Part shown: positions 1-64,000 of the stretch, piece after piece
Layout of the letters: each line of letters starts with the position of its first letter
How positions within the stretch are numbered: position 1 is the stretch's first letter
Assembly (NCBI RefSeq): GCF_013388255.1
Contig: NZ_CP058215.1
Location: 744,001 to 808,000, forward strand
DNA length: 64,000 nt
Origin: Methanolobus zinderi
Lineage (GTDB): Archaea > Halobacteriota > Methanosarcinia > Methanosarcinales > Methanosarcinaceae
Direction: 5' to 3'
Program-made: the position numbers and the translations under genes
Notes under the pieces: model-generated
Seen by the model: only the letters and a program-made list of their open reading frames with translations
The model's database searches: none
Told to the model about the DNA's origin: nothing

Positions 1-375
1 ATTTGACTTGCTTGAAAATTTAATATTTGATGACTCTTTTTCAATAGATGATGTACCCATCATAATACCAAATGGTAAACTTTTTGTACCCAAGTCAGTA
101 TCAATTGTTTTATTTGTTACATCAGATGAACCAAACCATACTTTTTCTTGTTGATAATATCCACTAGTAGCTTTGCTTGGGGATTCATCATATAATTCAG
201 GTAATGCTATTTTGATAAATTCGCCGTTTGTTATATTTGTACCTTCTAATTTAGTAATTAATTCTAGTCGCTCTTCATCAGTTATTGTTACTGATTTTTC
301 ATCAGACGCACTCGCAAATCCTGCCATCAAGATTAACGAAGCTAAAAATACAATACCTATTCGTTTCATATTCAT
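1..375 (-). CDS. Secreted protein of unknown function, 3' end cut by window edge
   Basis: The minus strand is open from an ATG at 375 to the window edge, 125 codons without a stop. An AAGGAG ribosome site at 385-390 supports this start. The product opens with Lys-Arg, a hydrophobic stretch of about 14 residues and an Ala-Ser-Ala-type signal cleavage site near residue 23, so it should be exported. The mature part is Ser/Thr/Lys-rich and contains one Asn-Ile-Thr sequon. I recognise no family; the C-terminus lies outside the window. It is AT-rich like the following 600 bases. Confidence 0.75.
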   Translation of the reverse strand, partial: MNMKRIGIVFLASLILMAGFASASDEKSVTITDEERLELITKLEGTNITNGEFIKIALPELYDESPSKATSGYYQQEKVWFGSSDVTNKTIDTDLGTKSLPFGIMMGTSSIEKESSNIKFSSKSN

Positions 376-463
376 TATATTTGGCTCCTTTTTAATTTTA
401 CATTGCAATATAGTATTTTTTTAGGTGGTATTGTGTTATTTTTACAATGTAACGTTTGTCTAA

Positions 464-506
464 AGTATTTGCTACTATATAAGTATTTGCTACTATATAA
501 GTATTT
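464..506. repeat. 18-bp tandem repeat, 2.4 copies, TATA-containing
   Basis: The unit AGTATTTGCTACTATATA occurs exactly at 464-481 and 482-499, and its first seven bases recur at 500-506. Each unit contains a TATA-like ACTATATA. It sits about 90-130 bases upstream of the secreted-protein gene, so it could be a duplicated promoter element or slippage. The rest of 376-988 holds only the ORF remnant at 617-916 and AT-rich sequence. Confidence 0.8.
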
Positions 507-616
507 TTATCAATAGTTGAGTTAGGTCGATTGATTATGTTTATTCTTGTTTGCTGATTTTAAGTCATTATTTTAATTTAAGCCCACTTTTATTATAATC
601 ATCTTATGTATTATAA

Positions 617-916
617 ACACTAAAAATAGATACAGGCTACTATCTTGACAGTGATATTTCTTCATCACTTGCATCATCAATTGAGTCAGATTTTCCAAAA
701 ACCTTGCAGCATATTCTGACCTTAGATATTCAAGAATTGTACCAAAAACTGGATTTTAATTTGGAAACTCATTTTAGGGTATATAACTATGAATTTATAC
801 TTCCTGTAATGTCAAGAGCAGTAAGATTTGCCAATAGTGTAAGAAAAAGAATACTCTATGCTATTGAAGAGCATGAACAGATGATGTATCTTGATATCAG
901 AAGGATCAAGATGTAA
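617..916 (+). pseudogene. ORF remnant without a good start
   Basis: A frame is open from just after a TAA at 614-616 to the TAA at 914-916, about 99 codons. There is no ATG or GTG at its beginning; the first usable start is a TTG at 704 with no ribosome site, giving 70 residues. The C-terminal part is charged and probably helical (Arg-Ile-Leu-Tyr-Ala-Ile-Glu-Glu, ending Arg-Arg-Ile-Lys-Met). It looks like the tail of a larger protein. I cannot name the family. It may equally be a chance ORF in AT-rich DNA. Confidence 0.3.
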
Positions 917-988
917 TTTTGGTTTTAATAATGCTCAGGACCGAGCAGTCGTATACATTAAATATCATACGCCATTTTCTTTCAAAGG

Positions 989-1381
989 ATGTTTGAGATA
1001 ATTGCGGTGGACATTTCGGGCAGGCACAGGGTGGATGATTATTATCTTATGGTCTGTGCTGCGGTTGCTGCATCCGTAACCCCGGATCATGTTGAAAAGG
1101 TGAACCAGATCAGCATACGTTCCTTCAGGGAAGATTCCGCACCCGATGTTCCCATGGTTGTGAGGATGATCGAGGATACGGTCTCAGAAATACGCTTCGA
1201 GGGTACAATCGTCACCGAGCCGGGCGACATGTATAACCGGCCGCAATGGCTAATAGACAGTATGTTCACAATGGATTTCAAATATGAAGAATCCTTAAGT
1301 GAAAGGCGTTGTATGGAGATCACGCACCATGTATCTCTCAGTGCAAGGAATCTTCTGCTCAGGGAACTCAATATCAGGTAA
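989..1381 (+). CDS. Conserved archaeal protein, DUF2209-like (tentative)
   Basis: A 130-residue protein beginning Met-Phe-Glu-Ile-Ile-Ala-Val-Asp-Ile-Ser-Gly-Arg. The start Asp in a hydrophobic strand followed by Ser-Gly, and later alternating strands and helices, resemble a small RNase H-like or nuclease fold, but I see no proven active site. From memory it matches the archaeal family DUF2209. The ATG is preceded by AAAGG. The stop lies 22 bases before hflX, so the two genes probably form one transcription unit. Function unknown. Confidence 0.7.
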   Translation: MFEIIAVDISGRHRVDDYYLMVCAAVAASVTPDHVEKVNQISIRSFREDSAPDVPMVVRMIEDTVSEIRFEGTIVTEPGDMYNRPQWLIDSMFTMDFKYEESLSERRCMEITHHVSLSARNLLLRELNIR

Positions 1382-1403
1382 ACAAACTTATTGTTGTCAT
1401 ATC

Positions 1404-2660
1404 ATGAAACGTGCTATTCTTGTTAAAAGAAACGATCCCCGCAGCGAGGATCATGATAACGAACTTCGTTTGAGGGAGCTTGAAGAGCTTGCAGGGTCCG
1501 CAGGTTATACCGTGGTCTCTGAACTGACACAGACAAGGCATCCTGATCCCAAGTACCAGGTCGGAAGTGGAAAAGTGGAGGAGCTTGCCCAGCTTGTTCA
1601 GAATGTGGAAGCTGACAAGATCATCTTTTATAATCAGCTCAGTACAATGCAGGTCTACAACATATCCGAGATCTGTCGCTGTGAAGTGATCGATAAATTC
1701 CAGCTTATCCTGGAAATATTTGCAAGCCGTGCCACAACACACCGCTCAAAGTTACAGGTCGAGCTTGCAAGGCTTGAATACGAACTGCCAAAGGCAAGGG
1801 CAATAGTATCCATACTGAAAAAGGAAGAGCGCCCTGGTTTTATGGGTCTTGGAGGCTATGAGGATTCCTATGCACAGGATGTTAAGAATCGTATTGCACG
1901 TATAAAGGATGAGCTACGTGATGTGGACCGTGACAGGGATTCACTGCGCACTTTCCGTCACTCCAAGGGCTTTTCCCTTGTAGCCCTGGCAGGTTATACC
2001 AATGCCGGCAAAAGCACCCTGTTCAATATGCTTGTTGATGAAAGCAAAACCGTAAGGAACATGCTGTTCACAACTTTGGTCCCAACGACAAGGTCCCTGA
2101 CAGTTCAGGGTAGGGAGGTCCTGCTGACTGATACGGTGGGTTTCATCGAGGATTTGCCACACTGGATGGTGGATGCGTTCCGTTCCACTCTCAATGAGAT
2201 TTTCTTTGCGGATATTGTTCTCCTTGTGGTGGATTCCAGTGAGCTCGTGGAAACCATCCACCGTAAACTTTCCGTGAGCCATGAGACAATGTGGGAGCAG
2301 TTGCAGGAAGTGGAAATAATAACGGTTTTCAATAAAGCCGACCTGCTCACGGAAGAAGAACTGGATGACCGCATGCTCAATCTTGGATACCTTGCACCGA
2401 ATCCAGTGGCAGTTTCAGCAAAAACAGGTTTTGGGATCGATGCATTAAAGCAGGAAATACGCAGGCATTTACCAGAGTGGGACCGTGTGCAGCTTTCTCT
2501 GCCCCTTTCCGAAGAGGGAATGTCCACACTCTCCTGGTTGTTCGATGAGGGTGTTGTTCACAATGTTGATTACGACGATTCGATAAATATTGACCTCGAA
2601 GCCAGAGAAAGTATCATTAGCAAAGCAAAATCTTTTACAGGAAAAAAAGTAAATCAGTGA
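1404..2660 (+). CDS. hflX: GTPase HflX
   Basis: A 418-residue HflX-family GTPase, which in other organisms binds 50S ribosomal subunits and rescues stalled or damaged ribosomes. The N-terminal HflX domain spans about 1-190 and contains the family's Gly-Phe-Met-Gly-Leu-Gly-Gly loop. The G domain follows: P-loop GYTNAGKST at 197-205, G3 DTVGF at 243, G4 NKAD at 310. I place the start at ATG 1404. A frame extending to 1299 would overlap the preceding gene and adds sequence foreign to the family. It is read with the preceding small gene. Confidence 0.95.
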   Translation: MKRAILVKRNDPRSEDHDNELRLRELEELAGSAGYTVVSELTQTRHPDPKYQVGSGKVEELAQLVQNVEADKIIFYNQLSTMQVYNISEICRCEVIDKFQLILEIFASRATTHRSKLQVELARLEYELPKARAIVSILKKEERPGFMGLGGYEDSYAQDVKNRIARIKDELRDVDRDRDSLRTFRHSKGFSLVALAGYTNAGKSTLFNMLVDESKTVRNMLFTTLVPTTRSLTVQGREVLLTDTVGFIEDLPHWMVDAFRSTLNEIFFADIVLLVVDSSELVETIHRKLSVSHETMWEQLQEVEIITVFNKADLLTEEELDDRMLNLGYLAPNPVAVSAKTGFGIDALKQEIRRHLPEWDRVQLSLPLSEEGMSTLSWLFDEGVVHNVDYDDSINIDLEARESIISKAKSFTGKKVNQ

Positions 2661-2690
2661 TAAATTATATAAGTTTCCGGTATACGTAAC

Positions 2691-2699
2691 ATATAAATA
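2691..2699 (+). promoter_or_regulatory. TATA box for the candidate small RNA
   Basis: ATATAAATA lies about 26 bases before the first stem base at 2722, the normal archaeal distance from TATA to the transcription start. It is the best promoter match between hflX and the PHP gene. The TATA of the PHP gene itself is separate, at 2834-2841. Confidence 0.55.
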
Positions 2700-2719
2700 C
2701 GATAAAGTTGTTTGTAAAC

Positions 2720-2812
2720 ATGCGAACGGGTAACTTCTCTAATGTACCACCAATCCTATCCAACCACCCAACCAACCACAAACTTCTATTTTCCCGTTCG
2801 CCACTACTTTTC
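2720..2812 (+). ncRNA. Candidate structured small RNA with C-rich, G-free loop
   Basis: GCGAACGGG at 2722-2730 is perfectly complementary to CCCGTTCGC at 2793-2801, closing a 62-base loop. Between 2749 and 2780 the loop is almost only C and A, with repeated CCAACCACC-like units and no G. A TATA box is correctly spaced so that transcription would begin at the stem, and a TTTT run follows at 2808. No C/D or H/ACA boxes are present. A C-rich single-stranded loop could pair with G-rich ribosome-binding sites; this is inference. The opposite strand has many GG pairs and could form a G-quadruplex. Confidence 0.5.
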
Positions 2813-2863
2813 TACTAATCTTCCATAAAAATCCTTATAAGCTCTCAGCCCTTAGATTCTCCT

Positions 2864-3562
2864 ATGCGATTCGATCTCCATGTTCATTCTGTTTTTTCCA
2901 AGGACAGCTATGCAGAGCATGATAAAATACTGGAATATGCTGCAAAGAACGGTCTGGACGGATTTGCAATATGTGACCATGATTCCATTGAAGGTGGTCT
3001 TGAGTGTGCCAGAAGGGCGCTTGAGATCGGCTCCGAACAGATTGTTATCCCTGGTGTGGAGGTCAGCTCATCAAAGGGACACATACTGGTTTTAGGTGTT
3101 AAGGAAAAAATAGAACCGGGCTTAAGTCCTGAAGAGACTATCAGAATAGCGCATGAACAGGGCGCTGTAGTAGTGATTCCACATCCTTACAAGACAACAT
3201 CCCATGGAATAGGGTATCTGAAGGGCCTTGATGCGGATGCTGTGGAAGTCCTGAACTCCCGTTGCATGACGAAGGGACCGAATAATAAGGCCAGAAAAGT
3301 TGCGGATGAGCTTGGTCTGCCTCATGTCGGAGGAAGTGATGCGCACGAAGCTCCTATGGTTGGCAGATCATATGCGGAGATCGATGTCTCTGAGAGAAGC
3401 GTGGAAGCGGTTCTGGATGCTATTCGGGAAGGCAGGACAAGTGCCGGTGGACGCCTGACCCCGGCTTCATACGTTGTGAAGCAGATGTTTGCAGGTCATT
3501 TAAAAAAGGCAAAGACCCGACTTAGAAGGTCCAGAAGATCACATCGCTCAAAGAATGTTTAG
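2864..3562 (+). CDS. PHP-domain metal-dependent phosphoesterase
   Basis: A 232-residue PHP protein. The N-terminal metal motif is Asp-Leu-His-Val-His-Ser (residues 4-9), then Cys-Asp-His-Asp (about 37-40), His-Pro-Tyr (about 106) and the distal Gly-Ser-Asp-Ala-His (about 158-162). The layout matches stand-alone PHP hydrolases, which act on phosphoesters such as histidinol-phosphate-like or nucleotide substrates. The substrate is not predictable. The C-terminal 20 residues are strongly basic. TATA at 2834-2841 is about 26 bases before the ATG and no ribosome site is seen, so the mRNA is probably leaderless. The 3' end overlaps the convergent flavoprotein gene by 15 bases. Confidence 0.88.
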   Translation: MRFDLHVHSVFSKDSYAEHDKILEYAAKNGLDGFAICDHDSIEGGLECARRALEIGSEQIVIPGVEVSSSKGHILVLGVKEKIEPGLSPEETIRIAHEQGAVVVIPHPYKTTSHGIGYLKGLDADAVEVLNSRCMTKGPNNKARKVADELGLPHVGGSDAHEAPMVGRSYAEIDVSERSVEAVLDAIREGRTSAGGRLTPASYVVKQMFAGHLKKAKTRLRRSRRSHRSKNV

Positions 3563-4243
3563 TATATCTTCAGGTTGCTCGAGAACAGTTATTCCTTCAA
3601 GTTCCCTTACAATTTCGACATTTCTTGCATCTATGTCCCTTACTTTCAGCGTAACAGGTCCGCCCTTGATAGCATCGAACTCGCATAGTTCCTTGCATAT
3701 GCCGCATCCGCTGCACTTTAGCAGGTCTATCTGATCGGTGATGGCTTCGTTGGGACATGCTTCCCACGGAGGACATGGATCACATTTGCGGCACATTTCT
3801 CTATCAATCCCGAAGGGGAGTTCTGATACAACAACCCCTGCAATATCCACAGGTACCACATAGACAGGCACACTTCCCTTAACAGCCTGTGCCACAGCAT
3901 TGCTGACAAGTGAGTCTGCGGTACCGCTTGCTATCTTGGATACGGTATTGGATGTAGCAGGTGTCACAAAAAGCGCATCGTATTTGTCAAGGAGAAAACG
4001 ACCGGTTTTAGGCCAGCTTTTTCCCTGCTGTGTTTCTGGAAAGATTTCCTCCAGGTATTCTCCGCATGATATCTTTTCCATTTCTTTTTCAAGCCCGTAC
4101 ATCCTGACGACCTCTTCGGCTGCACTGGAAAGAAAAGTATTAACTCTGATGTCATGTTCTTTTTTTATCTGGTCGAATACCTTAAAACTTGATGTAAGGA
4201 AATGTCCGGCACCTGTGATGCCCCATGCGACTGTTTTTCTCAT
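3548..4243 (-). CDS. dmrX: Iron-sulfur flavoprotein, dihydromethanopterin reductase (DmrX-like)
   Basis: 231 residues. The N-terminal Rossmann-like flavoprotein domain carries Gly-Ile-Thr-Gly-Ala-Gly-His at 8-14 and the flavin-loop Thr-Pro-Ala-Thr-Ser-Asn near 95. Two [4Fe-4S] motifs follow: Cys 151, 154, 157, 163 and Cys 177, 180, 183, 187. This combination matches the Methanosarcina mazei enzyme shown to reduce dihydromethanopterin to tetrahydromethanopterin, the last step of making the C1 carrier. Related archaeoflavoproteins exist, so the exact substrate is inferred. A GTG at 4252 would add three residues; I prefer the ATG. It is last in a minus-strand run with DUF447, CitG-like and marker-9 genes. 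Confidence 0.85.
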   Translation of the reverse strand: MRKTVAWGITGAGHFLTSSFKVFDQIKKEHDIRVNTFLSSAAEEVVRMYGLEKEMEKISCGEYLEEIFPETQQGKSWPKTGRFLLDKYDALFVTPATSNTVSKIASGTADSLVSNAVAQAVKGSVPVYVVPVDIAGVVVSELPFGIDREMCRKCDPCPPWEACPNEAITDQIDLLKCSGCGICKELCEFDAIKGGPVTLKVRDIDARNVEIVRELEGITVLEQPEDILNIL

Positions 4244-4288
4244 AGCGACCACAACGATTTTTCCAGGTTATATTTTTCCGCCGCCTTT

Positions 4289-4879
4289 CTAGAGATACTC
4301 GTAGATAAGCTTCATAGCCTCTTTCTCAGCTTCCCCGCCGCATTTTTCCACAATGTCACCATATGCCTTGATCAACTTCAGGTATTTGTCATCTTCTGTA
4401 AGCTGATACCTGGTTGCATGTATGCAGGCTTCGATAACACCGTATAATCCACGATTGGGAGCCCGTATCTTACACTTGTTAATATGTGCATAGATCGGAA
4501 CAAGCTCGGAAATAAAAGCTTCACTTGTAAGTTTCGAATTCACGCACTCAAAGGCAACCCAGCACTGTGCTTCTTTTAATGTGGATATCGTTATATTGTT
4601 GAAGGTCTTTGATTCGAACTCAGAATCATCCAGTTCAGTGAATGTGGAAAGGGCAAATAGTATGGGGTCGTTTGTGATGTTTGCAACCAGCTTCTTCTCG
4701 GCCAGCACATTCTCATAGGTATTCGATCCCTTGAAGAGTCTGATAAACAGCTTGTCTTTCTTGCGTATGATTCCCATGGGTGCTGCGTTCGGTGTCCAGC
4801 CCTTGTTAGTTGTAACAATTGTTTCGGATATTCCTTCATATAGTCCGAAACTGTCAATATCAAAATCCTTATCCAACAT
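4289..4879 (-). CDS. DUF447 family protein (FMN-binding split-barrel type)
   Basis: 196 residues. The opening (Tyr-Glu-Gly-Ile-Ser-Glu-Thr-Ile-Val-Thr-Thr) and the Asn-Ala-Ala-Pro-Met-Gly-Ile segment are typical of DUF447, a flavin-reductase-like split barrel found in methanogens and in H4MPT-using methylotrophs. Function is unproven; co-occurrence suggests methanopterin-linked metabolism. The ATG overlaps the stop of the upstream CitG-like gene by one base (TAATG), indicating translational coupling. The gap to the DmrX-like gene is about 45 bases. Confidence 0.85.
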   Translation of the reverse strand: MLDKDFDIDSFGLYEGISETIVTTNKGWTPNAAPMGIIRKKDKLFIRLFKGSNTYENVLAEKKLVANITNDPILFALSTFTELDDSEFESKTFNNITISTLKEAQCWVAFECVNSKLTSEAFISELVPIYAHINKCKIRAPNRGLYGVIEACIHATRYQLTEDDKYLKLIKAYGDIVEKCGGEAEKEAMKLIYEYL

Positions 4880-5841
4880 TAATATCTGACTCCTGCAAGC
4901 AAAGCAATGAATATGCCGGCAATTACTATATCGGCAGTTGATCCCGGATTGATCTTCTTTTCCAGGAGTTCTGCGTCCATTTTTTCAATTGAGGCTTTTA
5001 TATCAGTAAAATTAACTTCTTTACTATATATATTTTGTAGCAGAGACTTTGCCTGAGATGAAACCGTGAGGGCAGTTTTACTGTCAAACTTGGTGGTAAT
5101 GAAAGTATCTTCATTCTCTGACAGTATTTTCAGAAAAGAGTAAACCACCACATCATTGATATCGACATCAATCTTACCCGGAAGTATCCTGTCCTGCAAA
5201 CCTCCTATAATAATCTCCGCACAGTCTGCACATCTCTTAAAACCCGAGACCCATTCATTTGCTATCAGATCATATTCCTTTGCAATTTCCATGAGTTCAT
5301 AGAGACTGACGTTTTTTTCTGTAAGTTCATTTGTTGCCCTTTCATCCTGCAGGCTGAACTCGTCCACGGGATTTACCTTTACACCGGCAGTGTCAAAGCA
5401 ACCGTAGAACTCAATAGCATCAGAAGTGTCTGTATTTTTCACTATATTATGCGCACATTTCGTAAGCTCGTCGATTGTGAACATATCCTTTTGATCAAAG
5501 GTCTTTCCTGCTGCCATGGCAAGTGGTACAAGCAGTATAATGGCACCAAAGTGAGTGTTTCCTCCATTCTGCCAGCTGACACTTTCCTTGACTGCCTTTT
5601 TTATCAGCTCCCCGGCACCATGCAAACTTTCAGCTGCCTCCTCCATCACAGGATACATGCTTATGGCGGATGCCAGGAAATGCTCGTAACGTGTGTCCTC
5701 ATAGTCATCATGCCGGTCTATGTTTCCTGGTTTCGGGGAAGCCGACACTTCCAGGCACATGGCAAGCTGGGCACAGCGTGCGATATATGATCTCAGGGGA
5801 TAGCCATCCCTTCTGACAGTGAAGCTTTGCTTTTGGCTCAT
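4879..5841 (-). CDS. CitG-like protein (triphosphoribosyl-dephospho-CoA synthase family)
   Basis: 320 residues with the CitG hallmarks: Ser-Pro-Lys-Pro-Gly-Asn at 35-40, Asp/Glu-rich metal-binding segment to about 55, and Asn-Thr-His-Phe-Gly near 95. Classical CitG makes the prosthetic group of citrate lyase, but no citrate lyase genes are nearby. Methanogen and methylotroph homologues sit beside methanopterin genes, so a phosphoribosyl-transfer role in C1-cofactor biosynthesis is plausible (inference). It is coupled to DUF447 and lies 18 bases after the marker-9 gene. Confidence 0.82.
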   Translation of the reverse strand: MSQKQSFTVRRDGYPLRSYIARCAQLAMCLEVSASPKPGNIDRHDDYEDTRYEHFLASAISMYPVMEEAAESLHGAGELIKKAVKESVSWQNGGNTHFGAIILLVPLAMAAGKTFDQKDMFTIDELTKCAHNIVKNTDTSDAIEFYGCFDTAGVKVNPVDEFSLQDERATNELTEKNVSLYELMEIAKEYDLIANEWVSGFKRCADCAEIIIGGLQDRILPGKIDVDINDVVVYSFLKILSENEDTFITTKFDSKTALTVSSQAKSLLQNIYSKEVNFTDIKASIEKMDAELLEKKINPGSTADIVIAGIFIALLAGVRY

Positions 5842-5859
5842 CTATCCGATATGTGATAC

Positions 5860-6987
5860 TTACCGGCTCTTCGACTTCTCAAGTATATGGTCTGCAAGTT
5901 CCTTTTTCAGGCGCATGTATTCAGCATCGGAAAGTCCAAGAGTTTCCAGCACGCCGTCCCTGAGGAAGCATGGTTTTGAGATCTTACAGCACCATACGAG
6001 ACTGCCAAAGCACGTGCTGTCTCCGTACTCCAGCATTGTACCCTTTGCAAAGTCCATTTTCAGATCTGCAAACTCCTGTGCAGTAAACCCGAGCTTTTCT
6101 ATCTTTCCATGCACCGGACACTGTTTAACAGGCAGACAGCAGAATGTAAGCCCTCTGAGATCACCCTCTCCTCTGCATACATGTTTCGGAGCATTGTACC
6201 ATCCCATGTCCTCATGGAGCATTGTAACGTTTTTGACAAGCTGGCCTATAAGTGCAGGGTTGTCCATAACTCCCCTTGCAACCGAGACCATGTCAGCACC
6301 CCTTGAGAACATATTCTTGGCCGTTCCAAAATCGGTTACTGAATTGTTGCATATGAGGAACATTGATGTGGAGTCACGTACATTCTTGATGAGCCTGAGG
6401 TCTGCTCCTGCTCCTTCCATCATTGCATCCAGATGCAGTATATCGGCACCTGCGGACTCCAACTCCTTTACAAGCTCAATGTCGTTGACCACATTTCCTC
6501 TGACCTTTACGGAGAGGACAACACCGGTCTCCTTTATCTTCTTCACGAATTCGGTGAGCCTGGGTATGTCTTTTAACAATGCCTGTCCTGCACCTATGGA
6601 GGTCATTTCCTCCTGGCGGCAGTGGGCATCCAGCTCCAGAATGGCCCCTGCATCTTTTGCAATTCTAGCTGCCTTGACCAATGGTTCCGGATCGGTACTT
6701 CTCACATTCACGGCAACTGAAGGTCCGCTACCTACAGCATTGATTTCCTGTTCTATATGTTCGAAAGGATCGTCTGAGACAAACTCTTCCCTTCCCCTTG
6801 CTACCATGTCAGCTGCAGCCTGCTGTGTTTTCTCATCAAGGTTATATCCTCCGAGTATCACAAGCCCTGCATCGGCTGCATGCTTATTAGCAAAATCACT
6901 ATCTGTTATACCTCCCATTGGGGCTAGTGCAATGGGATTTTTAAAATTGACATATCCTGCTTTAAGATTAAAAAGATCATCAGACAC
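5860..6987 (-). CDS. Methanogenesis marker protein 9 (Dus-like TIM barrel plus Cys-rich domain)
   Basis: 375 residues. Residues 1-255 form a TIM barrel related to dihydrouridine synthases and dihydroorotate dehydrogenases (Ala-Pro-Met-Gly-Gly-Ile-Thr near 22-28; Cys-Asn-Asn at 213; Ala-Arg-Gly at 237). The C-terminal domain has cysteines at 271, 283, 284, 290, 326, 333, 334 and 340, the pattern I associate with the methanogen-only marker domain 9. Cofactor and substrate are unknown; iron-sulfur binding is likely. It starts with GTG at 6987 behind GAGGTG and heads the minus-strand run to the DmrX-like gene. Confidence 0.82.
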   Translation of the reverse strand: MSDDLFNLKAGYVNFKNPIALAPMGGITDSDFANKHAADAGLVILGGYNLDEKTQQAAADMVARGREEFVSDDPFEHIEQEINAVGSGPSVAVNVRSTDPEPLVKAARIAKDAGAILELDAHCRQEEMTSIGAGQALLKDIPRLTEFVKKIKETGVVLSVKVRGNVVNDIELVKELESAGADILHLDAMMEGAGADLRLIKNVRDSTSMFLICNNSVTDFGTAKNMFSRGADMVSVARGVMDNPALIGQLVKNVTMLHEDMGWYNAPKHVCRGEGDLRGLTFCCLPVKQCPVHGKIEKLGFTAQEFADLKMDFAKGTMLEYGDSTCFGSLVWCCKISKPCFLRDGVLETLGLSDAEYMRLKKELADHILEKSKSR

Positions 6988-7214
6988 ACTTTCACCTCAG
7001 GTCTGTGTTTTCTATTTTAGCTATGTGTGCTGCTCAATACTGGTTGGTCCGATATTAATATAACGCTGCGGTATATTCTCACCGGTATTGAAAGTGGGAT
7101 CGGGGTTTAAGGTCAGGGCAGCTTTATACTGCTATACTCAAGAACTAAATACTATCAAAGCACACATTTAAAATAACCATTGATTCACAATGGATACAAA
7201 AGTGGAGGTTAATT

Positions 7215-7421
7215 ATGAATTGTATTGTATGCGGAGCTGAAAGTAATACAAGATATTGTAACGATTGCGGAAAGGTTATGGACGAACTTATCAGGAGAGT
7301 GGGTGAGGAGCGCTGGGCTGCTATGGATGACTGCTCTTACATCTATCCCATGGTTCTGAGGGTTGCAAGGGGGGAGCTTACGGTAAATGACATCATCCAG
7401 GCAATGGAAGTCGAGGATTAA
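7215..7421 (+). CDS. Small zinc-ribbon protein
   Basis: 68 residues with Cys3-x2-Cys6 and Cys15-x2-Cys18, a compact zinc ribbon, followed by a helical tail. GGAGGT at 7203-7208 precedes the ATG at a good distance. It is a single-gene unit, convergent with the glutamate synthase gene. Size and motif suggest a nucleic-acid or protein adaptor. I know no specific role. Confidence 0.75.
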   Translation: MNCIVCGAESNTRYCNDCGKVMDELIRRVGEERWAAMDDCSYIYPMVLRVARGELTVNDIIQAMEVED

Positions 7422-7448
7422 AGACTTCCGGCAATTATTATTTTTAAA

Positions 7449-7481
7449 AAAGTAAAAAAGAAAAAGTAAGCAGGGCTTACT
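7449..7481 (-). terminator. Hairpin and T-run after glutamate synthase
   Basis: AGTAAGC at 7465-7471 and GCTTACT at 7475-7481 form a perfect 7-bp stem with a 3-base loop. On the minus strand it is followed by a T-rich run (7449-7464). It overlaps the stop codon of the glutamate synthase gene. Confidence 0.6.
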
Positions 7482-9073
7482 TATCCATCGAGTATTTCTT
7501 CTGCAACGTCTCTGTAGGCGTCCATCACGTAAGATATGCCTGATACCTTTGCGGCTTCCTCTGTAAGCGCCATAAGGTCCTTACGCTGAAGTGTCGGAAG
7601 GCTGAACCTTCTGGAACCTGCCATGAGCTGCTGGAGTCCGACCCTTGTCTTTTCGGCATATGAGTGGATACCTATGGCACCAAGTGGAATATCCTTGATG
7701 TCGTTGCCATAGCGTTCTTCGAGTTCCTCGTAGTGAACAAAGATCTCTTCAGGCCTGTGTCCGAATTCGGATACTGTCTTTGGAAGGTTGCCTTCTTCAA
7801 GCCACTTGCCAATATTCTTACCAACCATGCCCGGAATCATAAGGCCCCGGCCCATACATACTGCCTTGAAGTAAGGTGAACCCATTGCAAGTACCTTGTA
7901 GATACCGTCCTCACTTGAGAAACCTCCTGCCATTGCAAGGTCAGGTACTCTCTTACCCTTTGATTTGAGCTTCTCTGCGAACTCGTATACCAGTGACTGG
8001 AGATAGAATGTCGGAGTTCCCCATTCTTCCATCATCGGCCATGGGCTCATACCGGTACCTCCCGGTGCACCGTCGTATGTCAGAAGATCGATCTTAGCAT
8101 CTGAACTGTATTTGATTGCCATTGCAGTCTCTGCCATGGAGTATGCACCGGTCTTCAGGGTAATACGCTTGAAACCGAGGTCTCTGAGTCTGTCACATTC
8201 CTCATGGAATCCTTCTTCAGTGACAAAGCCGAGTCTTGAGTGTCTTTCGAATTCCCTGATGGCGCCCATCTTGAATGCTTCCTGTACGGCTGCAAGTTCA
8301 GGATCAGGTGTAACGATGTAACCTCTCTTCTTGAGCTCGATCGCACGGTCCAGGTCGCTTACTTTTATCTCTCCGCCAATACACTTTGCACCCTGTCCCC
8401 ATTTCAGCTCAATGGTGTCCATTTCGTGCTTGCTGGAAAGGTATTCAGCAACACCGAGTTTTGTGTCCTCGACGTTCATCTGGACTAACATCTCACCGTA
8501 GCCGTCATAGAACTTCTTGTAAAGCTCGATCCTGCGATCCATTTCCGGTGATTCTGTCACCAGGCCGTCGCTTCCCCTCTTAAGTCCGGGGTCGATACCG
8601 CATACGTTCTCACCACAAACGATTGTGACACCGGCAATAGCCGCACCGATTGCGAAGTGTTCCCAGTTCTTCCTTGCGATATCTGTGGAACCGAGTGCTC
8701 CGGTAAAGATCGGTACTCTCATCTTTACCTTCTTATCCCAGCCGTACTCGGTTTCAGTACTGACGTTCGGGAATCTTGCGGTTTCGGGACTTGGTTCCAT
8801 ATCCTCTGGCATACCCTCGGCGCCGACAGCATATCCCTGAATGTTGATGTGGGAATAGTCTATGGGGTAGTTCTTGTCAGCACCGGCTGTGACCTCACCA
8901 AAAGGTCCGGGGTACAGAACTTCACGTCCTCTGAATGAAGACTTGAAAATTTCACAGTTTCCACGGCATCCGTCCACACAACGTGTACAGATACCTGACA
9001 TTGGTACAACGCTCTTTGACCTGTTAAAGGTCTTCGTAGCTTCATTTGCATTTGGTTGCCTAAGATTTACCAT
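7481..9073 (-). CDS. gltB: Archaeal glutamate synthase, FMN-binding domain protein
   Basis: 530 residues corresponding to the FMN/iron-sulfur synthase domain of glutamate synthase, without the glutaminase domain. Such archaeal proteins are thought to form glutamate from 2-oxoglutarate together with separate amidotransferase and other subunits, not present here. The N-terminal Cys29, 32, 36, 40 motif indicates a [4Fe-4S] cluster. The barrel contains the Thr-Gly-Gly-type phosphate loop (Tyr-Asp-Gly-Ala-Pro-Gly-Gly-Thr-Gly near 330). The ATG at 9073 follows GAGGAAG. A long AT-rich leader precedes it. A role other than glutamate formation cannot be excluded. Confidence 0.85.
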   Translation of the reverse strand: MVNLRQPNANEATKTFNRSKSVVPMSGICTRCVDGCRGNCEIFKSSFRGREVLYPGPFGEVTAGADKNYPIDYSHINIQGYAVGAEGMPEDMEPSPETARFPNVSTETEYGWDKKVKMRVPIFTGALGSTDIARKNWEHFAIGAAIAGVTIVCGENVCGIDPGLKRGSDGLVTESPEMDRRIELYKKFYDGYGEMLVQMNVEDTKLGVAEYLSSKHEMDTIELKWGQGAKCIGGEIKVSDLDRAIELKKRGYIVTPDPELAAVQEAFKMGAIREFERHSRLGFVTEEGFHEECDRLRDLGFKRITLKTGAYSMAETAMAIKYSSDAKIDLLTYDGAPGGTGMSPWPMMEEWGTPTFYLQSLVYEFAEKLKSKGKRVPDLAMAGGFSSEDGIYKVLAMGSPYFKAVCMGRGLMIPGMVGKNIGKWLEEGNLPKTVSEFGHRPEEIFVHYEELEERYGNDIKDIPLGAIGIHSYAEKTRVGLQQLMAGSRRFSLPTLQRKDLMALTEEAAKVSGISYVMDAYRDVAEEILDG

Positions 9074-9453
9074 GCATATTCACTTCCTCTATTTTAAAAT
9101 ACTATTTTTAGGCCGGTCTTCCTACTTCCGGCCTCTTCCTAAATTAGGCTAGCAATAGTAGGCTAGCGGTTGGCTTCAAGATATATTTATATTTTTTTGT
9201 TTTCCCCTCTTTTTGGCTTGTCCAATGGTGTATAAGGAAGCCGTTTTCTTGTTTTAGCTAATAAACTTTATTCCGGAAGTCGGAAATCGGCTGTAAATTA
9301 CTATATATATTTTATTGTTGATTTTATTTGATAGTCTTTACAACAGCAAATAATTGATTTTCATTAAACTTCCATTTCTGGCCAAAAACAAAGTCCCCTC
9401 ATATATGAACATCAATGGTTTGTTTTAAATAAGACATTGCAGGTATTTGCTTC
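9074..9453. promoter_or_regulatory. Intergenic region with glutamate synthase promoter
   Basis: 380 AT-rich bases between divergent genes. On the minus strand a TATA-like ATATAAATATAT at about 9182-9193 would start transcription near 9160, giving a leader of about 85 bases. TAGGCTAGC occurs twice (9146-9154, 9160-9168), and its GCTAGC core is palindromic, so the pair could act as an operator. I saw no clear GGAA-N6-TTCC nitrogen operator. No gene is visible. Confidence 0.4.
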
Positions 9454-10005
9454 ATGATCCAGGACATTCTGATTCCTTTTTTGTTGGTAGGTCTTGCTGA
9501 ACTGGGTGACAAGACCCAGCTTGCGGTGCTGATCCTGTCCACAAAAACCCGGAAATACCTGTCTTTGCTTGCAGGTGTTATGCTGGCATTCGTCCTGACA
9601 GACGGACTAGCCATATTACTTGGAAGTTTCATTAGCGAAAGGGTTCCCATGGAGTATGTGAGAATAGGTGCTGGACTGATATTCATATTGTTTGGTATTA
9701 TCACTCTGGTTAAAAGGGATGAAGAGGACGATGAAGGCTCTTATGAGTTGAAAAGTCCATTTGTTTCCGGATTTGCTCTGATACTTGTTGCCGAGATGGG
9801 AGACAAGACCCAGCTTGCCTCTGCCCTGTTTGCCACGCAGTATGAACCGATCCTGGTTTTCATAGGTGTGGTCTTTGCTCTGTTTATACTCTCAGCTGCT
9901 GCCATCTTCCTTGGAAAACTGATAATGGAGAGGATCAATAAAAGAACCATATCCCTTGTGGCAGGTGCTTTGTTCATACTGATAGGTGTATCTTTCCTGT
10001 TGTAG
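9454..10005 (+). CDS. TMEM165/GDT1 (UPF0016) family cation transporter
   Basis: 183 residues, six predicted membrane helices in two repeats. Each repeat carries the family motif Glu-x-Gly-Asp-Lys-Thr-Gln, at 16-22 and 114-120, which lines the cation path. Characterised relatives export Mn2+ or exchange Ca2+/Mn2+ for protons. An acidic linker (about 90-97) separates the halves. Metal specificity cannot be read from the sequence. An AGGT precedes the ATG. The gene is followed after about 80 bases by the DUF1059 gene. Confidence 0.9.
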   Translation: MIQDILIPFLLVGLAELGDKTQLAVLILSTKTRKYLSLLAGVMLAFVLTDGLAILLGSFISERVPMEYVRIGAGLIFILFGIITLVKRDEEDDEGSYELKSPFVSGFALILVAEMGDKTQLASALFATQYEPILVFIGVVFALFILSAAAIFLGKLIMERINKRTISLVAGALFILIGVSFLL

Positions 10006-10087
10006 TCCGACGATATCGCGGAATAACCGGTACCTAAACAAGATTAATAAACCATTAGCAGTTATTTTAAGACAGGGAGGTTTTATC

Positions 10088-10306
10088 ATAGTTCATATAC
10101 TAAAATGCAGGGATCTCGGGTTCAATGATGATTTCATTGTTGTAGATAACGATCCTGTAAAAGTAAAAGAAAAAATGAAAGAGCATATTCTGGATAAACA
10201 CAAGGATGAGTTCGGGGAACTTTCTGATTTCCACAAAGAAGAAATTATGTCCAAAATGGACTTCCTGCTTACACGTGGCTGTGGCTGCGGTGTATTAAAA
10301 CTCTGA
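10088..10306 (+). CDS. DUF1059 family small protein, apparently non-ATG start
   Basis: About 72 residues. The core Leu-Lys-Cys-Arg-Asp-Leu-Gly-Phe-Asn-Asp-Asp-Phe is the DUF1059 signature, which always lies at the extreme N-terminus. A strong GGGAGG at 10075-10080 is followed by in-frame ATC (10085), ATA (10088) and GTT (10091), with no ATG, GTG or TTG. An upstream GTG at 9986 lies inside the TMEM165 gene and after the ribosome site. I therefore mark ATA 10088 as start; it may also be a sequence error. The C-terminus has Cys-Gly-Cys-Gly. Function unknown. Confidence 0.6.
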   Translation: MVHILKCRDLGFNDDFIVVDNDPVKVKEKMKEHILDKHKDEFGELSDFHKEEIMSKMDFLLTRGCGCGVLKL

Positions 10307-10317
10307 TATCCTGTCTT

Positions 10318-10545
10318 CTATTTTTCTCTCTTTTTCATCCTGTGCCTGGCTACAATATAAAATCCTGCCAGAGCTGGTGGAATAAAGACCAAAACGGCTG
10401 TACCGATCGTGTCGATTTTAAGATTATGCGTATTCTCCGACTGCAGATATTCTGTGGTTGGTCCTGCCATAAATTCTGCAAACATTATCAGTAGAATTAT
10501 TGTAAGAAGAATAACGCCTGCCAGAAGATATCGCTTATACAGCAT
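10318..10545 (-). CDS. Small membrane protein, two helices
   Basis: 75 residues with hydrophobic helices at about 7-27 and 46-66 and a basic C-terminus (Arg-His-Arg-Met-Lys-Lys-Arg). No family recognised. It is convergent with the DUF1059 gene and divergent from rnpB. Composition and frame look coding, but there is no other support. Confidence 0.5.
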   Translation of the reverse strand: MLYKRYLLAGVILLTIILLIMFAEFMAGPTTEYLQSENTHNLKIDTIGTAVLVFIPPALAGFYIVARHRMKKREK

Positions 10546-10667
10546 ACAGTACCACCTTCCTGTAAGGTTTAATCTGTTTCTTTATAAATTTTCTGTCTTA
10601 CGGTTTCGTTGGTTTTTGTGTGATATCCATGATTATTTTATCAGCTATGCAGACGGCTTATGCGAAA

Positions 10668-10676
10668 CATATATAC
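10668..10676 (+). promoter_or_regulatory. TATA box of RNase P RNA
   Basis: CATATATAC lies about 26-28 bases before the predicted 5' end of the RNase P RNA near 10700. Confidence 0.6.
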
Positions 10677-10699
10677 GTTATGCAGGATTATGCTCAATT

Positions 10700-11076
10700 T
10701 CATGAGAGAGGAAGGACGGCTGCCGGGCCTTATGGCCTGAGGAAAGTCTCCCCACCATTTAAACACACGAGTGCCTGTAAAGGGCACCGGGCGAGAGTCC
10801 GGGCAGTTGCGTTGCAACTCATGCAGTTTTTCTGCGTGCTGGCACAGAAACGATACCGTACCATGTTAATGCTGTGATGCTGAGAGGCTGAGGTCGCATG
10901 GATTGCGGATGGAACGGCGAATCCTCGTGGGTGCAAGTCGAAAAGGATTGATCTTTGATCATCCGGGTTTATGACGCTTAGCCGAATGCCGTCAATGCAA
11001 CTCTTCGGAGCGCATCTCCTGCCAGGCAGATAGATGTATTGCATTAACAGAAGGGAGCTTACTCTCCTCACTCATA
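10700..11076 (+). ncRNA. rnpB: RNase P RNA, archaeal type
   Basis: The catalytic RNA that trims tRNA 5' leaders. Conserved elements are visible: GAGGAAAGTC with following CCCC near 10740 (CR-I), ACAGAAACGATACCG near 10844 (CR-II/III region) and AGAAGGGAGCTTACTCTCC near 11050 (CR-V side). The ends pair as P1: ATGAGAGAGGA at 10702 with TCCTCACTCAT ending at 11075, 10 of 11 positions. Its 3' end abuts the stop codon of the convergent flavoprotein gene at 11077. Open frames inside it on both strands are artefacts. Confidence 0.93.
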
Positions 11077-12243
11077 TCAAGCTTTTCGGGATATATTTTT
11101 AAGAAGCCATCCGGGCCTGAAGTTGAAGATCAACCACTTGAGGTACTCTTTGTAAGTTAACCTGAAGGCTGCGACCTCAAGGAAGCGGTCAATGATAGCT
11201 TCTTCACTTGTGAATATCTTGAAGGATATTTCCGGGAAATTGTGCATCATCTTTGCGAAGACAAGTGAATACTTCAGATGCTCTCCGAATTCTAAGTCAC
11301 ACCTTTTTTCGTATTCTCTGAGATGTGTAAGATCTTTATTGCCTGTGTGCAATGTTTCTGATATAACCTCTGCTGCGATCTGTCCGGACCTTATGGCATA
11401 TGCAAGTCCTTCTCCACTGAATGCGTCTACAAAGCCCGCTGCATCACCACTAAGCAGGATCCTCTGATCTGTGATCTTTCTTTTGTAGCCACCACATGGT
11501 ATCACATGGCCATTGAACCTGTATTTCTCTTTAAACCCGTTGTCCTCAAGATATTCCCGCATGGCACTGTTAGGATCTGACAAAAGACTTGCAAGTCCTC
11601 CGATCCCCACTGAATAATAATTATCGTGCGGGAATATCCATCCGTATCCCATGCCCGCAACTCCGAACCTCATTTCAATACTGTCACGGATGTAATTGTC
11701 TATCCTTTCGTTCTCTTCTTCGACTTCCGTGACTATGCAGACTCCATATTCTTTTTTGCTGTCCTTTCTGCGGACGATATTCTTAAGGGTACCCTGCGAT
11801 CCTGTCGCTATTATGACGAATCTGGATTCGTATGATGAGTTTTTAGTTTTGACCTGAACATAGTCATCCTCATTTGATATGGAGATGACCTTTTCACCCT
11901 GAAGGATCTCTATACCTGATTCCTGAGCCTTAGAAAGCAAAAAATTATCAAGCTTGCTACGTGTGATCGTCACAGCTATGCGATAGTCCTTGTAGCGCTC
12001 GATAACCCGGTCCCTGAAGCAGATCCTGGCTCCGTATAGTTCTTTTTCGATCAGTTCGTCAGGGAACTCAAAATCAAAGTGTGATATCGCATGGTCCGAA
12101 AGTGCTCCTCCGCATGGTTTGTATCGTGGGAATATTTCTTTTTCTAGAAGCAGTGTCTTCAGTCCTGCTCTTCCTGCGATCCTTCCTGCTGCAGAGCCTG
12201 CAGGGCCGCCACCTACAATAATCAGGTCATACATCAGTTTCAC
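11077..12243 (-). CDS. Geranylgeranyl reductase family FAD protein
   Basis: 388 residues. The dinucleotide-binding motif Gly-Gly-Gly-Pro-Ala-Gly-Ser-Ala (11-18), Tyr-Lys-Pro-Cys-Gly-Gly (about 41-46) and Gly-Asp-Ala-Ala-Gly (about 277) define the GGR family, which saturates isoprenoid chains of archaeal lipids or respiratory quinone-like cofactors such as methanophenazine. Substrate is not certain because methanogens carry several paralogues. GTG at 12243 overlaps the preceding stop (GTGA); an ATG lies at 12234. It ends the run of two DUF116 genes, and neighbours rnpB tail to tail. Confidence 0.85.
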   Translation of the reverse strand: MKLMYDLIIVGGGPAGSAAGRIAGRAGLKTLLLEKEIFPRYKPCGGALSDHAISHFDFEFPDELIEKELYGARICFRDRVIERYKDYRIAVTITRSKLDNFLLSKAQESGIEILQGEKVISISNEDDYVQVKTKNSSYESRFVIIATGSQGTLKNIVRRKDSKKEYGVCIVTEVEEENERIDNYIRDSIEMRFGVAGMGYGWIFPHDNYYSVGIGGLASLLSDPNSAMREYLEDNGFKEKYRFNGHVIPCGGYKRKITDQRILLSGDAAGFVDAFSGEGLAYAIRSGQIAAEVISETLHTGNKDLTHLREYEKRCDLEFGEHLKYSLVFAKMMHNFPEISFKIFTSEEAIIDRFLEVAAFRLTYKEYLKWLIFNFRPGWLLKNISRKA

Positions 12244-12884
12244 CGGTTGTAGAACTTTCGATTTACATCAAACATTTCAAGTGTTTCTAGAAGCTCACTG
12301 TATTCAACTTCTGTGTTAAAACACCCGTCGTTCAGCATGGGGACACCGTATGTGACAATATTCTTTCCTTTGAGCCCCATCATTACTTTATTTAGCTCGT
12401 AGTCGCAGGCGATCAGAAGGGCACCTTCATATTTTCCATCCTTGATTATATGTTTGACAAAGGAAGAGCCTGTAACGATATAGAGCTTGTAGCCGTACTT
12501 TTCCGCATCTTCCTTAAGCCTGGTGAAAACACATTTTCCACAGGAAACACACTGTATTCCGGATTTGGTCGAGGATGCCGGACAATCAAGGAAACGCATA
12601 CAGTGGGGGGCTATTATCATCCTTGTTCTTGTTTTAGCAAACTTGTTCCTATGGGCGATATTTTTCAGGGAAACCATCCACTTATCAAGTTTCCTGGTAT
12701 CGGATAATCTGAAGAAAAAGAACTTTACCGGAAGATAGAATAAGTCAAGAACTTCTGCGAAGAACCCTGCAAGCCAGACATTGTGATTGAAACTCATCCT
12801 GCTTACAGCCAGGGATACACTTGCCAGCAATACGGATACTACGGAAAGTACAAGTATGGCCTCTCCAAGAAGACTATACATCAC
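12240..12884 (-). CDS. DUF116 protein, copy 2
   Basis: 214 residues. Helices at about 8-28 and possibly 38-58 anchor the N-terminus. The soluble part has the DUF116 pattern: Cys95 in Pro-His-Cys-Met-Arg, further Cys about 101 and 112, and Cys-x2-Cys at about 115-118. These suggest an iron-sulfur or zinc site. A Cys-Asp-Tyr-Glu-Leu segment and Asn-Asp-Gly-Cys-Phe-Asn-Thr-Glu-Val-Glu-Tyr end the domain. It overlaps its paralogue by 11 bases and the next gene by 4. Function unknown. Confidence 0.82.
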   Translation of the reverse strand: MMYSLLGEAILVLSVVSVLLASVSLAVSRMSFNHNVWLAGFFAEVLDLFYLPVKFFFFRLSDTRKLDKWMVSLKNIAHRNKFAKTRTRMIIAPHCMRFLDCPASSTKSGIQCVSCGKCVFTRLKEDAEKYGYKLYIVTGSSFVKHIIKDGKYEGALLIACDYELNKVMMGLKGKNIVTYGVPMLNDGCFNTEVEYSELLETLEMFDVNRKFYNR

Positions 12885-13518
12885 ATTCCTCCATTTTCCT
12901 TATGACCTCGTCTACATCGACCTTTGTATCAAAGCATCCGTCCTGGATCAGTGCAACTCCCTGAACCACCATAAACGGTGATGCACCCTGCATGGATTCT
13001 GTGAGTTCCGGATAGCATGCCACACCTATACAGCTCTCAGGCCTTTGAGTTTTGATTATCTTCTTAACGAAACTGCCTCCGGGTATGATATAGACGTCAA
13101 ATTCATGTTCCTTTGCAGCTTCATGGATTCTGCTGATATCACACAGGCCGCACATCTTGCACTCGTATCCCTTGATCGGATCACAACGTGCCTTACAGTT
13201 GGGATGACGCATGCACTGTGGCAGGAAAATTGCGCGATTACCTTTGGTTTTTTTGAATTTATCTATCATGACGGCATTGCGCACTTCCACCAGTATCTCA
13301 TCCACTATAGCATCATTAATGAAAAATACCCTGCATATTATTTTAGCAGGTCCGTAGAAAAGGTATAACACAAAGAGAGTGAAATTCGGGAACAGTATCT
13401 TACGCTTCTTGTAGCTGTAGGCGCCCAGTACCAGTGCCAGCAGTATTCCTGCTATAACAAGCAGGGAGATGATTATGAATACTTTTCCAAGAAAATCATA
13501 AGGTATGGTCATGAGCAC
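12874..13518 (-). CDS. DUF116 protein, copy 1
   Basis: 214 residues, paralogous to the next gene along the whole length. Two N-terminal hydrophobic helices (about 12-32 and 44-64) are followed by Gln-Cys-Met-Arg-His-Pro-Asn-Cys, then an extra Cys, Glu-Cys and Cys-x2-Cys-Gly-Leu-Cys, and an Asp-Gly-Cys-Phe-Asp-Thr tail. It has more cysteines than its partner. GTG at 13518 or ATG at 13512 could start translation. First gene after the hdrED terminator, in one unit with the second DUF116 and the flavoprotein. Confidence 0.82.
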   Translation of the reverse strand: MLMTIPYDFLGKVFIIISLLVIAGILLALVLGAYSYKKRKILFPNFTLFVLYLFYGPAKIICRVFFINDAIVDEILVEVRNAVMIDKFKKTKGNRAIFLPQCMRHPNCKARCDPIKGYECKMCGLCDISRIHEAAKEHEFDVYIIPGGSFVKKIIKTQRPESCIGVACYPELTESMQGASPFMVVQGVALIQDGCFDTKVDVDEVIRKMEECDV

Positions 13519-13551
13519 ATAAAATTAGGCTTAAAAATATATCTAGATTAT

Positions 13552-13593
13552 CGCTAAAAAGTCAAAAATGGCAAAGTGAATAATCACTCTGCC
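13552..13593 (-). terminator. Terminator of hdrED
   Basis: On the minus strand GGCAGAGTGA and TCACTTTGCC (13570-13593) form a 10-bp stem with one G-T pair and a 4-base loop, followed by T-rich sequence to about 13552. It lies 13 bases after the hdrD stop. Confidence 0.6.
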
Positions 13594-13606
13594 TATGCGT
13601 TCGTAA

Positions 13607-14851
13607 TCATTCAGGTGCGTCACTGAGGTCAATTCCCATTGCCTCAGCAGCGAGAACTACAACGTCCTCAACTTCAAGATCCTTTGCGCCAACTGCATCT
13701 CTTCCGTCACTGAGGTTCCTTTTACAGAACGGGCAGGCGCTTGACAGAAGGTCAGCCTCTGTTGCAAGTGCATCGTCAACACGTGTTGATGCGACTCCCA
13801 GTGCAAGGTCAGGAATACCTGCTTTCACACCACCGCCGGCTCCACAGCAGCGCTGGTTCTCTTCGATCCTTTCCATTTCGACAAACTCGATACCTGGAAT
13901 TGCTTCAAGAACAGCCCTTGGTGGCTCGAAGACACCTACGTGGCGGCCAAGGTGACATGGGTCATGGTATGTGACCTTCTTGTCGATGGACTTCTCCCAT
14001 TTGATATCTCCCTTCTCTATAAGGCCCTGCAGGTACTCTGTGATATGCATTACCTTGAATGGGAGCTCCTTCCCTGTGAGTCTTGGCCAGTCGATAAGTG
14101 ATGCCCTGAAACAACCTGCACATGCGTAGAGTACGATCTTTGCACCCTTTGCCTTGATGTTGTCGATGTTCTTCTGGGCATTGACCTTTGCAGTGTCATT
14201 GATGAAGTACTGTCCGGTCCTGATAAGTGCTGATCCACAGCAGATCTCGTCTTCACCGAGCATTGTGAACTTGATGTCGAGCTTGTTGAGAAGACGTGTT
14301 GTTGCAAGTGCAAGTTTTCGCTGCTTGAGCTCTGCGGTACATCCTCCGAAGTAAAGGATCTCAGCTTCATCCTCGACCTTTACATCTTCAGGGAACCAGT
14401 TGACCCTGTTTGCATTGTCTTCCATGTAAGGGTTCTTGTATTCTCCGATGAGCTTGAGGAAAGCACTCTGCTTGCCGAATGGTCCGTTTCCACGCTTTAC
14501 AAGATTTGCACGCATGGATTCCCATAGCTCAACTGTATTGATCGCGGACTCACATACTGTTGCACACATTCCGCATGTGGTACAACCATATACGTCGTCC
14601 TTGAATTCTTCCATCTCTTCTTCCGATATCTCTTTTGGTCCGAAGAGTCTGGCTCTTAAGCCATAGGACTTGTTCATGAACTCTCTCCATCTGAGGATCT
14701 TGTCCCTTGGTGCAAGACCAGGGTCCTCTCCGGAAGCATCGTAGGTTGGACACCAGTTCACACATTCGCCACAGCGGCTGCATGAATCAAGTTCCATTAA
14801 CTGAACAGCTGTAAAGTTTTCTGTATTAATTGAAGGTTCGCGCTTAGCCAT
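13607..14851 (-). CDS. hdrD: CoB-CoM heterodisulfide reductase subunit D
   Basis: 414 residues. HdrD is the catalytic subunit that reduces the CoM-S-S-CoB heterodisulfide at the end of methanogenesis. Two ferredoxin-type clusters are bound by Cys24, 27, 30, 34 and Cys90, 93, 96, 100. Two full CCG motifs follow (Cys171, 204/205, 244, 247 and Cys299, 335/336, 373, 376), the non-cubane active-site cluster type. Length and motifs are intact. AAGGAGG precedes the ATG. It begins two bases after hdrE ends, so the pair is coupled. The membrane-bound HdrDE type implies electron supply by methanophenazine. Confidence 0.97.
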
Positions 14852-14853
14852 TA

Positions 14854-15651
14854 TTATTCTCCTCCTTTATTTGCAAGGAGTGCAAGCGGTATTGCTATCA
14901 TGTGTATGTATTTACTGAAGGGTATGTATGCTATACAGAACAGCAGTGAAATAACCACGTGGAACAGTGCTGCAGGTGGTGCATACTCGATTGGCATGTC
15001 AAATCCCCAGAATCTTCCGGTCCTGATTCCGTCTGCAACAAATCCTGTTATCGTGATAACTGTAAGGCCTATAAGAAGGATTGAGTCGTATGCTATGGTT
15101 GCTTCTCTTACCTTTGTCATGAAAAGCCTTCTGTATATTGCTATTACGATACCTACAAGCAGTATGTAACTGAATACATCATTTGGTACTGCGAGTAACT
15201 CTCTGAATACAACAGGTTCGAGGAATTCAGGCAGTGAATGTGCATATCCTACCTCCTCACCTATCAGGAATATCATTTCAACGAGGAACATCGCAAGTGA
15301 GAGTGCAAAGAGTGCCATCCATCCAAAGAATATGGTGAAGTGCATAAACCATCTGAGCGGGCTTCTTTTTAATATCCTTCTCTGGAATAGAATATCCAGG
15401 AAGAACGTTTCCAGCACAGATTGATTATGGATATGTGCATGTTCGCTCATCTGATATGCGAGCATCTTGGGGAACGCAAAAATACTGCCAGAGGGTTCAA
15501 GACCGTATCCGGTGGAACCCATTCCCCATTTTTTCAGATTTATATACATTCCAATAAGGAAAATACCAATTGACAGGTTAGCCAGTATCATAACCTGTAC
15601 GAAAGTAAGTCTCAGGGCATCAGAAATGCCAGCAAAGTACTCCATACTCAT
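14854..15651 (-). CDS. hdrE: CoB-CoM heterodisulfide reductase subunit E (b-type cytochrome)
   Basis: 265 residues with five or six hydrophobic helices, for example 18-38, 103-128, 155-175, 190-212 and 228-250. It is the membrane cytochrome b that passes electrons from dihydromethanophenazine to HdrD. Candidate haem ligands are in His-Ala-His-Ile-His near 72, Met-His-Phe near 108 and His232 or His252 near the end. GGAG and AAGGT precede the ATG at 15651. First gene of hdrED. Confidence 0.95.
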
Positions 15652-15947
15652 TTTTACCTTTCTCCTGATATATCATCACAAAATATAATTACCATCTTAA
15701 AGAATCAAAATCCATTTTTACCTATGAGTAACCGCTTTGGTTTGCATGATTGTAGTATCGATATTATTTAAAGATTTGCATCGAAAATATCTGCATCAGG
15801 GGACTCGATGCTCAAAAAACTTTCCAGGCAATAAATTCCTACCTGCTTAAATAAATAGTATCCTGACATCTGGTGTATCAAAGATGGCACAGATTATATT
15901 ATAATCACCTCCTAATAATTCAGCTTAAAAACTTAAGGAATATTCTC
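15652..15947. promoter_or_regulatory. Divergent promoter region, hdrED and trmJ-like gene
   Basis: Minus strand: TATA-like CTTTAAATAATA at 15762-15773 gives an hdrE leader of about 90 bases. Plus strand: CTTAAATAAATAG at 15845-15857 or TTATATTATAATC at 15894-15905 could serve the methyltransferase gene. AAGGA at 15936-15940 is its ribosome site. No other gene seen. Confidence 0.45.
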
Positions 15948-16640
15948 ATGGATCTAAAAGTAGTACTCGTTGAACCTCTGTACCAGGGTAATGTAGGTTC
16001 TGTGGCCCGTGCAATGAAGAACTTCGGTTTTTCCGATCTTGTGCTCGTAAACCCATGCAAACCGGAAGTTGAGGCCAGGGCGATGTCATCCCATGCCTGG
16101 GATCTGCTTCAGAATGCGACTGTTGTTTCCTCACTTGAGGGTGCCATAGAGGATTCCAGTATTGTTATAGGTACCACCGGTATTACAGGTCTTAAGTTCG
16201 ACGAACATCTGAGAATCCCTCCATTCTCACCACGTGAGGTCAGGGAACGGCTATCCGGAATGGATGGTAATGTTGCAGTACTTTTTGGCAGGGAGGATCA
16301 GGGCTTTAGCAGGGAGGAGCTAAGCCTTTGTGACATGATAATGACCATTCCCACGTCCGAGGTCTACCCGGTCATGAACCTGTCACATGCGGTTGCGGTT
16401 GTACTATATGAATTGAGTGAGCTGACAACCGGTGATCTGCCGCTTGCGGATGCCTTTGATGTACGCCTGCTGCATGAGCACATTGCAGAGCTTCTGGATG
16501 ACATAGATTACCCCGAACATAAAAAGGAAAAGACAAGGCTCATGATCAAGAGAATATTCGGAAGGGCCTGTCTGCTTGAACGTGAAGTGCAAACCCTGAG
16601 GGGAATACTGAGAAAGATACAGCAGCACATCCGTGAATAA
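15948..16640 (+). CDS. TrmJ-like SPOUT RNA 2'-O-methyltransferase
   Basis: 230 residues. SPOUT-class methyltransferase of the TrmH/TrmJ family: Glu-Pro-x4-Asn-Val-Gly-Ser-Val-Ala-Arg (9-20), Leu-Phe-Gly-Arg-Glu (about 112), and Val-Met-Asn-Leu-Ser-His-Ala-Val-Ala-Val (about 145-155) with the deep trefoil knot. Archaeal TrmJ methylates position 32 of tRNAs with S-adenosylmethionine. Whether this protein acts on tRNA or rRNA is not certain. The C-terminal 70 residues are a helical extension typical of TrmJ. Start at ATG 15948 behind AAGGA. Confidence 0.88.
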   Translation: MDLKVVLVEPLYQGNVGSVARAMKNFGFSDLVLVNPCKPEVEARAMSSHAWDLLQNATVVSSLEGAIEDSSIVIGTTGITGLKFDEHLRIPPFSPREVRERLSGMDGNVAVLFGREDQGFSREELSLCDMIMTIPTSEVYPVMNLSHAVAVVLYELSELTTGDLPLADAFDVRLLHEHIAELLDDIDYPEHKKEKTRLMIKRIFGRACLLEREVQTLRGILRKIQQHIRE

Positions 16641-16764
16641 TCTTTGACACTCAATGATGTTTCGAAATATTCATATTGTTTCAGGTGCATCTTGCAAACC
16701 TGCCGGATTCTGTCCGGTGTACATAATGCTTTAACCGAAATTCTGCGTAAATTCTTGTGTAAAA

Positions 16765-18855
16765 ATGACCGAAGGTAAGTGGGACGAAAAGTTCAGAACT
16801 TTTCTTAAAAAGTATTACTGGGATAATATTCTCCAGCTTGCAAACGACTATCCTGACCAGCGTAGTCTGTATGTTGATTTTTCCGATCTTGAAATATTTG
16901 ACAGGGAACTGGCGGATGAACTTCTTTTTCATCCCGATGATGTCATTCCGTCTGCTGATAATGCACTCCAGGATATAGACCTCCCTGTTGAGAAATCGCT
17001 GGAAGATGCAAGGGTTCGTTTTGTGAAGATTCCGAATAAAATACCAAATCGTGATCTTAGAAGTAAACATCTTCTGCAACTGGTGGCCATTGACGGTATG
17101 ATAAGAAAAGCCACAGAGGTTCGCCCTAAGATCCTCAATGCAGCTTTTAAGTGCATGCGTTGTGAACATATCACCATGCTTCCTCAAACTGAGCTCAAGT
17201 TTGTGGAACCCATGGAATGTGAGGAAGAAACCTGTGGTAGAAAAGGTCCTTTCAAAATAATGATCAACCAGTCTCTTTTTATCGATGCACAGAAACTGCA
17301 GGTTCAGGAATCGCCAGAGAACCTTAAAGGTGGCTCACAGCCGCAGAGTCTTGACGTGGATGTTGAGGACGACCTTGCAGGGATAGTAAAACCCGGTGAT
17401 CGTGTGATCATCAACGGAATTCTCCGGTCCCACCAGAGGACTACAAGGGAGGGAAAATCACCTTTCTATGACCTTGTCCTGCACGCCAACTCAATCGAAT
17501 ATGTGGATCAGGAGTTCGATGAACTCGCGATATCACCGGAGGATGAGGAAGAGATACTCGCACTCAGCAACAATCCTGAGATCTACAATAAGGTGATCAA
17601 ATCCATTGCACCTTCCATTTACGGCTACGAGGATGTAAAAGAGGCACTTTCCCTTCAGCTCTTCTCAGGTGTTCCAAAACACCTGCCGGATGGTTCCAGG
17701 GTGCGTGGGGATATTCATATGCTGTTCGTGGGAGATCCGGGTGTTGCTAAGAGTCAGTTGCTACGCTATATGGTAAAACTTGCACCAAGGGGTGTTTTTG
17801 CATCAGGAAAAAGTGCATCTTCGAGCGGTCTTACCGCAGCGGCTGTCAGGGACGATCTCGGAGACGGGCGCTGGACCCTGGAAGCAGGTGCTCTTGTGAT
17901 GGCAGATATGGGTATAGCTTCCATTGACGAGATGGACAAGATGAGTTCCGAGGATAAGAGTGCACTTCACGAAGCAATGGAACAGCAGACCATTTCCGTG
18001 GCAAAGGCAGGTATCATTGCCACGTTGAAATCCCGCTGTGCACTTCTGGGAGCTGCAAACCCCAAGTACGGGCGGTTTGACAGGTATGAAGGTATAGCCC
18101 AGCAGATAAGCATGCCTCCGGCACTAATGTCGAGATTTGATATGATCTTCGTGTTGCTGGATACTCCCAACGAGGACATGGACTCAAGGATTGCCAGGCA
18201 CATTCTTAAATCCCATTACGCAGGCGAACTTTCCGAGCAGCGTAAGAATATAATGTCAAGTGAGATCACCCAGGATCAGGTAGATGAACATATGGAGGTA
18301 GTCAAGCCTGACATCGATCCCGACCTTTTGCGCAAATACGTTGCATATGCCCGGAGGAACATCTATCCTGTAATGGAGGATGATGCCCGTGATCACCTTG
18401 TCAAGTTCTACATGGACCTGCGTAAAATGGGTGAGGGTAAAGATTCACCCGTTCCGGTAACAGCCCGTCAGCTTGAAGCACTGGTCAGGCTTGCGGAGGC
18501 AAGTGCAAGGCTTCGGCTCAGTAACGTGGCCACTATGGATGATGCCAAGAGGACGACCAGGATAGTATATGCATGCCTTAAACAGGTTGGAGTTGACCCT
18601 GATACCGGTGTAATGGATGTTGATATTATCGCCTCGGGCACTACCAAGAGCCAGAGGGATAAGATAAAGTTGATTAAAGAAGTAATCAAAACGGTTGGTG
18701 AAAGGCACCCCGGAGGCAAAGCCCCTCTTGAGGAAGTCTATGCTGAAGCACAGGCACAGCAGATAGACAAAGAACATGCTGAAGAGCTTATTTCCAAGAT
18801 GCGCCGCACAGGTGATCTGCTCAAGCCAGATAAAGACCATGTAAAAGTAGTATAA
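16765..18855 (+). CDS. mcm: Replicative DNA helicase MCM
   Basis: 696 residues, full length for an archaeal MCM. The N-terminal domain contains a zinc site (Cys-Met-Arg-Cys near 131-134; two further Cys near 153 and 158). The AAA+ core has Walker A Gly-Asp-Pro-Gly-Val-Ala-Lys-Ser at 323-330, Walker B Ser-Ile-Asp-Glu-Met-Asp at 386-391 and the Ser-Arg-Phe-Asp arginine finger near 458. A winged-helix tail ends it. MCM unwinds DNA ahead of the fork as a hexamer. DUF424 and two coiled-coil genes follow closely on the same strand. Confidence 0.97.
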   Translation: MTEGKWDEKFRTFLKKYYWDNILQLANDYPDQRSLYVDFSDLEIFDRELADELLFHPDDVIPSADNALQDIDLPVEKSLEDARVRFVKIPNKIPNRDLRSKHLLQLVAIDGMIRKATEVRPKILNAAFKCMRCEHITMLPQTELKFVEPMECEEETCGRKGPFKIMINQSLFIDAQKLQVQESPENLKGGSQPQSLDVDVEDDLAGIVKPGDRVIINGILRSHQRTTREGKSPFYDLVLHANSIEYVDQEFDELAISPEDEEEILALSNNPEIYNKVIKSIAPSIYGYEDVKEALSLQLFSGVPKHLPDGSRVRGDIHMLFVGDPGVAKSQLLRYMVKLAPRGVFASGKSASSSGLTAAAVRDDLGDGRWTLEAGALVMADMGIASIDEMDKMSSEDKSALHEAMEQQTISVAKAGIIATLKSRCALLGAANPKYGRFDRYEGIAQQISMPPALMSRFDMIFVLLDTPNEDMDSRIARHILKSHYAGELSEQRKNIMSSEITQDQVDEHMEVVKPDIDPDLLRKYVAYARRNIYPVMEDDARDHLVKFYMDLRKMGEGKDSPVPVTARQLEALVRLAEASARLRLSNVATMDDAKRTTRIVYACLKQVGVDPDTGVMDVDIIASGTTKSQRDKIKLIKEVIKTVGERHPGGKAPLEEVYAEAQAQQIDKEHAEELISKMRRTGDLLKPDKDHVKVV

Positions 18856-18868
18856 TAGATGTGATTTG

Positions 18869-19159
18869 ATGTATCTTAAAATACATAGATCCGGTGATAA
18901 TGTGATCGTTGCCCTTTGCGACAGGGAACTGATCGGAAAGACCCTGAAAGAAGGCGATATAAGTATCACTATTTCGGAGGATTTTTATAAGGGTGACCTT
19001 GTATCGGAAGATAGGGTAAGGGACACCCTGGCAGGTGCCGGCAATATCAATATCTTCGGGGAACGGTCCGTATCCTGTGCCATAGAATGTGGTGTTGTGG
19101 ATAAGGACTGTGTCAGATTTATCGATGGGGTTGCACATGCCCAGGTATTCAGAATTTAA
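18869..19159 (+). CDS. DUF424 family protein
   Basis: 96 residues, an archaeal DUF424 protein (Met-Tyr-Leu-Lys-Ile-His-Arg-Ser-Gly; central Asn-Ile-Asn-Ile-Phe-Gly-Glu-Arg-Ser-Val). The family is small, widespread in archaea and of unknown function, though genomic context often links it to information processing. I choose ATG 18869 over TTG 18866. It starts 13 bases after mcm and is probably cotranscribed. Confidence 0.85.
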   Translation: MYLKIHRSGDNVIVALCDRELIGKTLKEGDISITISEDFYKGDLVSEDRVRDTLAGAGNINIFGERSVSCAIECGVVDKDCVRFIDGVAHAQVFRI

Positions 19160-19176
19160 GATTGTGAGGTGTATCT

Positions 19177-19845
19177 ATGAGTGACAGTGCCCAGGATGGA
19201 ACTGCTGTAGATATTACTACCTATGAGAAACAGGAACTCCTTGAAAAGGTAATTGACAAGCATAAACGTTTTTTGGACGAATATACATCAGAGCTAAGCG
19301 GGATAGAGAACCGGATGGAATCCCTGAACTCTGTCATAAGTTCTTCCAAGCAGAAAAAAGAAGAAATGAACAGTAAGCTGGATATCCTGGCTGAAAAGAG
19401 GCAGTTATTCTACCATCAGGCTGAAAAGGAACTGGATGATCTCAAATCACTAGCTGAAGGTGATTCTGCATTCCTGAAGGCTTTAAGGGAAGTTTCAGCA
19501 GAGGTCTCAAAGGCAAAGACCCAGCTTCCGCCGGAAGAGGAGAAAAAGATTGTCAATTCCATTCTTGAGAATCTGTCCTCGCTCAGTCCAGACAATTCCA
19601 ATATCAGGGATGCTGTGGCTTTAGCCAAAGCAAGGGTAAACGATGCCCTTGCATCAAGTACGGAGCTGTCCTCTATAAAGAACTCTGATGTGGATTTTGA
19701 TAAAGAGAAGGCAGATTCTGAAAAAGAACTAAATGAAATAGCTCCCCGGCACAAATGGCTTGAGAACCGTATAGGCAGTCACAGGGAAGCGCTGGACTAC
19801 TGGAAGAAACTGTCATCAGGACAGGTAAATGAGGTGAAGGCATGA
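19177..19845 (+). CDS. Coiled-coil protein downstream of MCM
   Basis: 222 residues, highly charged, with heptad-like coiled coil at about 15-95 and 165-215. No membrane helix, no catalytic motif. A GAGGTG ribosome site precedes the ATG. Its last four bases overlap the start of the next coiled-coil gene, so the two products are probably made together and may form a complex. No function known to me. Confidence 0.75.
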   Translation: MSDSAQDGTAVDITTYEKQELLEKVIDKHKRFLDEYTSELSGIENRMESLNSVISSSKQKKEEMNSKLDILAEKRQLFYHQAEKELDDLKSLAEGDSAFLKALREVSAEVSKAKTQLPPEEEKKIVNSILENLSSLSPDNSNIRDAVALAKARVNDALASSTELSSIKNSDVDFDKEKADSEKELNEIAPRHKWLENRIGSHREALDYWKKLSSGQVNEVKA

Positions 19846-20762
19846 CCGATGATCTTTCAAACATGTCAGAAAAAGAGTTAAAGAACAAGGTCAATGATCT
19901 CAGGACCCAAATAGGCCAGCATGACAGGGAGTTAAAATCCATCTATAAGGAGTTAAAACTCCACCGCACCAATATGGATGATCTCAAAACAAAGCGCAAT
20001 GAACTGAACTCTCAGGTAAAAGCACTTGTTAAAAAGGCCCGTGAAGCCAAATCCAAAAGGGATGCCTTCAATGAAAAGATAGCTTCTCTTAAATCTACAA
20101 GGAATGAGATCCAGGATAATAAACGCCAGTGTTCTTCCGAGATATCCGAACTAAAAAGCAAGCGTGATGACCTGAATAAAATTTCAAAGGGAAGTGTTGA
20201 AACTCTTTCAAAATCCTATGTTGCTGACCTTGATGTTTTCGTAAATGCTGACATCCCTTTAAATCATGAAATAGATCTGTATGAGAGATTGCTTTCAATG
20301 AAGGAGCGTCTTGATGCAGCCTTTGATGCGAACGAGGTTCATCAGGAACTTATACAAGCATATGAAAGTTCAAAGGAAGTATTCGATACCCATGCGGATG
20401 TGGGTGATGAGATCCAGGGGCTTGCGGAACAGTCACAGAAGTATCATCTTGAGATGATCGATATATACAAGCAGGTTGATGAAGTACGCAAGGAGGCTGA
20501 TCTTGCACATTCCCAGATCACTGCAAAGTTCGAAGCTACCGCACCTATCAGGGAAAGGATCGATCCTCTCAAGGAAAAAATAGCTCACCTGAGAGAAGAA
20601 CTGGATGTCTATCTGGAGAAACTCAACGAAATAAATCTTGAAAAGGATGAGAAGAAACAGGAAGAACATCTGGAATCAGCTAAAGAGAAACTTGATAAGA
20701 ATGGCAGATTAAGCCTTGAGGATCTCAAGGTCCTGATGGAAAAGGGAGATCTTAAATTCTGA
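19842..20762 (+). CDS. Archaeal coiled-coil protein, COG1340-like
   Basis: 306 residues, nearly all predicted coiled coil: heptads run about 1-115, then a helical break near 125-165, then 170-290. It resembles the archaeal COG1340 group of rod-like proteins found near replication or chromosome genes. No enzymatic motif. The ATGA overlap with the preceding gene, and position in the mcm unit, suggest a structural partner of chromosome or cell-division machinery (inference). Confidence 0.78.
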   Translation: MTDDLSNMSEKELKNKVNDLRTQIGQHDRELKSIYKELKLHRTNMDDLKTKRNELNSQVKALVKKAREAKSKRDAFNEKIASLKSTRNEIQDNKRQCSSEISELKSKRDDLNKISKGSVETLSKSYVADLDVFVNADIPLNHEIDLYERLLSMKERLDAAFDANEVHQELIQAYESSKEVFDTHADVGDEIQGLAEQSQKYHLEMIDIYKQVDEVRKEADLAHSQITAKFEATAPIRERIDPLKEKIAHLREELDVYLEKLNEINLEKDEKKQEEHLESAKEKLDKNGRLSLEDLKVLMEKGDLKF

Positions 20763-20799
20763 AATGACGGGTATGTCCCGTTATTTTTACTTTTCCTGT

Positions 20800-21402
20800 T
20801 TATTTTTGGTCACGTTCTTTCCTGGCAAAATAGTATGTGACAGTTGTCAGTACTATGGATGCAATTAGAATCCCAAATCCGGGTATTGACCTGCTGTTGT
20901 CTTCTGACTGGTCATCTGCTATATCGTCCTGCGATTGGTTATCCTCTGTGTCTTCATGTACCTCAGGTTCCGGAAGTGCCGGATCCAGGTACTGGTAAAC
21001 CGGTTTGAATGTGACAAGTTCTCCGCTGGGGCTTGTGTATATGGTATCCATGGTGATGTTCAGGATTTCCCTGTTATGGGAGTAGACAAGACTCTCGCCT
21101 TCACCCAGTATGCCTTCGTGCAGGATTTCCCCGTTAAGAGAAAGCTCTACCCAGACTCTGTCATTTGCCGGATTGACGCTTTTGACCCTGAGCTGATATC
21201 CCTGGTCAAATGACCAGCTCTCACCGGTAGTCAGGAAGATGCCTGTTCCGTTTAAAAGCAGTTCATCCTCTGCGCATGTGACGGCCGGAATAGAAGATAA
21301 TAAAAAAAGTACCAGAACTAGGGTGATTATGATGTTTCGGAGGTCCTTTGGATTTTTCTTTCTGATCGGACCATTATTTGCTATACCGGCAGCGTCCTGC
21401 AA
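20800..21402 (-). CDS. Surface protein with one S-layer-type domain and PGF-CTERM anchor
   Basis: About 200 residues. A hydrophobic N-terminal segment ending Val-Thr-Cys-Ala looks like a signal peptide. The middle (Gly-Tyr-Gln-Leu-Arg-Val-Lys, Val-Trp-Val-Glu-Leu-Ser-Leu-Asn-Gly) resembles a single copy of the Methanosarcina S-layer duplication domain. An Asp/Gln/Asn-rich linker leads to Pro-Gly-Phe-Gly, a hydrophobic helix and Arg-Lys-Glu-Arg, the PGF-CTERM sorting signal for archaeosortase. The start is unclear: TTG 21402 behind GGAG overlaps birA by 29 bases; a coupled ATG at 21375 is out of frame. Confidence 0.7.
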   Translation of the reverse strand: MQDAAGIANNGPIRKKNPKDLRNIIITLVLVLFLLSSIPAVTCAEDELLLNGTGIFLTTGESWSFDQGYQLRVKSVNPANDRVWVELSLNGEILHEGILGEGESLVYSHNREILNITMDTIYTSPSGELVTFKPVYQYLDPALPEPEVHEDTEDNQSQDDIADDQSEDNSRSIPGFGILIASIVLTTVTYYFARKERDQK

Positions 21403-22345
21403 TGATCTCCTCTCTGACGTTGTTCTTTGTTTTGACAAGAAGTGCACCTTTGTCGGTAACGCCTACCGCCTTACCTTCGATTATCTTTACAGGCGTTGTG
21501 ACGGTCACTTCTTTTCCGATGGTATCGGAGAGGGATATCCACTCACTGACGATATCCGAGAACTTCTGTGTGGTAAATTTGATGTATTGCTGCTCGAGCT
21601 CAAAGAGCAGTTGTTTCATGAAAGCGATCCTGTCGATGGGTTTTCCGACTTCTTCTTCAAGACTTGTGGAATCTTCCCTGATCTCTTCCCTGAATTCACT
21701 CTGCCTGACATTTGCATTGATGCCGATTCCGAGAATTACATGGTCTATCTTCTCCACTTCAGCATCTACTTCCGTTAGTATCCCGCAGACCTTTTTCCCA
21801 TGAATGAGCACATCATTCGGCCATTTGATGCGGGCATCCACTCCCAGCTCGCGCATAGCCTTGCTGACGGCCAGGCCGGCAACAAGTGTTATCTTTGCTG
21901 TGTACTCAAGGGGAACAGAAGGTTTTAGAATGACCGAGAACCAGATGCCGCCCGGAAGTGATTGCCATTCACTTCCCATGCGCCCGCGCCCTTTTTTCTG
22001 GGTTTCCGCTATGACAACGGTACCCTCTGGACACTTTGCCGCAAGCTCTTTTGCAATGCTGTTGGTGGATTCCACTTCGTTATAGTAAAGAATCTCTCTC
22101 CCAAGCAGGCTCGTCTCAAGCCCGGCTTTTATTTGCTCGGGATAAAGCATGTCAGGTGAGGATTTCAAGGCATAGCCTACTTTTGGGGAGGACTTGATCT
22201 CATAACCGTCCTTTCTGATCTCTCTTATGTATTTCCAGACCATTGCACGTGTTATGCCAAGCTTTGATCCGATCTCCTGCCCGGATACCGGTTTGCCTCC
22301 CGAACTCTGAAGTATTCTGATAATCTCGGCTTTGTTCCCATTCAC
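21374..22345 (-). CDS. birA: Biotin protein ligase with N-terminal HTH (BirA)
   Basis: 323 residues. A winged helix-turn-helix domain (about 1-60, with Leu-Gly-Ile-Thr-Arg-Ala-Met-Val-Trp-Lys) precedes the ligase domain, whose Gly-Arg-Gly-Arg-Met-Gly loop (about 117-122) and Lys-Trp-Pro-Asn-Asp motif (about 180-184) activate biotin as biotinyl-AMP. It should biotinylate PycB encoded upstream. The HTH means it may also repress biotin-linked genes. GTG 22345 follows GGTGAG. Third gene of pycB-pycA-birA. Confidence 0.95.
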   Translation of the reverse strand: MNGNKAEIIRILQSSGGKPVSGQEIGSKLGITRAMVWKYIREIRKDGYEIKSSPKVGYALKSSPDMLYPEQIKAGLETSLLGREILYYNEVESTNSIAKELAAKCPEGTVVIAETQKKGRGRMGSEWQSLPGGIWFSVILKPSVPLEYTAKITLVAGLAVSKAMRELGVDARIKWPNDVLIHGKKVCGILTEVDAEVEKIDHVILGIGINANVRQSEFREEIREDSTSLEEEVGKPIDRIAFMKQLLFELEQQYIKFTTQKFSDIVSEWISLSDTIGKEVTVTTPVKIIEGKAVGVTDKGALLVKTKNNVREEIIAGRCRYSK

Positions 22346-22358
22346 AGCTATCTCACCA

Positions 22359-22369
22359 GTGAATAATTA
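22359..22369. promoter_or_regulatory. Candidate BirA-linked motif before birA
   Basis: GTGAATAATTA lies 14-24 bases before the birA start. The same 11 bases occur upstream of pycB at 25670-25680, and ten of them again at 25684-25693. Possible operator shared by biotin genes; the AT-rich setting makes chance possible. Confidence 0.35.
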
Positions 22370-22400
22370 GTCCCTAAACTATATATTACTCACAGATTAA

Positions 22401-23882
22401 TTATTTTTTCTGTTTCTCCACAGCTTCCATATAGGAACCTACGGCTGCAGTGATAGCTGCAATTTTCTGCTCCCGGTTATCGAGTGCTGATGCCAGGGTA
22501 ACCCCTTTTTCCAACTCTTCTTTTACGACCTTCTTTACATCCTCTATGATATTGTGTTCGTCGATGAAATGTGTGGTAAGCTTACCTTCTCTGAAGGCCT
22601 GATGTTGCAGTACAGCCTTGTGGAACGGGATATTTGTTGTAACACCCACGACCACATACTCGTACAGGGCACGCTTCATGCGGTCAATGGCCTCTTCTCT
22701 GGTCTGTCCCCATGCACAGAGTTTTGAGATCATGGAATCGTAATAGGGAGATATTGTGTATCCCATGTGGACTCCGCTGTCAACCCGTATTCCGGGGCCA
22801 CCTGCGGAACGATATCTTCTGATCTTACCTGGTGATGGTGAAAAATCGTTAAGAGGATCCTCTGCATTTATACGGCATTCGATCGCCCAGCCTCTGTGGG
22901 TTATATCTTCCTGCTTGAAGGGCAGCTTCTCTCCCCATGCAATACGTAACTGCTGTTTTGCAAGGTCGATACCGGTGATCATTTCGGTGATGGTGTGCTC
23001 TACCTGCAGCCTGGTATTGACTTCAAGGAAATAGAACTCTCCTTTGGAATAGAGGAACTCAACGGTACCTGCGTTCTCATAACCGATTGCTTTGGCAGCT
23101 CTGACTGCGGTCTCTCCCATTTCTTTACGGAGTTCGGGCGTCATGACCGGAGATGGAGCTTCCTCTATGAGCTTCTGGTGTCTGCGCTGTATGGAACATT
23201 CCCTTTCCATTACATAGACTACATCCCCGTACTTGTCGGCAAGGATCTGGAATTCTATGTGCCGTGGTTCCTCCACATATTTCTCAATGAATACTGTGGG
23301 ATCTCCGAAAGCCGAAGACGCAACTGACTGGATGGACTGAAGCGCGGTCTTGAAACCTTCCTTGGAGTGTACGATCTTCATTCCGATTCCGCCGCCACCG
23401 GCAGATGCTTTGATCATTACCGGATAGCCTATGGAATCTGCGATCTCCACCGCTTCTTCTTCACTTGCCACGGCTCCCTCGGTTCCTGGAACAACAGGGA
23501 CGCCTGCCTTTATCATTGTATTTCTTGCAGCAATCTTGCTACCCATCTGGTCTATTGCCTTGCTTGGCGGACCGATAAACACGATTCCTGCTTCTTCACA
23601 CTTTCTGGCAAATGTGCTGTTCTCAGAAAGAAAACCATAGCCCGGATGTACTGCTTCCGCTCCGCTCTCAAGTGCTACTTCTATTATCTTGTCAATATTG
23701 AGGTAGCTCTGGCTGGAGGGTGCGGGGCCGATATAGTAAGCTTCGTCTGCATATTTTGTAAAGAGAGCGTTCTTATCAGCTTCCGAGTAAACCGCTACCG
23801 TCTGGACTCCAAGTTCCCGACATGCTCTCATCGCCCTGATGGCGATCTCACCGCGGTTTGCAACAAGTACCTTTTTGAACAT
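22401..23882 (-). CDS. pycA: Pyruvate carboxylase subunit A (biotin carboxylase)
   Basis: 493 residues. ATP-grasp biotin carboxylase: N-terminal [10 protein letters not shown], the Gly-Gly-Gly-Gly-Ile-Gly-Met loop (about 163-169), [10 protein letters not shown] and [10 protein letters not shown]. It carboxylates biotin on PycB with bicarbonate and ATP; PycB then makes oxaloacetate from pyruvate for the incomplete TCA route of methanogens. The last 45 residues are a methanogen-type helical tail. It starts 10 bases after pycB. Confidence 0.95.
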
Positions 23883-23892
23883 ACTTACTCCC

Positions 23893-25617
23893 TCAATCGA
23901 TACTCATAAGCACACAACCGGAGGTTACGGCATCACCTTCAGCGATAAATATCTCTTTTACAGTTCCTCCGTGTGGTGCATGGATGGCGTTCTCCATCTT
24001 CATGGCTTCTATCACACAGACAGTGTCACCTTCGTTGATCTGCTGTCCTACGTCTACTTTTAGGGACAGTACCATTCCCTGCATGTGGCTGGTAACTGCT
24101 CCGGCCACGGATTCAGGTGTGACCTCTTCCTTTGTCTCCTCAACTGCTACGCCTCCCACGGGATTGACCTTAACATTGTACATCTCTCCGTCAACTTCTA
24201 CCTTGAAAGCTGTGGGTACTATAGCAGGGCTGGCTGATGCACACGGATTTTGCTCTGTGCTGACTGGTACGAGCTCCTCTTCCTCTACTTCTCCCTTGAG
24301 GAATGCCGGAGCGATAGCAGGATACAGGATGTATGTCAGTATGTCCTCTTCCTTTTTCACGAGGCCCATTTCCTCTGCTTGCTTTTTCATCTTCTCGTAT
24401 TCAGGCTCGAGAAGGTCTGCAGGCCTGCATGTGATAGGATCTTCGTCTCCTATGATCTTTCCGACCATTGCATCATCGATCTTTTGGGGTGGTCTGCCGT
24501 AGAGGCCGCGCACGTAGTCCTTTACTTCCTTGGGAATGACCTTGTAACGCTCTCCCATGAGGACGTTCAGCACCGCCTGGGTTCCAACTATCTGGCTTGT
24601 TGGTGTAACAAGCGGAGGGTATCCGAGCTCTGCCCTGACCTTTGGCATTTCTGCAAGTACGTCGTTGTACTTATCAAGAGCATTCTGTTCCTTAAGCTGG
24701 GACACAAGGTTTGAAAGCATACCTCCGGGTATCTGGTAAAGCAGCACGTTGGTGTCGATCTGCTCGGATATCGGGTTGAGGACACATCTGTATTCCTCTT
24801 TGAGTTCCTTGAAGTATTCCGCAACCTCTGCTATGAGCTCGAGGTCCAGTCCGGTGGCACGCTTTGTTTCTGCCAGTGCCGCAACTATGGACTCTGTAGG
24901 TGGCTGGGAAGTACCCCAAGCGAATGGTGAGAGTGCGGTATCAAGTACGTCAACCCCTGCCCTGCATGCGGCAGTGTAGCTCATGGGTGCCATTCCGGAT
25001 GTACAATGGCAGTGCAGATCCACGGGGAGATTGACTTCGCTTTTAAGGGCTTTTACAAGGTCATATGCCTGCTGTGGTGAGATAAGTCCTGCCATATCCT
25101 TGATACACAGGGAATCACATTCAAGTTCTGCAAGTCCCTTTCCAAGCTCTACATACTTCTCAATTGTATGTACTGGACTTATGGTGTAACAGATAGTTCC
25201 CTGGACATGTGCGCCTTCTTTTTTGGCTACGGTGATCGCCTTTTCCATATTGCGGATATCGTTCACCGCGTCAAAGACCCTGAATATATCGATTCCGTTC
25301 TCGTAAGCCTTTTTGACGAACTTCTCGACTACATCATCAGAATAGTGTCTGTAACCTACCAGGTTCTGTCCCCGCAGGAGCATCTGGGCTGGTGTGTTTT
25401 TCATGTGTTTTTTCAGTTCCCTCAACCTCTCCCAAGGGTCTTCGTTCAGGTATCTTATGGAACTGTCAAATGTAGCACCACCCCACATCTCAAGTGAAAA
25501 ATATCCTATCTCGTCCAGTTTGTCGACTACTGGCAGCATATTGCGGGTGCGCATTCTGGTCGCAATAAGAGACTGATGCGCATCTCGAAGAATGGTTTCA
25601 GTTATTTTTACTTTCAT
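23893..25617 (-). CDS. pycB: Pyruvate carboxylase subunit B (carboxyltransferase and biotin carrier)
   Basis: 574 residues. The carboxyltransferase TIM barrel starts with [11 protein letters not shown] (6-16), uses Asp/His metal ligands (Leu-His-Cys-His near 200) and is followed by a conserved PYC_OADA domain. The biotin carrier at the C-terminus has Glu-Ala-Met-Lys-Met with the acceptor Lys540. It resembles oxaloacetate decarboxylase alpha, but pairing with pycA and birA and no sodium-pump subunits favours pyruvate carboxylase. GGAGGAG precedes the ATG. First gene of its operon. Confidence 0.95.
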
Positions 25618-25669
25618 GGGACTCCTCCGGGAAATAATTCCTGTATCAGTGTTTAGTATATCTACTATT

Positions 25670-25745
25670 GTGAATAATTACTATGAATAATTATTAAAGG
25701 TCATCTGGCAATAGGTCTCAGATGAATTTCTATCTTATATATCAT
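25670..25745 (-). promoter_or_regulatory. pycB promoter and candidate operators
   Basis: A minus-strand TATA (TATATAAGATA) lies near 25734-25744, so transcription should start near 25710. TCATCTG (25701-25707) and CAGATGA (25719-25725) form a perfect inverted repeat around that point. Downstream, TGAATAATTA occurs at 25671-25680 and 25684-25693, 13 bases apart, matching the motif before birA. Confidence 0.4.
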
Positions 25746-25886
25746 GTTCTTTTATGTAGTTTCTGGTAAGCACTTATATATCTTTCAAAACAGCACTCTC
25801 ATGACAAAGTCTACATAAAAAAATTAGCATGAATATAGCTTTTTTAGACCCTGTCGGGTACAGGTTATCATTGAAGCAAAGTCATA

Positions 25887-27293
25887 TTATCGCTCATCCA
25901 GAATAAGGTTTTCTATGTACTGCTTTTTCCCGTCAATCTCCGCTTCTGTAACTGTCCTTATCACGGGAACGTTCCTTCCGTCGGACTTTGCAAGTATGCA
26001 ACTTGAGGTAAGTATTCCGGAATTTTCAGATGCAGCAGGACATTTTTCACCGGGTGAGCAACAGATGAGGTCACTGCACTTTTTACCAAGAATGTTCTTT
26101 TCGGAATCTCCAAGGATACTGCAGCCCGCATCATTGACATAGACTATTTCATAGCTTTCAGGATCAACAACAACGATGCCATTGTGCAGGGAGTTCAGTA
26201 TCGCTTTTAACCTCTTCTCGTTTTTCTGGATACTCTCCCCTAGTTTCCTGTGTTGAGTTACATCTCTCATTATGCACTGGACTTGCTCCTTATTCTCCTC
26301 GGATGCATGGCCCAGGTTGCAACTAAAGCTTGCTACAATTGTCGACCCGTCCTTTTTGACCATTTCACAATATGAATGGAATGTATCATCACTATTCCTG
26401 AGGTCAATCGGTTTTATGTGCATTTCTTTGTTATTCTCGGGCAAGAAGTTCTCAAAAGCTTGTCCGATGACCTCCTCTACAGTGTATCCCATGGTGTGCA
26501 ACCATTCGGAACTTACATCCAGCAGAATTCCGTCCATGGACATGACCTGATATCCCAGGGGAGATTCCATGTAGAGTCTTCGATAGCGTTCCTCTCTTTC
26601 TTTGAGAAGCTTCTGTGCTTTTTCCTTTTCAGCAATTTCTTTTTTAAGAGCACTGTTGGCTTCTTCCAGTTCCTTTGTTCTTGCACGGACAAGCTTCTCC
26701 AGCTTATCACGATGTTCAAGTAAGGAATTATGATCACAAGTTTCCTCGGTAACATCCTCAAGGATAAGGGTCGCTCCATGTTCACCATTATCAAAAGTAG
26801 ATGGTATGATCCTGGCACGGAAATAACATTCTCTGTCATCCCGGCAGAAATGAAGCTTCTCTTTCTGTTCTTTTCCCATTATAGCTTCGTGTAACTTTGA
26901 GATGATCTCTCTATCCCTGCTTACCGAGTTCAGAATCCTGTCCGCTTTTTCTCCGACAACATCATTTTTTTCCATCTTCAGCAGATCCAGGAATTGTCTG
27001 TTTACCTGGATTATCTGGAGGTAGCTGTTTACCACGAGTATATACTCTGATGAAAAGTTGAGCAATGTAGACACAGGAATCCTGTGGGACAGGTAATATA
27101 CCTTGGCAGTGCCGATGGAATCCATGTCAACATGGCCACTGATGCGTAAGATTTCCAGGTACTTTGCAGTCGTGTTCCTGCTTATTTTCAATTCCCTGGC
27201 AATATCAGTCACGCTCATACCCCTGGGATTTGATCTAAGTAGGTTTTTTATTCTATCCTGTTCGGATCCCTGATTTTCCATTGCAGTCGCCAT
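25887..27293 (-). CDS. HTH-PAS regulator with three PAS domains
   Basis: 468 residues. Residues about 10-75 form a winged HTH of the archaeal HTH type (Ser-Val-Thr-Asp-Ile-Ala-Arg-Glu-Leu-Lys-Ile-Ser-Arg). PAS domains follow at about 80-190, 245-355 and 360-465, with a coiled coil at 195-240. The last PAS contains Cys-Ser-Pro-Gly-Glu-Lys-Cys-Pro and further Cys, possibly a redox or metal site. There is no kinase or output domain, so the sensor acts directly on DNA. TATA (about 27310-27323) puts the start at the ATG, so the mRNA is leaderless. Divergent from the chemoreceptor-like gene. Confidence 0.85.
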   Translation of the reverse strand: MATAMENQGSEQDRIKNLLRSNPRGMSVTDIARELKISRNTTAKYLEILRISGHVDMDSIGTAKVYYLSHRIPVSTLLNFSSEYILVVNSYLQIIQVNRQFLDLLKMEKNDVVGEKADRILNSVSRDREIISKLHEAIMGKEQKEKLHFCRDDRECYFRARIIPSTFDNGEHGATLILEDVTEETCDHNSLLEHRDKLEKLVRARTKELEEANSALKKEIAEKEKAQKLLKEREERYRRLYMESPLGYQVMSMDGILLDVSSEWLHTMGYTVEEVIGQAFENFLPENNKEMHIKPIDLRNSDDTFHSYCEMVKKDGSTIVASFSCNLGHASEENKEQVQCIMRDVTQHRKLGESIQKNEKRLKAILNSLHNGIVVVDPESYEIVYVNDAGCSILGDSEKNILGKKCSDLICCSPGEKCPAASENSGILTSSCILAKSDGRNVPVIRTVTEAEIDGKKQYIENLILDER

Positions 27294-27601
27294 TTTTAAT
27301 TTTAAGGTTTTTATATATTTGATTGCACAAACTTCTATTTATAATATGTGATTTGCTGGCAATATAAATTATTACATCTGGATAATCTTTCTGTCTCTTC
27401 ATCTGATCTTTCTGATTTTGCTAAAAATACGCAGGCATATAATATTATATTAATAATATATCCAAATATTTATATAATATACTTCGCAATTTCTTTTTGC
27501 TAATCAAAGCTGATTATCGAATATGGGTGACGTAAGCTCAACATATTCGCATTTGCGCTGAATAGTATCAAAACGTCAATATCATCAATGGACGGGTACA
27601 T
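27294..27601. promoter_or_regulatory. Divergent control region with 8-bp inverted repeat
   Basis: 308 AT-rich bases between the HTH-PAS gene and the MCP-like gene. CGAATATG (27518-27525) and CATATTCG (27542-27549) form a perfect inverted repeat with a 16-base spacer, ending 52 bases before the MCP start. TATA-like TTTATATAATATA lies near 27470-27482, which would place the repeat just after the transcription start, either as an operator or an RNA hairpin. No gene seen. Confidence 0.5.
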
Positions 27602-30600
27602 ATGTTTGGAACGAACGACAGATTTAAAACAGAACTTATTAGCGTAATAAACGCTGTGAACTCGGGAGATCTGGATGCACGTATATCTCCAAAGAACGGT
27701 TCACTGGAAAAAGAGGCAGCCGAATCGGTGAACATGCTCCTTGAAGATTACTTACGTTTAAAATATGGGGACAATAAAAAAACAAATACTGCTTCTGTTC
27801 ATCCTTCCGGAAATAACACTCTTGTAGACGAAGTGATGCACCTGATCGATGCGGCTGTGGAGGGTAAGCTTGACGCACGTGCACAGGTTGAGAACTATAA
27901 TGGTGATTCAAGAAAGGTACTTGAAGGTATCAATGAACTTCTTGATGCGGTTATAGGTCCTCTGATCGTTTCTGCTGAATACATCGACCGTATATCCAAA
28001 GGTGATATCCCTCAGAAGATCACCGATGAATACAAAGGTGATTTCAATGAGATCAAGAATAATCTCAATATCTGTATAGATTCCATCAATACTCTTCTTC
28101 AAGAGGCCGGGTTACTGACAGAGGCTGCAATTGAGGGCAAGCTCACAGTACGTGCTGATGCCGGAAAGGTAGAGGGCGAATATTCAAAACTTGTGCAGGG
28201 AATGAACGATGTTGTGGGGACCCTTGTAGGTCATATTAATAGTGTACCCGTGCCCTTTATGATCATAGATAAGGATTATAATATCTCTTATGTCAACGAC
28301 AAAGCCGCCGCAGCGGCAGGCCTGGATCCTGAAGTAATGATCGAGACAAAATGTTATGGTCACTATAAGACAAATATCTGTCAGACAGATGATTGTGTAT
28401 GTACCAGGTCCATGAGGACACGGAATTTAGAGCATGGGGAAGCTGTGGCAGATCTCGGGTCAGATGTGCATATTAGTTGCAGCGGATTACCCCTAAAAGA
28501 TCGCAAAGGTAATGTGATCGGTTCTCTGGAAGTATTTATGGACCAGACTGAGATAAAGAACGCATTGGCAGATACCAGATCTAAGGTAGAGCTGCTTAAC
28601 AGTATTCCAGCACCTGTTATGGCAATTGATACCGACTTCAATGTGACCTTCATGAATCCCGCAGGTGCAGCTGCAGTGGGAATGGTTCCAGAAGCCTGCA
28701 CCGGAAAGAAATGTTATGATCTTTTCAATACTCCCCACTGTAATACGGAAAACTGTCAACTGGCCAAGGCTATGAAGACAGGTGAAGTATGCACTGCGGA
28801 TACCACTGCAAATTTACCTTCAGGTGAACTACCGATACGGTATACCGGTTCTGCTCTCAAAGATAAAGAAGGAAATATTGTAGGTGCCCTGGAGTATGTG
28901 GCAGACATCAGCACAGAGGTAGGTGTGACCGAAGAAGTCATCAAGCTTACAGATGCGGCCATTAACGGAAGGCTTGATGCAAGGGCTGATGAATGCAGAT
29001 TTGAAGGCAATTGTCAGCAGATCATAATGGGTGTAAACAAAACACTTGATGCTCTTATATCACCACTAATAGTTGCAGCGGAATATGTGGACCGCATTTC
29101 CAAAGGTGAGGTCCCGCAAAAGATCACCGATGAATATAAAGGTGATTTCAATGAGATCAAGAATAACCTTAATCAGTGTATAGATGGTCTGGGTGCTCTG
29201 ACTGAATGCAATACCGTACTACAGAGTCTTGCAGTAAACGATCTAACTGTAAAAGCAAGTGAGGATTACGAGGGTATTTTTGGTGAGCTGGCTCAGGGTG
29301 TCAACGAGGCAATAGAACATCAGCTTGTAGTACTTAATACTACCAAGTTGATATCTAAGGGTGATCTTAAGATGCTGGAGGTCTACAGGGAAATAGGCCA
29401 GAGATGCGAGAACGATGAGTTCGTACCTGCCTACATTGAAATGATGGAAAATATTCAGGGTCTAGTGGATGCCTTTGTTGAAATGGGCAATGCAACATCG
29501 CAGGGTAAGCTTGATTTCAGGGCGGATACCGGGAAGTTCGAAGGTACGTACAATGAAGCCCTGGTTGCTGTCAATACAGCGTTCGATGCGGTCATAGGCC
29601 CTCTTAATGTAGCAGCCGAGTACATTGAGAGGATAGCAAAGGGTGATATCCCCGACAACATCACAGATACATATTATGGCGACTTCAATGAGATCAAGAA
29701 CAATCTGAACCTTTCTATTGATGCTATAAATGCTCTTGTGGATGACTCACGGATGCTTGCTGAAGCCGGAATGTCCGGCAACCTTGCAGTAAGGGCGGAT
29801 GCATCCAGGCACGGAGGTGATTTCAGAGAGATCGTAGAGGGTGTTAATATGACGCTGGATGCCATTGTCACTCCTGTTAAAGAGAGTTCAGAGGTCATCA
29901 ATGCATTCTCCGAGGGAAGGCTTGATGCAAGGATTACAACTGATATGAAAGGTGATTTCAAGGCACTTGCCGAAACGCTGAACGGGTTTGGTGAAGACCT
30001 GCGATCAATTATCAAGGACTCCGGGGAAGTTCTGGCTGCAATAACAGATAATGATATGACGCGTCCTGTTCATATCGAAGGTGTAGGTGATTTCAAAAAA
30101 CTTACTGATGGTGTGGAGCAGACAAGACTCTCAATGAATAATATTGCTTCACTTGTAAAGAACTGTTCTGATGATGTTGTGGTCATTGCAGGTGATATGT
30201 CTGCTTCATCAGCTGAAATTTCCTCCTCTGCAACAGAGGTTGCCGAGACCGTGAATGCGATATCCCAGGGTTCGCAGAATCAGTCCCGGAAGACAGAAGA
30301 AGTATCTCTCACCATGCATGATATGACCCGGACTGTCCAGGAAGTAGCCACCAATTCCCAGAAAGCAGCTGAGACTGCTATGCAGTCCAATGAGCTTATC
30401 CACAACCTGGGTGTCATTGCCAAGGACCTGCTTGTGAAGATGGATGGTATCAAGGACGCATCTTCAGAATCATCCCATGTAATAATGGAACTTGACGGCA
30501 AGTCCAAGCAGATAGGAGAGATCGTAAATCTCATAACCAATATCGCTGACCAGACAAACCTGCTTGCACTCAATGCAGCAATAGAAGCAGCACGTGCAGG

Positions 30601-31174
30601 CGAGCATGGACGAGGTTTTGCGGTGGTTGCTGACGAGGTCAGAAAACTTGCCGAGGATTCCGGAAATGCCGCCAAACAGATAGCAGGTCTTATCCACGAG
30701 ATCCAGGAAGGAACCTCCAATGCTGTAACTTCAATGCAGCAGGGATCCGAAGAGGTTTCCACAGGTGCTGAAGCGCTTAATGAAGCTGCCAGTGTTATTG
30801 AGAAGGTTGTATCCGCCGGCGATCTGATCGCAAGTATGGTACAGGACATCGCAGCCGCTGCACAGGAGCAGTCCGCTTCCATAGAAGAGGTAACATCTTC
30901 TGTTGAAGAGGTCAGTGCGATCTCAGAAGAATCTGCAGCAGGTACTGAAGAAGCATCTGCAGCCGTACAGGAGCAGACCGCCACCATGCAGGAACTTTCA
31001 AGATCGGCTGAAGACCTTGCTCTGCTTGCAGGTGAGATGAAGTCTGTGGTCGATAAGTTCATGCTCGATGAAATGGCGACAGGCGCAACCACCTCTCCGG
31101 GAAGTGGTCCGGATTCTCCTGAGAAGAAACAGGGCGAAATTGAAATGGGACCAAAGGACAGTGCTCTTGTCTGA
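27602..31174 (+). CDS. Soluble MCP-like signal transducer with HAMP repeats and two Cys-rich PAS domains
   Basis: 1190 residues with no membrane helix, so a cytosolic transducer. HAMP-like units recur (Gly-x-Leu-Asp-Ala-Arg; [11 protein letters not shown]) at about 15-210, 440-540 and 610-830. Two PAS domains lie between, about 215-320 and 328-435, each with clustered Cys near its end (Cys-Gln-Thr-Asp-Asp-Cys-Val-Cys and Cys-Asn-Thr-Glu-Asn-Cys). The methyl-accepting signalling hairpin spans about 850-1150 with the tip [12 protein letters not shown]. It is followed after 20 bases by cheW. No CheA, CheB or CheY is in the window. Confidence 0.92.
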
Positions 31175-31194
31175 TCAAGTTGTGAGGAAAATCC

Positions 31195-31686
31195 ATGGAC
31201 GAACTGTCATTTGATGGAACAAATGTGACCGAAGATCTGCTTCAGCTGGTGATCTTCCAGCTTGGTGGCGAGGAGTTCGGTGTCGAGATTGTAAAGGTTC
31301 AGGAGATCATAAGGATGCCTGAGATAACTCAGATCCCTCAATCTCCTGATTTTGTAGAGGGTGTGATCAACCTTCGCGGAAATGTAATTGTGGTTGTAAA
31401 CCTCGAAAAGAGATTCAATCTCAACCTGAAGGATGCCGATGATAATTCCAGGGTTATCGTCGTTGAGATCGGGAACAATGTTGTGGGTATGATCGTAGAC
31501 TCTGTCAATGAGGTATTAAGAATCCCCAAATCCAGTGTGGAACCAGCACCTGATCTCGTGCTTTCACAGATCAGCAGGGATTACATCAAAGGTGTCGGAA
31601 AGATCAATGAACGTCTTCTGATACTGCTGGATCTTGCCAGAGTTCTGACAATCGAGGAAATGAATGAAGTGGCTGCCCTTGCCTGA
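31195..31686 (+). CDS. cheW: CheW-like coupling protein
   Basis: 163 residues with a complete CheW fold: Phe-Gly-Val-Glu-Ile-x-Lys-Val-Gln-Glu-Ile (about 28-38), Gly-Val-Ile-Asn-Leu-Arg-Gly-Asn (about 58-65) and Gly-Val-Gly-Lys-Ile (about 140). CheW links chemoreceptors to the kinase CheA. GAGG at 31183-31186 serves the ATG. It lies directly after the MCP-like gene, so this receptor is its likely partner. Confidence 0.92.
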   Translation: MDELSFDGTNVTEDLLQLVIFQLGGEEFGVEIVKVQEIIRMPEITQIPQSPDFVEGVINLRGNVIVVVNLEKRFNLNLKDADDNSRVIVVEIGNNVVGMIVDSVNEVLRIPKSSVEPAPDLVLSQISRDYIKGVGKINERLLILLDLARVLTIEEMNEVAALA

Positions 31687-31822
31687 TCGGCAGGGGATTT
31701 TACTTTTCTTTTTTTCAGCATATGTTTGATGCTTTGAAACCCAAAAACAATTAATTTATATAATACGTTACTTATTTTATTATTAAGTAATATTTTCTTG
31801 GTACAATCTTCAGAGATATAAT

Positions 31823-32422
31823 ATGGCTTTTACATACTTTTTCAGGGATATGCAGACTCTTGAAATGATTAGGGATTACGTTATCCCTGAACTCAGGACC
31901 CGCCGGTATATCCATATCTGGGATGCGGGCTGTGCCATGGGGCCTGAACCTTATTCACTTGCAATGGTGCTGCGTGAGAACATGGGTATGATCTTCAGGA
32001 ATGTGAAGATACACGCAACTGATATTGATAACAGTAATCTCTTTGGTGATATCATCAGCAGAGCTGTCTATCCCAGGGAACAGGTTCAGAGAATACCAAA
32101 GAATATTTTTGAAAGGTACTTCTCGCCAGCCGATGAGCCTGGACATTTCGTTCTTTCTGAAGAGATCAGAAAGAGTGTTTATTTCACAAGACACGATCTT
32201 CTGGAACTGCAGCCCATACGTAAGGGTCTGAACCTTATACTCTGTAAGAACGTACTGCTGCATTTCCAGGAGAGTGAACGGATAGAGGTTATCAGGATGT
32301 TCCATGATGCCCTGGACGGAGGATACCTTGCCATGGAGCAGACCCAGAAAATGCCCGAAGAGCTTGAAGATTATTTCGAACCGGTGGTTTCCAACGCACA
32401 GCTGTACCGGAAAGTTTGTTAA
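31823..32422 (+). CDS. Short CheR-like protein methyltransferase
   Basis: 199 residues. The SAM-binding motif Trp-Asp-Ala-Gly-Cys-Ala-Met-Gly-Pro-Glu-Pro-Tyr-Ser-Leu (32-45), the Asp-Ile-Asp segment (about 71-73), Phe-x-Arg-His-Asp-Leu-Leu (about 117-122) and Cys-Lys-Asn-Val-Leu-Leu-His-Phe (about 137-144) match the CheR catalytic domain. The helical N-terminal domain that binds the receptor is missing, so the protein is about 70 residues shorter than usual. It has its own TATA (about 31754-31763). It may methylate the neighbouring receptor (inference). Confidence 0.85.
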   Translation: MAFTYFFRDMQTLEMIRDYVIPELRTRRYIHIWDAGCAMGPEPYSLAMVLRENMGMIFRNVKIHATDIDNSNLFGDIISRAVYPREQVQRIPKNIFERYFSPADEPGHFVLSEEIRKSVYFTRHDLLELQPIRKGLNLILCKNVLLHFQESERIEVIRMFHDALDGGYLAMEQTQKMPEELEDYFEPVVSNAQLYRKVC

Positions 32423-32509
32423 TATCTTCGAATTATCTGGATGAGAGTCCTTAGTTTCAGATAAGGAAAAGGTTTTATCTTTGTGAACGTATTTCTAATG
32501 AGGCGAATG

Positions 32510-33760
32510 ATGGAGATAGAAGCCAAGTTCCTGTTGTCTGATGAAGTTGTTTTTGAAAAGCTTTCAAGCATTGATTCCATTGATACATTTACTGTTGCTA
32601 ACAGAATAAAAAGCAATTTCAAAGACACTTATTTTGATACGCTGGATATGGCTTTGTATTCAGCAGGCTATTCTTTCAGATGCAGGGAAAAACCCGGGAA
32701 GATCACCTATACTCTAAAATCGCTTGAAAAGACAGATTCTGTTATCCGGAAGCGTGAAGAGATAGAAGTTGTAGTTCCGGAAAAATGTGAAGTCTCCGAA
32801 CTCGATGAGGGAAGGCTTAAGAGTTTTGTTTTAAATGTGATAGGCTCTGGCAAATTATTCTCTTTATTTGAGGTTATACACGAAAGGACAAGTTGTGACC
32901 TTATGGATGATTCCAGAAATGTTGCCGAGCTAAGTCTTGATGATGTTGTTATTAAATGTAAGGGGAATGAAAAAGCCTACCTTGAAGTTGAGGTGGAACT
33001 ACAGGAAGGTAGCGAAGATGAGCTCCAGTCCCTTGCAGAGGTGATGGTCGGGGATTTTGGATTGATGCCGGGCAGCAGCTCAAAGTTTGACAACGGACTT
33101 GAGCTCTGGCGTGAGAATATTTCCCGGACTGCAGGAAAACTTGATTACGGCAAAGTTCCCTCCAGGAAAAAGATCGATCCAATAACTTTTACTGAATTAT
33201 TGAATGACTATGATGTTGAAAGGAATCATGCACGAAAGGTTACTGAAAACTCCCTTGCACTCTTTGACGAGCTGATATCCGTGCACCGTCTGGACCCGGA
33301 CCTCAGAGACACAATGATAATGGCTGCACTTGTCCATGATGTAGGAGTAACGACCGATGTGAAGGGGCATCATAAGGCAGGCAGGGATATACTGCTGAGA
33401 CAGTCCCCTGCAGAGATACCATTTCCATTATACCTGATACTTCCGTGGACAACTTTTCTCCATAAAAAGAAAATTCACGAGGACAAACTGGCAAAACTGT
33501 TTGTTAAAAAGAAGTTCTCTGCATTACCTCAAAAAATGAGGGATGACATTCTGAGGATGGCAGCGATCCTCAGGATTGCCGACGGGATGGATTACAGCCG
33601 CATGGATAGTGTTATCAGTAATATAGAGACCAGGAATAAAGATGTGATCATTGAAATAAAAGGGCCGGGATCAGAGATAGATGCCCGCAGAGCAGAGAAA
33701 AAGAGCGATCTGTGGGGTCTTGTACTTGACAGGGCAGTTAAATTCAGGCCGGTTGCATGA
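32510..33760 (+). CDS. CYTH domain fused to a PPX-type HD domain
   Basis: 416 residues. Residues 1-205 are a CYTH/triphosphate-tunnel domain: Met-Glu-Ile-Glu-Ala-Lys-Phe opening, Phe-x-Asp-Thr-Tyr-Phe-Asp-Thr, Arg-Lys-Arg-Glu-Glu, Glu-Val-Glu-Val-Glu. Such enzymes hydrolyse tripolyphosphate or related triphosphates. Residues about 220-416 match the HD domain normally found at the C-terminus of PPX/GppA (Asn-His-Ala-Arg-Lys-Val; Ala-Leu-Val-His-Asp-Val-Gly; Leu-Arg-Ile-Ala-Asp-Gly-Met-Asp). GAGG at 32500-32503 selects ATG 32510. It neighbours PPK2, CHAD, PPK1 and PPX genes. Confidence 0.85.
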   Translation: MEIEAKFLLSDEVVFEKLSSIDSIDTFTVANRIKSNFKDTYFDTLDMALYSAGYSFRCREKPGKITYTLKSLEKTDSVIRKREEIEVVVPEKCEVSELDEGRLKSFVLNVIGSGKLFSLFEVIHERTSCDLMDDSRNVAELSLDDVVIKCKGNEKAYLEVEVELQEGSEDELQSLAEVMVGDFGLMPGSSSKFDNGLELWRENISRTAGKLDYGKVPSRKKIDPITFTELLNDYDVERNHARKVTENSLALFDELISVHRLDPDLRDTMIMAALVHDVGVTTDVKGHHKAGRDILLRQSPAEIPFPLYLILPWTTFLHKKKIHEDKLAKLFVKKKFSALPQKMRDDILRMAAILRIADGMDYSRMDSVISNIETRNKDVIIEIKGPGSEIDARRAEKKSDLWGLVLDRAVKFRPVA

Positions 33761-33772
33761 ATTTTTTCAATT

Positions 33773-35260
33773 TCATTCGAGTTCCTGTTCCAGTTTTTCC
33801 ACAACCGTCCTGAGTACCTTTACCCTTGCATATTTCTTATTATTACCTTCAACAATGGTCCAGGGTGCATAGGTGGTACTGGTCTTTTGTAGCATCTCAT
33901 TTGCTGCTTCTTCGTACAGGTCCCACTTTTCCCTGTTCTTCCAGTCATCTTCAGTGATCTTCCATCTTTTATGAGGTATTTTTTCTCTTTTTTTGAACCT
34001 CTGGAGCTGCTCTTCCGGGTCTATATGAATCCAGAACTTCAATACAATAGTTCCGTAATTGGAAAGTATCTCTTCGAATTCGTTTATTTCCCTGTAGGCG
34101 CGTTTCCATTCCCTGTCGGTGCAGAGATTCTCAACCCTTTCCACCAGTACCCGTCCATACCAGCTCCTGTCAAAGATCGCCATATGGCCTGCTTCAGGTA
34201 TTTCATTATAGAATCTCCACATATAGTGATGTGAAAGCTCTACGTCAGAAGGAACTCCGATGGGTATCACCCTGTAGAGTCTCGGGTTCATCACCTGTAC
34301 CAGCCGTTTTATGCCTCCGCCTTTACCGGATGCATCCCAGCCTTCAAAGACCAGTACCAGAGGCCTCTTCTGCATGAAAAGCCTGTATTGCAGGCTCCAG
34401 AGCCTTTCCTGATATTCCTCCTTCATTTTCTTATATTCATGGCCTGAAAGTTTCCTGCTAAGATCGACTGTTTCCAGTATAGAAGGCTTAAGGGATTTAT
34501 TGATGTATGTATGGTCTCTCTCATTTTCCGACTCTTTGTGTTTTTCTTCCACCTTTGCGATTCTGTTCTCCAGAGCCTGTATAAATGTAGCCATGATCCT
34601 GACAGTTGCAAAATTGAGATCATTTGCCTCTGTTATATTCCACGGAGCATGGGATGTGTCTGTCCTTTCAAGCATTTTTTCGGTCAAAGGCATTAGCCTG
34701 TCGTATTCTTTGATATAGTCCTGTTCCTCTTCTTCGGAAATGAAAAGTGGAATGCCTTTGCCATTTATATATTCAAATCTTTTTTGCTGTACTTCTTTGC
34801 TGATGTGCAGGAAAAACTTGAATATAAGGTAACCGTCATCTGCAAGTTGCTTTTCAAAATATGTTATTCCTTTGAGACAATTTGTGATCTCTTTTTCGGG
34901 TATGTCATGTATGAAATGTTCAAGGAGTGCTCTGCGGTACCAGCTTCTGTCAAAGATGGCAATCTCACCCCTTGCAGGGATCTTTGTCCAGAATCTCCAT
35001 ATCAGGGGTTTTCTCAATTCCTGTGCGCATGGTTTTCCTGTGGTATGGAGTTCGAATCCCATGGGATTGAGAGGCATAAGAAATCGGTTTATTATCTCTG
35101 CCATACCGGATGCATGCCATCCTTCAAAAACGACAATTACGGGTATTCCCAGCTTCCAGGCCTTTCTCTGTAGTTCACCAAGCCGTATGGTGAACTCATC
35201 GATCAGGTCTTCATATTCGTCCTTTTCTATACTTTTTGACAGGTCCACCTTATCAAGCAT
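33773..35260 (-). CDS. pap: Tandem PPK2, polyphosphate:AMP phosphotransferase type
   Basis: 495 residues made of two PPK2 domains. The C-terminal one is intact: Gly-Trp-Asp-Ala-Ser-Gly-Lys-Gly (307-314) and Phe-Asp-Arg-Ser-Trp-Tyr (about 352). The N-terminal one is degenerate: Gly-Trp-His-Ala-Ser-Gly-Met-Ala (47-54), losing the catalytic Asp and Lys, but keeps Phe-Asp-Arg-Ser-Trp-Tyr. This matches class II PPK2 (PAP), in which only the second domain works and converts AMP to ADP using polyphosphate. It is convergent with the CYTH-HD gene, 12 bases apart. Confidence 0.9.
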   Translation of the reverse strand: MLDKVDLSKSIEKDEYEDLIDEFTIRLGELQRKAWKLGIPVIVVFEGWHASGMAEIINRFLMPLNPMGFELHTTGKPCAQELRKPLIWRFWTKIPARGEIAIFDRSWYRRALLEHFIHDIPEKEITNCLKGITYFEKQLADDGYLIFKFFLHISKEVQQKRFEYINGKGIPLFISEEEEQDYIKEYDRLMPLTEKMLERTDTSHAPWNITEANDLNFATVRIMATFIQALENRIAKVEEKHKESENERDHTYINKSLKPSILETVDLSRKLSGHEYKKMKEEYQERLWSLQYRLFMQKRPLVLVFEGWDASGKGGGIKRLVQVMNPRLYRVIPIGVPSDVELSHHYMWRFYNEIPEAGHMAIFDRSWYGRVLVERVENLCTDREWKRAYREINEFEEILSNYGTIVLKFWIHIDPEEQLQRFKKREKIPHKRWKITEDDWKNREKWDLYEEAANEMLQKTSTTYAPWTIVEGNNKKYARVKVLRTVVEKLEQELE

Positions 35261-35418
35261 TTAATCACTACTATTTTTAGCTAATACGATAATTTATCTA
35301 TGGAAATAAGTTTTTTAATCTATTCAATACCTATTGATATTAGCGTCTTTTTATATGTTCTATTTATTTTATTGTTCACTATATACAATTCCTTAAGAAA
35401 TGCTTTTATTGTTTAATT

Positions 35419-35802
35419 ATGAATGTCTATATAAATACACTATGTCGAGTTGATACTGTGCCCCTGGTAATTAAAAAGAAATGTGTTTCATGCAAAAAGT
35501 GTGTTAAAAAATGCCCTGTTGATGCGATTTCCATGAATAAGGGAAAGGCATTGATCGATAATGATATTTGTATCAATTGTGGCAAATGTATCAAGATATG
35601 TCCGGTCAAAGCTATCCTCAAGAACAAGGAAATTGTGGAACTTGAAGTGGAATCTAATATCAAGTCACTGAAAAAGGGACTTGAAAAATCCAAAAACAAA
35701 AAGTCCAGAAAGCGTATGGTAAAGAACAGGATGCGCCAGCTAAAGATGCAGGACCGGATAATCAGAAAGACCATCAAGGAAATGAAACATTTGAAATTAT
35801 AA
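35419..35802 (+). CDS. 2[4Fe-4S] ferredoxin with basic C-terminal tail
   Basis: 127 residues. Two Cys-x2-Cys-x2-Cys-x3-Cys-Pro motifs (about 22-33 and 52-63) make a bacterial-type ferredoxin. The last 50 residues are unusual: rich in Lys and Arg, probably helical and nucleic-acid- or membrane-binding. TATA at 35379-35386 lies about 40 bases before the ATG and no ribosome site is seen, so the leader is very short. It sits between polyphosphate genes but its link to them is unknown. Confidence 0.85.
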   Translation: MNVYINTLCRVDTVPLVIKKKCVSCKKCVKKCPVDAISMNKGKALIDNDICINCGKCIKICPVKAILKNKEIVELEVESNIKSLKKGLEKSKNKKSRKRMVKNRMRQLKMQDRIIRKTIKEMKHLKL

Positions 35803-35844
35803 TATTAAAGCAAACCCGGTCTATTCGATTATCCAGGTGTTACA

Positions 35845-37668
35845 GTGTCATCTCCAGAACGATCCGGACAAACTGCTTTAGCAGTGTTTTCTTTTTTCGC
35901 TGGTCTTGTTTTTTCAATGACAGGAATACTTTTTGTTATGGTTGCGGAGGTATCAAGATATTCCGAACCTCAGGTGATCATGACCTCATGTATCCTTACA
36001 GGACTCGGGCTTATGCTGACCATGGCGGGAATCAACCTGAGTGTGCTAAAGAATACTCCTTTTAGTAGCAGATCCTTCCTTGCAGGTGTTTTTCTTTCCA
36101 TGGGCGGTCTTTTGCTATTTTCCGTATTATATCCTGAAAGCTGGTTCTATCCGGAGCTCGCATATGCAGTAGTACCTTATTCTCTGGGGATATTCCTGTT
36201 GATGATCAATTTGTTTGTCAATTATCATGCTGTTTATTATCTTTACCAGGGAAGCTTTATGGAAGACAGGTCGGCTCTTGCAAAAAACATAAACGTGTCG
36301 GAGAATGAATATAATGATAACAATATCAGGGATGGTTCCGTTATGAGAACATTTGCAGGTATACTTCTGACCAATCTTTTGCCCGGACATCCGGATAAAT
36401 CTGAATATTCCGTGTCTGATAAAGACGACGAGACCTTTGTAACCGTCGGGCATGGTCTTAATGAGGTCACTGAAACCAGAGATGATATTTTTGATAATGC
36501 AGATCTGCCGGATGAGACCCGGGCCTTTAACTATAGTGTGAAAGCTGAAGAGGATGCAGTTATAGATGATCAGGTCGCTGAAAAGGCCGATCAGCAGGGG
36601 TCTGAAAAAGATGTGGACTCCGTCTCTACAGCAAATGGAACTAAAGCCTCGGTTCCGTTTTCTGATTTCATTTTCATGAAGAAGACCAATGTAAAAGCCG
36701 ATGATACGATGCGTGAAGCCTCACGCAAACTCCTGATGTACCATTTCGGTAAAATGGTCGAGCACGAAAGAGGTACCAAGGTCGGAAAAGATACCGAGGA
36801 ACTTCATGATATGAGGGTTGCTGCCATGCGCATGCGTTCTGCCATCGAAGTTCTTGAAGACTACCTTGATATGAAGGAGATGTCCGATCATTACAAAAAC
36901 ATAAAATCCACTAGAAAGGTGCTTGGTAAAGTGCGTGATCTGGATGTATTCCTTGAAAAGATCGACGAGTTCCTTGAAGACCACCCTCCTGAAAGAAGGG
37001 CGGAAATGGACCCTCTCACAGACTCTATCTTGATAGAAAGGGCGAAGAACCGGGGAAAGATGCTTGTCTATCTTGATGATTCCAAATTTAACAAATTCAA
37101 AAATAATTTTACCGATCATCTCCTTCACAAAAAATCCTGGAAAATGAAATCCTTTAAGAAAGGCGAACCTGTCCCTACAAGAGTAAAAGACGTACTTCCG
37201 GTGCTTTTATATGAACAGTTTGCAACCGTGAGGGCATACGATGTGCTTGTCTCTCCCGAAACAGAGCATACTCCTTCTTTTGATCAGTACCATGAACTTA
37301 GAATAGATGTGAAGATACTGCGTTACACCCTTGAGTTCTTCAGGGAGGTACTTGATTCGGAATCAAAAAGTGTAATAAAGGATTTGAAGGCGCTCCAGGA
37401 TAATCTTGGAGATATGCATGATGCCGTTGTGGCACTTGAGCTTCTGGAAAACTTCGAGAAATCCGGTAAATGGGGTGAAGATGGTAATAATAAATCATCT
37501 GAAAGCGGTAGCCTGCAGGATTATCCTGGTGTTGATGCCTATATCGAATACAGGAAAAAGGAACTTCAGGATCTGCTTGATGCCTTCCCCCAAGCGTGGG
37601 CGAATGTCATTGAACCTGATTTCAGCTTGAGGTTCTCAAAGGCAATATCGGGTATTTACACATCCTGA
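35845..37668 (+). CDS. Membrane-anchored CHAD-domain protein (polyphosphate binding)
   Basis: 607 residues. Four hydrophobic helices (about 10-32, 43-65, 78-95 and 108-130) are followed by an acidic linker to about 270 and a CHAD domain (about 295-600). Conserved CHAD elements are Glu-Leu-His-Asp-Met-Arg-Val-Ala-x-Arg-Met-Arg, Val-Arg-Asp-Leu-Asp-Val and His-Glu-Leu-Arg-x-Lys-x-Leu-Arg-Tyr, whose His and basic residues bind polyphosphate in characterised members. GTG start behind AGGTG. Directly before ppk1. Membrane anchoring suggests it tethers or localises polyphosphate at a membrane. Confidence 0.88.
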   Translation: MSSPERSGQTALAVFSFFAGLVFSMTGILFVMVAEVSRYSEPQVIMTSCILTGLGLMLTMAGINLSVLKNTPFSSRSFLAGVFLSMGGLLLFSVLYPESWFYPELAYAVVPYSLGIFLLMINLFVNYHAVYYLYQGSFMEDRSALAKNINVSENEYNDNNIRDGSVMRTFAGILLTNLLPGHPDKSEYSVSDKDDETFVTVGHGLNEVTETRDDIFDNADLPDETRAFNYSVKAEEDAVIDDQVAEKADQQGSEKDVDSVSTANGTKASVPFSDFIFMKKTNVKADDTMREASRKLLMYHFGKMVEHERGTKVGKDTEELHDMRVAAMRMRSAIEVLEDYLDMKEMSDHYKNIKSTRKVLGKVRDLDVFLEKIDEFLEDHPPERRAEMDPLTDSILIERAKNRGKMLVYLDDSKFNKFKNNFTDHLLHKKSWKMKSFKKGEPVPTRVKDVLPVLLYEQFATVRAYDVLVSPETEHTPSFDQYHELRIDVKILRYTLEFFREVLDSESKSVIKDLKALQDNLGDMHDAVVALELLENFEKSGKWGEDGNNKSSESGSLQDYPGVDAYIEYRKKELQDLLDAFPQAWANVIEPDFSLRFSKAISGIYTS

Positions 37669-37817
37669 AGAATGAATCCATTCAAATACGTATCGACAGT
37701 ATGACTATATTGCTTTATATATGACTATATATGGACCTGTATGAAATTTTATATAATAGGTTTACCGTCCTTTTACCAAAATACGAAAGCATCGTTCTAT
37801 TCCTAAGATCACTTAAA

Positions 37818-39896
37818 ATGGATACCATGTCTGGCGAAGTAAATGATTATATAAACAGAGAGATCAGCTGGCTTTCATTTAATGAAAGAGTACTCCAGGA
37901 AGCAAAGGACCCTTCGGTCCCTTTACTTGAACGTTTGAAGTTTCTGGGGATATTTTCTTCGAATCTGGACGAGTTCTTCAGTGTAAGGGTCGGAACCCTG
38001 CAACGTATGATAGACGCAGGGGTGAAGTCAAATGCCATGGTAAGCGCATCTCCTAAAAATATAATGAAGGAAGTACACCATAAGGTACTGCGATTACGTG
38101 ATGATTTTGACGGGGTGTTTGCTGAGCTGACCCGGGAAATGGAAGAGAATGATATTATAATTGTTGATGAAACTGAACTTAATGAAGACCAGAGCTCTTT
38201 TATTGAACAGTATTTCCAGGAAAAGGTAAGACCACGTCTGATTCCTGTTATGCTGAAAGATATCCCGGATTTCCCGTACCTTAAGAACCAGGTGATCTAT
38301 CTTGTTATCGACGTCAGAAAAAGATGGGACCCAAATGCTTCAAAATTCGCTCTTATAGAGGTTCCTGCCGATGTGCTACCACGTTTTATCATGTTACCTG
38401 AGTCCGGTGATAAGAAATGTGTGATAATGCTTGACGATATAATCCGTTTTGGCCTAAAGGATATTTTCTCGACATTTGAATATGATTTTATTGAGGCATA
38501 TACGATCAAACTGACAAGGGATGCTGAACTGGATATTGATGATGATGTCACGAAAAGTTTCTTCGAGAAGGTATCGGAAAGCCTTGAAGAAAGAAAGAGG
38601 GGTCAGCCAGTTCGTTTTGTTTATGACAGGAATATGCCTTATTATCTTCTGGATTTCATACTTAAGAGGCTGGGTATTCAGAAATTTGAGAATCTTGTTC
38701 CGGGTGGAAAATATCACAACGCAAAGGATTTCATGAATTTCCCTAAGATCGGCCCTTCTTCCTTCTATTACGAAAAGAAGCCTTCTCTGCCTCATAAAGA
38801 CCTTGTGAGCCATAAGAGTATTTTTGCTGCCATAAGAAGCGGGGATATCCTGCTTCACTATCCCTACCAGTCCTTCGATCACTTTATCGATCTACTTAGG
38901 GAAGCGGCAATTGATCCGAATGTCTCAAGCATAAAGGTCACTCTCTACAGGGTTGCACGCAACTCCAACGTAATCAATGCACTTATAAATGCAATAAAGA
39001 ACGGGAAGAAGGTCACAGTCGTTATTGAACTTCAGGCGCGTTTCGATGAAGAATCCAATATTTACTGGACCCAGAAACTTGAGCAGGCAGGTGCAAGGAT
39101 AATAGATGGAGTTCCTGGATTGAAGGTGCATTCAAAACTCTGCCATATAACAAGAAACGAAGGTAATGAGCTCGTTCATTATTCCTGCATCGGAACCGGT
39201 AATTTCAATGAATCCACTGCCAGGCTATATTGTGATCATATGATTATGACAAAAGACCCGGACCTGACATTTGAAGTGGACAAGATCTTTGATTTCTTTG
39301 CCCACAACTACAAAGTCTATGATTATAAGCATTTGATCGTATCTCCCCTTCAGATGCGCAATGTATTCGAGCAATATATTGAGAATGAAATAGAGAATAC
39401 GAAGGCAGGAAAGCCGGCTTATATCCATGCGAAGATGAACAGTCTTGTGGATAGCAGAATGATAAACAAACTCTATGATGCCAGTAATGCAGGTGTCAGA
39501 ATCAAGCTCATCGTAAGAGGTATATGCTCTCTAGTGCCAGGTGTTAAGGATCAGAGTGAGAATATAGAGGTAATCAGTATAGTTGACAAGTACCTTGAGC
39601 ATTCACGCATTTTCATTTTCTGTAATGATGGCGACGAAAAGTATTACATTTCCTCTGCCGACTGGATGGTAAGGAATCTGGACAGGCGTGTGGAGGTTGC
39701 CACCCCTATTTATGACAGATCGATACAAAAGGAACTGAAAGAATACATGGAGCTGCAATTTCTTGATAATACAAAGGCAAGGATAATCAATGAGCATCAG
39801 GACAATCATTACAAAAGAGATGGTGACGGTTCTTTCCGTGCCCAGGAAGACATCTATGATTACCTTGAAAAAGAATTAGCTACTGGAGACACTTAA
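37818..39896 (+). CDS. ppk1: Polyphosphate kinase 1
   Basis: 692 residues, full length. Features: Asn-Arg-Glu-x-Ser-Trp-Leu-x-Phe-Asn (N-domain), His-Tyr-Pro-Tyr-Gln-Ser-Phe, Val-Lys-Val-Thr-Leu-Tyr-Arg, and Lys-Val-His-Ser-Lys with His438 in the place of the phosphorylated histidine of bacterial PPK1; then Gly-Thr-Gly-Asn-Phe-Asn-Glu. It makes polyphosphate from ATP reversibly. The start is ATG 37818 or 37827; extension to 37731 adds a non-family segment overlying the TATA (about 37747-37756). The stop overlaps ppx by one base. Confidence 0.95.
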   Translation: MDTMSGEVNDYINREISWLSFNERVLQEAKDPSVPLLERLKFLGIFSSNLDEFFSVRVGTLQRMIDAGVKSNAMVSASPKNIMKEVHHKVLRLRDDFDGVFAELTREMEENDIIIVDETELNEDQSSFIEQYFQEKVRPRLIPVMLKDIPDFPYLKNQVIYLVIDVRKRWDPNASKFALIEVPADVLPRFIMLPESGDKKCVIMLDDIIRFGLKDIFSTFEYDFIEAYTIKLTRDAELDIDDDVTKSFFEKVSESLEERKRGQPVRFVYDRNMPYYLLDFILKRLGIQKFENLVPGGKYHNAKDFMNFPKIGPSSFYYEKKPSLPHKDLVSHKSIFAAIRSGDILLHYPYQSFDHFIDLLREAAIDPNVSSIKVTLYRVARNSNVINALINAIKNGKKVTVVIELQARFDEESNIYWTQKLEQAGARIIDGVPGLKVHSKLCHITRNEGNELVHYSCIGTGNFNESTARLYCDHMIMTKDPDLTFEVDKIFDFFAHNYKVYDYKHLIVSPLQMRNVFEQYIENEIENTKAGKPAYIHAKMNSLVDSRMINKLYDASNAGVRIKLIVRGICSLVPGVKDQSENIEVISIVDKYLEHSRIFIFCNDGDEKYYISSADWMVRNLDRRVEVATPIYDRSIQKELKEYMELQFLDNTKARIINEHQDNHYKRDGDGSFRAQEDIYDYLEKELATGDT

Positions 39897-40789
39897 TGAA
39901 ATTTGCTGCAATAGATGTGGGTTCCAATGCTGTTCGCCTGCTTCTCTCAAAAGTTGATACCGAAGGTGTTGAACCCGTCTATGAAAAAATATCCCAGTTC
40001 CGCATGCCTATACGCCTGGGAGATGATGCTTTTGTTCATGGGAACATTTCCGATGAAAAGATAAGAAAGCTTGTTAAGACTATGATCGCTTTCAGATACC
40101 TGATGGATGCCTATGAACCCATGGATTATATGGCATGTGCCACATCTGCCATGAGGGAAGCGGAAAACAGTGATAAGGTAGTCAAAAAGATAAAAGATAA
40201 AAGTGGTATCGATCTCAATGTGATAAGCGGCAGGAAAGAAGCGAAGATAATCTATTCCAACCGTATCGAAAAGATCATCGCGGATGGTGATTCTTCTTCC
40301 TACCTGCATGTAGATGTGGGAGGTGGAAGCACTGAGATCATTGTATTCAACAGGAAAAAAGTACTTGCCTACAGATCTTTCAATATCGGGGCAATTCGGA
40401 TGCTTGAAGGCTTCGTGTCAAAAGACGAATGGAAAGATATGAAAAAATGGGTAAAATCTGTAACAGAGGAATATAAGCCAGTTTCAGCAATAGGCAGTGG
40501 CGGAAATATAAATAAAGTATTCGCCATGTCAAATACAAAAGAGGGCAAGCCTATTTCTTTTAAGAAACTGAATAAAGTGTATAAGTTCCTGAAAGGATAC
40601 TCACTTGAACAACGCATAACAAAGCTTGGTCTTCGTCCTGACAGAGCCGATGTCATTATCCCGGCTTCCAAGATCTACTTCTCGGTCATGAAATGGGGTA
40701 AGATCGATAAAATGCATGTCCCACGTCTTGGTCTGGCAGACGGTATTATACACGTACTATATCACAAACATAAGGAAAAGTATGTTTGA
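39896..40789 (+). CDS. ppx: Exopolyphosphatase, PPX/GppA family, catalytic domain only
   Basis: 297 residues: an ASKHA phosphatase with Asp-Val-Gly-Ser-Asn-Ala-Val-Arg-Leu (7-15), Asp-Val-Gly-Gly-Gly-Ser-Thr-Glu (about 141-148) and Phe-Asn-Ile-Gly-Ala-Ile-Arg. It should remove terminal phosphate from polyphosphate. The C-terminal HD domain of long PPX proteins is absent; one is encoded in the CYTH-HD gene nearby. The ATG shares a base with the ppk1 stop (TAATG), so synthesis and degradation enzymes are coupled. Confidence 0.92.
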   Translation: MKFAAIDVGSNAVRLLLSKVDTEGVEPVYEKISQFRMPIRLGDDAFVHGNISDEKIRKLVKTMIAFRYLMDAYEPMDYMACATSAMREAENSDKVVKKIKDKSGIDLNVISGRKEAKIIYSNRIEKIIADGDSSSYLHVDVGGGSTEIIVFNRKKVLAYRSFNIGAIRMLEGFVSKDEWKDMKKWVKSVTEEYKPVSAIGSGGNINKVFAMSNTKEGKPISFKKLNKVYKFLKGYSLEQRITKLGLRPDRADVIIPASKIYFSVMKWGKIDKMHVPRLGLADGIIHVLYHKHKEKYV

Positions 40790-40992
40790 ACTAAAAGCTC
40801 CCAATCAGTGATTTTTTTGTACATGTTTTGGAATATGCTGGATAGCTCAGTAACGTCTGTTTTTGTATATTTGTTCGTATATACACGATTAAATTATAGC
40901 CATAGGCCCCGGTTTCATGTTCATAATGCATAAATACTGATTTACTCCAATTTTTCCTTGTTTGAGGTCAGACAAAGACTCGGGGTATTAAA

Positions 40993-42063
40993 TTGGAAGA
41001 TTCTGAACAGATCCAGAACGGGAAACAAACAGAAAATGAAGTAAACGAGCCTGTAGATGGCCAGGAAACACTTTATCTCGGTATTGATATCGGTACCTAT
41101 ACCATAGCGGTATGCACAAGCGAGGGGACAAAGATCGTAGAGAACTGTGCTGTTGCCTATGAAGGAGAAGAGTTTCCGAAGGACCCGGAAAATGTGAAAG
41201 TGCTTTTCGGAAAAGCTGCCCTTGAACAAACAGACCTCCCTGTAAAAGAACCTGTAAGGGAAATGATCCAGGGAAACAGCAGTGATCCCGGACCTTTGAG
41301 ATATATTCTGGAACAAAGTTTCAAAAGCGCGGGAATTAAGCTTGATTCCGGGGAAAGTTATGCAATAATAGGTGTTCCCGCAGGTGCTGATACTGCTTAC
41401 AAGCAGGCCGTCCTTGAAATGGCAGAGGGGCTCTTCACCGGTGCAATGGTGGCCGATGAGAGTTTCTGCGTAGCCTATGGAAACGGCCTTCTGGAAAATT
41501 CCCTTATTGTGGACATGGGTGCGAGTAAACTGGATATCTGCCATGTTAACGGTAATGTCCCAGGGGATGAGGACCATATGAAAATATCCTTTGCAGGGGA
41601 CAATATAGACCAGGAACTGATCAACCTCATAAAAGAAAAACATGAAGATTCAAAGCTTACGAAGCAACTTGCAAGGCAATGGAAGGAAGATCATGGCTAT
41701 GTGGGATTTTCCTATGTTAAATGTAAGGTGGAACTTCCGCTGGAGGACTCTTCCAGGGATGTCTCCATAACAGAAGAGCTAAGATTTGCATGTGAGTCAG
41801 TTATACCTGATGTTGTTTCAGGTCTGACCAAAATGATATCCGATATTCAGCCTGATATGAGGGAACTGGTCAGGAACAATATCTATGTATGCGGTGGTTG
41901 CAGCAAGATAAAGAATATTGATAATTTTATTGAGGGCGAGCTGAAAGAGCTGGGTGGAGGAAAGGTCTCTTTATTTGAAGATCCGGACTTCGTTGTGGCT
42001 GAAGGTGCCAGGAAGCTAACTGAGAGGATGCCCCGGGAATTCTGGGCGCAGATGAATGTTTGA
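40993..42063 (+). CDS. MamK-like actin-family ATPase
   Basis: 356 residues. Actin-fold motifs: phosphate-1 Leu-Gly-Ile-Asp-Ile-Gly-Thr-Tyr-Thr-Ile-Ala-Val (29-40), phosphate-2 Ile-Val-Asp174-Met-Gly-Ala-Ser, and adenosine loop Cys300-Gly-Gly-Cys-Ser-Lys-Ile. Segments such as Ile-Gly-Val-Pro-Ala, Val-Pro-Gly-x-Glu-Asp and the C-terminal Pro-x-Glu-Phe-Trp-Ala-Gln follow the magnetosome actin MamK closely, more than MreB, ParM or Ta0583-type actins (comparison from memory). An acidic N-terminal extension of about 25 residues is added. TTG start behind GGGG; TATA near 40928-40936. A long coiled-coil gene follows after 23 bases. Confidence 0.82.
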   Translation: MEDSEQIQNGKQTENEVNEPVDGQETLYLGIDIGTYTIAVCTSEGTKIVENCAVAYEGEEFPKDPENVKVLFGKAALEQTDLPVKEPVREMIQGNSSDPGPLRYILEQSFKSAGIKLDSGESYAIIGVPAGADTAYKQAVLEMAEGLFTGAMVADESFCVAYGNGLLENSLIVDMGASKLDICHVNGNVPGDEDHMKISFAGDNIDQELINLIKEKHEDSKLTKQLARQWKEDHGYVGFSYVKCKVELPLEDSSRDVSITEELRFACESVIPDVVSGLTKMISDIQPDMRELVRNNIYVCGGCSKIKNIDNFIEGELKELGGGKVSLFEDPDFVVAEGARKLTERMPREFWAQMNV

Positions 42064-42086
42064 TCTAGAGATCTGGATGTGGTGTT

Positions 42087-43892
42087 ATGAGTTCATTAAC
42101 CTGGTCAAAAAATGAAAATAAGGCAAATAAGAATCGGAAGGATTTCACACCCAATATCTACCGGAAACCTGTCAAGGGTAATGGCGAGGAAGGAGATGCA
42201 AATGGGGCTACATACTCCCCCGAACAGGCTAAAAACGGTTCATACAGGCAAAATCCCAGGGTTAAAGAATTGGAATACGATCTTGAAAATATCAAGGAAA
42301 AATATGAAGCTGAAATAAGACAGTACAGGGAAAAAGAGACCGTCCTTGCGGAAGTAAAGACAAGGTACGAATCTGAAATGGAAGAGTATCGCCAAAAACA
42401 GGATCTTCTGAAAAAGCAGATGGAAGAAGTGACTAAAAGAGAAAAGGACCTGAACCGCAAATGTGCTCTGCTCAAGTCCGCAGCTTCCAAAGTTGAGGAC
42501 CGGATTCCTGATGTAGAAATAAATGACCTGAATGAGAAACGCTCGGCCTTTGAAAAAGAGAAATCAGAACTCGAGGCAAAGTTCAGTGAATTGAAAGAGT
42601 TAAGAACTGACTATGAAAAACAGCTTTCAGCACTTGAGGATAACAGGTCACAACTCCATAGCCAGCAATCCGTTTATGAAGAAGAGATGCAGGCCTATCT
42701 GGAAAAGAAAGGCGAACTTGATGAGAAAACAAGACTTCTGGAGGAACAACTATCCTCCGGAGAAGATATTACACTTGATATTGAAGGTCTGAACTTTTCC
42801 GGGGCCGTAGAGATCGTCAGGTCAAGGTACTTTTCTGAACTAAAGGACCTGAACCGCAAACGTGCCGACCTGAGAACACTAAGAGAGGAACTTGATAACG
42901 AGGAAGCTTTGCTAATGGCAAAGAACTCAGGTGTCGAGGAGATCAAGGCACAGATCGAGAACGAGTTCTCCAAACTCAAACCAAGGGCAAACGAGCTGGA
43001 GGACGCTATCAGTGGATATGAGGAAAAAGCCAAAAAGCATAGCGAGAACGAACGCATGTTTACGGATATCATATCAAGATACAATGCGGAGTATTCCCTA
43101 TTCAAACAGAAGCAGAGTGAACTCAGGGAACTTAAAAGCGTACAGGAAAAACAGGAATACGATCTTGTCAGGAGAAAGCTTGCTGCATTCGAATCCGGAA
43201 AGCTGCTGAAATCCGAAGTTTGCAGAATAAATTCCCTATCCGAGGAGCTGGCAGGAAAGGTCCGTGAGTTTGAGGAAAATATCGCAAATTACGAGACCGA
43301 TCGTCTGAGCTACGAAGAGAAGCTCAGGGTACATACTGAGAATAAAGAAAAACTCAATGAAGCGGTCTCAAATTATGAGTCCGAACTGAAGGTTCATGAA
43401 GAGAAGCGCTCTGAGCTGGAAAAACTAAAGCTATCCCTTTCCGAATCCGAAGATGCTCTCAAAGAGAAGCAGTCAGAGATCGACAGCCACAAAAAGGAAC
43501 TTGAGATCGAAAAGGAAAGCCTTCTTGCTCACCAGAAAGAGGTTGATGTTCAGAGAACAGAACTCGAATCCGAGCTTGAAAGCATCAAATCAAAGCGTGA
43601 GAATAACGAGCGTCTTGAAAAGGAACTTGAAAGCACATCCAGTGAACTGGAAACCCAACGCAAGGAACTGGAGGAGCTTCTGGAAACTACGAGAAAGGAC
43701 ATCGGAACACAGGTAACGATTCACCGCCAGCATTTGGATATCAAGAAGATGAGCACCAAACTCGAGCAGCAGTCTGTCTATATCCAGACCCTGAAAAAGT
43801 CCCTGGAAGACATGCAGAAGTCGGTGGAGAATTCACAGGAATACGGTGTGTTTGCAGATATTGTGAAAATGAACCTCGAAATCCGGAAGTGA
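42087..43892 (+). CDS. 601-residue coiled-coil protein, partner of MamK-like actin
   Basis: A highly charged protein. After a disordered Asn/Lys-rich head (1-55), heptads continue nearly to the end, interrupted near 225-250 where a short non-repetitive segment (Ile-Glu-Gly-Leu-Asn-Phe-Ser-Gly-Ala-Val) lies. No membrane helix or enzyme motif. It looks like a filament-forming or tethering protein comparable in style to SMC arms or bacterial cytoskeletal scaffolds. It is 23 bases downstream of the MamK-like gene and clearly in the same transcription unit. No family recognised. Confidence 0.8.
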   Translation: MSSLTWSKNENKANKNRKDFTPNIYRKPVKGNGEEGDANGATYSPEQAKNGSYRQNPRVKELEYDLENIKEKYEAEIRQYREKETVLAEVKTRYESEMEEYRQKQDLLKKQMEEVTKREKDLNRKCALLKSAASKVEDRIPDVEINDLNEKRSAFEKEKSELEAKFSELKELRTDYEKQLSALEDNRSQLHSQQSVYEEEMQAYLEKKGELDEKTRLLEEQLSSGEDITLDIEGLNFSGAVEIVRSRYFSELKDLNRKRADLRTLREELDNEEALLMAKNSGVEEIKAQIENEFSKLKPRANELEDAISGYEEKAKKHSENERMFTDIISRYNAEYSLFKQKQSELRELKSVQEKQEYDLVRRKLAAFESGKLLKSEVCRINSLSEELAGKVREFEENIANYETDRLSYEEKLRVHTENKEKLNEAVSNYESELKVHEEKRSELEKLKLSLSESEDALKEKQSEIDSHKKELEIEKESLLAHQKEVDVQRTELESELESIKSKRENNERLEKELESTSSELETQRKELEELLETTRKDIGTQVTIHRQHLDIKKMSTKLEQQSVYIQTLKKSLEDMQKSVENSQEYGVFADIVKMNLEIRK

Positions 43893-43987
43893 TGGAACAG
43901 ATACGTTCAATTGAAAATTGAATTTCGGAAAGCAGGACATCATTGCATTAAACTCGACCAGAATAAAAAAGTAAGTAGAAGGATCGA

Positions 43988-46669
43988 TCAGTGATCCTTC
44001 TTTCTGTGAATTATGTATGCTATCAGCAGTACACCGATTGCCGGCAGAACGCTGAATCCCGGAATTGTTCCGGAGCCTTCCTCGGTTGCTTCATCTATTG
44101 TTTCAACTTCTCCTTCCTCGGAATATTCTATGCTTTCCACGCTCAAAAGCTTGCTATCATCCTGAGCCGACATAGTTGCATTATCAATTGCATTTTCCGG
44201 TTCTCTTATTGTTGCTTCACCAAAGCCATCTCCTCCTCCCGAAGAACTGATCTTCTTTTCAGGAGCTGTGATCTCTGTCAATGGTAGATAGTCTGTATTG
44301 TTTCCATCCAGAACATAGGCCGAATCACAAATGCCATCACCGTCAGAATCAGTGCAGGTCTGGCTGAAACCTGTACCTTTGGGAGTTGCCCAGTAGTTTC
44401 CTCCAAGGTATGGACCGCCCATGATATTTGTGCGTGCGGTTTGTGTGGTGTTCCAGATATTATCAGATTCCATGTCATAATCAGTTCCGAATTCCTTATT
44501 GATAGAGTTGTTGAAGAAATTATTGAAAATCATATTGTTAACAGAATCTGCCACATATATCCCACGATTATTATTTGATATTGTGTTGCCAGTCAATTCA
44601 TTGTTATCACTATGGAAATTCAGACTGATGCCATCCCCATTATCCGACACTATGTTGTTCGTCAGGGTATTATTGTTGCTATCTAAATTGAGGTAAATGC
44701 CGATTCCGTTACTTAAAACAGTGTTGTTTTCAAGCATATTGTAAACGGACTGATATATCGTAATACCAAAGCTGGAACTGTTAGCTATCGTATTATTATT
44801 AAATTTATTTTTGTAAGCTCCATCTAACATTATCCCATGCACGGAACTGTTAAGTATTGTGTTATTGTCCAGCTTGTTGTAGGCAGCATTCTCCAGCACG
44901 ATACCATGATTATTGTCCAGAATCGTATTATTACGCAAAGTATTGTTGGTGCTATCGAATTCCAGTAGAATGCCAGCGTAGCTGTAGTCGTCGGCAGTCA
45001 CCCTATTATTGCTCAGGATATTGTTTCTGGACATCTCCAGATAGATACCGTCAGACACTCTATTATTGTTCAGAATATTATTGCCACTGTATAAACCCAT
45101 ATATATGCTAATATTATTCCCTGATATACTATTATTATCCAGAACGTTGCCACTGGAATAACTCAGACTGATGCCAAAATCGTTTCCTGTTATAATATTA
45201 TTGATCAGAGTGTTATTATTGCTTGTACCTGAAGAACCTCGGAACTCCCCAGCACGAATACCGTCTGCATCAGCATCTTTTATAGTTAAACCACTAATGG
45301 TCACATTATCTGCATTTAGATAGAACACATGATCATTTGAAGATGCAGCTTTAACAATAGTATTGTCTGGGTTACCAGAATAAGATTTTATTATTACCTC
45401 TTTATTCACATCAACGTTCTCTGTATAGGTCCCTGGGTACACAAGGATGGTATTACCCGGACTGGCGGCATTTATCGCTGCCTGAATCGAGGTATAGTTT
45501 GCACTACCACTATCATCTACGGTGATCACATTTCCAGTGCTCTGATTGTCTGAAGTTGTGATATTCGTCAATGGTAGATAGTCTGTATTATCCCCGTCCA
45601 GAACATAACTTACATCGCAAATCCCATCCCCATCAGAAGCAATGTGTGTCTGGCTGAAACCTGTACCATCTGGTTTTGCCCAGTAGTTACCTCCCAGGTT
45701 AGGGCCACCTGCGATATTAGTTCCTGCGGCCTTTGTGCTGTTCCAGATATTGCCGGTGTTGATCCCGTCTAACTCAGCATTGTCCGGATTGTTGAAGAAA
45801 TTGTTGTATATCTTATTGTTACTGGAAGAAGACAGATATATGCCCGTGCGAACATTGTTTTCTACGTTGTTGTCTGTCAGTGTGTTGTTGCTGGAATGAT
45901 ACAGCTCGACTCCATAGCCATTACTGCTTGCTGCTGTGTTGTCTGTCAACACATTGTTGTCGGAAGAACTCAGGGAAATGCCGCAGTTATTGTCTTCTGC
46001 TGTATTATTTATCAGCTTGTTGTTGCTGGAGGAGAAAAGACGTATGCTTTCCATGGCATTGTTTTCTACGTTATTGTTTGCCAGCATATTGTTGTCGGAA
46101 GAACTCAAAAAGATACCGATATCATTATTGTTTACTGCTATGTTGTCTGTCAACACATTGTTGTCGGAATGATGTAACCAGATACCTTTGTCATCATTAT
46201 TTGCCGCTGTGTTGCTTGTCAGCGTATTTTTGCTGGAATAATGAAGATAGATGCCGTAGTAATTGTTTTCCACGTTGTTGTTTTTAAGTATGTTGTTGCT
46301 GCAAGATTGCAGATAGATACCTGCTTTGTAATATCCTGCGCCACTTACACTGAAACCATTTATTGACACTCCATCTGCAGTGATGTCGAATACATGGTCA
46401 CCTTCCGATGCAGCCACCACGTTTGTTACCGAAGCACCACCTGTTGACGTGATGTTTAACTGCTTGTAGACATCCACATTCTCATTGTAAGTTCCCGGAT
46501 ACACAAGAATTGTATCTCCATCAGTTGAATTATTTACGGCAGTCTGTATTGAAATATAGTCTGCCCCACCGTCATCATCAACTGTTATTGTTGCTGCTGC
46601 TGCAGTTCCTATACTCATTATTAGCAATACTATTCCCAAAGAACAAATCGTAAACTGTCCAATCCTCAT
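43988..46669 (-). CDS. NosD-like parallel beta-helix surface protein with PGF-CTERM
   Basis: 893 residues. A signal peptide (to about 25) precedes two related halves, each with a pectate-lyase-like cap (Ile-Thr-Val-Asp-Asp, Tyr-Pro-Gly-Thr-Tyr) and many NosD repeats of 22-24 residues (Asn-Asn-x-Leu-x-x-Asn). Each half ends with the same Gly-Gly-Asn-Tyr-Trp-Ala and Asp-Ser/Asp-Gly-Ile-Cys-Asp module. The C-terminus has Ile-Pro-Gly-Phe, a helix and Arg-Lys-Lys, an archaeosortase signal. It should be a cell-surface, probably glycosylated, adhesin or structural protein. Ligand unknown. Confidence 0.88.
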   Translation of the reverse strand: MRIGQFTICSLGIVLLIMSIGTAAAATITVDDDGGADYISIQTAVNNSTDGDTILVYPGTYNENVDVYKQLNITSTGGASVTNVVAASEGDHVFDITADGVSINGFSVSGAGYYKAGIYLQSCSNNILKNNNVENNYYGIYLHYSSKNTLTSNTAANNDDKGIWLHHSDNNVLTDNIAVNNNDIGIFLSSSDNNMLANNNVENNAMESIRLFSSSNNKLINNTAEDNNCGISLSSSDNNVLTDNTAASSNGYGVELYHSSNNTLTDNNVENNVRTGIYLSSSSNNKIYNNFFNNPDNAELDGINTGNIWNSTKAAGTNIAGGPNLGGNYWAKPDGTGFSQTHIASDGDGICDVSYVLDGDNTDYLPLTNITTSDNQSTGNVITVDDSGSANYTSIQAAINAASPGNTILVYPGTYTENVDVNKEVIIKSYSGNPDNTIVKAASSNDHVFYLNADNVTISGLTIKDADADGIRAGEFRGSSGTSNNNTLINNIITGNDFGISLSYSSGNVLDNNSISGNNISIYMGLYSGNNILNNNRVSDGIYLEMSRNNILSNNRVTADDYSYAGILLEFDSTNNTLRNNTILDNNHGIVLENAAYNKLDNNTILNSSVHGIMLDGAYKNKFNNNTIANSSSFGITIYQSVYNMLENNTVLSNGIGIYLNLDSNNNTLTNNIVSDNGDGISLNFHSDNNELTGNTISNNNRGIYVADSVNNMIFNNFFNNSINKEFGTDYDMESDNIWNTTQTARTNIMGGPYLGGNYWATPKGTGFSQTCTDSDGDGICDSAYVLDGNNTDYLPLTEITAPEKKISSSGGGDGFGEATIREPENAIDNATMSAQDDSKLLSVESIEYSEEGEVETIDEATEEGSGTIPGFSVLPAIGVLLIAYIIHRKKDH

Positions 46670-47136
46670 TTACCACCACTCCATGATTTATTTATATAAA
46701 TACCAAAAGCATTTATTTAAATGCAAAAACTATTGTATTAATGTTTATAGGATTTTTATTTAATATATGGTTTAAGAAGCAATATTACATATAACAATTA
46801 TTTTACATGTATTGCCCGGTATAAGATTAAAACAATTATAAGTTTGCAGGACTTCATATTTTTAGTATTGATTTAATATTTGCATAAAAAATTCAAAGTG
46901 TACAAAATGGAATACATCTAAGTATTGTAAATAATTCAGATGGTGGGATTTTTCCATCCATCTATTTGTGCATAGGCAAGAATATCTCAAAGAATCAAAA
47001 ATAGTCTTTATAGGTTGTATAGAAAAGCTATAGGTAATATGAATGTGCCTCAGAACTCATAGGGTTCATCACGAATCAGCAGGGTTTTATCATCACAGGC
47101 ACATTTTTCTTAGTTTAATCTTAAAGCTTCAGTCTT
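46670..47136. promoter_or_regulatory. AT-rich intergenic region with NosD promoter
   Basis: Minus-strand TATA-like ATTTATATAAATA (46689-46701) serves the NosD gene. Just upstream of it, GCATTT and AAATGC (46709-46724) form a small inverted repeat. The rest is AT-rich and empty until the guide RNA at 47041-47106. Confidence 0.45.
47041..47106 (-). ncRNA. C/D box guide RNA (tRNA-Met C34 type)
   Basis: On the minus strand all boxes are present in order: C GTGATGA (47096-47090), 10-base guide, D' CTGA (47079-47076), TTC, C' GTGATGA (47072-47066), 12-base guide, D CTGA (47053-47050). AATGTGCCT and AGGCACATT close the ends in a terminal stem. The D guide ACCCTATGAGTT pairs with AACTCATA(GGGT); the fifth position from the D box is the C of the CAT anticodon, so it should direct 2'-O-methylation of C34 in elongator tRNA-Met, a known archaeal guide target. 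The D' target would be CAGGGTTTTA. It lies 31 bases after pyrF. Confidence 0.85.
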
Positions 47137-47790
47137 TTAGAGTACATCCTTAATTTCACTAACAATATCCTTTGCAGCTTTTGCAGGGTCATCTGACTGA
47201 TAGATTTTTCTCCCGACGATCACCCAGTCAGTACCTGCCATTATAGTATCAGCAGCACTGCCCCCCTGGGCACCGACCCCTGGTGATATTATGGCAAGTT
47301 CGTTGCCTATTATCTTTCTGATCTCTTTAACCCTTTCAGGACGGGTAGCAGGAGCCACGACACCGGATGCTTTCTGGTCTGCAGCCATTCGTGCTATTTT
47401 CTCACCTGCATCCTGCATTAGATCAAGCGCACCTGGGTGGCTCATTTCTGTGACCACGAAGATGTCCTTGTTTCTCTCACGTGCAAGGTCCACGCATATC
47501 TCCAGGCTGTCGTGTCCGGTAAATCCTTGTACTATTACCGCATCTGCTCCGGCATCGAATACCTGCTCACATATAAGTCGGTTCGTGTTAGGGATATCGG
47601 CCACCTTGAAGTCAGCTATTATGGATGCATACTCTGCAAGCTTTCCTATGATCTGAAGTCCGCTGGCAAGTACGAGGGGGTAACCAACCTTTATGGCATC
47701 GACGTGACCTGTAACAGCTTCTGATATTCTGATGGCTTCATCGCTGTCAAGTACATCAAGTGCGAGTATGAGCCTTGTGTTCTTTTCCAT
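47137..47790 (-). CDS. pyrF: Orotidine 5'-phosphate decarboxylase
   Basis: 217 residues, the normal length of archaeal OMP decarboxylase, last step of UMP synthesis. Catalytic residues are in Leu-Ala-Leu-Asp-Val near 11, Asp-Phe-Lys-Val-Ala-Asp-Ile-Pro (about 60-67, with the Asp-x-Lys-x2-Asp set) and the phosphate loop Pro-Gly-Val-Gly-Ala-Gln near 170. Downstream of deoxyhypusine synthase by 38 bases; the guide RNA follows it. Confidence 0.95.
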
Positions 47791-47828
47791 AATTATCTTC
47801 CAGATTTGATTTTAAGCAGATACTTTCC

Positions 47829-48785
47829 TCAGGCTTTCTTTGCCAGCCGGCTCCTTGCTGCTGCGACCATTATCGGAAGTGTGATGGTGGCATCGGAGTG
47901 GACTGTTACGGAGCGTGCTGTCTCGCTGACCTTTCCCCATGAGCGTGCCTCGTCAAGTGTCGCACCGCTTAAGCCTCCGGTTTCCGGGGTGTCCATTGTG
48001 AGCTGGATGGCGTACTCGAATTCCTGGTGTGTGATCAACATGGACTGGAATATGTAGTTCTTTGGGACACCGCCGCCGATAAGTACTGCCCCGGGGTTCT
48101 TTGCCTCGTAGCAGATGTCGATTATCTCTTTCATGTCCGCAAAGACATCGACGTTGAGTTTGTTGGTCTGCTTGTAGAGCCATGCCTGAAGTCCTATCAT
48201 GGAGTCCTGTATTGCAGGACAGTATACTGGAACGTTCATGTCGGCTGCAGCCCTGAGGATGGAGTCCCTGTCATCGATGTTGTTACCGAGGTGTGTCATG
48301 AATTCCCTGATGGAGATGGTCTCGGGACCAATATCTGAGAGTATGCTCTTGATCTTCTCCTCGAAGTCAACGAAATAAGGTTCAGGGAGATAGACATCGT
48401 ATATCCTGTTTATCTCATCGTTTTTCAGTTCGACGTCATCACATTCCGCACATCCCTTGTAGTGATGCAGTCCCATTGATTCCACTATCTCATGTACCAT
48501 GTTGGCACCGGTGGTGACAAGCACATCGATGTAACCGTCATAGATGAGATCGGTTACTATCTGTCGCATTCCCGCAGGTACCATTGCACCTGCAAGCCCG
48601 AAAAAACTGGTGGATCCGTTTGCAAGCATCTCGGTGTAGATGTCAACCGCATCTGCCAGCTTGCCTGCTCCAAAGGCACAGCCATCGATGGCACACACAA
48701 GTTCGTCCACGCTCATATTCCCGGTGATCTTCGCCTGTCTGACAGGATTCTGGAGTTTCTCTCCATGTGAATGACAATGTTCCAT
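47829..48785 (-). CDS. dys: Deoxyhypusine synthase
   Basis: 318 residues. It transfers the aminobutyl group of spermidine (NAD-dependent) to a lysine of initiation factor aIF5A. Visible features: Thr-Ser-Phe-Phe-Gly-Leu-Ala-Gly-Ala (about 58-66), Val-Thr-Thr-Gly-Ala-Asn (about 89-94), Leu-Ile-Gly-Gly-Gly-Val-Pro-Lys-Asn-Tyr (about 240-249) with the catalytic lysine, and Gly-Gly-Leu-Ser-Gly-Ala near 273. The tail includes Ser-Asp-Ala-Thr-Ile-x-Leu-Pro. Complete and typical. Confidence 0.95.
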   Translation of the reverse strand: MEHCHSHGEKLQNPVRQAKITGNMSVDELVCAIDGCAFGAGKLADAVDIYTEMLANGSTSFFGLAGAMVPAGMRQIVTDLIYDGYIDVLVTTGANMVHEIVESMGLHHYKGCAECDDVELKNDEINRIYDVYLPEPYFVDFEEKIKSILSDIGPETISIREFMTHLGNNIDDRDSILRAAADMNVPVYCPAIQDSMIGLQAWLYKQTNKLNVDVFADMKEIIDICYEAKNPGAVLIGGGVPKNYIFQSMLITHQEFEYAIQLTMDTPETGGLSGATLDEARSWGKVSETARSVTVHSDATITLPIMVAAARSRLAKKA

Positions 48786-49023
48786 TTTGAAAGCCTCTGT
48801 ATTTAGCAGGGGTTATGTTGAGGTTGTTCTTTAAGGTTATTATGGGGGTCAAATTTAACCTATCTCATTATAGGTATGGGATATATACAACTAAAAAAAG
48901 TGTACGCTTTTCTTATCATCCTACGCTACCGTAATTTGAATCAAAATTAGAGACGTTGAAATAAATTCCATTACATTTTGAAGTACAAAAATTTTTAAGT
49001 TAGTAGCTTTATTATAAAAAACA

Positions 49024-49668
49024 ATGGAAGATTATTTTGCTAGCATTATTTTTGGATCAATAGATATTCGTTTATTAAGTATAATGATAGTTACAGGTTT
49101 CTTAATTTTCATTATGTATTTTTACAGAAGTGAATTATGGGATAGTTTTTCAGATTTCGACAAACTTTCTTTTTCAATCACCTGCGGATTCATTGTACTT
49201 TTAGGATTGGTCATTCCTTTAGCTAGAATTATTTTCACATTAAACTACTTTTTTAATGGGTATGATTTTGTAAATATAGGAACAGAAGAAATAATTAGAA
49301 CATATAAACAAATCTGTTCTTTTTTACTTTTTGGGATATTTGTCCTTCTATTTATCTCGCATAAGCCACTATATGAAAATGAAAGAATATTCAAAAAAAT
49401 TTTTGTTGGATATCTTCTTTTTGTAATTTTTTTAAGCTTTCTTGATATAGAACTCGTTTTAGCGATTATGTTTACTCAATTTAGAGATTACTATCCTCAT
49501 GTAAACGGAAATATTTCTACAAGCATTTTTTTTATGTCTTTGTTTTTCTGTGTTTATTTGGCAGTTCACAAAAAGTCAATCCCAGCAATATTTAAAGAAA
49601 TTAAACTTTTATCTTTTAAATGTAGAATGAAAAAAAGATGCCTTTTCTTGTATTCTTGCTTCTGTTAA
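49024..49668 (+). CDS. Multi-helix membrane protein, unknown
   Basis: 214 residues with about six hydrophobic helices (near 15-35, 50-72, 95-115, 125-150, 160-182). Very AT-rich codons, Phe and Ile heavy, unlike neighbouring housekeeping genes. TATA-like TTATTATAAAA ends just before the ATG, suggesting a leaderless mRNA. Its 3' end overlaps the next gene by 31 bases. No family recognised. Confidence 0.65.
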   Translation: MEDYFASIIFGSIDIRLLSIMIVTGFLIFIMYFYRSELWDSFSDFDKLSFSITCGFIVLLGLVIPLARIIFTLNYFFNGYDFVNIGTEEIIRTYKQICSFLLFGIFVLLFISHKPLYENERIFKKIFVGYLLFVIFLSFLDIELVLAIMFTQFRDYYPHVNGNISTSIFFMSLFFCVYLAVHKKSIPAIFKEIKLLSFKCRMKKRCLFLYSCFC

Positions 49669-50300
49669 TTTTGATACCTTATATCTTTGGAACATTTTTG
49701 TTTAGTTATGAAGTAATGGAAAATGAAGAGAAAGTAGAACTTATTTCGATAAAGGAAATAGATATTCTCAGAAATGAAATCTCTCCTGCAAAAGAGTTGA
49801 TATACAGAGATTACTCCATCAAAATGCCTGTATTGATTTCATGGGCAAAGGTAGAACCAGAACTTGTTCTCAAAAATAATAAGTTAGAAGATAAAGGTTA
49901 TTCAAGTTATAAAGTGCTAGAAGATGAAAATGCCTTTGTAGTGAATAAGACTTCAAAAGTAGTGAATGTTACTGTAGCTCTTTATAAGAATACAGAAGCA
50001 ACTTATTCAAAAATGGTGAGTTTCGAAGACCCTACTTTTACTAACGATTCAATTTCCATGAATATTTCACTTACAAACTACCTTCCGAACGATGTTGAAA
50101 TAGAAACTTTAATAATTCCAATATCAGATGGCTATACACTCACGGAAAAAGATTTTGTAAAAACGCAATTCTTTGCAAACTATCGTGGTGGCATTCAAGG
50201 TTATACTATAGAAGATGAAACATTGATCTTAACCTATGTACGTCTTGAAAAGAATTCTTCTGGAACAATTGCTCTTAGATTAACGAAAAAGGACGGTTAA
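49638..50300 (+). CDS. Membrane-anchored exported protein, unknown
   Basis: 220 residues. One N-terminal helix (3-22) is followed by a beta-rich domain with several Asn-x-Ser/Thr sites, so it likely faces the outside. The start at ATG 49638 lies inside the preceding gene, whose product ends at 49668; both are AT-rich and probably cotranscribed. No family recognised. Confidence 0.65.
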   Translation: MPFLVFLLLLILIPYIFGTFLFSYEVMENEEKVELISIKEIDILRNEISPAKELIYRDYSIKMPVLISWAKVEPELVLKNNKLEDKGYSSYKVLEDENAFVVNKTSKVVNVTVALYKNTEATYSKMVSFEDPTFTNDSISMNISLTNYLPNDVEIETLIIPISDGYTLTEKDFVKTQFFANYRGGIQGYTIEDETLILTYVRLEKNSSGTIALRLTKKDG

Positions 50301-50500
50301 ATCTCTAATTTACATCCTTCCAACATCTCAAATCTTTCCTTTATATGAGAGTTTGATGAAAATGGCTCATCAGCCTCAGCATTCTTTTTCATGTAATAAA
50401 GATTACCTTTTGAGAATCCCATCTTTTTCCATTCATGCTTCCTTTTTAGGCACATCTTCACATCTTCTAATATCCTTGTAGTCTCTTTAGTTGAATCCAT
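50297..50500 (-). CDS. Short protein or fragment, unknown
   Basis: 67 residues, basic N-terminal half, with Gly-Phe-Ser-Lys-Gly-Asn-Leu-Tyr-Tyr-Met-Lys-Lys-Asn. This resembles a C-terminal tail of a larger DNA-acting protein; a Cas1-like tail came to mind, but I cannot support it and no CRISPR array is near. It overlaps the convergent gene by four bases. Treat as possible gene remnant. Confidence 0.4.
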   Translation of the reverse strand: MDSTKETTRILEDVKMCLKRKHEWKKMGFSKGNLYYMKKNAEADEPFSSNSHIKERFEMLEGCKLEI

Positions 50501-50554
50501 TTCACACTAATACCTTTTAACTCGCTTGTATTTTCTGCTATAAATCAAAGCAGC

Positions 50555-51172
50555 TCATAGCATCCCTGGCTTTTTATTCTCCTCAAGTCTGCTTATAACT
50601 TCTTTGAGTCTTCTTTGTCTTGTTTCCTCTTTCTTTGCATCGAGTATCCACTCAATGTATTGTCTTTTATATCCGGGTGCTAAGTTGTTGAAGTTCTCCC
50701 ATGCTCTTTTATTTGCAGAAAGGACCTTCTCTATCTCAGGTGGGATCACAAGTTGCTTCTTCGTTTCTTTTTTACCGGTTTTCAAACCGTTCTTATCCTC
50801 TACAAGCAGTTCTCTTATTTTCTCGCAGCCGGCTTCTGTCATCTTCCCGGCTTTTATCATCTTCCTGGCCCTTTCTTTGTTCAGGTCGGACCAGTTGCTT
50901 TTCTTTTTGCGGGGAGTGAACTTCTGCATATATCTCTCATCGTCCAGCGTTCTTACAGTGCTGTCTATCCATCCAAAACAAATTGCCTCTTCCACAGCAT
51001 CATCGTACGGTATACGGGGCTTGTTGGTGTGTTTTTTGTAGTATACCAGCCAGATCTCCTTTTTCTGATTGTGATGTTTATCAAGCCAGTTCCTCCACTC
51101 ATCACGATCAGTTACGTAGAGTTGTTCAGGTGGATGTTTCCGGGCCTTTTTCGAGTTGTCTGCGGATTTCAT
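50555..51172 (-). CDS. YdeI/OmpD-associated family protein
   Basis: 205 residues. Signature: Trp-Leu-x3-His (about 29-33), Lys-Lys-Glu-Ile-Trp-Leu-Val (about 38-43), Tyr-Asp-Asp-Ala-Val-Glu-Glu-Ala-Ile-Cys-Phe-Gly-Trp-Ile-Asp (about 56-70), and the basic Pro-Arg-Lys-Lys-Lys-Ser-x-Trp-Ser segment. The family is common in bacteria and some methanogens, often as a single gene; function unknown. The C-terminal half is highly basic. Possibly acquired from bacteria. Confidence 0.82.
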   Translation of the reverse strand: MKSADNSKKARKHPPEQLYVTDRDEWRNWLDKHHNQKKEIWLVYYKKHTNKPRIPYDDAVEEAICFGWIDSTVRTLDDERYMQKFTPRKKKSNWSDLNKERARKMIKAGKMTEAGCEKIRELLVEDKNGLKTGKKETKKQLVIPPEIEKVLSANKRAWENFNNLAPGYKRQYIEWILDAKKEETRQRRLKEVISRLEENKKPGML

Positions 51173-51320
51173 GCGACATTACTCACATCTAACTTGTAGC
51201 GTTTTTTTATTTACCTCTTTATATCAAAGGTATCGATCAGAGAACAGGCACAAATGTATTTATGTAAATGTTGTGTATAACGACTATATAATCTAAATTC
51301 AGGAACCGGAGGTATCTGCA

Positions 51321-51548
51321 ATGCGATCATCAGGTAAGCGAAGTCGTGGAACACGGACAAGAACAATTGAAAAGGTTGCCAGAGATGCATCCGACAATGC
51401 CATAATGAACGCATTCAATTGCGGTCTGCCTGTAACAAGAATACGTGGTAATGATATTGTCAAAGTCTATCCTGACGGTAGTACTGAATTCATTAAAAGA
51501 CTTGAGAATAGTTCAGTTACACCGGAAAAGAGACGATATCGTATATGA
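51321..51548 (+). CDS. Putative antitoxin of zeta-like pair
   Basis: 75 residues. Strongly basic start (Arg-Ser-Ser-Gly-Lys-Arg-Ser-Arg-Gly), then a helix and a short strand region resembling small antitoxins that accompany COG4185-type proteins. GGAGGT lies about 10 bases before the ATG. Its stop overlaps the start of the zeta-like gene (ATGA), so the two are translated together. Confidence 0.65.
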   Translation: MRSSGKRSRGTRTRTIEKVARDASDNAIMNAFNCGLPVTRIRGNDIVKVYPDGSTEFIKRLENSSVTPEKRRYRI

Positions 51549-52264
51549 TACAGCGCATGAGGGTATTTGCCGGACCGAACGGCTCTGGTAAAACTTCACT
51601 TGTCGATCAATTTATTGAAGAAAAGGACAGGCTTATTGACCCTGCTTTTCACATAAATCCTGATGAGCTAAATTCTATTGATGTACTTGATTTCGACAAA
51701 TTCGGGTTAACAGTTGATGAGGACGAATTTCGGGATTTTATTTTCCAATCTCCATTCTACAGGAATTGTGGCATTGATGTTCAGGATATCAAGATTGAAG
51801 ATAATCGTTTTAACATAGTTAACAGTAACTCATATATGGGCGCAATGCTTGCTGATTATCTGAGGCATTCCCTCATAAGAACAAAAGAAAGACTGTTCTC
51901 ATTTGAAACAGTCTTCTCTCATCCATCAAAAATTGATTTTCTTAAAATGGCAGAAGAACATGGGTGGGCTGTATATTTATATTTCGTTAGCACACAGGAC
52001 CCCGAGATCAATTGTGAACGGGTGGCAGAGCGTGTATTAAGGGGAAAACATGATGTTCCACAGGACAAGATCCGTGAACGATATACAAAGGCTCATGATA
52101 ATCTATATCCTGCACTAAAGCATTGCAGGAGGGCATATATTTTTGATAATTCTATCAAAATGCAATTGATTGCTGAAAAAAAGCCGGATGGCTCTCTGGT
52201 CCTGTCAAAAGAATGTCCTGTACCGGCATGGTTCAATGATTGTGTATTATCAAGAATTGAATAA
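51545..52264 (+). CDS. Zeta-toxin-like P-loop kinase (COG4185 type)
   Basis: 239 residues. Gly-Pro-Asn-Gly-Ser-Gly-Lys-Thr (10-17) is the P-loop; Asn-Pro-Asp-Glu (about 39) the substrate Asp/Glu; Phe-Ser-Phe-Glu-Thr-Val-Phe-Ser (about 118-125) and Arg-Val-Ala-Glu-Arg-Val-x-Arg-Gly-Lys-His-Asp-Val-Pro (about 159-172) complete the set. Zeta toxins phosphorylate UDP-N-acetyl sugars in bacteria, so the target in an archaeon must differ or be a sugar nucleotide of its own surface. Coupled to the small gene before it. Confidence 0.78.
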   Translation: MIQRMRVFAGPNGSGKTSLVDQFIEEKDRLIDPAFHINPDELNSIDVLDFDKFGLTVDEDEFRDFIFQSPFYRNCGIDVQDIKIEDNRFNIVNSNSYMGAMLADYLRHSLIRTKERLFSFETVFSHPSKIDFLKMAEEHGWAVYLYFVSTQDPEINCERVAERVLRGKHDVPQDKIRERYTKAHDNLYPALKHCRRAYIFDNSIKMQLIAEKKPDGSLVLSKECPVPAWFNDCVLSRIE

Positions 52265-52367
52265 TTGAATATTTTTCATTAAATAGGGTATGTATACCTT
52301 CTATTTATTGCCTAGTACCTATCTCAGCTTTTCATAAACAGAAAGAAAAAAGAAGAATGGTAGAGAA

Positions 52368-53474
52368 TTACTCTCTCCATTCGTATATGTAGTTTGTTCT
52401 GTAGTATGCACCATTACTATATCCATATAGTATTCTGAATGAACCGCCGAATGCGTTTGCTGAAGGTGCATTTGCTTTGAATGTGCCTTCCTTTACATCA
52501 CCGGTTTCATCTCGCCAGTCCATATAGAAGAAAGATCCGTATGTATCGTCTTCAAGATAATAGTGGCTTGAAGTTCCTCTGTCAACTGCTACGTCTGCCA
52601 TGTCTATGGTAATGGAACTTGAGTCTCCAATTCCAAGCTGACCAGGTGCTATCAGTTCGCCTTCCTTTCTGACATTGATAGCTATCTCTTCTTCAGCAGC
52701 GTAGAAGTCTTCTGGTTCCTCGCTGATAGTTCTGACCTGTACCGTCTCTCCTTTGTCTCCTGTGTTACTGGTCCAGACGTTACCTCTTTCATAGTCTACA
52801 TCGTAGCTGTAGTAGTCATTTGTACTTGCTACCTTGTCGCCGTAGTCCTCAACTTTTGTAAGATACCAGCCAGGTGTTATTCCGGATGCAGTTGTGCTTG
52901 TTTCCGTGCTTTCGAATTCAGCTTGCTGGCTGTCTGTTGCCATGCCTTCCAGCAGTTCCAGTGGTATTGAAACAGTTTGTCCGTCAATTATTTCAAATTC
53001 TACTGATTCTTCTACTCCTGCTCCGCTTATTATTACCTTGTAATCTCCAAGCGGCCAGCCGTCATCTGGCTTTTCGAGTATGAATGTTCCACGCCCAAAG
53101 TCTTCACCTGTTTCTGATTCAAAGGTATGGATTGAGTAATCGTTATCAAGGTATATCCATTCTACACTAATCACGTCGTTCTCAAAGTTGTCGTAGATGA
53201 ACCATGCGTATAGTTCTCCTGAATCCTTTGAATATTTGAGTACTTTATCTACCGGTATAAAGTTCTGTGTTGATGATGTCATCATCACTTCAAGGAGTCT
53301 TGGCTCGCCACTGGCCGTCATGTCACCATACTTTTCTGTTACTGCCTCGACGATCTGTTGTTCTTCTTCGGTTGTTCCAAAGCTTCCAGGCTTGTATGAG
53401 TCACTTATGTCTGTACATCCAGAAAAGGCGACTAAGCCTATCAAAAGTAGTACTAATAGTAGTTTTGATTTCAT
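52368..53474 (-). CDS. Lipoprotein, unknown
   Basis: 368 residues. A signal peptide ends in a lipobox Ala-Phe-Ser-Gly-Cys (Cys about 20), so it is lipid-anchored outside. The middle has a beta-rich domain (about 110-180) and the C-terminus is rich in Tyr/Trp/Asp. GTG 53483 is an alternative start; ATG 53474 follows GGTGG and gives a standard signal. Similar secreted proteins are common in Methanosarcinales; no function known. Confidence 0.75.
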   Translation of the reverse strand: MKSKLLLVLLLIGLVAFSGCTDISDSYKPGSFGTTEEEQQIVEAVTEKYGDMTASGEPRLLEVMMTSSTQNFIPVDKVLKYSKDSGELYAWFIYDNFENDVISVEWIYLDNDYSIHTFESETGEDFGRGTFILEKPDDGWPLGDYKVIISGAGVEESVEFEIIDGQTVSIPLELLEGMATDSQQAEFESTETSTTASGITPGWYLTKVEDYGDKVASTNDYYSYDVDYERGNVWTSNTGDKGETVQVRTISEEPEDFYAAEEEIAINVRKEGELIAPGQLGIGDSSSITIDMADVAVDRGTSSHYYLEDDTYGSFFYMDWRDETGDVKEGTFKANAPSANAFGGSFRILYGYSNGAYYRTNYIYEWRE

Positions 53475-53678
53475 TTTTACCACCAGCCCAAATTATATTT
53501 CTTTTTCAGGACGGTTTTATATATTTTTGATTATATTTTAACTTAGTAAAACTGTGTAAGTTAATTATATAACTAAAACAACGATGAACTCTTTATATAA
53601 AAACATATCTTCATAGTAAACAATTCTCTAAGAAATAAACTACAAATATAAATATCACATCAAACCAATCTCTTCTGG

Positions 53679-54089
53679 ATGAGTTCCATAATTGATCGCT
53701 TCGTTCCGAAGCAGCGGAAAATGTCCACCAGAGTTGGCGGCCTGCTTATCATGGTAGGAGAGACCATGTTCCTTTTCTCCATATTGAACTTCATCATGAT
53801 AACAAGGCTGCAGTATTATAGTTCAGGGGACAGTTATATCCGGACTCTTTTCCCGCATTACATTGTCTTCTTAATCGGATTATCTGTAATTGCATTTATC
53901 GGGATGATGTTCACATATGTCTACATTTTTCCAAGCAAGCAGAAGTTCTCCCAGGAGCAGGCTATAAAGGATGATCGCAGTCCTATGTATCAGAAGATAC
54001 TGGAGATCCAGAAGGAACTTAATGAGATGAGGACCACAGTTGACTCGCTTTCCGAAAAGGTCGACCGGATGGCTGAGGAAAGGAACTAA
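53679..54089 (+). CDS. Small membrane protein with C-terminal coiled coil
   Basis: 136 residues. Two helices (about 17-42 and 60-86) are followed by a coiled coil (about 105-136). TATA CAAATATAAATA (53643-53654) is about 28 bases before the ATG, so probably leaderless. It is followed after 17 bases by the metallophosphoesterase gene. No family recognised. Confidence 0.65.
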   Translation: MSSIIDRFVPKQRKMSTRVGGLLIMVGETMFLFSILNFIMITRLQYYSSGDSYIRTLFPHYIVFLIGLSVIAFIGMMFTYVYIFPSKQKFSQEQAIKDDRSPMYQKILEIQKELNEMRTTVDSLSEKVDRMAEERN

Positions 54090-54106
54090 GAATTATTTTC
54101 AAACAA

Positions 54107-54952
54107 ATGACCACAGAACTGAGACCTATTATCGATGAGCCCGCCCTTGTGGTGGAAAATGAAACAAAGACACTTGTTGTTGCGGATATACATCTGGGTA
54201 TAGAGTGGGACCTGTACAGGAGTGGTATTTCCATACCGAGCCGCATGCAGTTCGGACTCGACCGTATGCTGGACTATATAAAAAAAGAATCTCCGGGCAG
54301 GATCATCCTTCTGGGAGACGTGAAGCATAACGTTCCACAGATATCCTGGCAGGAAAGAGATGAGATCCCCTATTTCCTTGAATCCCTGGCAGAACATGCG
54401 GAAGTTGACATATTTCCGGGAAACCATGACGGAGGTATCGAATATCTGGTCCCGAAAAGATCGGATATAACCGTACATCCTGTGAGGGGTTCAGTAATAG
54501 AGGGAATTGGCTATTTGCATGGTCATACATGGCCAGACCCTGATCTGCTCTTTGCGGATTACATGATCACCGCACATAATCATCCGACAATACGCCTGAC
54601 AGATTCCCTTGGCTATTCGATAACAGAGCAGAGCTGGATCAGGACAAGACTCAAAGCAGACGTGATCAAGGGACATTTCAGAAGTCTTGATCTGAATTCC
54701 GGGAAAGGTAAATGGAAGGGTCCGGAATTGATAATAGTCCCATCCTTCAACGAACTTTGCGGCGGGGTAGCGTTCAATGAGTCCCTGCATGATGACCTGC
54801 TTGGTCCCATGTTCTCGTCCGGTGCAGTGGATATCGATGATGCACAGGTCTATCTGCTTGACGGGACACCACTTGGAGCATTGAAATTTATTCGAAAGAT
54901 GGAAGAGAGCAGACCTCGCTTAAAACGCAGGAAAAAAGGTGTGAATAAATGA
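54107..54952 (+). CDS. Metallophosphoesterase linked to Lhr helicase
   Basis: 281 residues, calcineurin-like fold: Asp27-Ile-His29, Gly-Asp-Val near 71, Gly-Asn-His-Asp near 104-107, Gly-His-Thr and His-Asn-His further on. The family (MJ0037-like) is often next to Lhr helicases; in bacteria, Lhr-Core is paired with such an MPE in DNA repair. A basic C-terminal tail (Arg-Leu-Lys-Arg-Arg-Lys-Lys) is consistent with nucleic-acid binding. Its stop overlaps the helicase start (ATGA). Confidence 0.88.
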
Positions 54953-57780
54953 GTTTCGGGAATATCTTTGATTCATTCGATCCGCGGATACAGGAAGCTC
55001 TGGAAAAACAGGGTTTTAAAGCTCCGACAGAACCACAGGAAAAGGTATTTCCGTATATCTTGCAGGGAAAGCATACATTCCTGGTAGCTCCGACGGGATC
55101 TGGAAAGACCGAGTCTGCCGTTTTGCCGATATTCAATGCAATTCTCTCAAAAACCAAAGAACAAAGAACAGGTATTTCAGCACTTTACATCACACCCCTG
55201 CGTGCACTGAATCGTGATATGCTCTCACGTATCCGGTGGTGGGGTGCAGAACTTGGAATTGAAGTACAGGTGCGTCATGGGGATACTTCCCAGTACGAAA
55301 GGCAGAAGCAATCACGCAAACCGCCTGATTTTCTGATCACCACTCCCGAAACACTACAGGCCATGTTCACAGGTTCACGCCTACGGAAGAACCTGAGTTA
55401 CGTGACACATGTAGTCGTGGATGAGATACATGAGATGGCATCCTCTAAAAGAGGAACTCAGCTTGCTGTCGGTCTTGAGCGACTTGTGGAGCTGGCAGGC
55501 GAGTTCCAGAGAATAGGACTCTCAGCTACAGTAGGTAATCCTGAAGAGGTTGCAAAGTTCCTTGTGGGTGCTGAGCGAGATGTTTCGGTTGTGGTCGTGA
55601 CCCTGCTGAAACTTCTGGAATTCACTGTACTCACACCTGCTCCCATTGAAGAAGATATAGAGCTTGCCAAGAAAATAGGTTCTGATCCTGAATTTGCAGC
55701 TCATCTGCGCTATATCCGGGATATTGTCGAGGATAATGTCTCCACATTGATTTTTGTCAATACCAGACAGAGTGCTGAGGCTCTTGCATCCGGCTTTAAG
55801 ATGCTCGAGCTGCCCATTGGCGTGCACCATGGCTCGCTTTCGGTGGATTCAAGAATTGAGGCAGAGGAATCCTTCAAGAATGGTGATCTCAGGGGTCTTA
55901 TATGTACGTCATCCATGGAGCTTGGAATTGACATCGGTAATGTGGACCACGTTGTACAATACGGCTCTCCCAGACAGGTTTCAAGGCTTCTGCAGCGTGT
56001 GGGTCGTGCGGGTCACAGGATACATGAGGTTTCCAGGGGAACTGTTCTGGCAATGGGTGTGGATGATGTTGCCGAGAGCATGGCAATATGCAAACTTGCA
56101 CTTGACGGCAGGGTTGAGGATATCGATCCGCATATGAACTCCCTTGATGTGGTTGCCAACCAGATATCAGGACTTGTGCTCGACTTTGGAGAAGTCGGGA
56201 TTGAAAAGATGTTCTCCATCTTCAAGCGTGCCTATCCTTTCAGGGACATGAGCTTTGATGTGTTCAAAAAGGTAGTGGAACAGGTAAACGATTACAGGAT
56301 GGTCTGGAATGAGGAGGGTTCTGATGTCTTCTCACGCAGAAGGAAGAGCTGGCAGTACTATTATGATAACCTCTCCATGATCCCGGATGAGAAAAAGTAC
56401 GAGATATTCGATATGGTTACCGGAAGGACCGTTGGTGTGCTCGATGAGGCCTTTGTCATCAATTTCGTAACTCCAGGGGCGGTTTTCATTACAAAGGGTG
56501 ATATGTGGAGGGTGATTGAGATGAACAGTGACCGTGACAGGATCAAGGTGGAGCCTGTACGCGGGATGGGAGAGATACCGAGTTGGGTGGGTGAGGAAAT
56601 TCCAGTACCTTTTGAGGTTGCCGGAGAAGTCGGATCCATACGAAGGACTATTGCCGACCGGATGATTGAGGGCCTGGAAGATGAGAATATAGCACTGCAG
56701 CTTACACATGATTATCCGGTGGATCTTAACGGAGCTTTGCTACTTGTAAACCTGATTAGAGAGCAATATTTAGGTAACTATCCGGTTCCGGATTCAAAAA
56801 TACTGCTTATTGAGAATGACGAGGATGCGGTACTTATCAATGCCTGCTTCGGACATAATACAAACGAGACTTTTGCAAAGGTCCTGACATCACTTCTTGC
56901 TGCAAGATATGGCAGCAGTGTTTCCCAGGAGATAGATCCGTACAGGATACGATTGCAGCTTCCAAGAAGGATAAAGGCACGTGAGATAGAACAACTGATA
57001 CGTGATATCCAGCCCGAGCATATTGAACCTATCATAGAGATGACATTGAAGAACACCTCGCTCATGAAATGGAAAATGGTACATGTTGCCAGGAAGTTCG
57101 GTGCTCTGAGTAAGGACATAGACTATGACCGGATAAGCATGAAGAAGCTGCTCGAGATCTATCGCGGAACTGCCATGTATGACGAGGTTATCAGGGAGAT
57201 ATTCCATACCATGCTGGATGTTCGAAGGGCATCGGAACTATTTATGCAGATATACTCAGGTGAGATCGTTGTGATCACAACCCCTTCGACCCCTATCGGC
57301 AGAGCGGGCTTTTCCATGAAAAGGGACCTGACAGCACCTGAAAAGGCTGACAGGTCCATAGTGATGGCTCTGAAGGAGAGAATAATGAACGACAGGGTGA
57401 TTCTCTTCTGTGTACACTGTAAGAAATGGATCTCAAGAAGAAAGGTCAAGAACGTTCCTGATGAGATTATCTGTCCGGTCTGTGATTCCGGTATGGTAGC
57501 TTCTTTAAAACCCTGGGAAGAAGATGAGGTTAAACTTGTCCAGAAGCAGGATAAGGCGAGTTCTCCTGATGATATAAAACGTATCAGAAGAGTCTACAGG
57601 AATGCCAATATCGTAATGACCCACGGGAAACAGGCTGTGATTGCACTTGCCAGCAGGGGTGTGGGTCCTGAGATGGCAACCCGCGTGATCCAGAAGATGA
57701 GGCATGATGAAGAGGCTTTCTACAGGGATATATTGGTAGCTGAAAGAAACTATGCAAAGAACAAGAGGTTCTGGAGTTAA
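54949..57780 (+). CDS. lhr: Lhr-family ATP-dependent DNA helicase
   Basis: 943 residues, superfamily-2. Walker A Ala-Pro-Thr-Gly-Ser-Gly-Lys-Thr (47-54), Asp-Glu-Ile-His (about 154), Ser-Ala-Thr (motif III, about 193), Gln-Arg-Val-Gly-Arg-Ala-Gly-His (motif VI, about 348), then the Lhr winged-helix and beta-barrel core. A zinc-like Cys-x2-Cys plus Cys-x2-Cys near 823-846 and a helix-rich tail follow; this tail is longer than in minimal Lhr-Core proteins. Likely DNA repair or recombination, acting 3' to 5'. Coupled to the metallophosphoesterase. Confidence 0.93.
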
Positions 57781-57896
57781 TTTTGAATTAGCTTGTTGAG
57801 CATTTTTGTTGATTATACGAATTAAATCCCGGGATGGATCCTGCCAGATTTTGACCTCATTTTCTTTAAGTGCCTTAAGCATCAATCATGAATGAA

Positions 57897-57928
57897 TGCA
57901 TACTACGTATGCACTATATAATTTATAA
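57897..57928 (+). promoter_or_regulatory. mtaA promoter with palindrome beside TATA
   Basis: TGCATAC-TAC-GTATGCA (57897-57913) is a perfect 7-bp inverted repeat lying directly before a TATA region (57915-57928). Transcription would start near 57945, giving a leader of about 110 bases before mtaA. The position fits an operator or activator site next to the BRE. Confidence 0.5.
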
Positions 57929-58054
57929 AAACACTCTTTCATGCTGGTATTCTCATCGGACAATCCCACAAAAGCGGCTTCAATCCAATAGTTTTATATC
58001 TGATGTAACGTAAATCAAGGTGATTAAAATCTACTCTAAAGAGAAGGATTCATT

Positions 58055-59065
58055 ATGAACATGAAAGAAAGGTTTTTAAAAGCGTTGAAAGGTGAAGAAG
58101 TAGACAAAGTTCCTGTACTGTCCGTAACCCAGACCGCTATTGTCGAAATGATGGACAAGACCGGTGCTGAATGGCCAGAAGCACACAGCGACGCACAGAA
58201 GATGGCAGACCTTGCAATGGCAACATACACAGAATGTGGTCTCGAAGGTGTAAGGGCTCCATACTGTCTCACAGTACTTGCAGAAGCAATGGGCTGTGAA
58301 GTCAACATGGGTACAAAGAACAGACAGCCATCCGTTACAGGTCACCCATATCCAAAAGGTGTTGACAACCTTGAAATGCCAGAGAACCTCCTTGAACAGG
58401 GAAGGATCCCAGCAGTAATAGAAGCACTCGGAATCCTCAAGGAAAAGACCGGTGGAGAAGTACCTGTTATCGCTGGTATGGAAGGCCCTATCACACTCGC
58501 ATCCGACCTTGCAAGTGTTAAGAAGTTCATGAAATGGTCAATCAAGAAGCCAGAAGACTTCCAGACCATCCTCGACTTCGCATGTGATGCATGTATCGAA
58601 TACGCAAATGCACTCCTTGATGCAGGTGCAGATGTAATCAGTGTACCAGACCCTGTAGCCTCTCCTGACCTCATGGCTCCTGACACATTCGACAAGGTTC
58701 TCAAGCCAGTACTTCAGAAATTCGCTGACGGTGTCAACGGTCCAATGATTCTCCACGTTTGTGGTGACGTAACCCCAATTCTTGAAATGATGGCAGACTG
58801 CCACTTTGAATCCATCAGTATTGAAGAGAAGGTAAAGGATCTTGCAGGCGCAAAGGCAAAGGTCGGCGACAAGGTAACAATCTGCGGTAACGTTTCAAGC
58901 CCATTCGTACTTCTTGCAGGCGACGAAGCAAAGGTAAAGGAAGCTGCAAAGAAAGCTCTTGACGACGGAATCGACGTACTTGCTCCTGGCTGTGGTATCG
59001 CACCTGACACCAAGTGCTCAAACCTCAGGGCAATGGTCGAAGCAAGAGACGAATACTTCGCATAA
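58055..59065 (+). CDS. mtaA: Methylcobalamin:coenzyme M methyltransferase (MtaA)
   Basis: 336 residues, uroporphyrinogen-decarboxylase fold. Zinc ligands His234 and Cys236 (in Leu-His-Val-Cys-Gly-Asp) and Cys313 (Pro-Gly-Cys-Gly) match MtaA/MtbA. It moves the methyl group from MtaC to coenzyme M. The nearby mtaCB operon argues for MtaA rather than the methylamine form MtbA. Codon use is biased (GCA, AAG), typical of a highly expressed gene. GAAGGA precedes the ATG. A strong terminator follows. Confidence 0.93.
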   Translation: MNMKERFLKALKGEEVDKVPVLSVTQTAIVEMMDKTGAEWPEAHSDAQKMADLAMATYTECGLEGVRAPYCLTVLAEAMGCEVNMGTKNRQPSVTGHPYPKGVDNLEMPENLLEQGRIPAVIEALGILKEKTGGEVPVIAGMEGPITLASDLASVKKFMKWSIKKPEDFQTILDFACDACIEYANALLDAGADVISVPDPVASPDLMAPDTFDKVLKPVLQKFADGVNGPMILHVCGDVTPILEMMADCHFESISIEEKVKDLAGAKAKVGDKVTICGNVSSPFVLLAGDEAKVKEAAKKALDDGIDVLAPGCGIAPDTKCSNLRAMVEARDEYFA

Positions 59066-59074
59066 ATTCAACCT

Positions 59075-59117
59075 GCATGACATAGTTCTTAACTATGCAT
59101 GCAAACCTTTTCTTTTT
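59075..59117 (+). terminator. Terminator of mtaA
   Basis: GCATGACATAGTT (59075-59087) and AACTATGCATGC (59091-59102) form a 12-bp stem with one bulged A and a 3-base loop, followed by a T-rich tract to 59117. Confidence 0.75.
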
Positions 59118-59290
59118 TGAGTTCTGTTTCCTGGACATTTCAAGACTTTTTCTTTAATCAATCCGATGTATTTTCTGATATTTTCACAAATTTTTAATAG
59201 AACCTAAATCTTATCTTTGTTTATAAAAAAATAAACAAACTATGTTTGTCAACTGCGGTTGGGAAACTAATTTTAAAGGAGTTCTATATC

Positions 59291-61222
59291 ATGCAATTTA
59301 GTCTTGGAATAGATGCCGGGGGTACGTATACGGATGCAATTCTGGTAAGGGATTCAGATGGTTCTGTGGTGAGCTCAAGTAAAGCGCTAACAACTTATCC
59401 TGATCTTGTGGGTGGTATAAGAAATGCGATCGAAGCTCTTGATCCAACATACCTTGAAAAGATCAATCTGATATCTGTATCAACAACTCTTGCAACAAAT
59501 ACGGTTCTTGAAGGTACGGGATGTCGGGTAGCTCTTATTCTTGTAGGGGACCATCCTGTAAACGGGGACTTCCCGGCGGTACATGTACTTTCGACGTCAG
59601 GTGGTCATGGTTTCAATGGTGAGGAAATTGAAAAACTTGACATTGATGATGTTAGAAGATTCGCTGAAAGAGTAAAGGATGATGTCGCTGCTTTTGCAGT
59701 TTCTTCCTTTTTTAGTACTCGTAATCCTGAACATGAACTGGCCATTACTGATCTAATACATGAGGTGACAGGACTGCCTGTTGTATGTGGCCATGAGTTG
59801 TCTCAGGATCTTGGTGCTTATGAAAGGGCAGTTACTGCGGCCTTGAATGCTCAGTTGATTCCGATTTCTCATAAATTTATTCGTTCCGTAATGGATGAGA
59901 TCAAAAGAAAAAAGATCAATGCAAGGTTATTGATGCTGAAATGTGATGGCACAGTTGTGGGGTTGAAGGATGCACTGGATAAGCCTGTGGAAACAATATT
60001 TTCCGGACCGGCTGCAAGTCTTGTGGGTGCATCCTTCCTTTCAGGTCTGGATACCTGTGCAGTGGTGGATGTAGGTGGTACGAGTACCGATGTTTCAGCA
60101 ATAATAGATGGTGTCCCGGAATTGTCTGAAACGGGGGCAATTGTAGGTGGATGGAAAACAAGGGTACGTGCTACAAGAATGGAAACCTCTGCCATGGGAG
60201 GAGATAGTCATGTATGGGTACATTCTAAAAAGACACATATAGGTCCAAGGAGGGTCGTTCCTCTTTGCCTTGCTTCTTCCAGATATCCGGATTTTTTAAA
60301 TAAATTAAAGAAAAGTCCGGTTCCGCTGAGAAGCTCTCTGGACAGGAATGTGCAGCCTACGAAGTTCTTCATGAGGTCCGGGTTTAAACCAATCGGGCTG
60401 GATGAGTATGAAATCGAAGTTCTAAATGCGATTGGTGATGAACCGATAAACATTGATGAGATTGCCGTTTTATCAAAAAAATATCCTTCAACCACTATTC
60501 TTGATTCTCTTATACAGAAAAGACTGATACAGGCTGTTGGTTTTACCCCAACAGATGCTCTCCATGTCCTTGGGGAATATACTTACTGGGATGTCGAGGC
60601 ATCAAAAGCAGGTGCTGAAAAACTTGCAAGACTTAGCAATGTTAGCATTCATGAGTTCTGTAATAACGTTAAGGAGATCGTATCAAGAAACATGGCATTT
60701 AATCTGATGTCATATATGCTTCCGGGAATTGATCGCTCCGGAATTAGAAAGATAGTTGACGGGGAGTTTAATTCAAGATTTAAGGTAGATATTCCTGTTG
60801 TTCTTCTTGGAGGACCGGTTTCTGCATATAAAGAAAATATGGAGAATATTATTGATGCTAGGATAGTCATTCCCGGGCATGCAGAAGTAGGAAATGCTGC
60901 AGGTGCTCTATTCGGAAAAGGAATTAAAAGAATAGAAATTATTATAAGGCCAATTTCAGTAGCAGACCCTGATGAAGGTTATTTTGTATTTTTTCCAATG
61001 GGCAGGAGTGTTTTTCAAGGATATCGTGAAGCTGTAGGGTATGCCAATGCCCATGGAAAAGAATCGGTTATAGGATATATGGGTGAATGTGGAGTAAGCA
61101 AAGATAACGTTGAAATTAAAGTGATCCAGAAAACATTTTCGCCCGAAGGCTGGAAAAAAGATCCTCTTGAGACTGTGATTCAAATTACCGGAATAGGGTA
61201 CCCTAAGAGGTTCATGATGTGA
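59291..61222 (+). CDS. Hydantoinase/oxoprolinase (HyuA) family ASKHA protein beside mta genes
   Basis: 643 residues. N-terminal Gly-Ile-Asp-Ala-Gly-Gly-Thr-Tyr-Thr-Asp (6-15) and a second phosphate loop Val-Asp-Val-Gly-Gly-Thr-Ser-Thr-Asp near 260 define an ASKHA ATPase of the HyuA group. No HyuB partner is present, so a hydantoinase or oxoprolinase reaction is unlikely on its own. Position between mtaA and mtaCB suggests a role with corrinoid methyltransferases, for example ATP-dependent reactivation (inference). AAGGAG at 59276-59281 selects ATG 59291. Confidence 0.82.
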   Translation: MQFSLGIDAGGTYTDAILVRDSDGSVVSSSKALTTYPDLVGGIRNAIEALDPTYLEKINLISVSTTLATNTVLEGTGCRVALILVGDHPVNGDFPAVHVLSTSGGHGFNGEEIEKLDIDDVRRFAERVKDDVAAFAVSSFFSTRNPEHELAITDLIHEVTGLPVVCGHELSQDLGAYERAVTAALNAQLIPISHKFIRSVMDEIKRKKINARLLMLKCDGTVVGLKDALDKPVETIFSGPAASLVGASFLSGLDTCAVVDVGGTSTDVSAIIDGVPELSETGAIVGGWKTRVRATRMETSAMGGDSHVWVHSKKTHIGPRRVVPLCLASSRYPDFLNKLKKSPVPLRSSLDRNVQPTKFFMRSGFKPIGLDEYEIEVLNAIGDEPINIDEIAVLSKKYPSTTILDSLIQKRLIQAVGFTPTDALHVLGEYTYWDVEASKAGAEKLARLSNVSIHEFCNNVKEIVSRNMAFNLMSYMLPGIDRSGIRKIVDGEFNSRFKVDIPVVLLGGPVSAYKENMENIIDARIVIPGHAEVGNAAGALFGKGIKRIEIIIRPISVADPDEGYFVFFPMGRSVFQGYREAVGYANAHGKESVIGYMGECGVSKDNVEIKVIQKTFSPEGWKKDPLETVIQITGIGYPKRFMM

Positions 61223-61295
61223 CTGAAGGTTCTATTTTTTATTATTTTACCTTCAAAATACATACTTTACACTATGATAAAATATACTGAAACTA

Positions 61296-61338
61296 AGAAA
61301 AAAAGAAAAAAAGAGACAAGTTCTAGATTTAGAACTTG
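61296..61338 (-). terminator. Terminator of mtaCB
   Basis: CAAGTTCTA (61317-61325) and TAGAACTTG (61330-61338) pair perfectly (9 bp, 4-base loop), followed on the minus strand by a long T-rich tract (61296-61312). The hairpin overlaps the mtaB stop codon. Confidence 0.75.
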
Positions 61339-62714
61339 TAGTTGTCTTCTGGTCTGAAGACTGCAACTTCTGCCTTGTACTTCTCGAGACTCTCGCTCAT
61401 GAAGGTGTCTGCCTCGTCGGTCATTGCGTCGAGGGATGCCTTTGCGTCTGCAAGTGCGTTCTGTTCGAACTTGGACATCATGAGTTTCTTGGAGTCTGCA
61501 TCGTTGAGTATGTCGACACAGGCGATTGCTGCGTTCTTTGCACGGAGGTACAGGTCGTCTCCGTCCTTTACGATTGACTCTGCAACCTTGTATGCGTTGT
61601 CGTATGCGAGGACGTATCCCTGTGGGTCTCTGTACTTGTCAGAGAGTACGAGGATGTCACGGAGCATCTTTGCATTTCCGGTCTCAGTTGCTACGTTGAG
61701 CATTGCTGCATCGTAGTTAAGGGACTCTGACCAGCACTGTACGGTTGTACCGCCGAATTCACCGTGGTATTCTACAGATTCGTTTGACCACAGGTCACAG
61801 CACTGCATGACAAGGTTACCCATTACGTCAGCGTGTGCGCATGTTGAGGTCTTTCCTTCCTGTGAGATTGGGCATCCTGTGATTGCCTTTACGATTGTGT
61901 TCTCGTATCCACAGTCTTTACCTGGACCCTGGGCACCTGCTTCATATCCTGCGAGTGTCCTTGGTGCAGAGATTGCTCTTGCGATGATTGCAAGGGTGTG
62001 TGCAAGGTTCTTGTCAAGGAGACCACCAGCTATGAACATTGCGGTGTTTGCCTGTGCACAGTCTGTGTCACCAGCTGCAATTCTGCCTTTCTTGTCAGCG
62101 ATCTTCCTGATGTCTTCCCAGATCATGGTCATGTCCATTGAACCGAGGCAGCCAATTGCGTAGATAAGACCTGGTACGTCGTTCCTAAGAACTGCGTAGT
62201 CAAGAATTTCCTTACCGCCCATTGTTTCGATGGACAGGAAGTCAGCACCTGCTTCTGCAACTGCTTCGAATGACTCCATGAGCTTGTCGTACTTTGGACC
62301 GATCAGTGCAAGAAGGTCACGGTCTTCACGGATGTCACCAGGTGTGTGCCTGAGACCACATTTGATTCCGTATTCTTCGTGGTATTCTTCAAGGATTGTC
62401 TTCTGTACGTGAGCGACTTCTCCTCCCCAGTCTGGGTTGTTGGTCATCTGCTCTACGTGCTCTGTCTCAAGTGATACTGCTGGGAAACCGATCTGTACAG
62501 CTCTTGCCATAATGTCGGTTGTAAGTCTGCGGTATTCAGAAACGAGTTTCTCCTTGGAGACACCAGCTTCTGGTCTTGGTGCATAGTTAACTTCTGCTGT
62601 TACGTATCCTGCACCTACCTCTAATCCGAGTTCTGCTTTTACTGGGTATACTGACTTACCGAAGATCATGTCGTCAGCAGCTTTGTATGCCATATCAGTG
62701 TATCTTTTAACCAT
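61329..62714 (-). CDS. mtaB: Methanol:corrinoid methyltransferase (MtaB)
   Basis: 461 residues, full length. Zinc ligands of the characterised enzyme correspond to Glu163 (Ser-Ile-Glu), Cys219 (Thr-Asp-Cys) and Cys268 (Lys-Asp-Cys-Gly). It takes the methyl group from methanol and passes it to the cobalt of MtaC. It starts 14 bases after mtaC ends, in the same operon. Strong codon bias. Intact. Confidence 0.97.
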   Translation of the reverse strand: MVKRYTDMAYKAADDMIFGKSVYPVKAELGLEVGAGYVTAEVNYAPRPEAGVSKEKLVSEYRRLTTDIMARAVQIGFPAVSLETEHVEQMTNNPDWGGEVAHVQKTILEEYHEEYGIKCGLRHTPGDIREDRDLLALIGPKYDKLMESFEAVAEAGADFLSIETMGGKEILDYAVLRNDVPGLIYAIGCLGSMDMTMIWEDIRKIADKKGRIAAGDTDCAQANTAMFIAGGLLDKNLAHTLAIIARAISAPRTLAGYEAGAQGPGKDCGYENTIVKAITGCPISQEGKTSTCAHADVMGNLVMQCCDLWSNESVEYHGEFGGTTVQCWSESLNYDAAMLNVATETGNAKMLRDILVLSDKYRDPQGYVLAYDNAYKVAESIVKDGDDLYLRAKNAAIACVDILNDADSKKLMMSKFEQNALADAKASLDAMTDEADTFMSESLEKYKAEVAVFRPEDNYKF

Positions 62715-62728
62715 TTCTTCTCACCTCT

Positions 62729-63487
62729 TTAGTGTTTGTGGAATTGATCTTTCAGCTGTGCAAGGCCCTTGCCTGCCAGTATTGCATCTGCCATCTTTGG
62801 TGCGTCTGCTGCTTCTTCACCATATACACCAAGTTCATACTGGGTAACGAAGTCCTGGTTTACTGCACCGCCACCACACTGGAATGGTACTTTGATTCCA
62901 GACTCGAGAAGTCTGTCGTTGACTTCCTTGAATGCATACATTGTTGTTGTCATCAGTGCTGTTCCGGTAAGCATCATTGGGCTTTCCTTCTTCACAGCTG
63001 CGATAACTTCATCTACTGGTACATCACGGCCAAGGTCTACTACATCGTAGCCAGCTGCTCTGAGAAGAGCTGCTACAATTGATTTACCTATGTCGTGTAC
63101 GTCACCTTCTGCTACGTGGCAAACAACCTTTCCTTTTGCCTTTGGTGATGCACCCTGGTCCTTACAGAATTCTATACCGTCAAGCATTGCGTCTGCAGAC
63201 ATCATGACGTTTGGCAGGAAAATGACACCCTGGTCATATAAGTCGGTGACGATCTTCATACCTGGCATGAGGACATCATCGATAAGTGCAATTGGGTCTG
63301 CACCACCATCGATTGCCTTCTCAAGACCTTCGACTACGTCATCCTCTTCTCCCTCAAAGATTGCAGCAGCAATTGTTCTTGCTGGCTCATCTTTAGGATA
63401 CATTTCAGCTGCCATGTCTTCAGGTGTCTGTGCTTTTTCTTTCTGCACATTGTACCTGACTAATATTTTGGTTGGGTCTATATCCAT
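62729..63487 (-). CDS. mtaC: Methanol corrinoid protein (MtaC)
   Basis: 252 residues. A helical cap is followed by a B12-binding Rossmann domain with Asp-Val-His131-Asp-Ile-Gly, the base-off cobalt ligand, Gly-Thr-Ala-Leu-Met-Thr-Thr (about 175) and Gly-Gly-Gly-Ala-Val near 206. It carries the methyl group between MtaB and MtaA. AAGGAGGT (63495-63502) is an ideal ribosome site seven bases before the ATG. First gene of mtaCB. Confidence 0.97.
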   Translation of the reverse strand: MDIDPTKILVRYNVQKEKAQTPEDMAAEMYPKDEPARTIAAAIFEGEEDDVVEGLEKAIDGGADPIALIDDVLMPGMKIVTDLYDQGVIFLPNVMMSADAMLDGIEFCKDQGASPKAKGKVVCHVAEGDVHDIGKSIVAALLRAAGYDVVDLGRDVPVDEVIAAVKKESPMMLTGTALMTTTMYAFKEVNDRLLESGIKVPFQCGGGAVNQDFVTQYELGVYGEEAADAPKMADAILAGKGLAQLKDQFHKH

Positions 63488-64000
63488 CTATTCTACCTCC
63501 TTAGTATCTAGATTGATTTCTGCCACTCACCGTATAAAACAACGGTTAAAGCGGCAATGGATATCCATTAGCAAAGGCACAACTGACGCATGAAAGATCT
63601 CCACAATCTGACAAGCATCCTTAACCTTTAGCCAACTTCATATTTCCACACAAGCACTTAATCGAGGCAGATATATAAAGCTAGCGGTTTCGATATTTTA
63701 TAATAGAGTTGGAATAGATTTCAATAATATATTTCACAGGCCTTCGTCTGATATCTTTTTTTTTTTAAAAACCAATGTCTACTGAGGTAGTATATTTGAA
63801 AAGTGATTATCTCACAATTATAAGTATTTTAGTTTTTACAATTTTATATTATTATAGTTCTGTTGTATAAGGGTCAGTTTTAAATAAAATGATTATTCTA
63901 TTCAAGCTTAATTGTTTTATATAAAGTTGCTTTGTTTTGTTTTGCTTATCTTTACAAATTTATTTCTTTTGAAAATCCAAAAATCAAATGTCTGATTTTT
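63488..64000 (-). promoter_or_regulatory. mtaCB leader and AT-rich upstream region
   Basis: On the minus strand a TATA box CTTTATATAT (63671-63680) would start transcription near 63649, making an untranslated leader of about 160 bases, as is usual for mta operons. A second TATA-like ATTATAAAATA lies at about 63696-63706. Beyond 63720 the sequence is very AT-rich with a T12 run (63757-63768). No gene is visible to the window end. Confidence 0.5.

Follow-up and report, generated by a model that had tools for sequence, protein, structure and literature searches.

MamK is the actin that lines up the magnets of magnetic bacteria. In the methanogen Methanolobus zinderi, a gene for an actin of this kind is followed by the gene of a long coiled-coil protein and preceded by genes for polyphosphate enzymes, which raises the question of what such a pair does in an archaeal cell. 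An earlier note on this DNA had proposed a cytoskeletal system that positions polyphosphate bodies or another intracellular structure. In the following, "the window" is the whole stretch of DNA that was analysed, 64,000 nucleotides long (744001-808000 of the genome). The features that matter for the question are these:

27602-31174, plus strand: chemoreceptor with HAMP/PAS repeats (PF00015)
31195-31686, plus strand: CheW
31823-32422, plus strand: CheR
32483-33760, plus strand: CYTH domain protein with a Ppx-GppA_III/HD region; neighbour only
33773-35260, minus strand: polyphosphate:AMP phosphotransferase (PPK2 type); neighbour only
35845-37668, plus strand: CHAD protein with a DUF7139 N-terminal region; neighbour only
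37731-39896, plus strand: PPK1; neighbour only, missing altogether in four Methanolobus genomes with the actin
39896-40789, plus strand: PPX; neighbour only
40899-40943, plus strand: conserved promoter GCCATA-N10-CATGTTCATAATGCATAAATACTGATTT, with a core that precedes the actin gene in 26/26 Methanolobus loci
40993-42063, plus strand: MamK-clade actin, 356 aa, TTG start; assigned by profile, PDB search, tree and structure model
42087-43892, plus strand: dedicated coiled-coil partner, 601 aa, without ArlD/E domain
42144-42170, plus strand: N-terminal motif FTPNIYRKP of the partner, with PNIYRKP in 26/26 Methanolobus copies
43701-43889, plus strand: C-terminal module of the partner, about 60 residues, common to the ArlD/E-domain partners of Methanoperedens, ANME-2 and cold-seep Methanosarcinaceae

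Both reading frames, the actin and the coiled-coil protein, were found where the earlier note had put them, 23 bases apart and on the plus strand like the CHAD protein, PPK1 and PPX. A ferredoxin-like protein is encoded upstream of these three, as are the CYTH protein and the phosphotransferase. Its view of the actin as MamK-like held as well: by profile and by tree the nearest family is MamK, and not MreB, FtsA, PilM or Hsp70. In the profile search the protein matched the NCBIfam model of MamK (NF040964) with 256 bits (E 3.6e-76) and did not reach the curated cut-off of 400 bits; the best of the archaeal relatives compared reached 394 bits. An amidase-linked bacterial actin exceeded 400 bits, and thus the model does not cleanly separate magnetosome MamK. 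The matches to the NCBIfam MreB models (45-51 bits, cut-offs 293-366) and to the salactin model NF053533 (38 bits, cut-off 400 bits) all stayed below threshold. A sequence search of the PDB returned the MamK entries 5ljw, 5jyg and 5ljv as top matches (E about 1e-49), and MamK was also on top when the AlphaFold model of the actin (pLDDT 88.8) was compared with Foldseek (TM 0.72-0.82, normalised by query length). The gene is single-copy in the 2.70 Mb single-contig genome, and a plasmid collection contained two remote MreB-like matches only.

The actin tree comprised 62 proteins, with magnetosome MamK represented once (AMB-1) and without salactin. The archaeal actins formed a single clade (94/100), apart from which AMB-1 MamK, the one magnetosome MamK included, was placed with bacterial neighbours (99/99); MreB and BeeR were outside the MamK-type clade. 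The earliest branch of the archaeal clade is Methanoperedens and the next ANME-2, followed by cold-seep Methanosarcinaceae together with Methanolobus. This branching tracks the host groups, which suggests vertical descent with losses. The actin was present in 26 of the 27 Methanolobus genomes and in three genomes of g14, a second genus of the family, and absent from 12 other genera of the family in the genome survey; class-wide it occurs in 54/238 genomes and 5/39 genera. One of these genomes, G150, was taken to be the same as G113, as contig numbers and coordinates are identical.

The bacterial relatives have surroundings of their own. At the loci L141-L149, L154, L155, L158 and L160, all from Desulfobacterota/Acidobacteriota MAGs, the MamK-type actin is directly preceded by another protein. 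In L142, L146 and L160 this protein has an Amidase_3 domain, and in the other loci it looks similar. The amidase-paired actins form a group separate from the archaeal clade, and possibly actin and amidase are a separate pair in Desulfobacterota/Acidobacteriota. A deltaproteobacterial MAG (L163:7962-10711) has tandem MamK-type actins of 401 and 480 bits, both near AMB-1 MamK.

The coiled-coil protein accompanies the actin throughout the archaea. The two genes adjoin in 29/29 loci (26 from Methanolobus including the window, three from g14) and in all 15 further archaeal loci, and the same pair is present in Methanoperedens, ANME-2 and cold-seep Methanosarcinaceae. Actin and coiled coil, noted earlier as a unit, are thus a conserved pair, adjacent in all loci read. 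Outside Methanolobus, the N-terminus of the partner is an ArlD/E domain (PF04659, 34-64 bits, above cut-off) in every actin genome read; a domain search did not find PF04659 in the partner of the window or in the other Methanolobus partners. Alignment of the C-terminal modules of both forms with hhalign gave 97.5% (E 5e-12), compared with 3% when a stretch from mid coiled coil served as control. By this homology both partner forms belong to one family, in which the front end was exchanged. Through the domain fusion of the relatives, part of the archaellum motor is linked to an actin filament; we did not find such a link reported earlier. The structure model of the window partner is of low confidence overall (pTM 0.43), and a PDB structure search with it gave nothing under E 1. 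Elsewhere in the window (19177-20762) lie two adjoining coiled-coil proteins, one of 222 residues and then one of 306 that weakly matches DUF7121.

Actin and partner are separated by at most about 50 bp, or overlap. The gap between PPX and actin measures 203 bp in the window and 166-331 bp in relatives with an adjoining PPX, and it holds the conserved block GCCATA-N10-YATGTTCATAATATATAAATACTGATTT, whose TATA-like core is kept also in those Methanolobus loci that have no polyphosphate genes. Hence actin and partner are a unit of their own and not the tail of a polyphosphate operon. The description of the pair as lying directly after PPX is correct as to order and strand; the gap with its own promoter makes it a separate unit. 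In the loci scanned, the promoter core was found nowhere else, and no promoter element common with che, arl or polyphosphate genes was seen, so that co-regulation with these genes through such an element was dropped as an explanation. Downstream of the pair, on the minus strand (43988-46669), the window has a gene for a NosD/beta-helix repeat protein; it is present also in G048 and absent between the partner and ODC genes in the other Methanolobus loci.

The archaellum domain in the relatives' partner makes motility or sensing machinery a likelier cargo than polyphosphate granules. In Methanolobus, genes for an MCP, CheW and CheR lie upstream of the actin in 19 of the 20 genomes examined, and next to it where the polyphosphate genes have been lost. 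Across the class, canonical archaellum D/E was found in 48/54 genomes with actin versus 58/184 without, and MCPs in 47/54 versus 71/184, counts which ignore relatedness; the only actin genome with neither is a 60%-complete MAG. Within Methanoperedens, an MCP was present in 18/19 genomes with actin and in 5/12 without (p=0.002, phylogeny ignored). There are exceptions. In the ANME-2 genomes G146 (100% complete) and G150 (97%) the pair occurs without canonical ArlD/E, G150 lacks ArlJ too, and G055, G110 and G187 have the pair without an MCP. A strict dependence on the archaellum is not borne out by the former, nor one on chemoreceptors by the latter. The motility link is thus suggestive, not obligate, and in view of the two ANME-2 genomes the motility machinery is a candidate cargo. 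Many archaellate genera have no actin pair, the archaellum genes of this genome are more than 1.3 Mb away from it, and outside Methanolobus no motility gene was a constant neighbour in the 15 further archaeal loci. In Haloferax, MinD proteins affect the placement of ArlD and CheW foci (PMC11588486).

Two proteins from these surroundings are recorded here for themselves. The chemoreceptor of the window has 1190 residues with HAMP_2 repeats and PAS, and several relatives have a tandem receptor pair. A 960-residue protein, Pro-rich over a long N-terminal stretch and with an ArlD/E domain at the C-terminus (L061:11334-14213, G000:C1 near 2116415), is encoded some 40 kb away from the archaellum operon.

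A possible interpretation, which we favour tentatively and with slightly less belief than doubt, is that the pair is a vertically inherited Methanosarcinales system of actin and coiled-coil adaptor that places or scaffolds motility and chemosensory machinery. Judging from homology and fold, the MamK-clade actin would assemble into filaments, and the coiled-coil protein would be the dedicated adaptor that ties the filament to its cargo. The constant C-terminal module of the adaptor is likely to be its filament-binding or self-assembly end, and the N-terminal part its cargo end, which would be the ArlD/E-like domain in Methanoperedens, ANME-2 and cold-seep Methanosarcinaceae and the invariant PNIYRKP in Methanolobus. 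The most likely cargo would then be the archaellum and chemosensory apparatus, placed or held together by the filament.

The neighbouring genes invite a different reading, in which polyphosphate bodies are what the pair aligns or puts in place; the filament would run along the granules, linked to them by the coiled-coil protein or by the CHAD protein of the membrane. The polyphosphate genes do adjoin the pair in 21/26 Methanolobus loci, with PPX directly upstream, and the order CHAD-PPK1-PPX-actin-partner is ancestral in this genus. However, four Methanolobus genomes of about 99% completeness (G040, G041, G050, G056) have kept the pair and lost the polyphosphate block; in none of them does the genome encode PPK1, and the first recognised gene upstream of the actin is CheR. 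Since G041 stands apart from G040 and G050 in the tree, the block was probably lost at least twice. Outside Methanolobus 27 of the 28 actin genomes have no PPK1, the exception being G199, and over the class PPK1 is missing in 31/54 actin genomes, without association (Fisher p=0.2). The trend in Methanoperedens is even reversed, with four genomes that have PPK1 and no actin, and genera such as g13 carry PPK1 throughout yet no actin. Together with the separate promoter behind its gap, this makes a role in polyphosphate bodies very improbable; the gene-loss genomes and the absent co-occurrence led us to reject it, and a lack of synteny with the polyphosphate genes in relatives was among the refuting outcomes that the earlier note itself had named. 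The polyphosphate synteny is real but local, and these natural experiments in gene loss show how striking synteny can mislead.

Another explanation would be a cytoskeleton of a general kind, cortical or serving cell shape or division, or else one with a different cargo, for example type IV pili or DNA; the ArlD/E-like domain would then simply bind proteins and have no part in motility. The pair does occur in ANME-2 genomes without canonical ArlD/E and has no constant motility neighbour outside Methanolobus; a type IV pilin gene lies near it in L042, and in an ANME-2 MAG (L128:2097-7748) a MinD/ParA-like ATPase, a PilB3-type ATPase and a T2SSF protein are encoded upstream. Yet archaella, MCPs or both are present in nearly all actin genomes, and in the regions read no division or segregation gene was a constant neighbour, so that we regard this explanation as a serious contender that is nonetheless somewhat doubtful. 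It is improbable, on the other hand, that the Methanolobus actin is a degenerate, non-hydrolysing relic, mainly structural and subordinate to the coiled-coil protein. All Methanolobus actins have altered phosphate loops (in the window, the phosphate-2 loop reads DMGASKLD instead of DIGAGTTD), the equivalent of the catalytic Glu is lost in 10 of the 26, and the branch leading to them is long (0.68). Against this, the window protein has kept the Glu (VADESF), the gene is retained in all but one of the Methanolobus genomes, and dN/dS relative to the nearest relative (about 0.14 for the actin, 0.16 for the partner) indicates purifying selection. The nucleotide site is intact in the Methanoperedens and g14 relatives; ANME-2 has Asp at the Glu position.

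Returning to an actin and adaptor that would serve motility, the partly degenerate nucleotide site may mean that the filament of Methanolobus is a slow or static scaffold. The change in the actin goes together with the new front end of the partner, as would fit a changed cargo or regulation. In its most specific form the proposal is a distinct actin-based system for positioning in Methanosarcinales, which couples a MamK-clade filament to the motility and chemosensory apparatus through an ArlD/E-domain adaptor; in Methanolobus it would have been rewired, the domain giving way to a short linear motif while the standard nucleotide site of the actin was lost. As a whole, this chain of events is rather unlikely to hold in every part.

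In the literature searched on MamK in ANME and methanogens, on Methanolobus actin and on actin-like proteins of Methanoperedens, the pair was not described, which is weak evidence given the partial coverage. Among known systems, MamK is the closest. Sequence and fold both put the window actin nearest to it, the C-terminal W motif is common to the two, and MamK acts together with coiled-coil proteins when it places a cargo; in deep-branching magnetotactic bacteria, the coiled-coil partners are Mad20/23/25/26 and Mad28 (PMC12748827). The archaeal actins differ in forming a clade separate from AMB-1 MamK, in scoring under the cut-off of the model and in having a partner of another family. Neither the window nor the relatives' loci have magnetosome genes nearby, the neighbours being chemotaxis, polyphosphate and housekeeping genes. 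Salactin of Haloarchaea, which has been placed nearest to MamK and has relatives in other Methanotecta (PMC10746226), is likewise an archaeal chromosomal actin related to MamK; the window actin, however, matches the salactin model with 38 bits versus 256 for MamK, in an analysis whose tree contains no salactin. The second-nearest actin family by model and structure is BeeR, a bacterial tubular actin (8r2n, PMC11929497), but the window actin reaches 134 bits against a cut-off of 530, and BeeR lies outside the MamK-type clade. The N-terminal domain of the partner outside Methanolobus belongs to the ArlD/ArlE family (PF04659). It differs from canonical copies in being divergent (34-64 bits versus about 90-100), in standing N-terminally before a coiled coil, and in being paired with an actin outside the archaellum operon. 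In all, this is a real, conserved archaeal pair of actin and adaptor, of the type that positions by actin plus coiled coil. Methanogens and anaerobic methanotrophs thereby gain a conserved and genetically simple bacterial-type actin with an adaptor of its own, and with it a candidate, open to testing, for the way in which these cells position their large machines.

Follow-up and report, generated by a model that had tools for sequence, protein, structure and literature searches.

The window analysed here, a stretch of 64,000 nucleotides from the genome of Methanolobus zinderi (NZ_CP058215.1, positions 744,001 to 808,000), carries on its minus strand the orotidine-5'-phosphate decarboxylase gene pyrF, a complete archaeal C/D box guide RNA that was read from the sequence at 47042-47105, and the gene of a NosD-like protein. 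The guide gene sits between the pyrF stop codon and the NosD-like gene, and pyrF lies directly upstream on the same strand with its stop codon 31 nt ahead of the terminal stem. The RNA consists, in this order, of a terminal stem, the C box, a D' guide of 10 nt, the D' box, a spacer of 3 nt, the C' box, a D guide of 12 nt and the D box, and from 47105 down to 47042 it reads AATGTGCC-T-GTGATGA-TAAAACCCTG-CTGA-TTC-GTGATGA-ACCCTATGAGTT-CTGA-GGCACATT. These features, together with the only Rfam match of the window that reaches its gathering score, are the following:

10704-11073, plus strand: archaeal RNase P RNA, 172.2 bits
43988-46669, minus strand: NosD-like parallel beta-helix repeat protein, 893 aa, with a hydrophobic C-terminal tail, adjoining the guide gene
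47042-47049, minus strand: terminal stem, 3' arm GGCACATT
47050-47053, minus strand: D box CTGA
47054-47065, minus strand: D guide ACCCTATGAGTT, pairing with GACTCATAGGG of pre-tRNA-Met with C34 at N+5
47066-47072, minus strand: C' box GTGATGA, an exact match to RUGAUGA
47073-47075, minus strand: D'-C' spacer TTC
47076-47079, minus strand: D' box CTGA
47080-47089, minus strand: D' guide TAAAACCCTG, for which the search of rRNA and tRNA for a target was negative
47090-47096, minus strand: C box GTGATGA, an exact match to RUGAUGA
47098-47105, minus strand: terminal stem, 5' arm AATGTGCC, forming 8 bp with 47042-47049
47137-47790, minus strand: pyrF, orotidine-5'-phosphate decarboxylase (NCBIfam NF010386, 304.1 bits, cut-off 208)

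As is typical of archaeal C/D box sRNAs, the boxes stand in order, the guides are about 10 to 12 nt long, the D'-C' spacer is short, and one guide, the D guide, complements a stable RNA with its target at N+5. The four-box layout (guides of 8-14 nt, spacer of 2-8 nt) occurs once in the window when both strands are scanned; 60 first-order Markov simulations of the window never produced it. The original prediction had placed such an RNA at 47041-47106; the four boxes, two guides, 3-nt spacer and terminal stem that it named are all present, its location was refined to 47042-47105, and the strand, on which it was silent, is the minus strand. The genome also encodes fibrillarin (PF01269, 285.4 bits, E 2.6e-85), as expected for an organism with C/D box sRNAs.

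A tRNA search of the genome, a single contig of 2.70 Mb, gave 41 tRNA matches. The elongator tRNA-Met gene is located at 2668416-2668524 on the minus strand of the genome, where it was not recognised by ARAGORN, and an intron of 35 nt follows its A37. With the unspliced form of this tRNA the D guide makes 11 contiguous pairs, ten of them Watson-Crick and one G-U, which in GACTCATA|GGG are T.G30, T-A31, G-C32, A-U33, G-C34, U-A35, A-U36 and U-A37 followed by three C-G pairs with the first bases of the intron, GGG; the next position places A opposite A and is a mismatch. Under the N+5 rule the fifth paired nucleotide receives the 2'-O-methyl group, and the nucleotide that pairs at the fifth position from the D box is C34, the arrangement expected of a tRNA-Met Cm34 guide. 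The comparison with the genome's own elongator gene and intron thereby supported the proposed target, tRNA-Met C34, for which the original prediction had looked to a tRNA-Met or pre-tRNA with at least nine bases complementary to the D guide. It had also attributed an extra GGGT in the match to a tRNA intron, which is correct for GGG, the paired start of the intron, and not for the T, where A faces A. The target has a single occurrence in the genome; the exact 12-mer AACTCATAGGGT has no second occurrence there because the real target is GACTCATAGGGA.

For the precursor an RNA duplex energy of -18.0 kcal/mol is predicted, versus -8.7 kcal/mol for the spliced tRNA-Met and -8.3 kcal/mol (L018) and -8.2 kcal/mol (L008) for the two other CAT tRNAs, one of which is presumably the initiator. 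Given these energies, it appears to be the intron that makes the guide specific among the CAT tRNAs; in its absence the guide could hardly discriminate between the three. With a probability of about 90%, the locus is predicted from its sequence to encode a C/D box small guide RNA that acts in trans on the wobble C34 of the unspliced elongator tRNA-Met. In the proposed mechanism L7Ae, Nop5 and fibrillarin would bind the boxes of the RNA, the D guide would pair with nucleotides 30-37 of the anticodon stem and loop and with three intron bases of the unspliced elongator tRNA-Met, and fibrillarin would 2'-O-methylate the wobble C34, which occupies the fifth paired position, with the intron bases setting this target apart from the two other tRNAs with a CAT anticodon. 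By eye, the precursor shows a bulge-helix-bulge with the central helix CTCA/TGAG and the bulges TA|G and AA|A. As the guide duplex would cover the 5' splice site and this bulge-helix-bulge, methylation would have to precede splicing, and the two should be mutually exclusive. The related species Methanolobus psychrophilus is reported to express fibrillarin, Nop5 and L7Ae as well as three C/D box sRNAs (PMC5378194).

The conservation of the guide was analysed in two ways. A scan of GTDB genomes for the layout with CCCTATGAG gave at least 118 stretches with 119 copies, in which the presence of CCCTATGAG is itself no evidence because the scan required it. The taxa among the matches listed are Methanosarcina, Methanolobus, Methanococcoides, Methanohalophilus, Methanothrix, Methanoperedens, ANME-2 and Methanolliviera, and further Thermoplasmata, DHVE2, Hydrothermarchaeota, Pyrohabitans and a Thermococci MAG. 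Among the 119 copies listed, TGATGA is present at C' in 108, a terminal stem of at least 5 bp in 76 (31.7 expected with shuffled partners), and the D' guides amount to 103 distinct sequences. One of the copies listed, from a Methanolobus MAG (UBA118, L074), is identical in both guides, the boxes and the spacer, and the pyrF of this MAG is 94.5% identical over the tblastn match. Some ANME-2-type genomes contain two guide copies with slightly different D' guides (L150 and L151 of the same MAG; G112:C206), in one case (L155) about 1.3 kb apart, and one contig filed under the bacterial Omnitrophota (L125) has an ANME-2-like copy and is probably mis-binned.

For the class as a whole the pattern TGATGAN{20,45}TATGAGNNCTGA was used, which leaves the intron-facing bases free. 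It matches 130 of 149 genomes, or 129 without G019, whose only match is spurious, and the reversed control pattern matches five of the 149. Among the 129 genomes, 127 have CCCTATGAG and two (G002 and G005) have CCTTATGAG. The 20 remaining genomes, i.e., the 19 without a match and G019, were re-examined by reading 30 loci, and TGATGAGCCCTATGAGNNCTGA was found in at least ten of them, G019 included, mostly with a weaker C box and in one of the ten copies cut by a contig start or end. An apparent loss of the guide in genus g23 was rejected, as looser patterns recover the RNA with a degenerate C box in several members.

The tRNA side was followed in 38 chosen genomes with a pattern built on the D-stem and GACTCATA, in which the intron was left free. 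The elongator tRNA-Met gene was found in 35 of the 38, in all 35 with an intron that starts with GGG, and the pattern missed it in G071, G002 and G005. Two further matches of this pattern were discarded as candidate precursors, L171, which is no tRNA, and L173 (G102:C14:1098), a CAT tRNA-like gene of G102 that has no intron and differs from the usual CAT tRNAs. In G002 and G005, both of family f6, the guide CCTTATGAG with CCT faces an intron that starts with AGG, its exact partner, and the precursor reads GCCAGACTCATA|AGGGCAACATAAGGCGCCTGAGAAATCTGG in both. This change of guide and intron counts as a single event in evolution, as the two genomes belong to the same genus, but it is a specific one. 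A search of the class by anticodon and T-loop gave GGG in every recognisable elongator tRNA-Met among the matches listed; the conservation of GGG alone proves little, because the splicing motif may also hold the start of the intron at GGG. At guide position 2, T is found opposite A31 in most cases and C opposite G31 in one Thermococci MAG and one Hydrothermarchaeum. Full covariation at this position is contradicted by ANME-2c, where A stands opposite A31 as a mismatch in all four tRNAs found. For the genomes behind the named loci, a tRNA pattern containing GGG matched in 15 of 24, and with a different pattern the target tRNA was found in only one of the five Hydrothermarchaeota genomes.

The main alternative is a real C/D guide that methylates C34 of the mature CAT tRNAs in general, i.e., elongator, initiator and the third CAT tRNA, with no specificity for the precursor. 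CTCATA is common to all three tRNAs, and eight positions still pair in the mature forms. However, loss of the intron weakens the pairing by about 9 kcal/mol, the intron-facing guide bases are identical in 127 of the 149 genomes, and in f6 these same bases change along with the intron, which makes a general CAT guide improbable compared with a guide that addresses the unspliced elongator tRNA-Met.

A second alternative arises from the placement of the RNA in Rfam, where the scan of the whole window assigns the locus to no family at gathering score. The best match is sR41 (RF01126) with 45.6 bits (E 2.3e-9; window positions 47048-47100), below the gathering score of 54, and sR3, snoPyro_CD, sR-tMet and others are weaker, with sR-tMet (RF02163) at 24 against a gathering score of 50. 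The alignment to sR41 spans the whole length of the RNA, with the four boxes and CCCUAUGAG of the D guide in common, although the RNA scores below the threshold of the family. As far as the accessible text of the source goes, sR49 and not sR41 is the tRNA-Met guide of Pyrococcus, and sR41 is an orphan that was proposed as a possible modifier of 23S G1950 (PMC2584109). By analogy, the main target of the D guide could be an rRNA, the tRNA match being secondary. Against this, exact complementarity between the D guide and the rRNA operon extends over no more than 7 nt, the longest run of Watson-Crick and G-U pairs that the guide forms there (nine) lies in the tRNA-Ala gene and not in rRNA, and the D guide of the sR41 consensus in Rfam itself complements the pre-tRNA-Met of a Thermococci MAG (L245), so that an rRNA as the main target is very unlikely. 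Given this complementarity and the orphan label in the available part of PMC2584109, the naming or assignment of sR41 and sR49 may need to be checked. Just as improbable is a chance resemblance or a decayed, unexpressed gene, since none of the 60 simulations gave the layout, and the boxes, the D guide and the terminal stem are kept across many genera in which the D' guide varies.

For the second guide of the RNA, the D' guide, a target in rRNA, for which the original prediction had suggested a search, was not found on the sense strand at nine or more of ten pairs. The search covered two rRNA operons and 41 tRNA loci at this threshold, and for the guide TAAAACCCTG it gave no sense-strand match to the target sequence CAGGGTTTTA in rRNA operons or tRNA genes; matches in the rRNA operons were on the antisense strand only, and two weak matches lie in or near tRNA regions. 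The longest exact complement of the D' guide in the rRNA operon is 6 nt, and shuffled versions mostly reach 6-8 nt. The D' guides of 34 Methanosarcinaceae are likewise not above shuffled ones when compared with Methanolobus rRNA (mean 6.53 vs. 6.71). The 11 D' guides of Thermoplasmata gave a mean of 8.55 versus 6.95 for shuffled versions, with Methanolobus rRNA as a stand-in, and five of them (L054, L112, L120, L129 and L140) match 9-11 bases at one 23S place, TAACTATGACCCTCTTAAGG (about position 4213 of L161). This place is taken here to be helix 69/71, and its N+5 nucleotide presumably corresponds to E. coli C1920. Matches to the same stand-in rRNA do not exceed 8 for the other six Thermoplasmata, Hydrothermarchaeota (5), DHVE2 (7) and the Methanomethylophilaceae-type guides (14). 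The RNA may, judging by these sequence matches, be a dual guide for rRNA and pre-tRNA in Thermoplasmata and a single guide in Methanosarcinaceae, in whose lineage the D' guide looks idle. For sRNAs of Pyrobaculum that target tRNAs it was likewise described, in the portion of the source available, that the other guide is without a target (PMC7994747).

Guides for tRNA-Met are already known from archaea, and the Methanolobus RNA is predicted to be a new member of this group. The haloarchaeal sR-tMet, as reportedly described by Joardar et al. in 2011, is a stand-alone C/D guide for Cm34 of elongator tRNA-Met; it is said to act on the intron-containing precursor and to be about 75 nt long with an unusual C'/D' element. 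The Methanolobus RNA is likewise a predicted stand-alone guide for Cm34 of this tRNA but is compact and fully canonical. The sR-tMet work (Joardar 2011) is cited in the accessible part of PMC4033218. In 2008, 18 sRNA candidates for Cm34 of intron-containing tRNA-Met were predicted, which, in the part of the paper available, are never encoded inside the tRNA gene (PMC2584109). Compared by their description only, these candidates resemble the Methanolobus RNA in lying outside the tRNA gene and in having an intron-containing tRNA-Met as target. In Pyrococcus, four C/D sRNAs for wobble positions, including that of tRNA-Met, were reported, and C/D-guided Cm34 of an intron-containing archaeal tRNA is described for pre-tRNA-Trp (both in excerpts of PMC7994747). 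There, the intron itself is the guide, whereas the Methanolobus guide has a gene of its own and the intron contributes to the target. The human SNORD97/SCARNA97 guide C34 methylation of elongator tRNA-Met according to the accessible text (PMC6601510); these are eukaryotic RNAs, compared here by their target nucleotide. Further sources, available in part, served as background only (PMC9014305, PMC5539422, PMC6313347, PMC4090602).

The gene order suggests how the RNA is made. Upstream of the guide and on the same strand, pyrF was found at 58 of the 118 loci listed, in Methanosarcinaceae, Methanoperedens, ANME-2 and Methanolliviera. The pyrF stop codon precedes the C box by 12-157 nt in 41 of these 58, falls within the C box in 14 (Methanoperedens-type and one Methanolliviera) and lies deeper inside the RNA in three. 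At 12 of the 60 listed loci without pyrF no common neighbour gene was seen by eye; the loci are pieces of at most 8 kb, so that the absence of pyrF from a piece is no proof of its absence from the neighbourhood. Most archaeal C/D genes are described, in the part of the source available, as overlapping their neighbours or lacking promoters, with the RNAs being cut from longer transcripts (PMC7994747), and a stop codon within the C box fits this known pattern. In the window no own promoter of the guide gene was found by a scan of the sigma-70 type, a scan not made for archaea, and no well-placed TATA box was seen by eye. From this context the C/D RNA is probably released by processing at the 3' end of the pyrF mRNA, with pyrF as its likely co-transcribed host gene. 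Among the publications listed in a limited literature search, which is weak evidence, none dealt with a pyrF-linked C/D sRNA.

Taken together, these observations allow a wider and still tentative reading that has less than even odds. In Methanosarcinia, the tRNA-Met intron would serve as an address label for C34 methylation: the guide would read three intron bases, the pair would co-evolve (CCC/GGG to CCT/AGG) and the guide would be kept at the 3' end of pyrF. The ancestral form of the RNA would have been a dual guide; some Thermoplasmata would still use it to methylate 23S helix 69/71 as well, and in Methanosarcinaceae the rRNA guide would have decayed. The C/D RNA constitutes a gene that is missed at the Rfam cut-off. 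Across Methanosarcinia and the named records of Thermoplasmata, DHVE2, Hydrothermarchaeota and Thermococci, one tRNA guide is deeply conserved and the second guide varies freely. For the retention of an archaeal tRNA intron the system offers a clean and testable case, in which the intron would set the elongator precursor apart from two tRNAs that share its anticodon, and any change in the intron would be followed by the guide.
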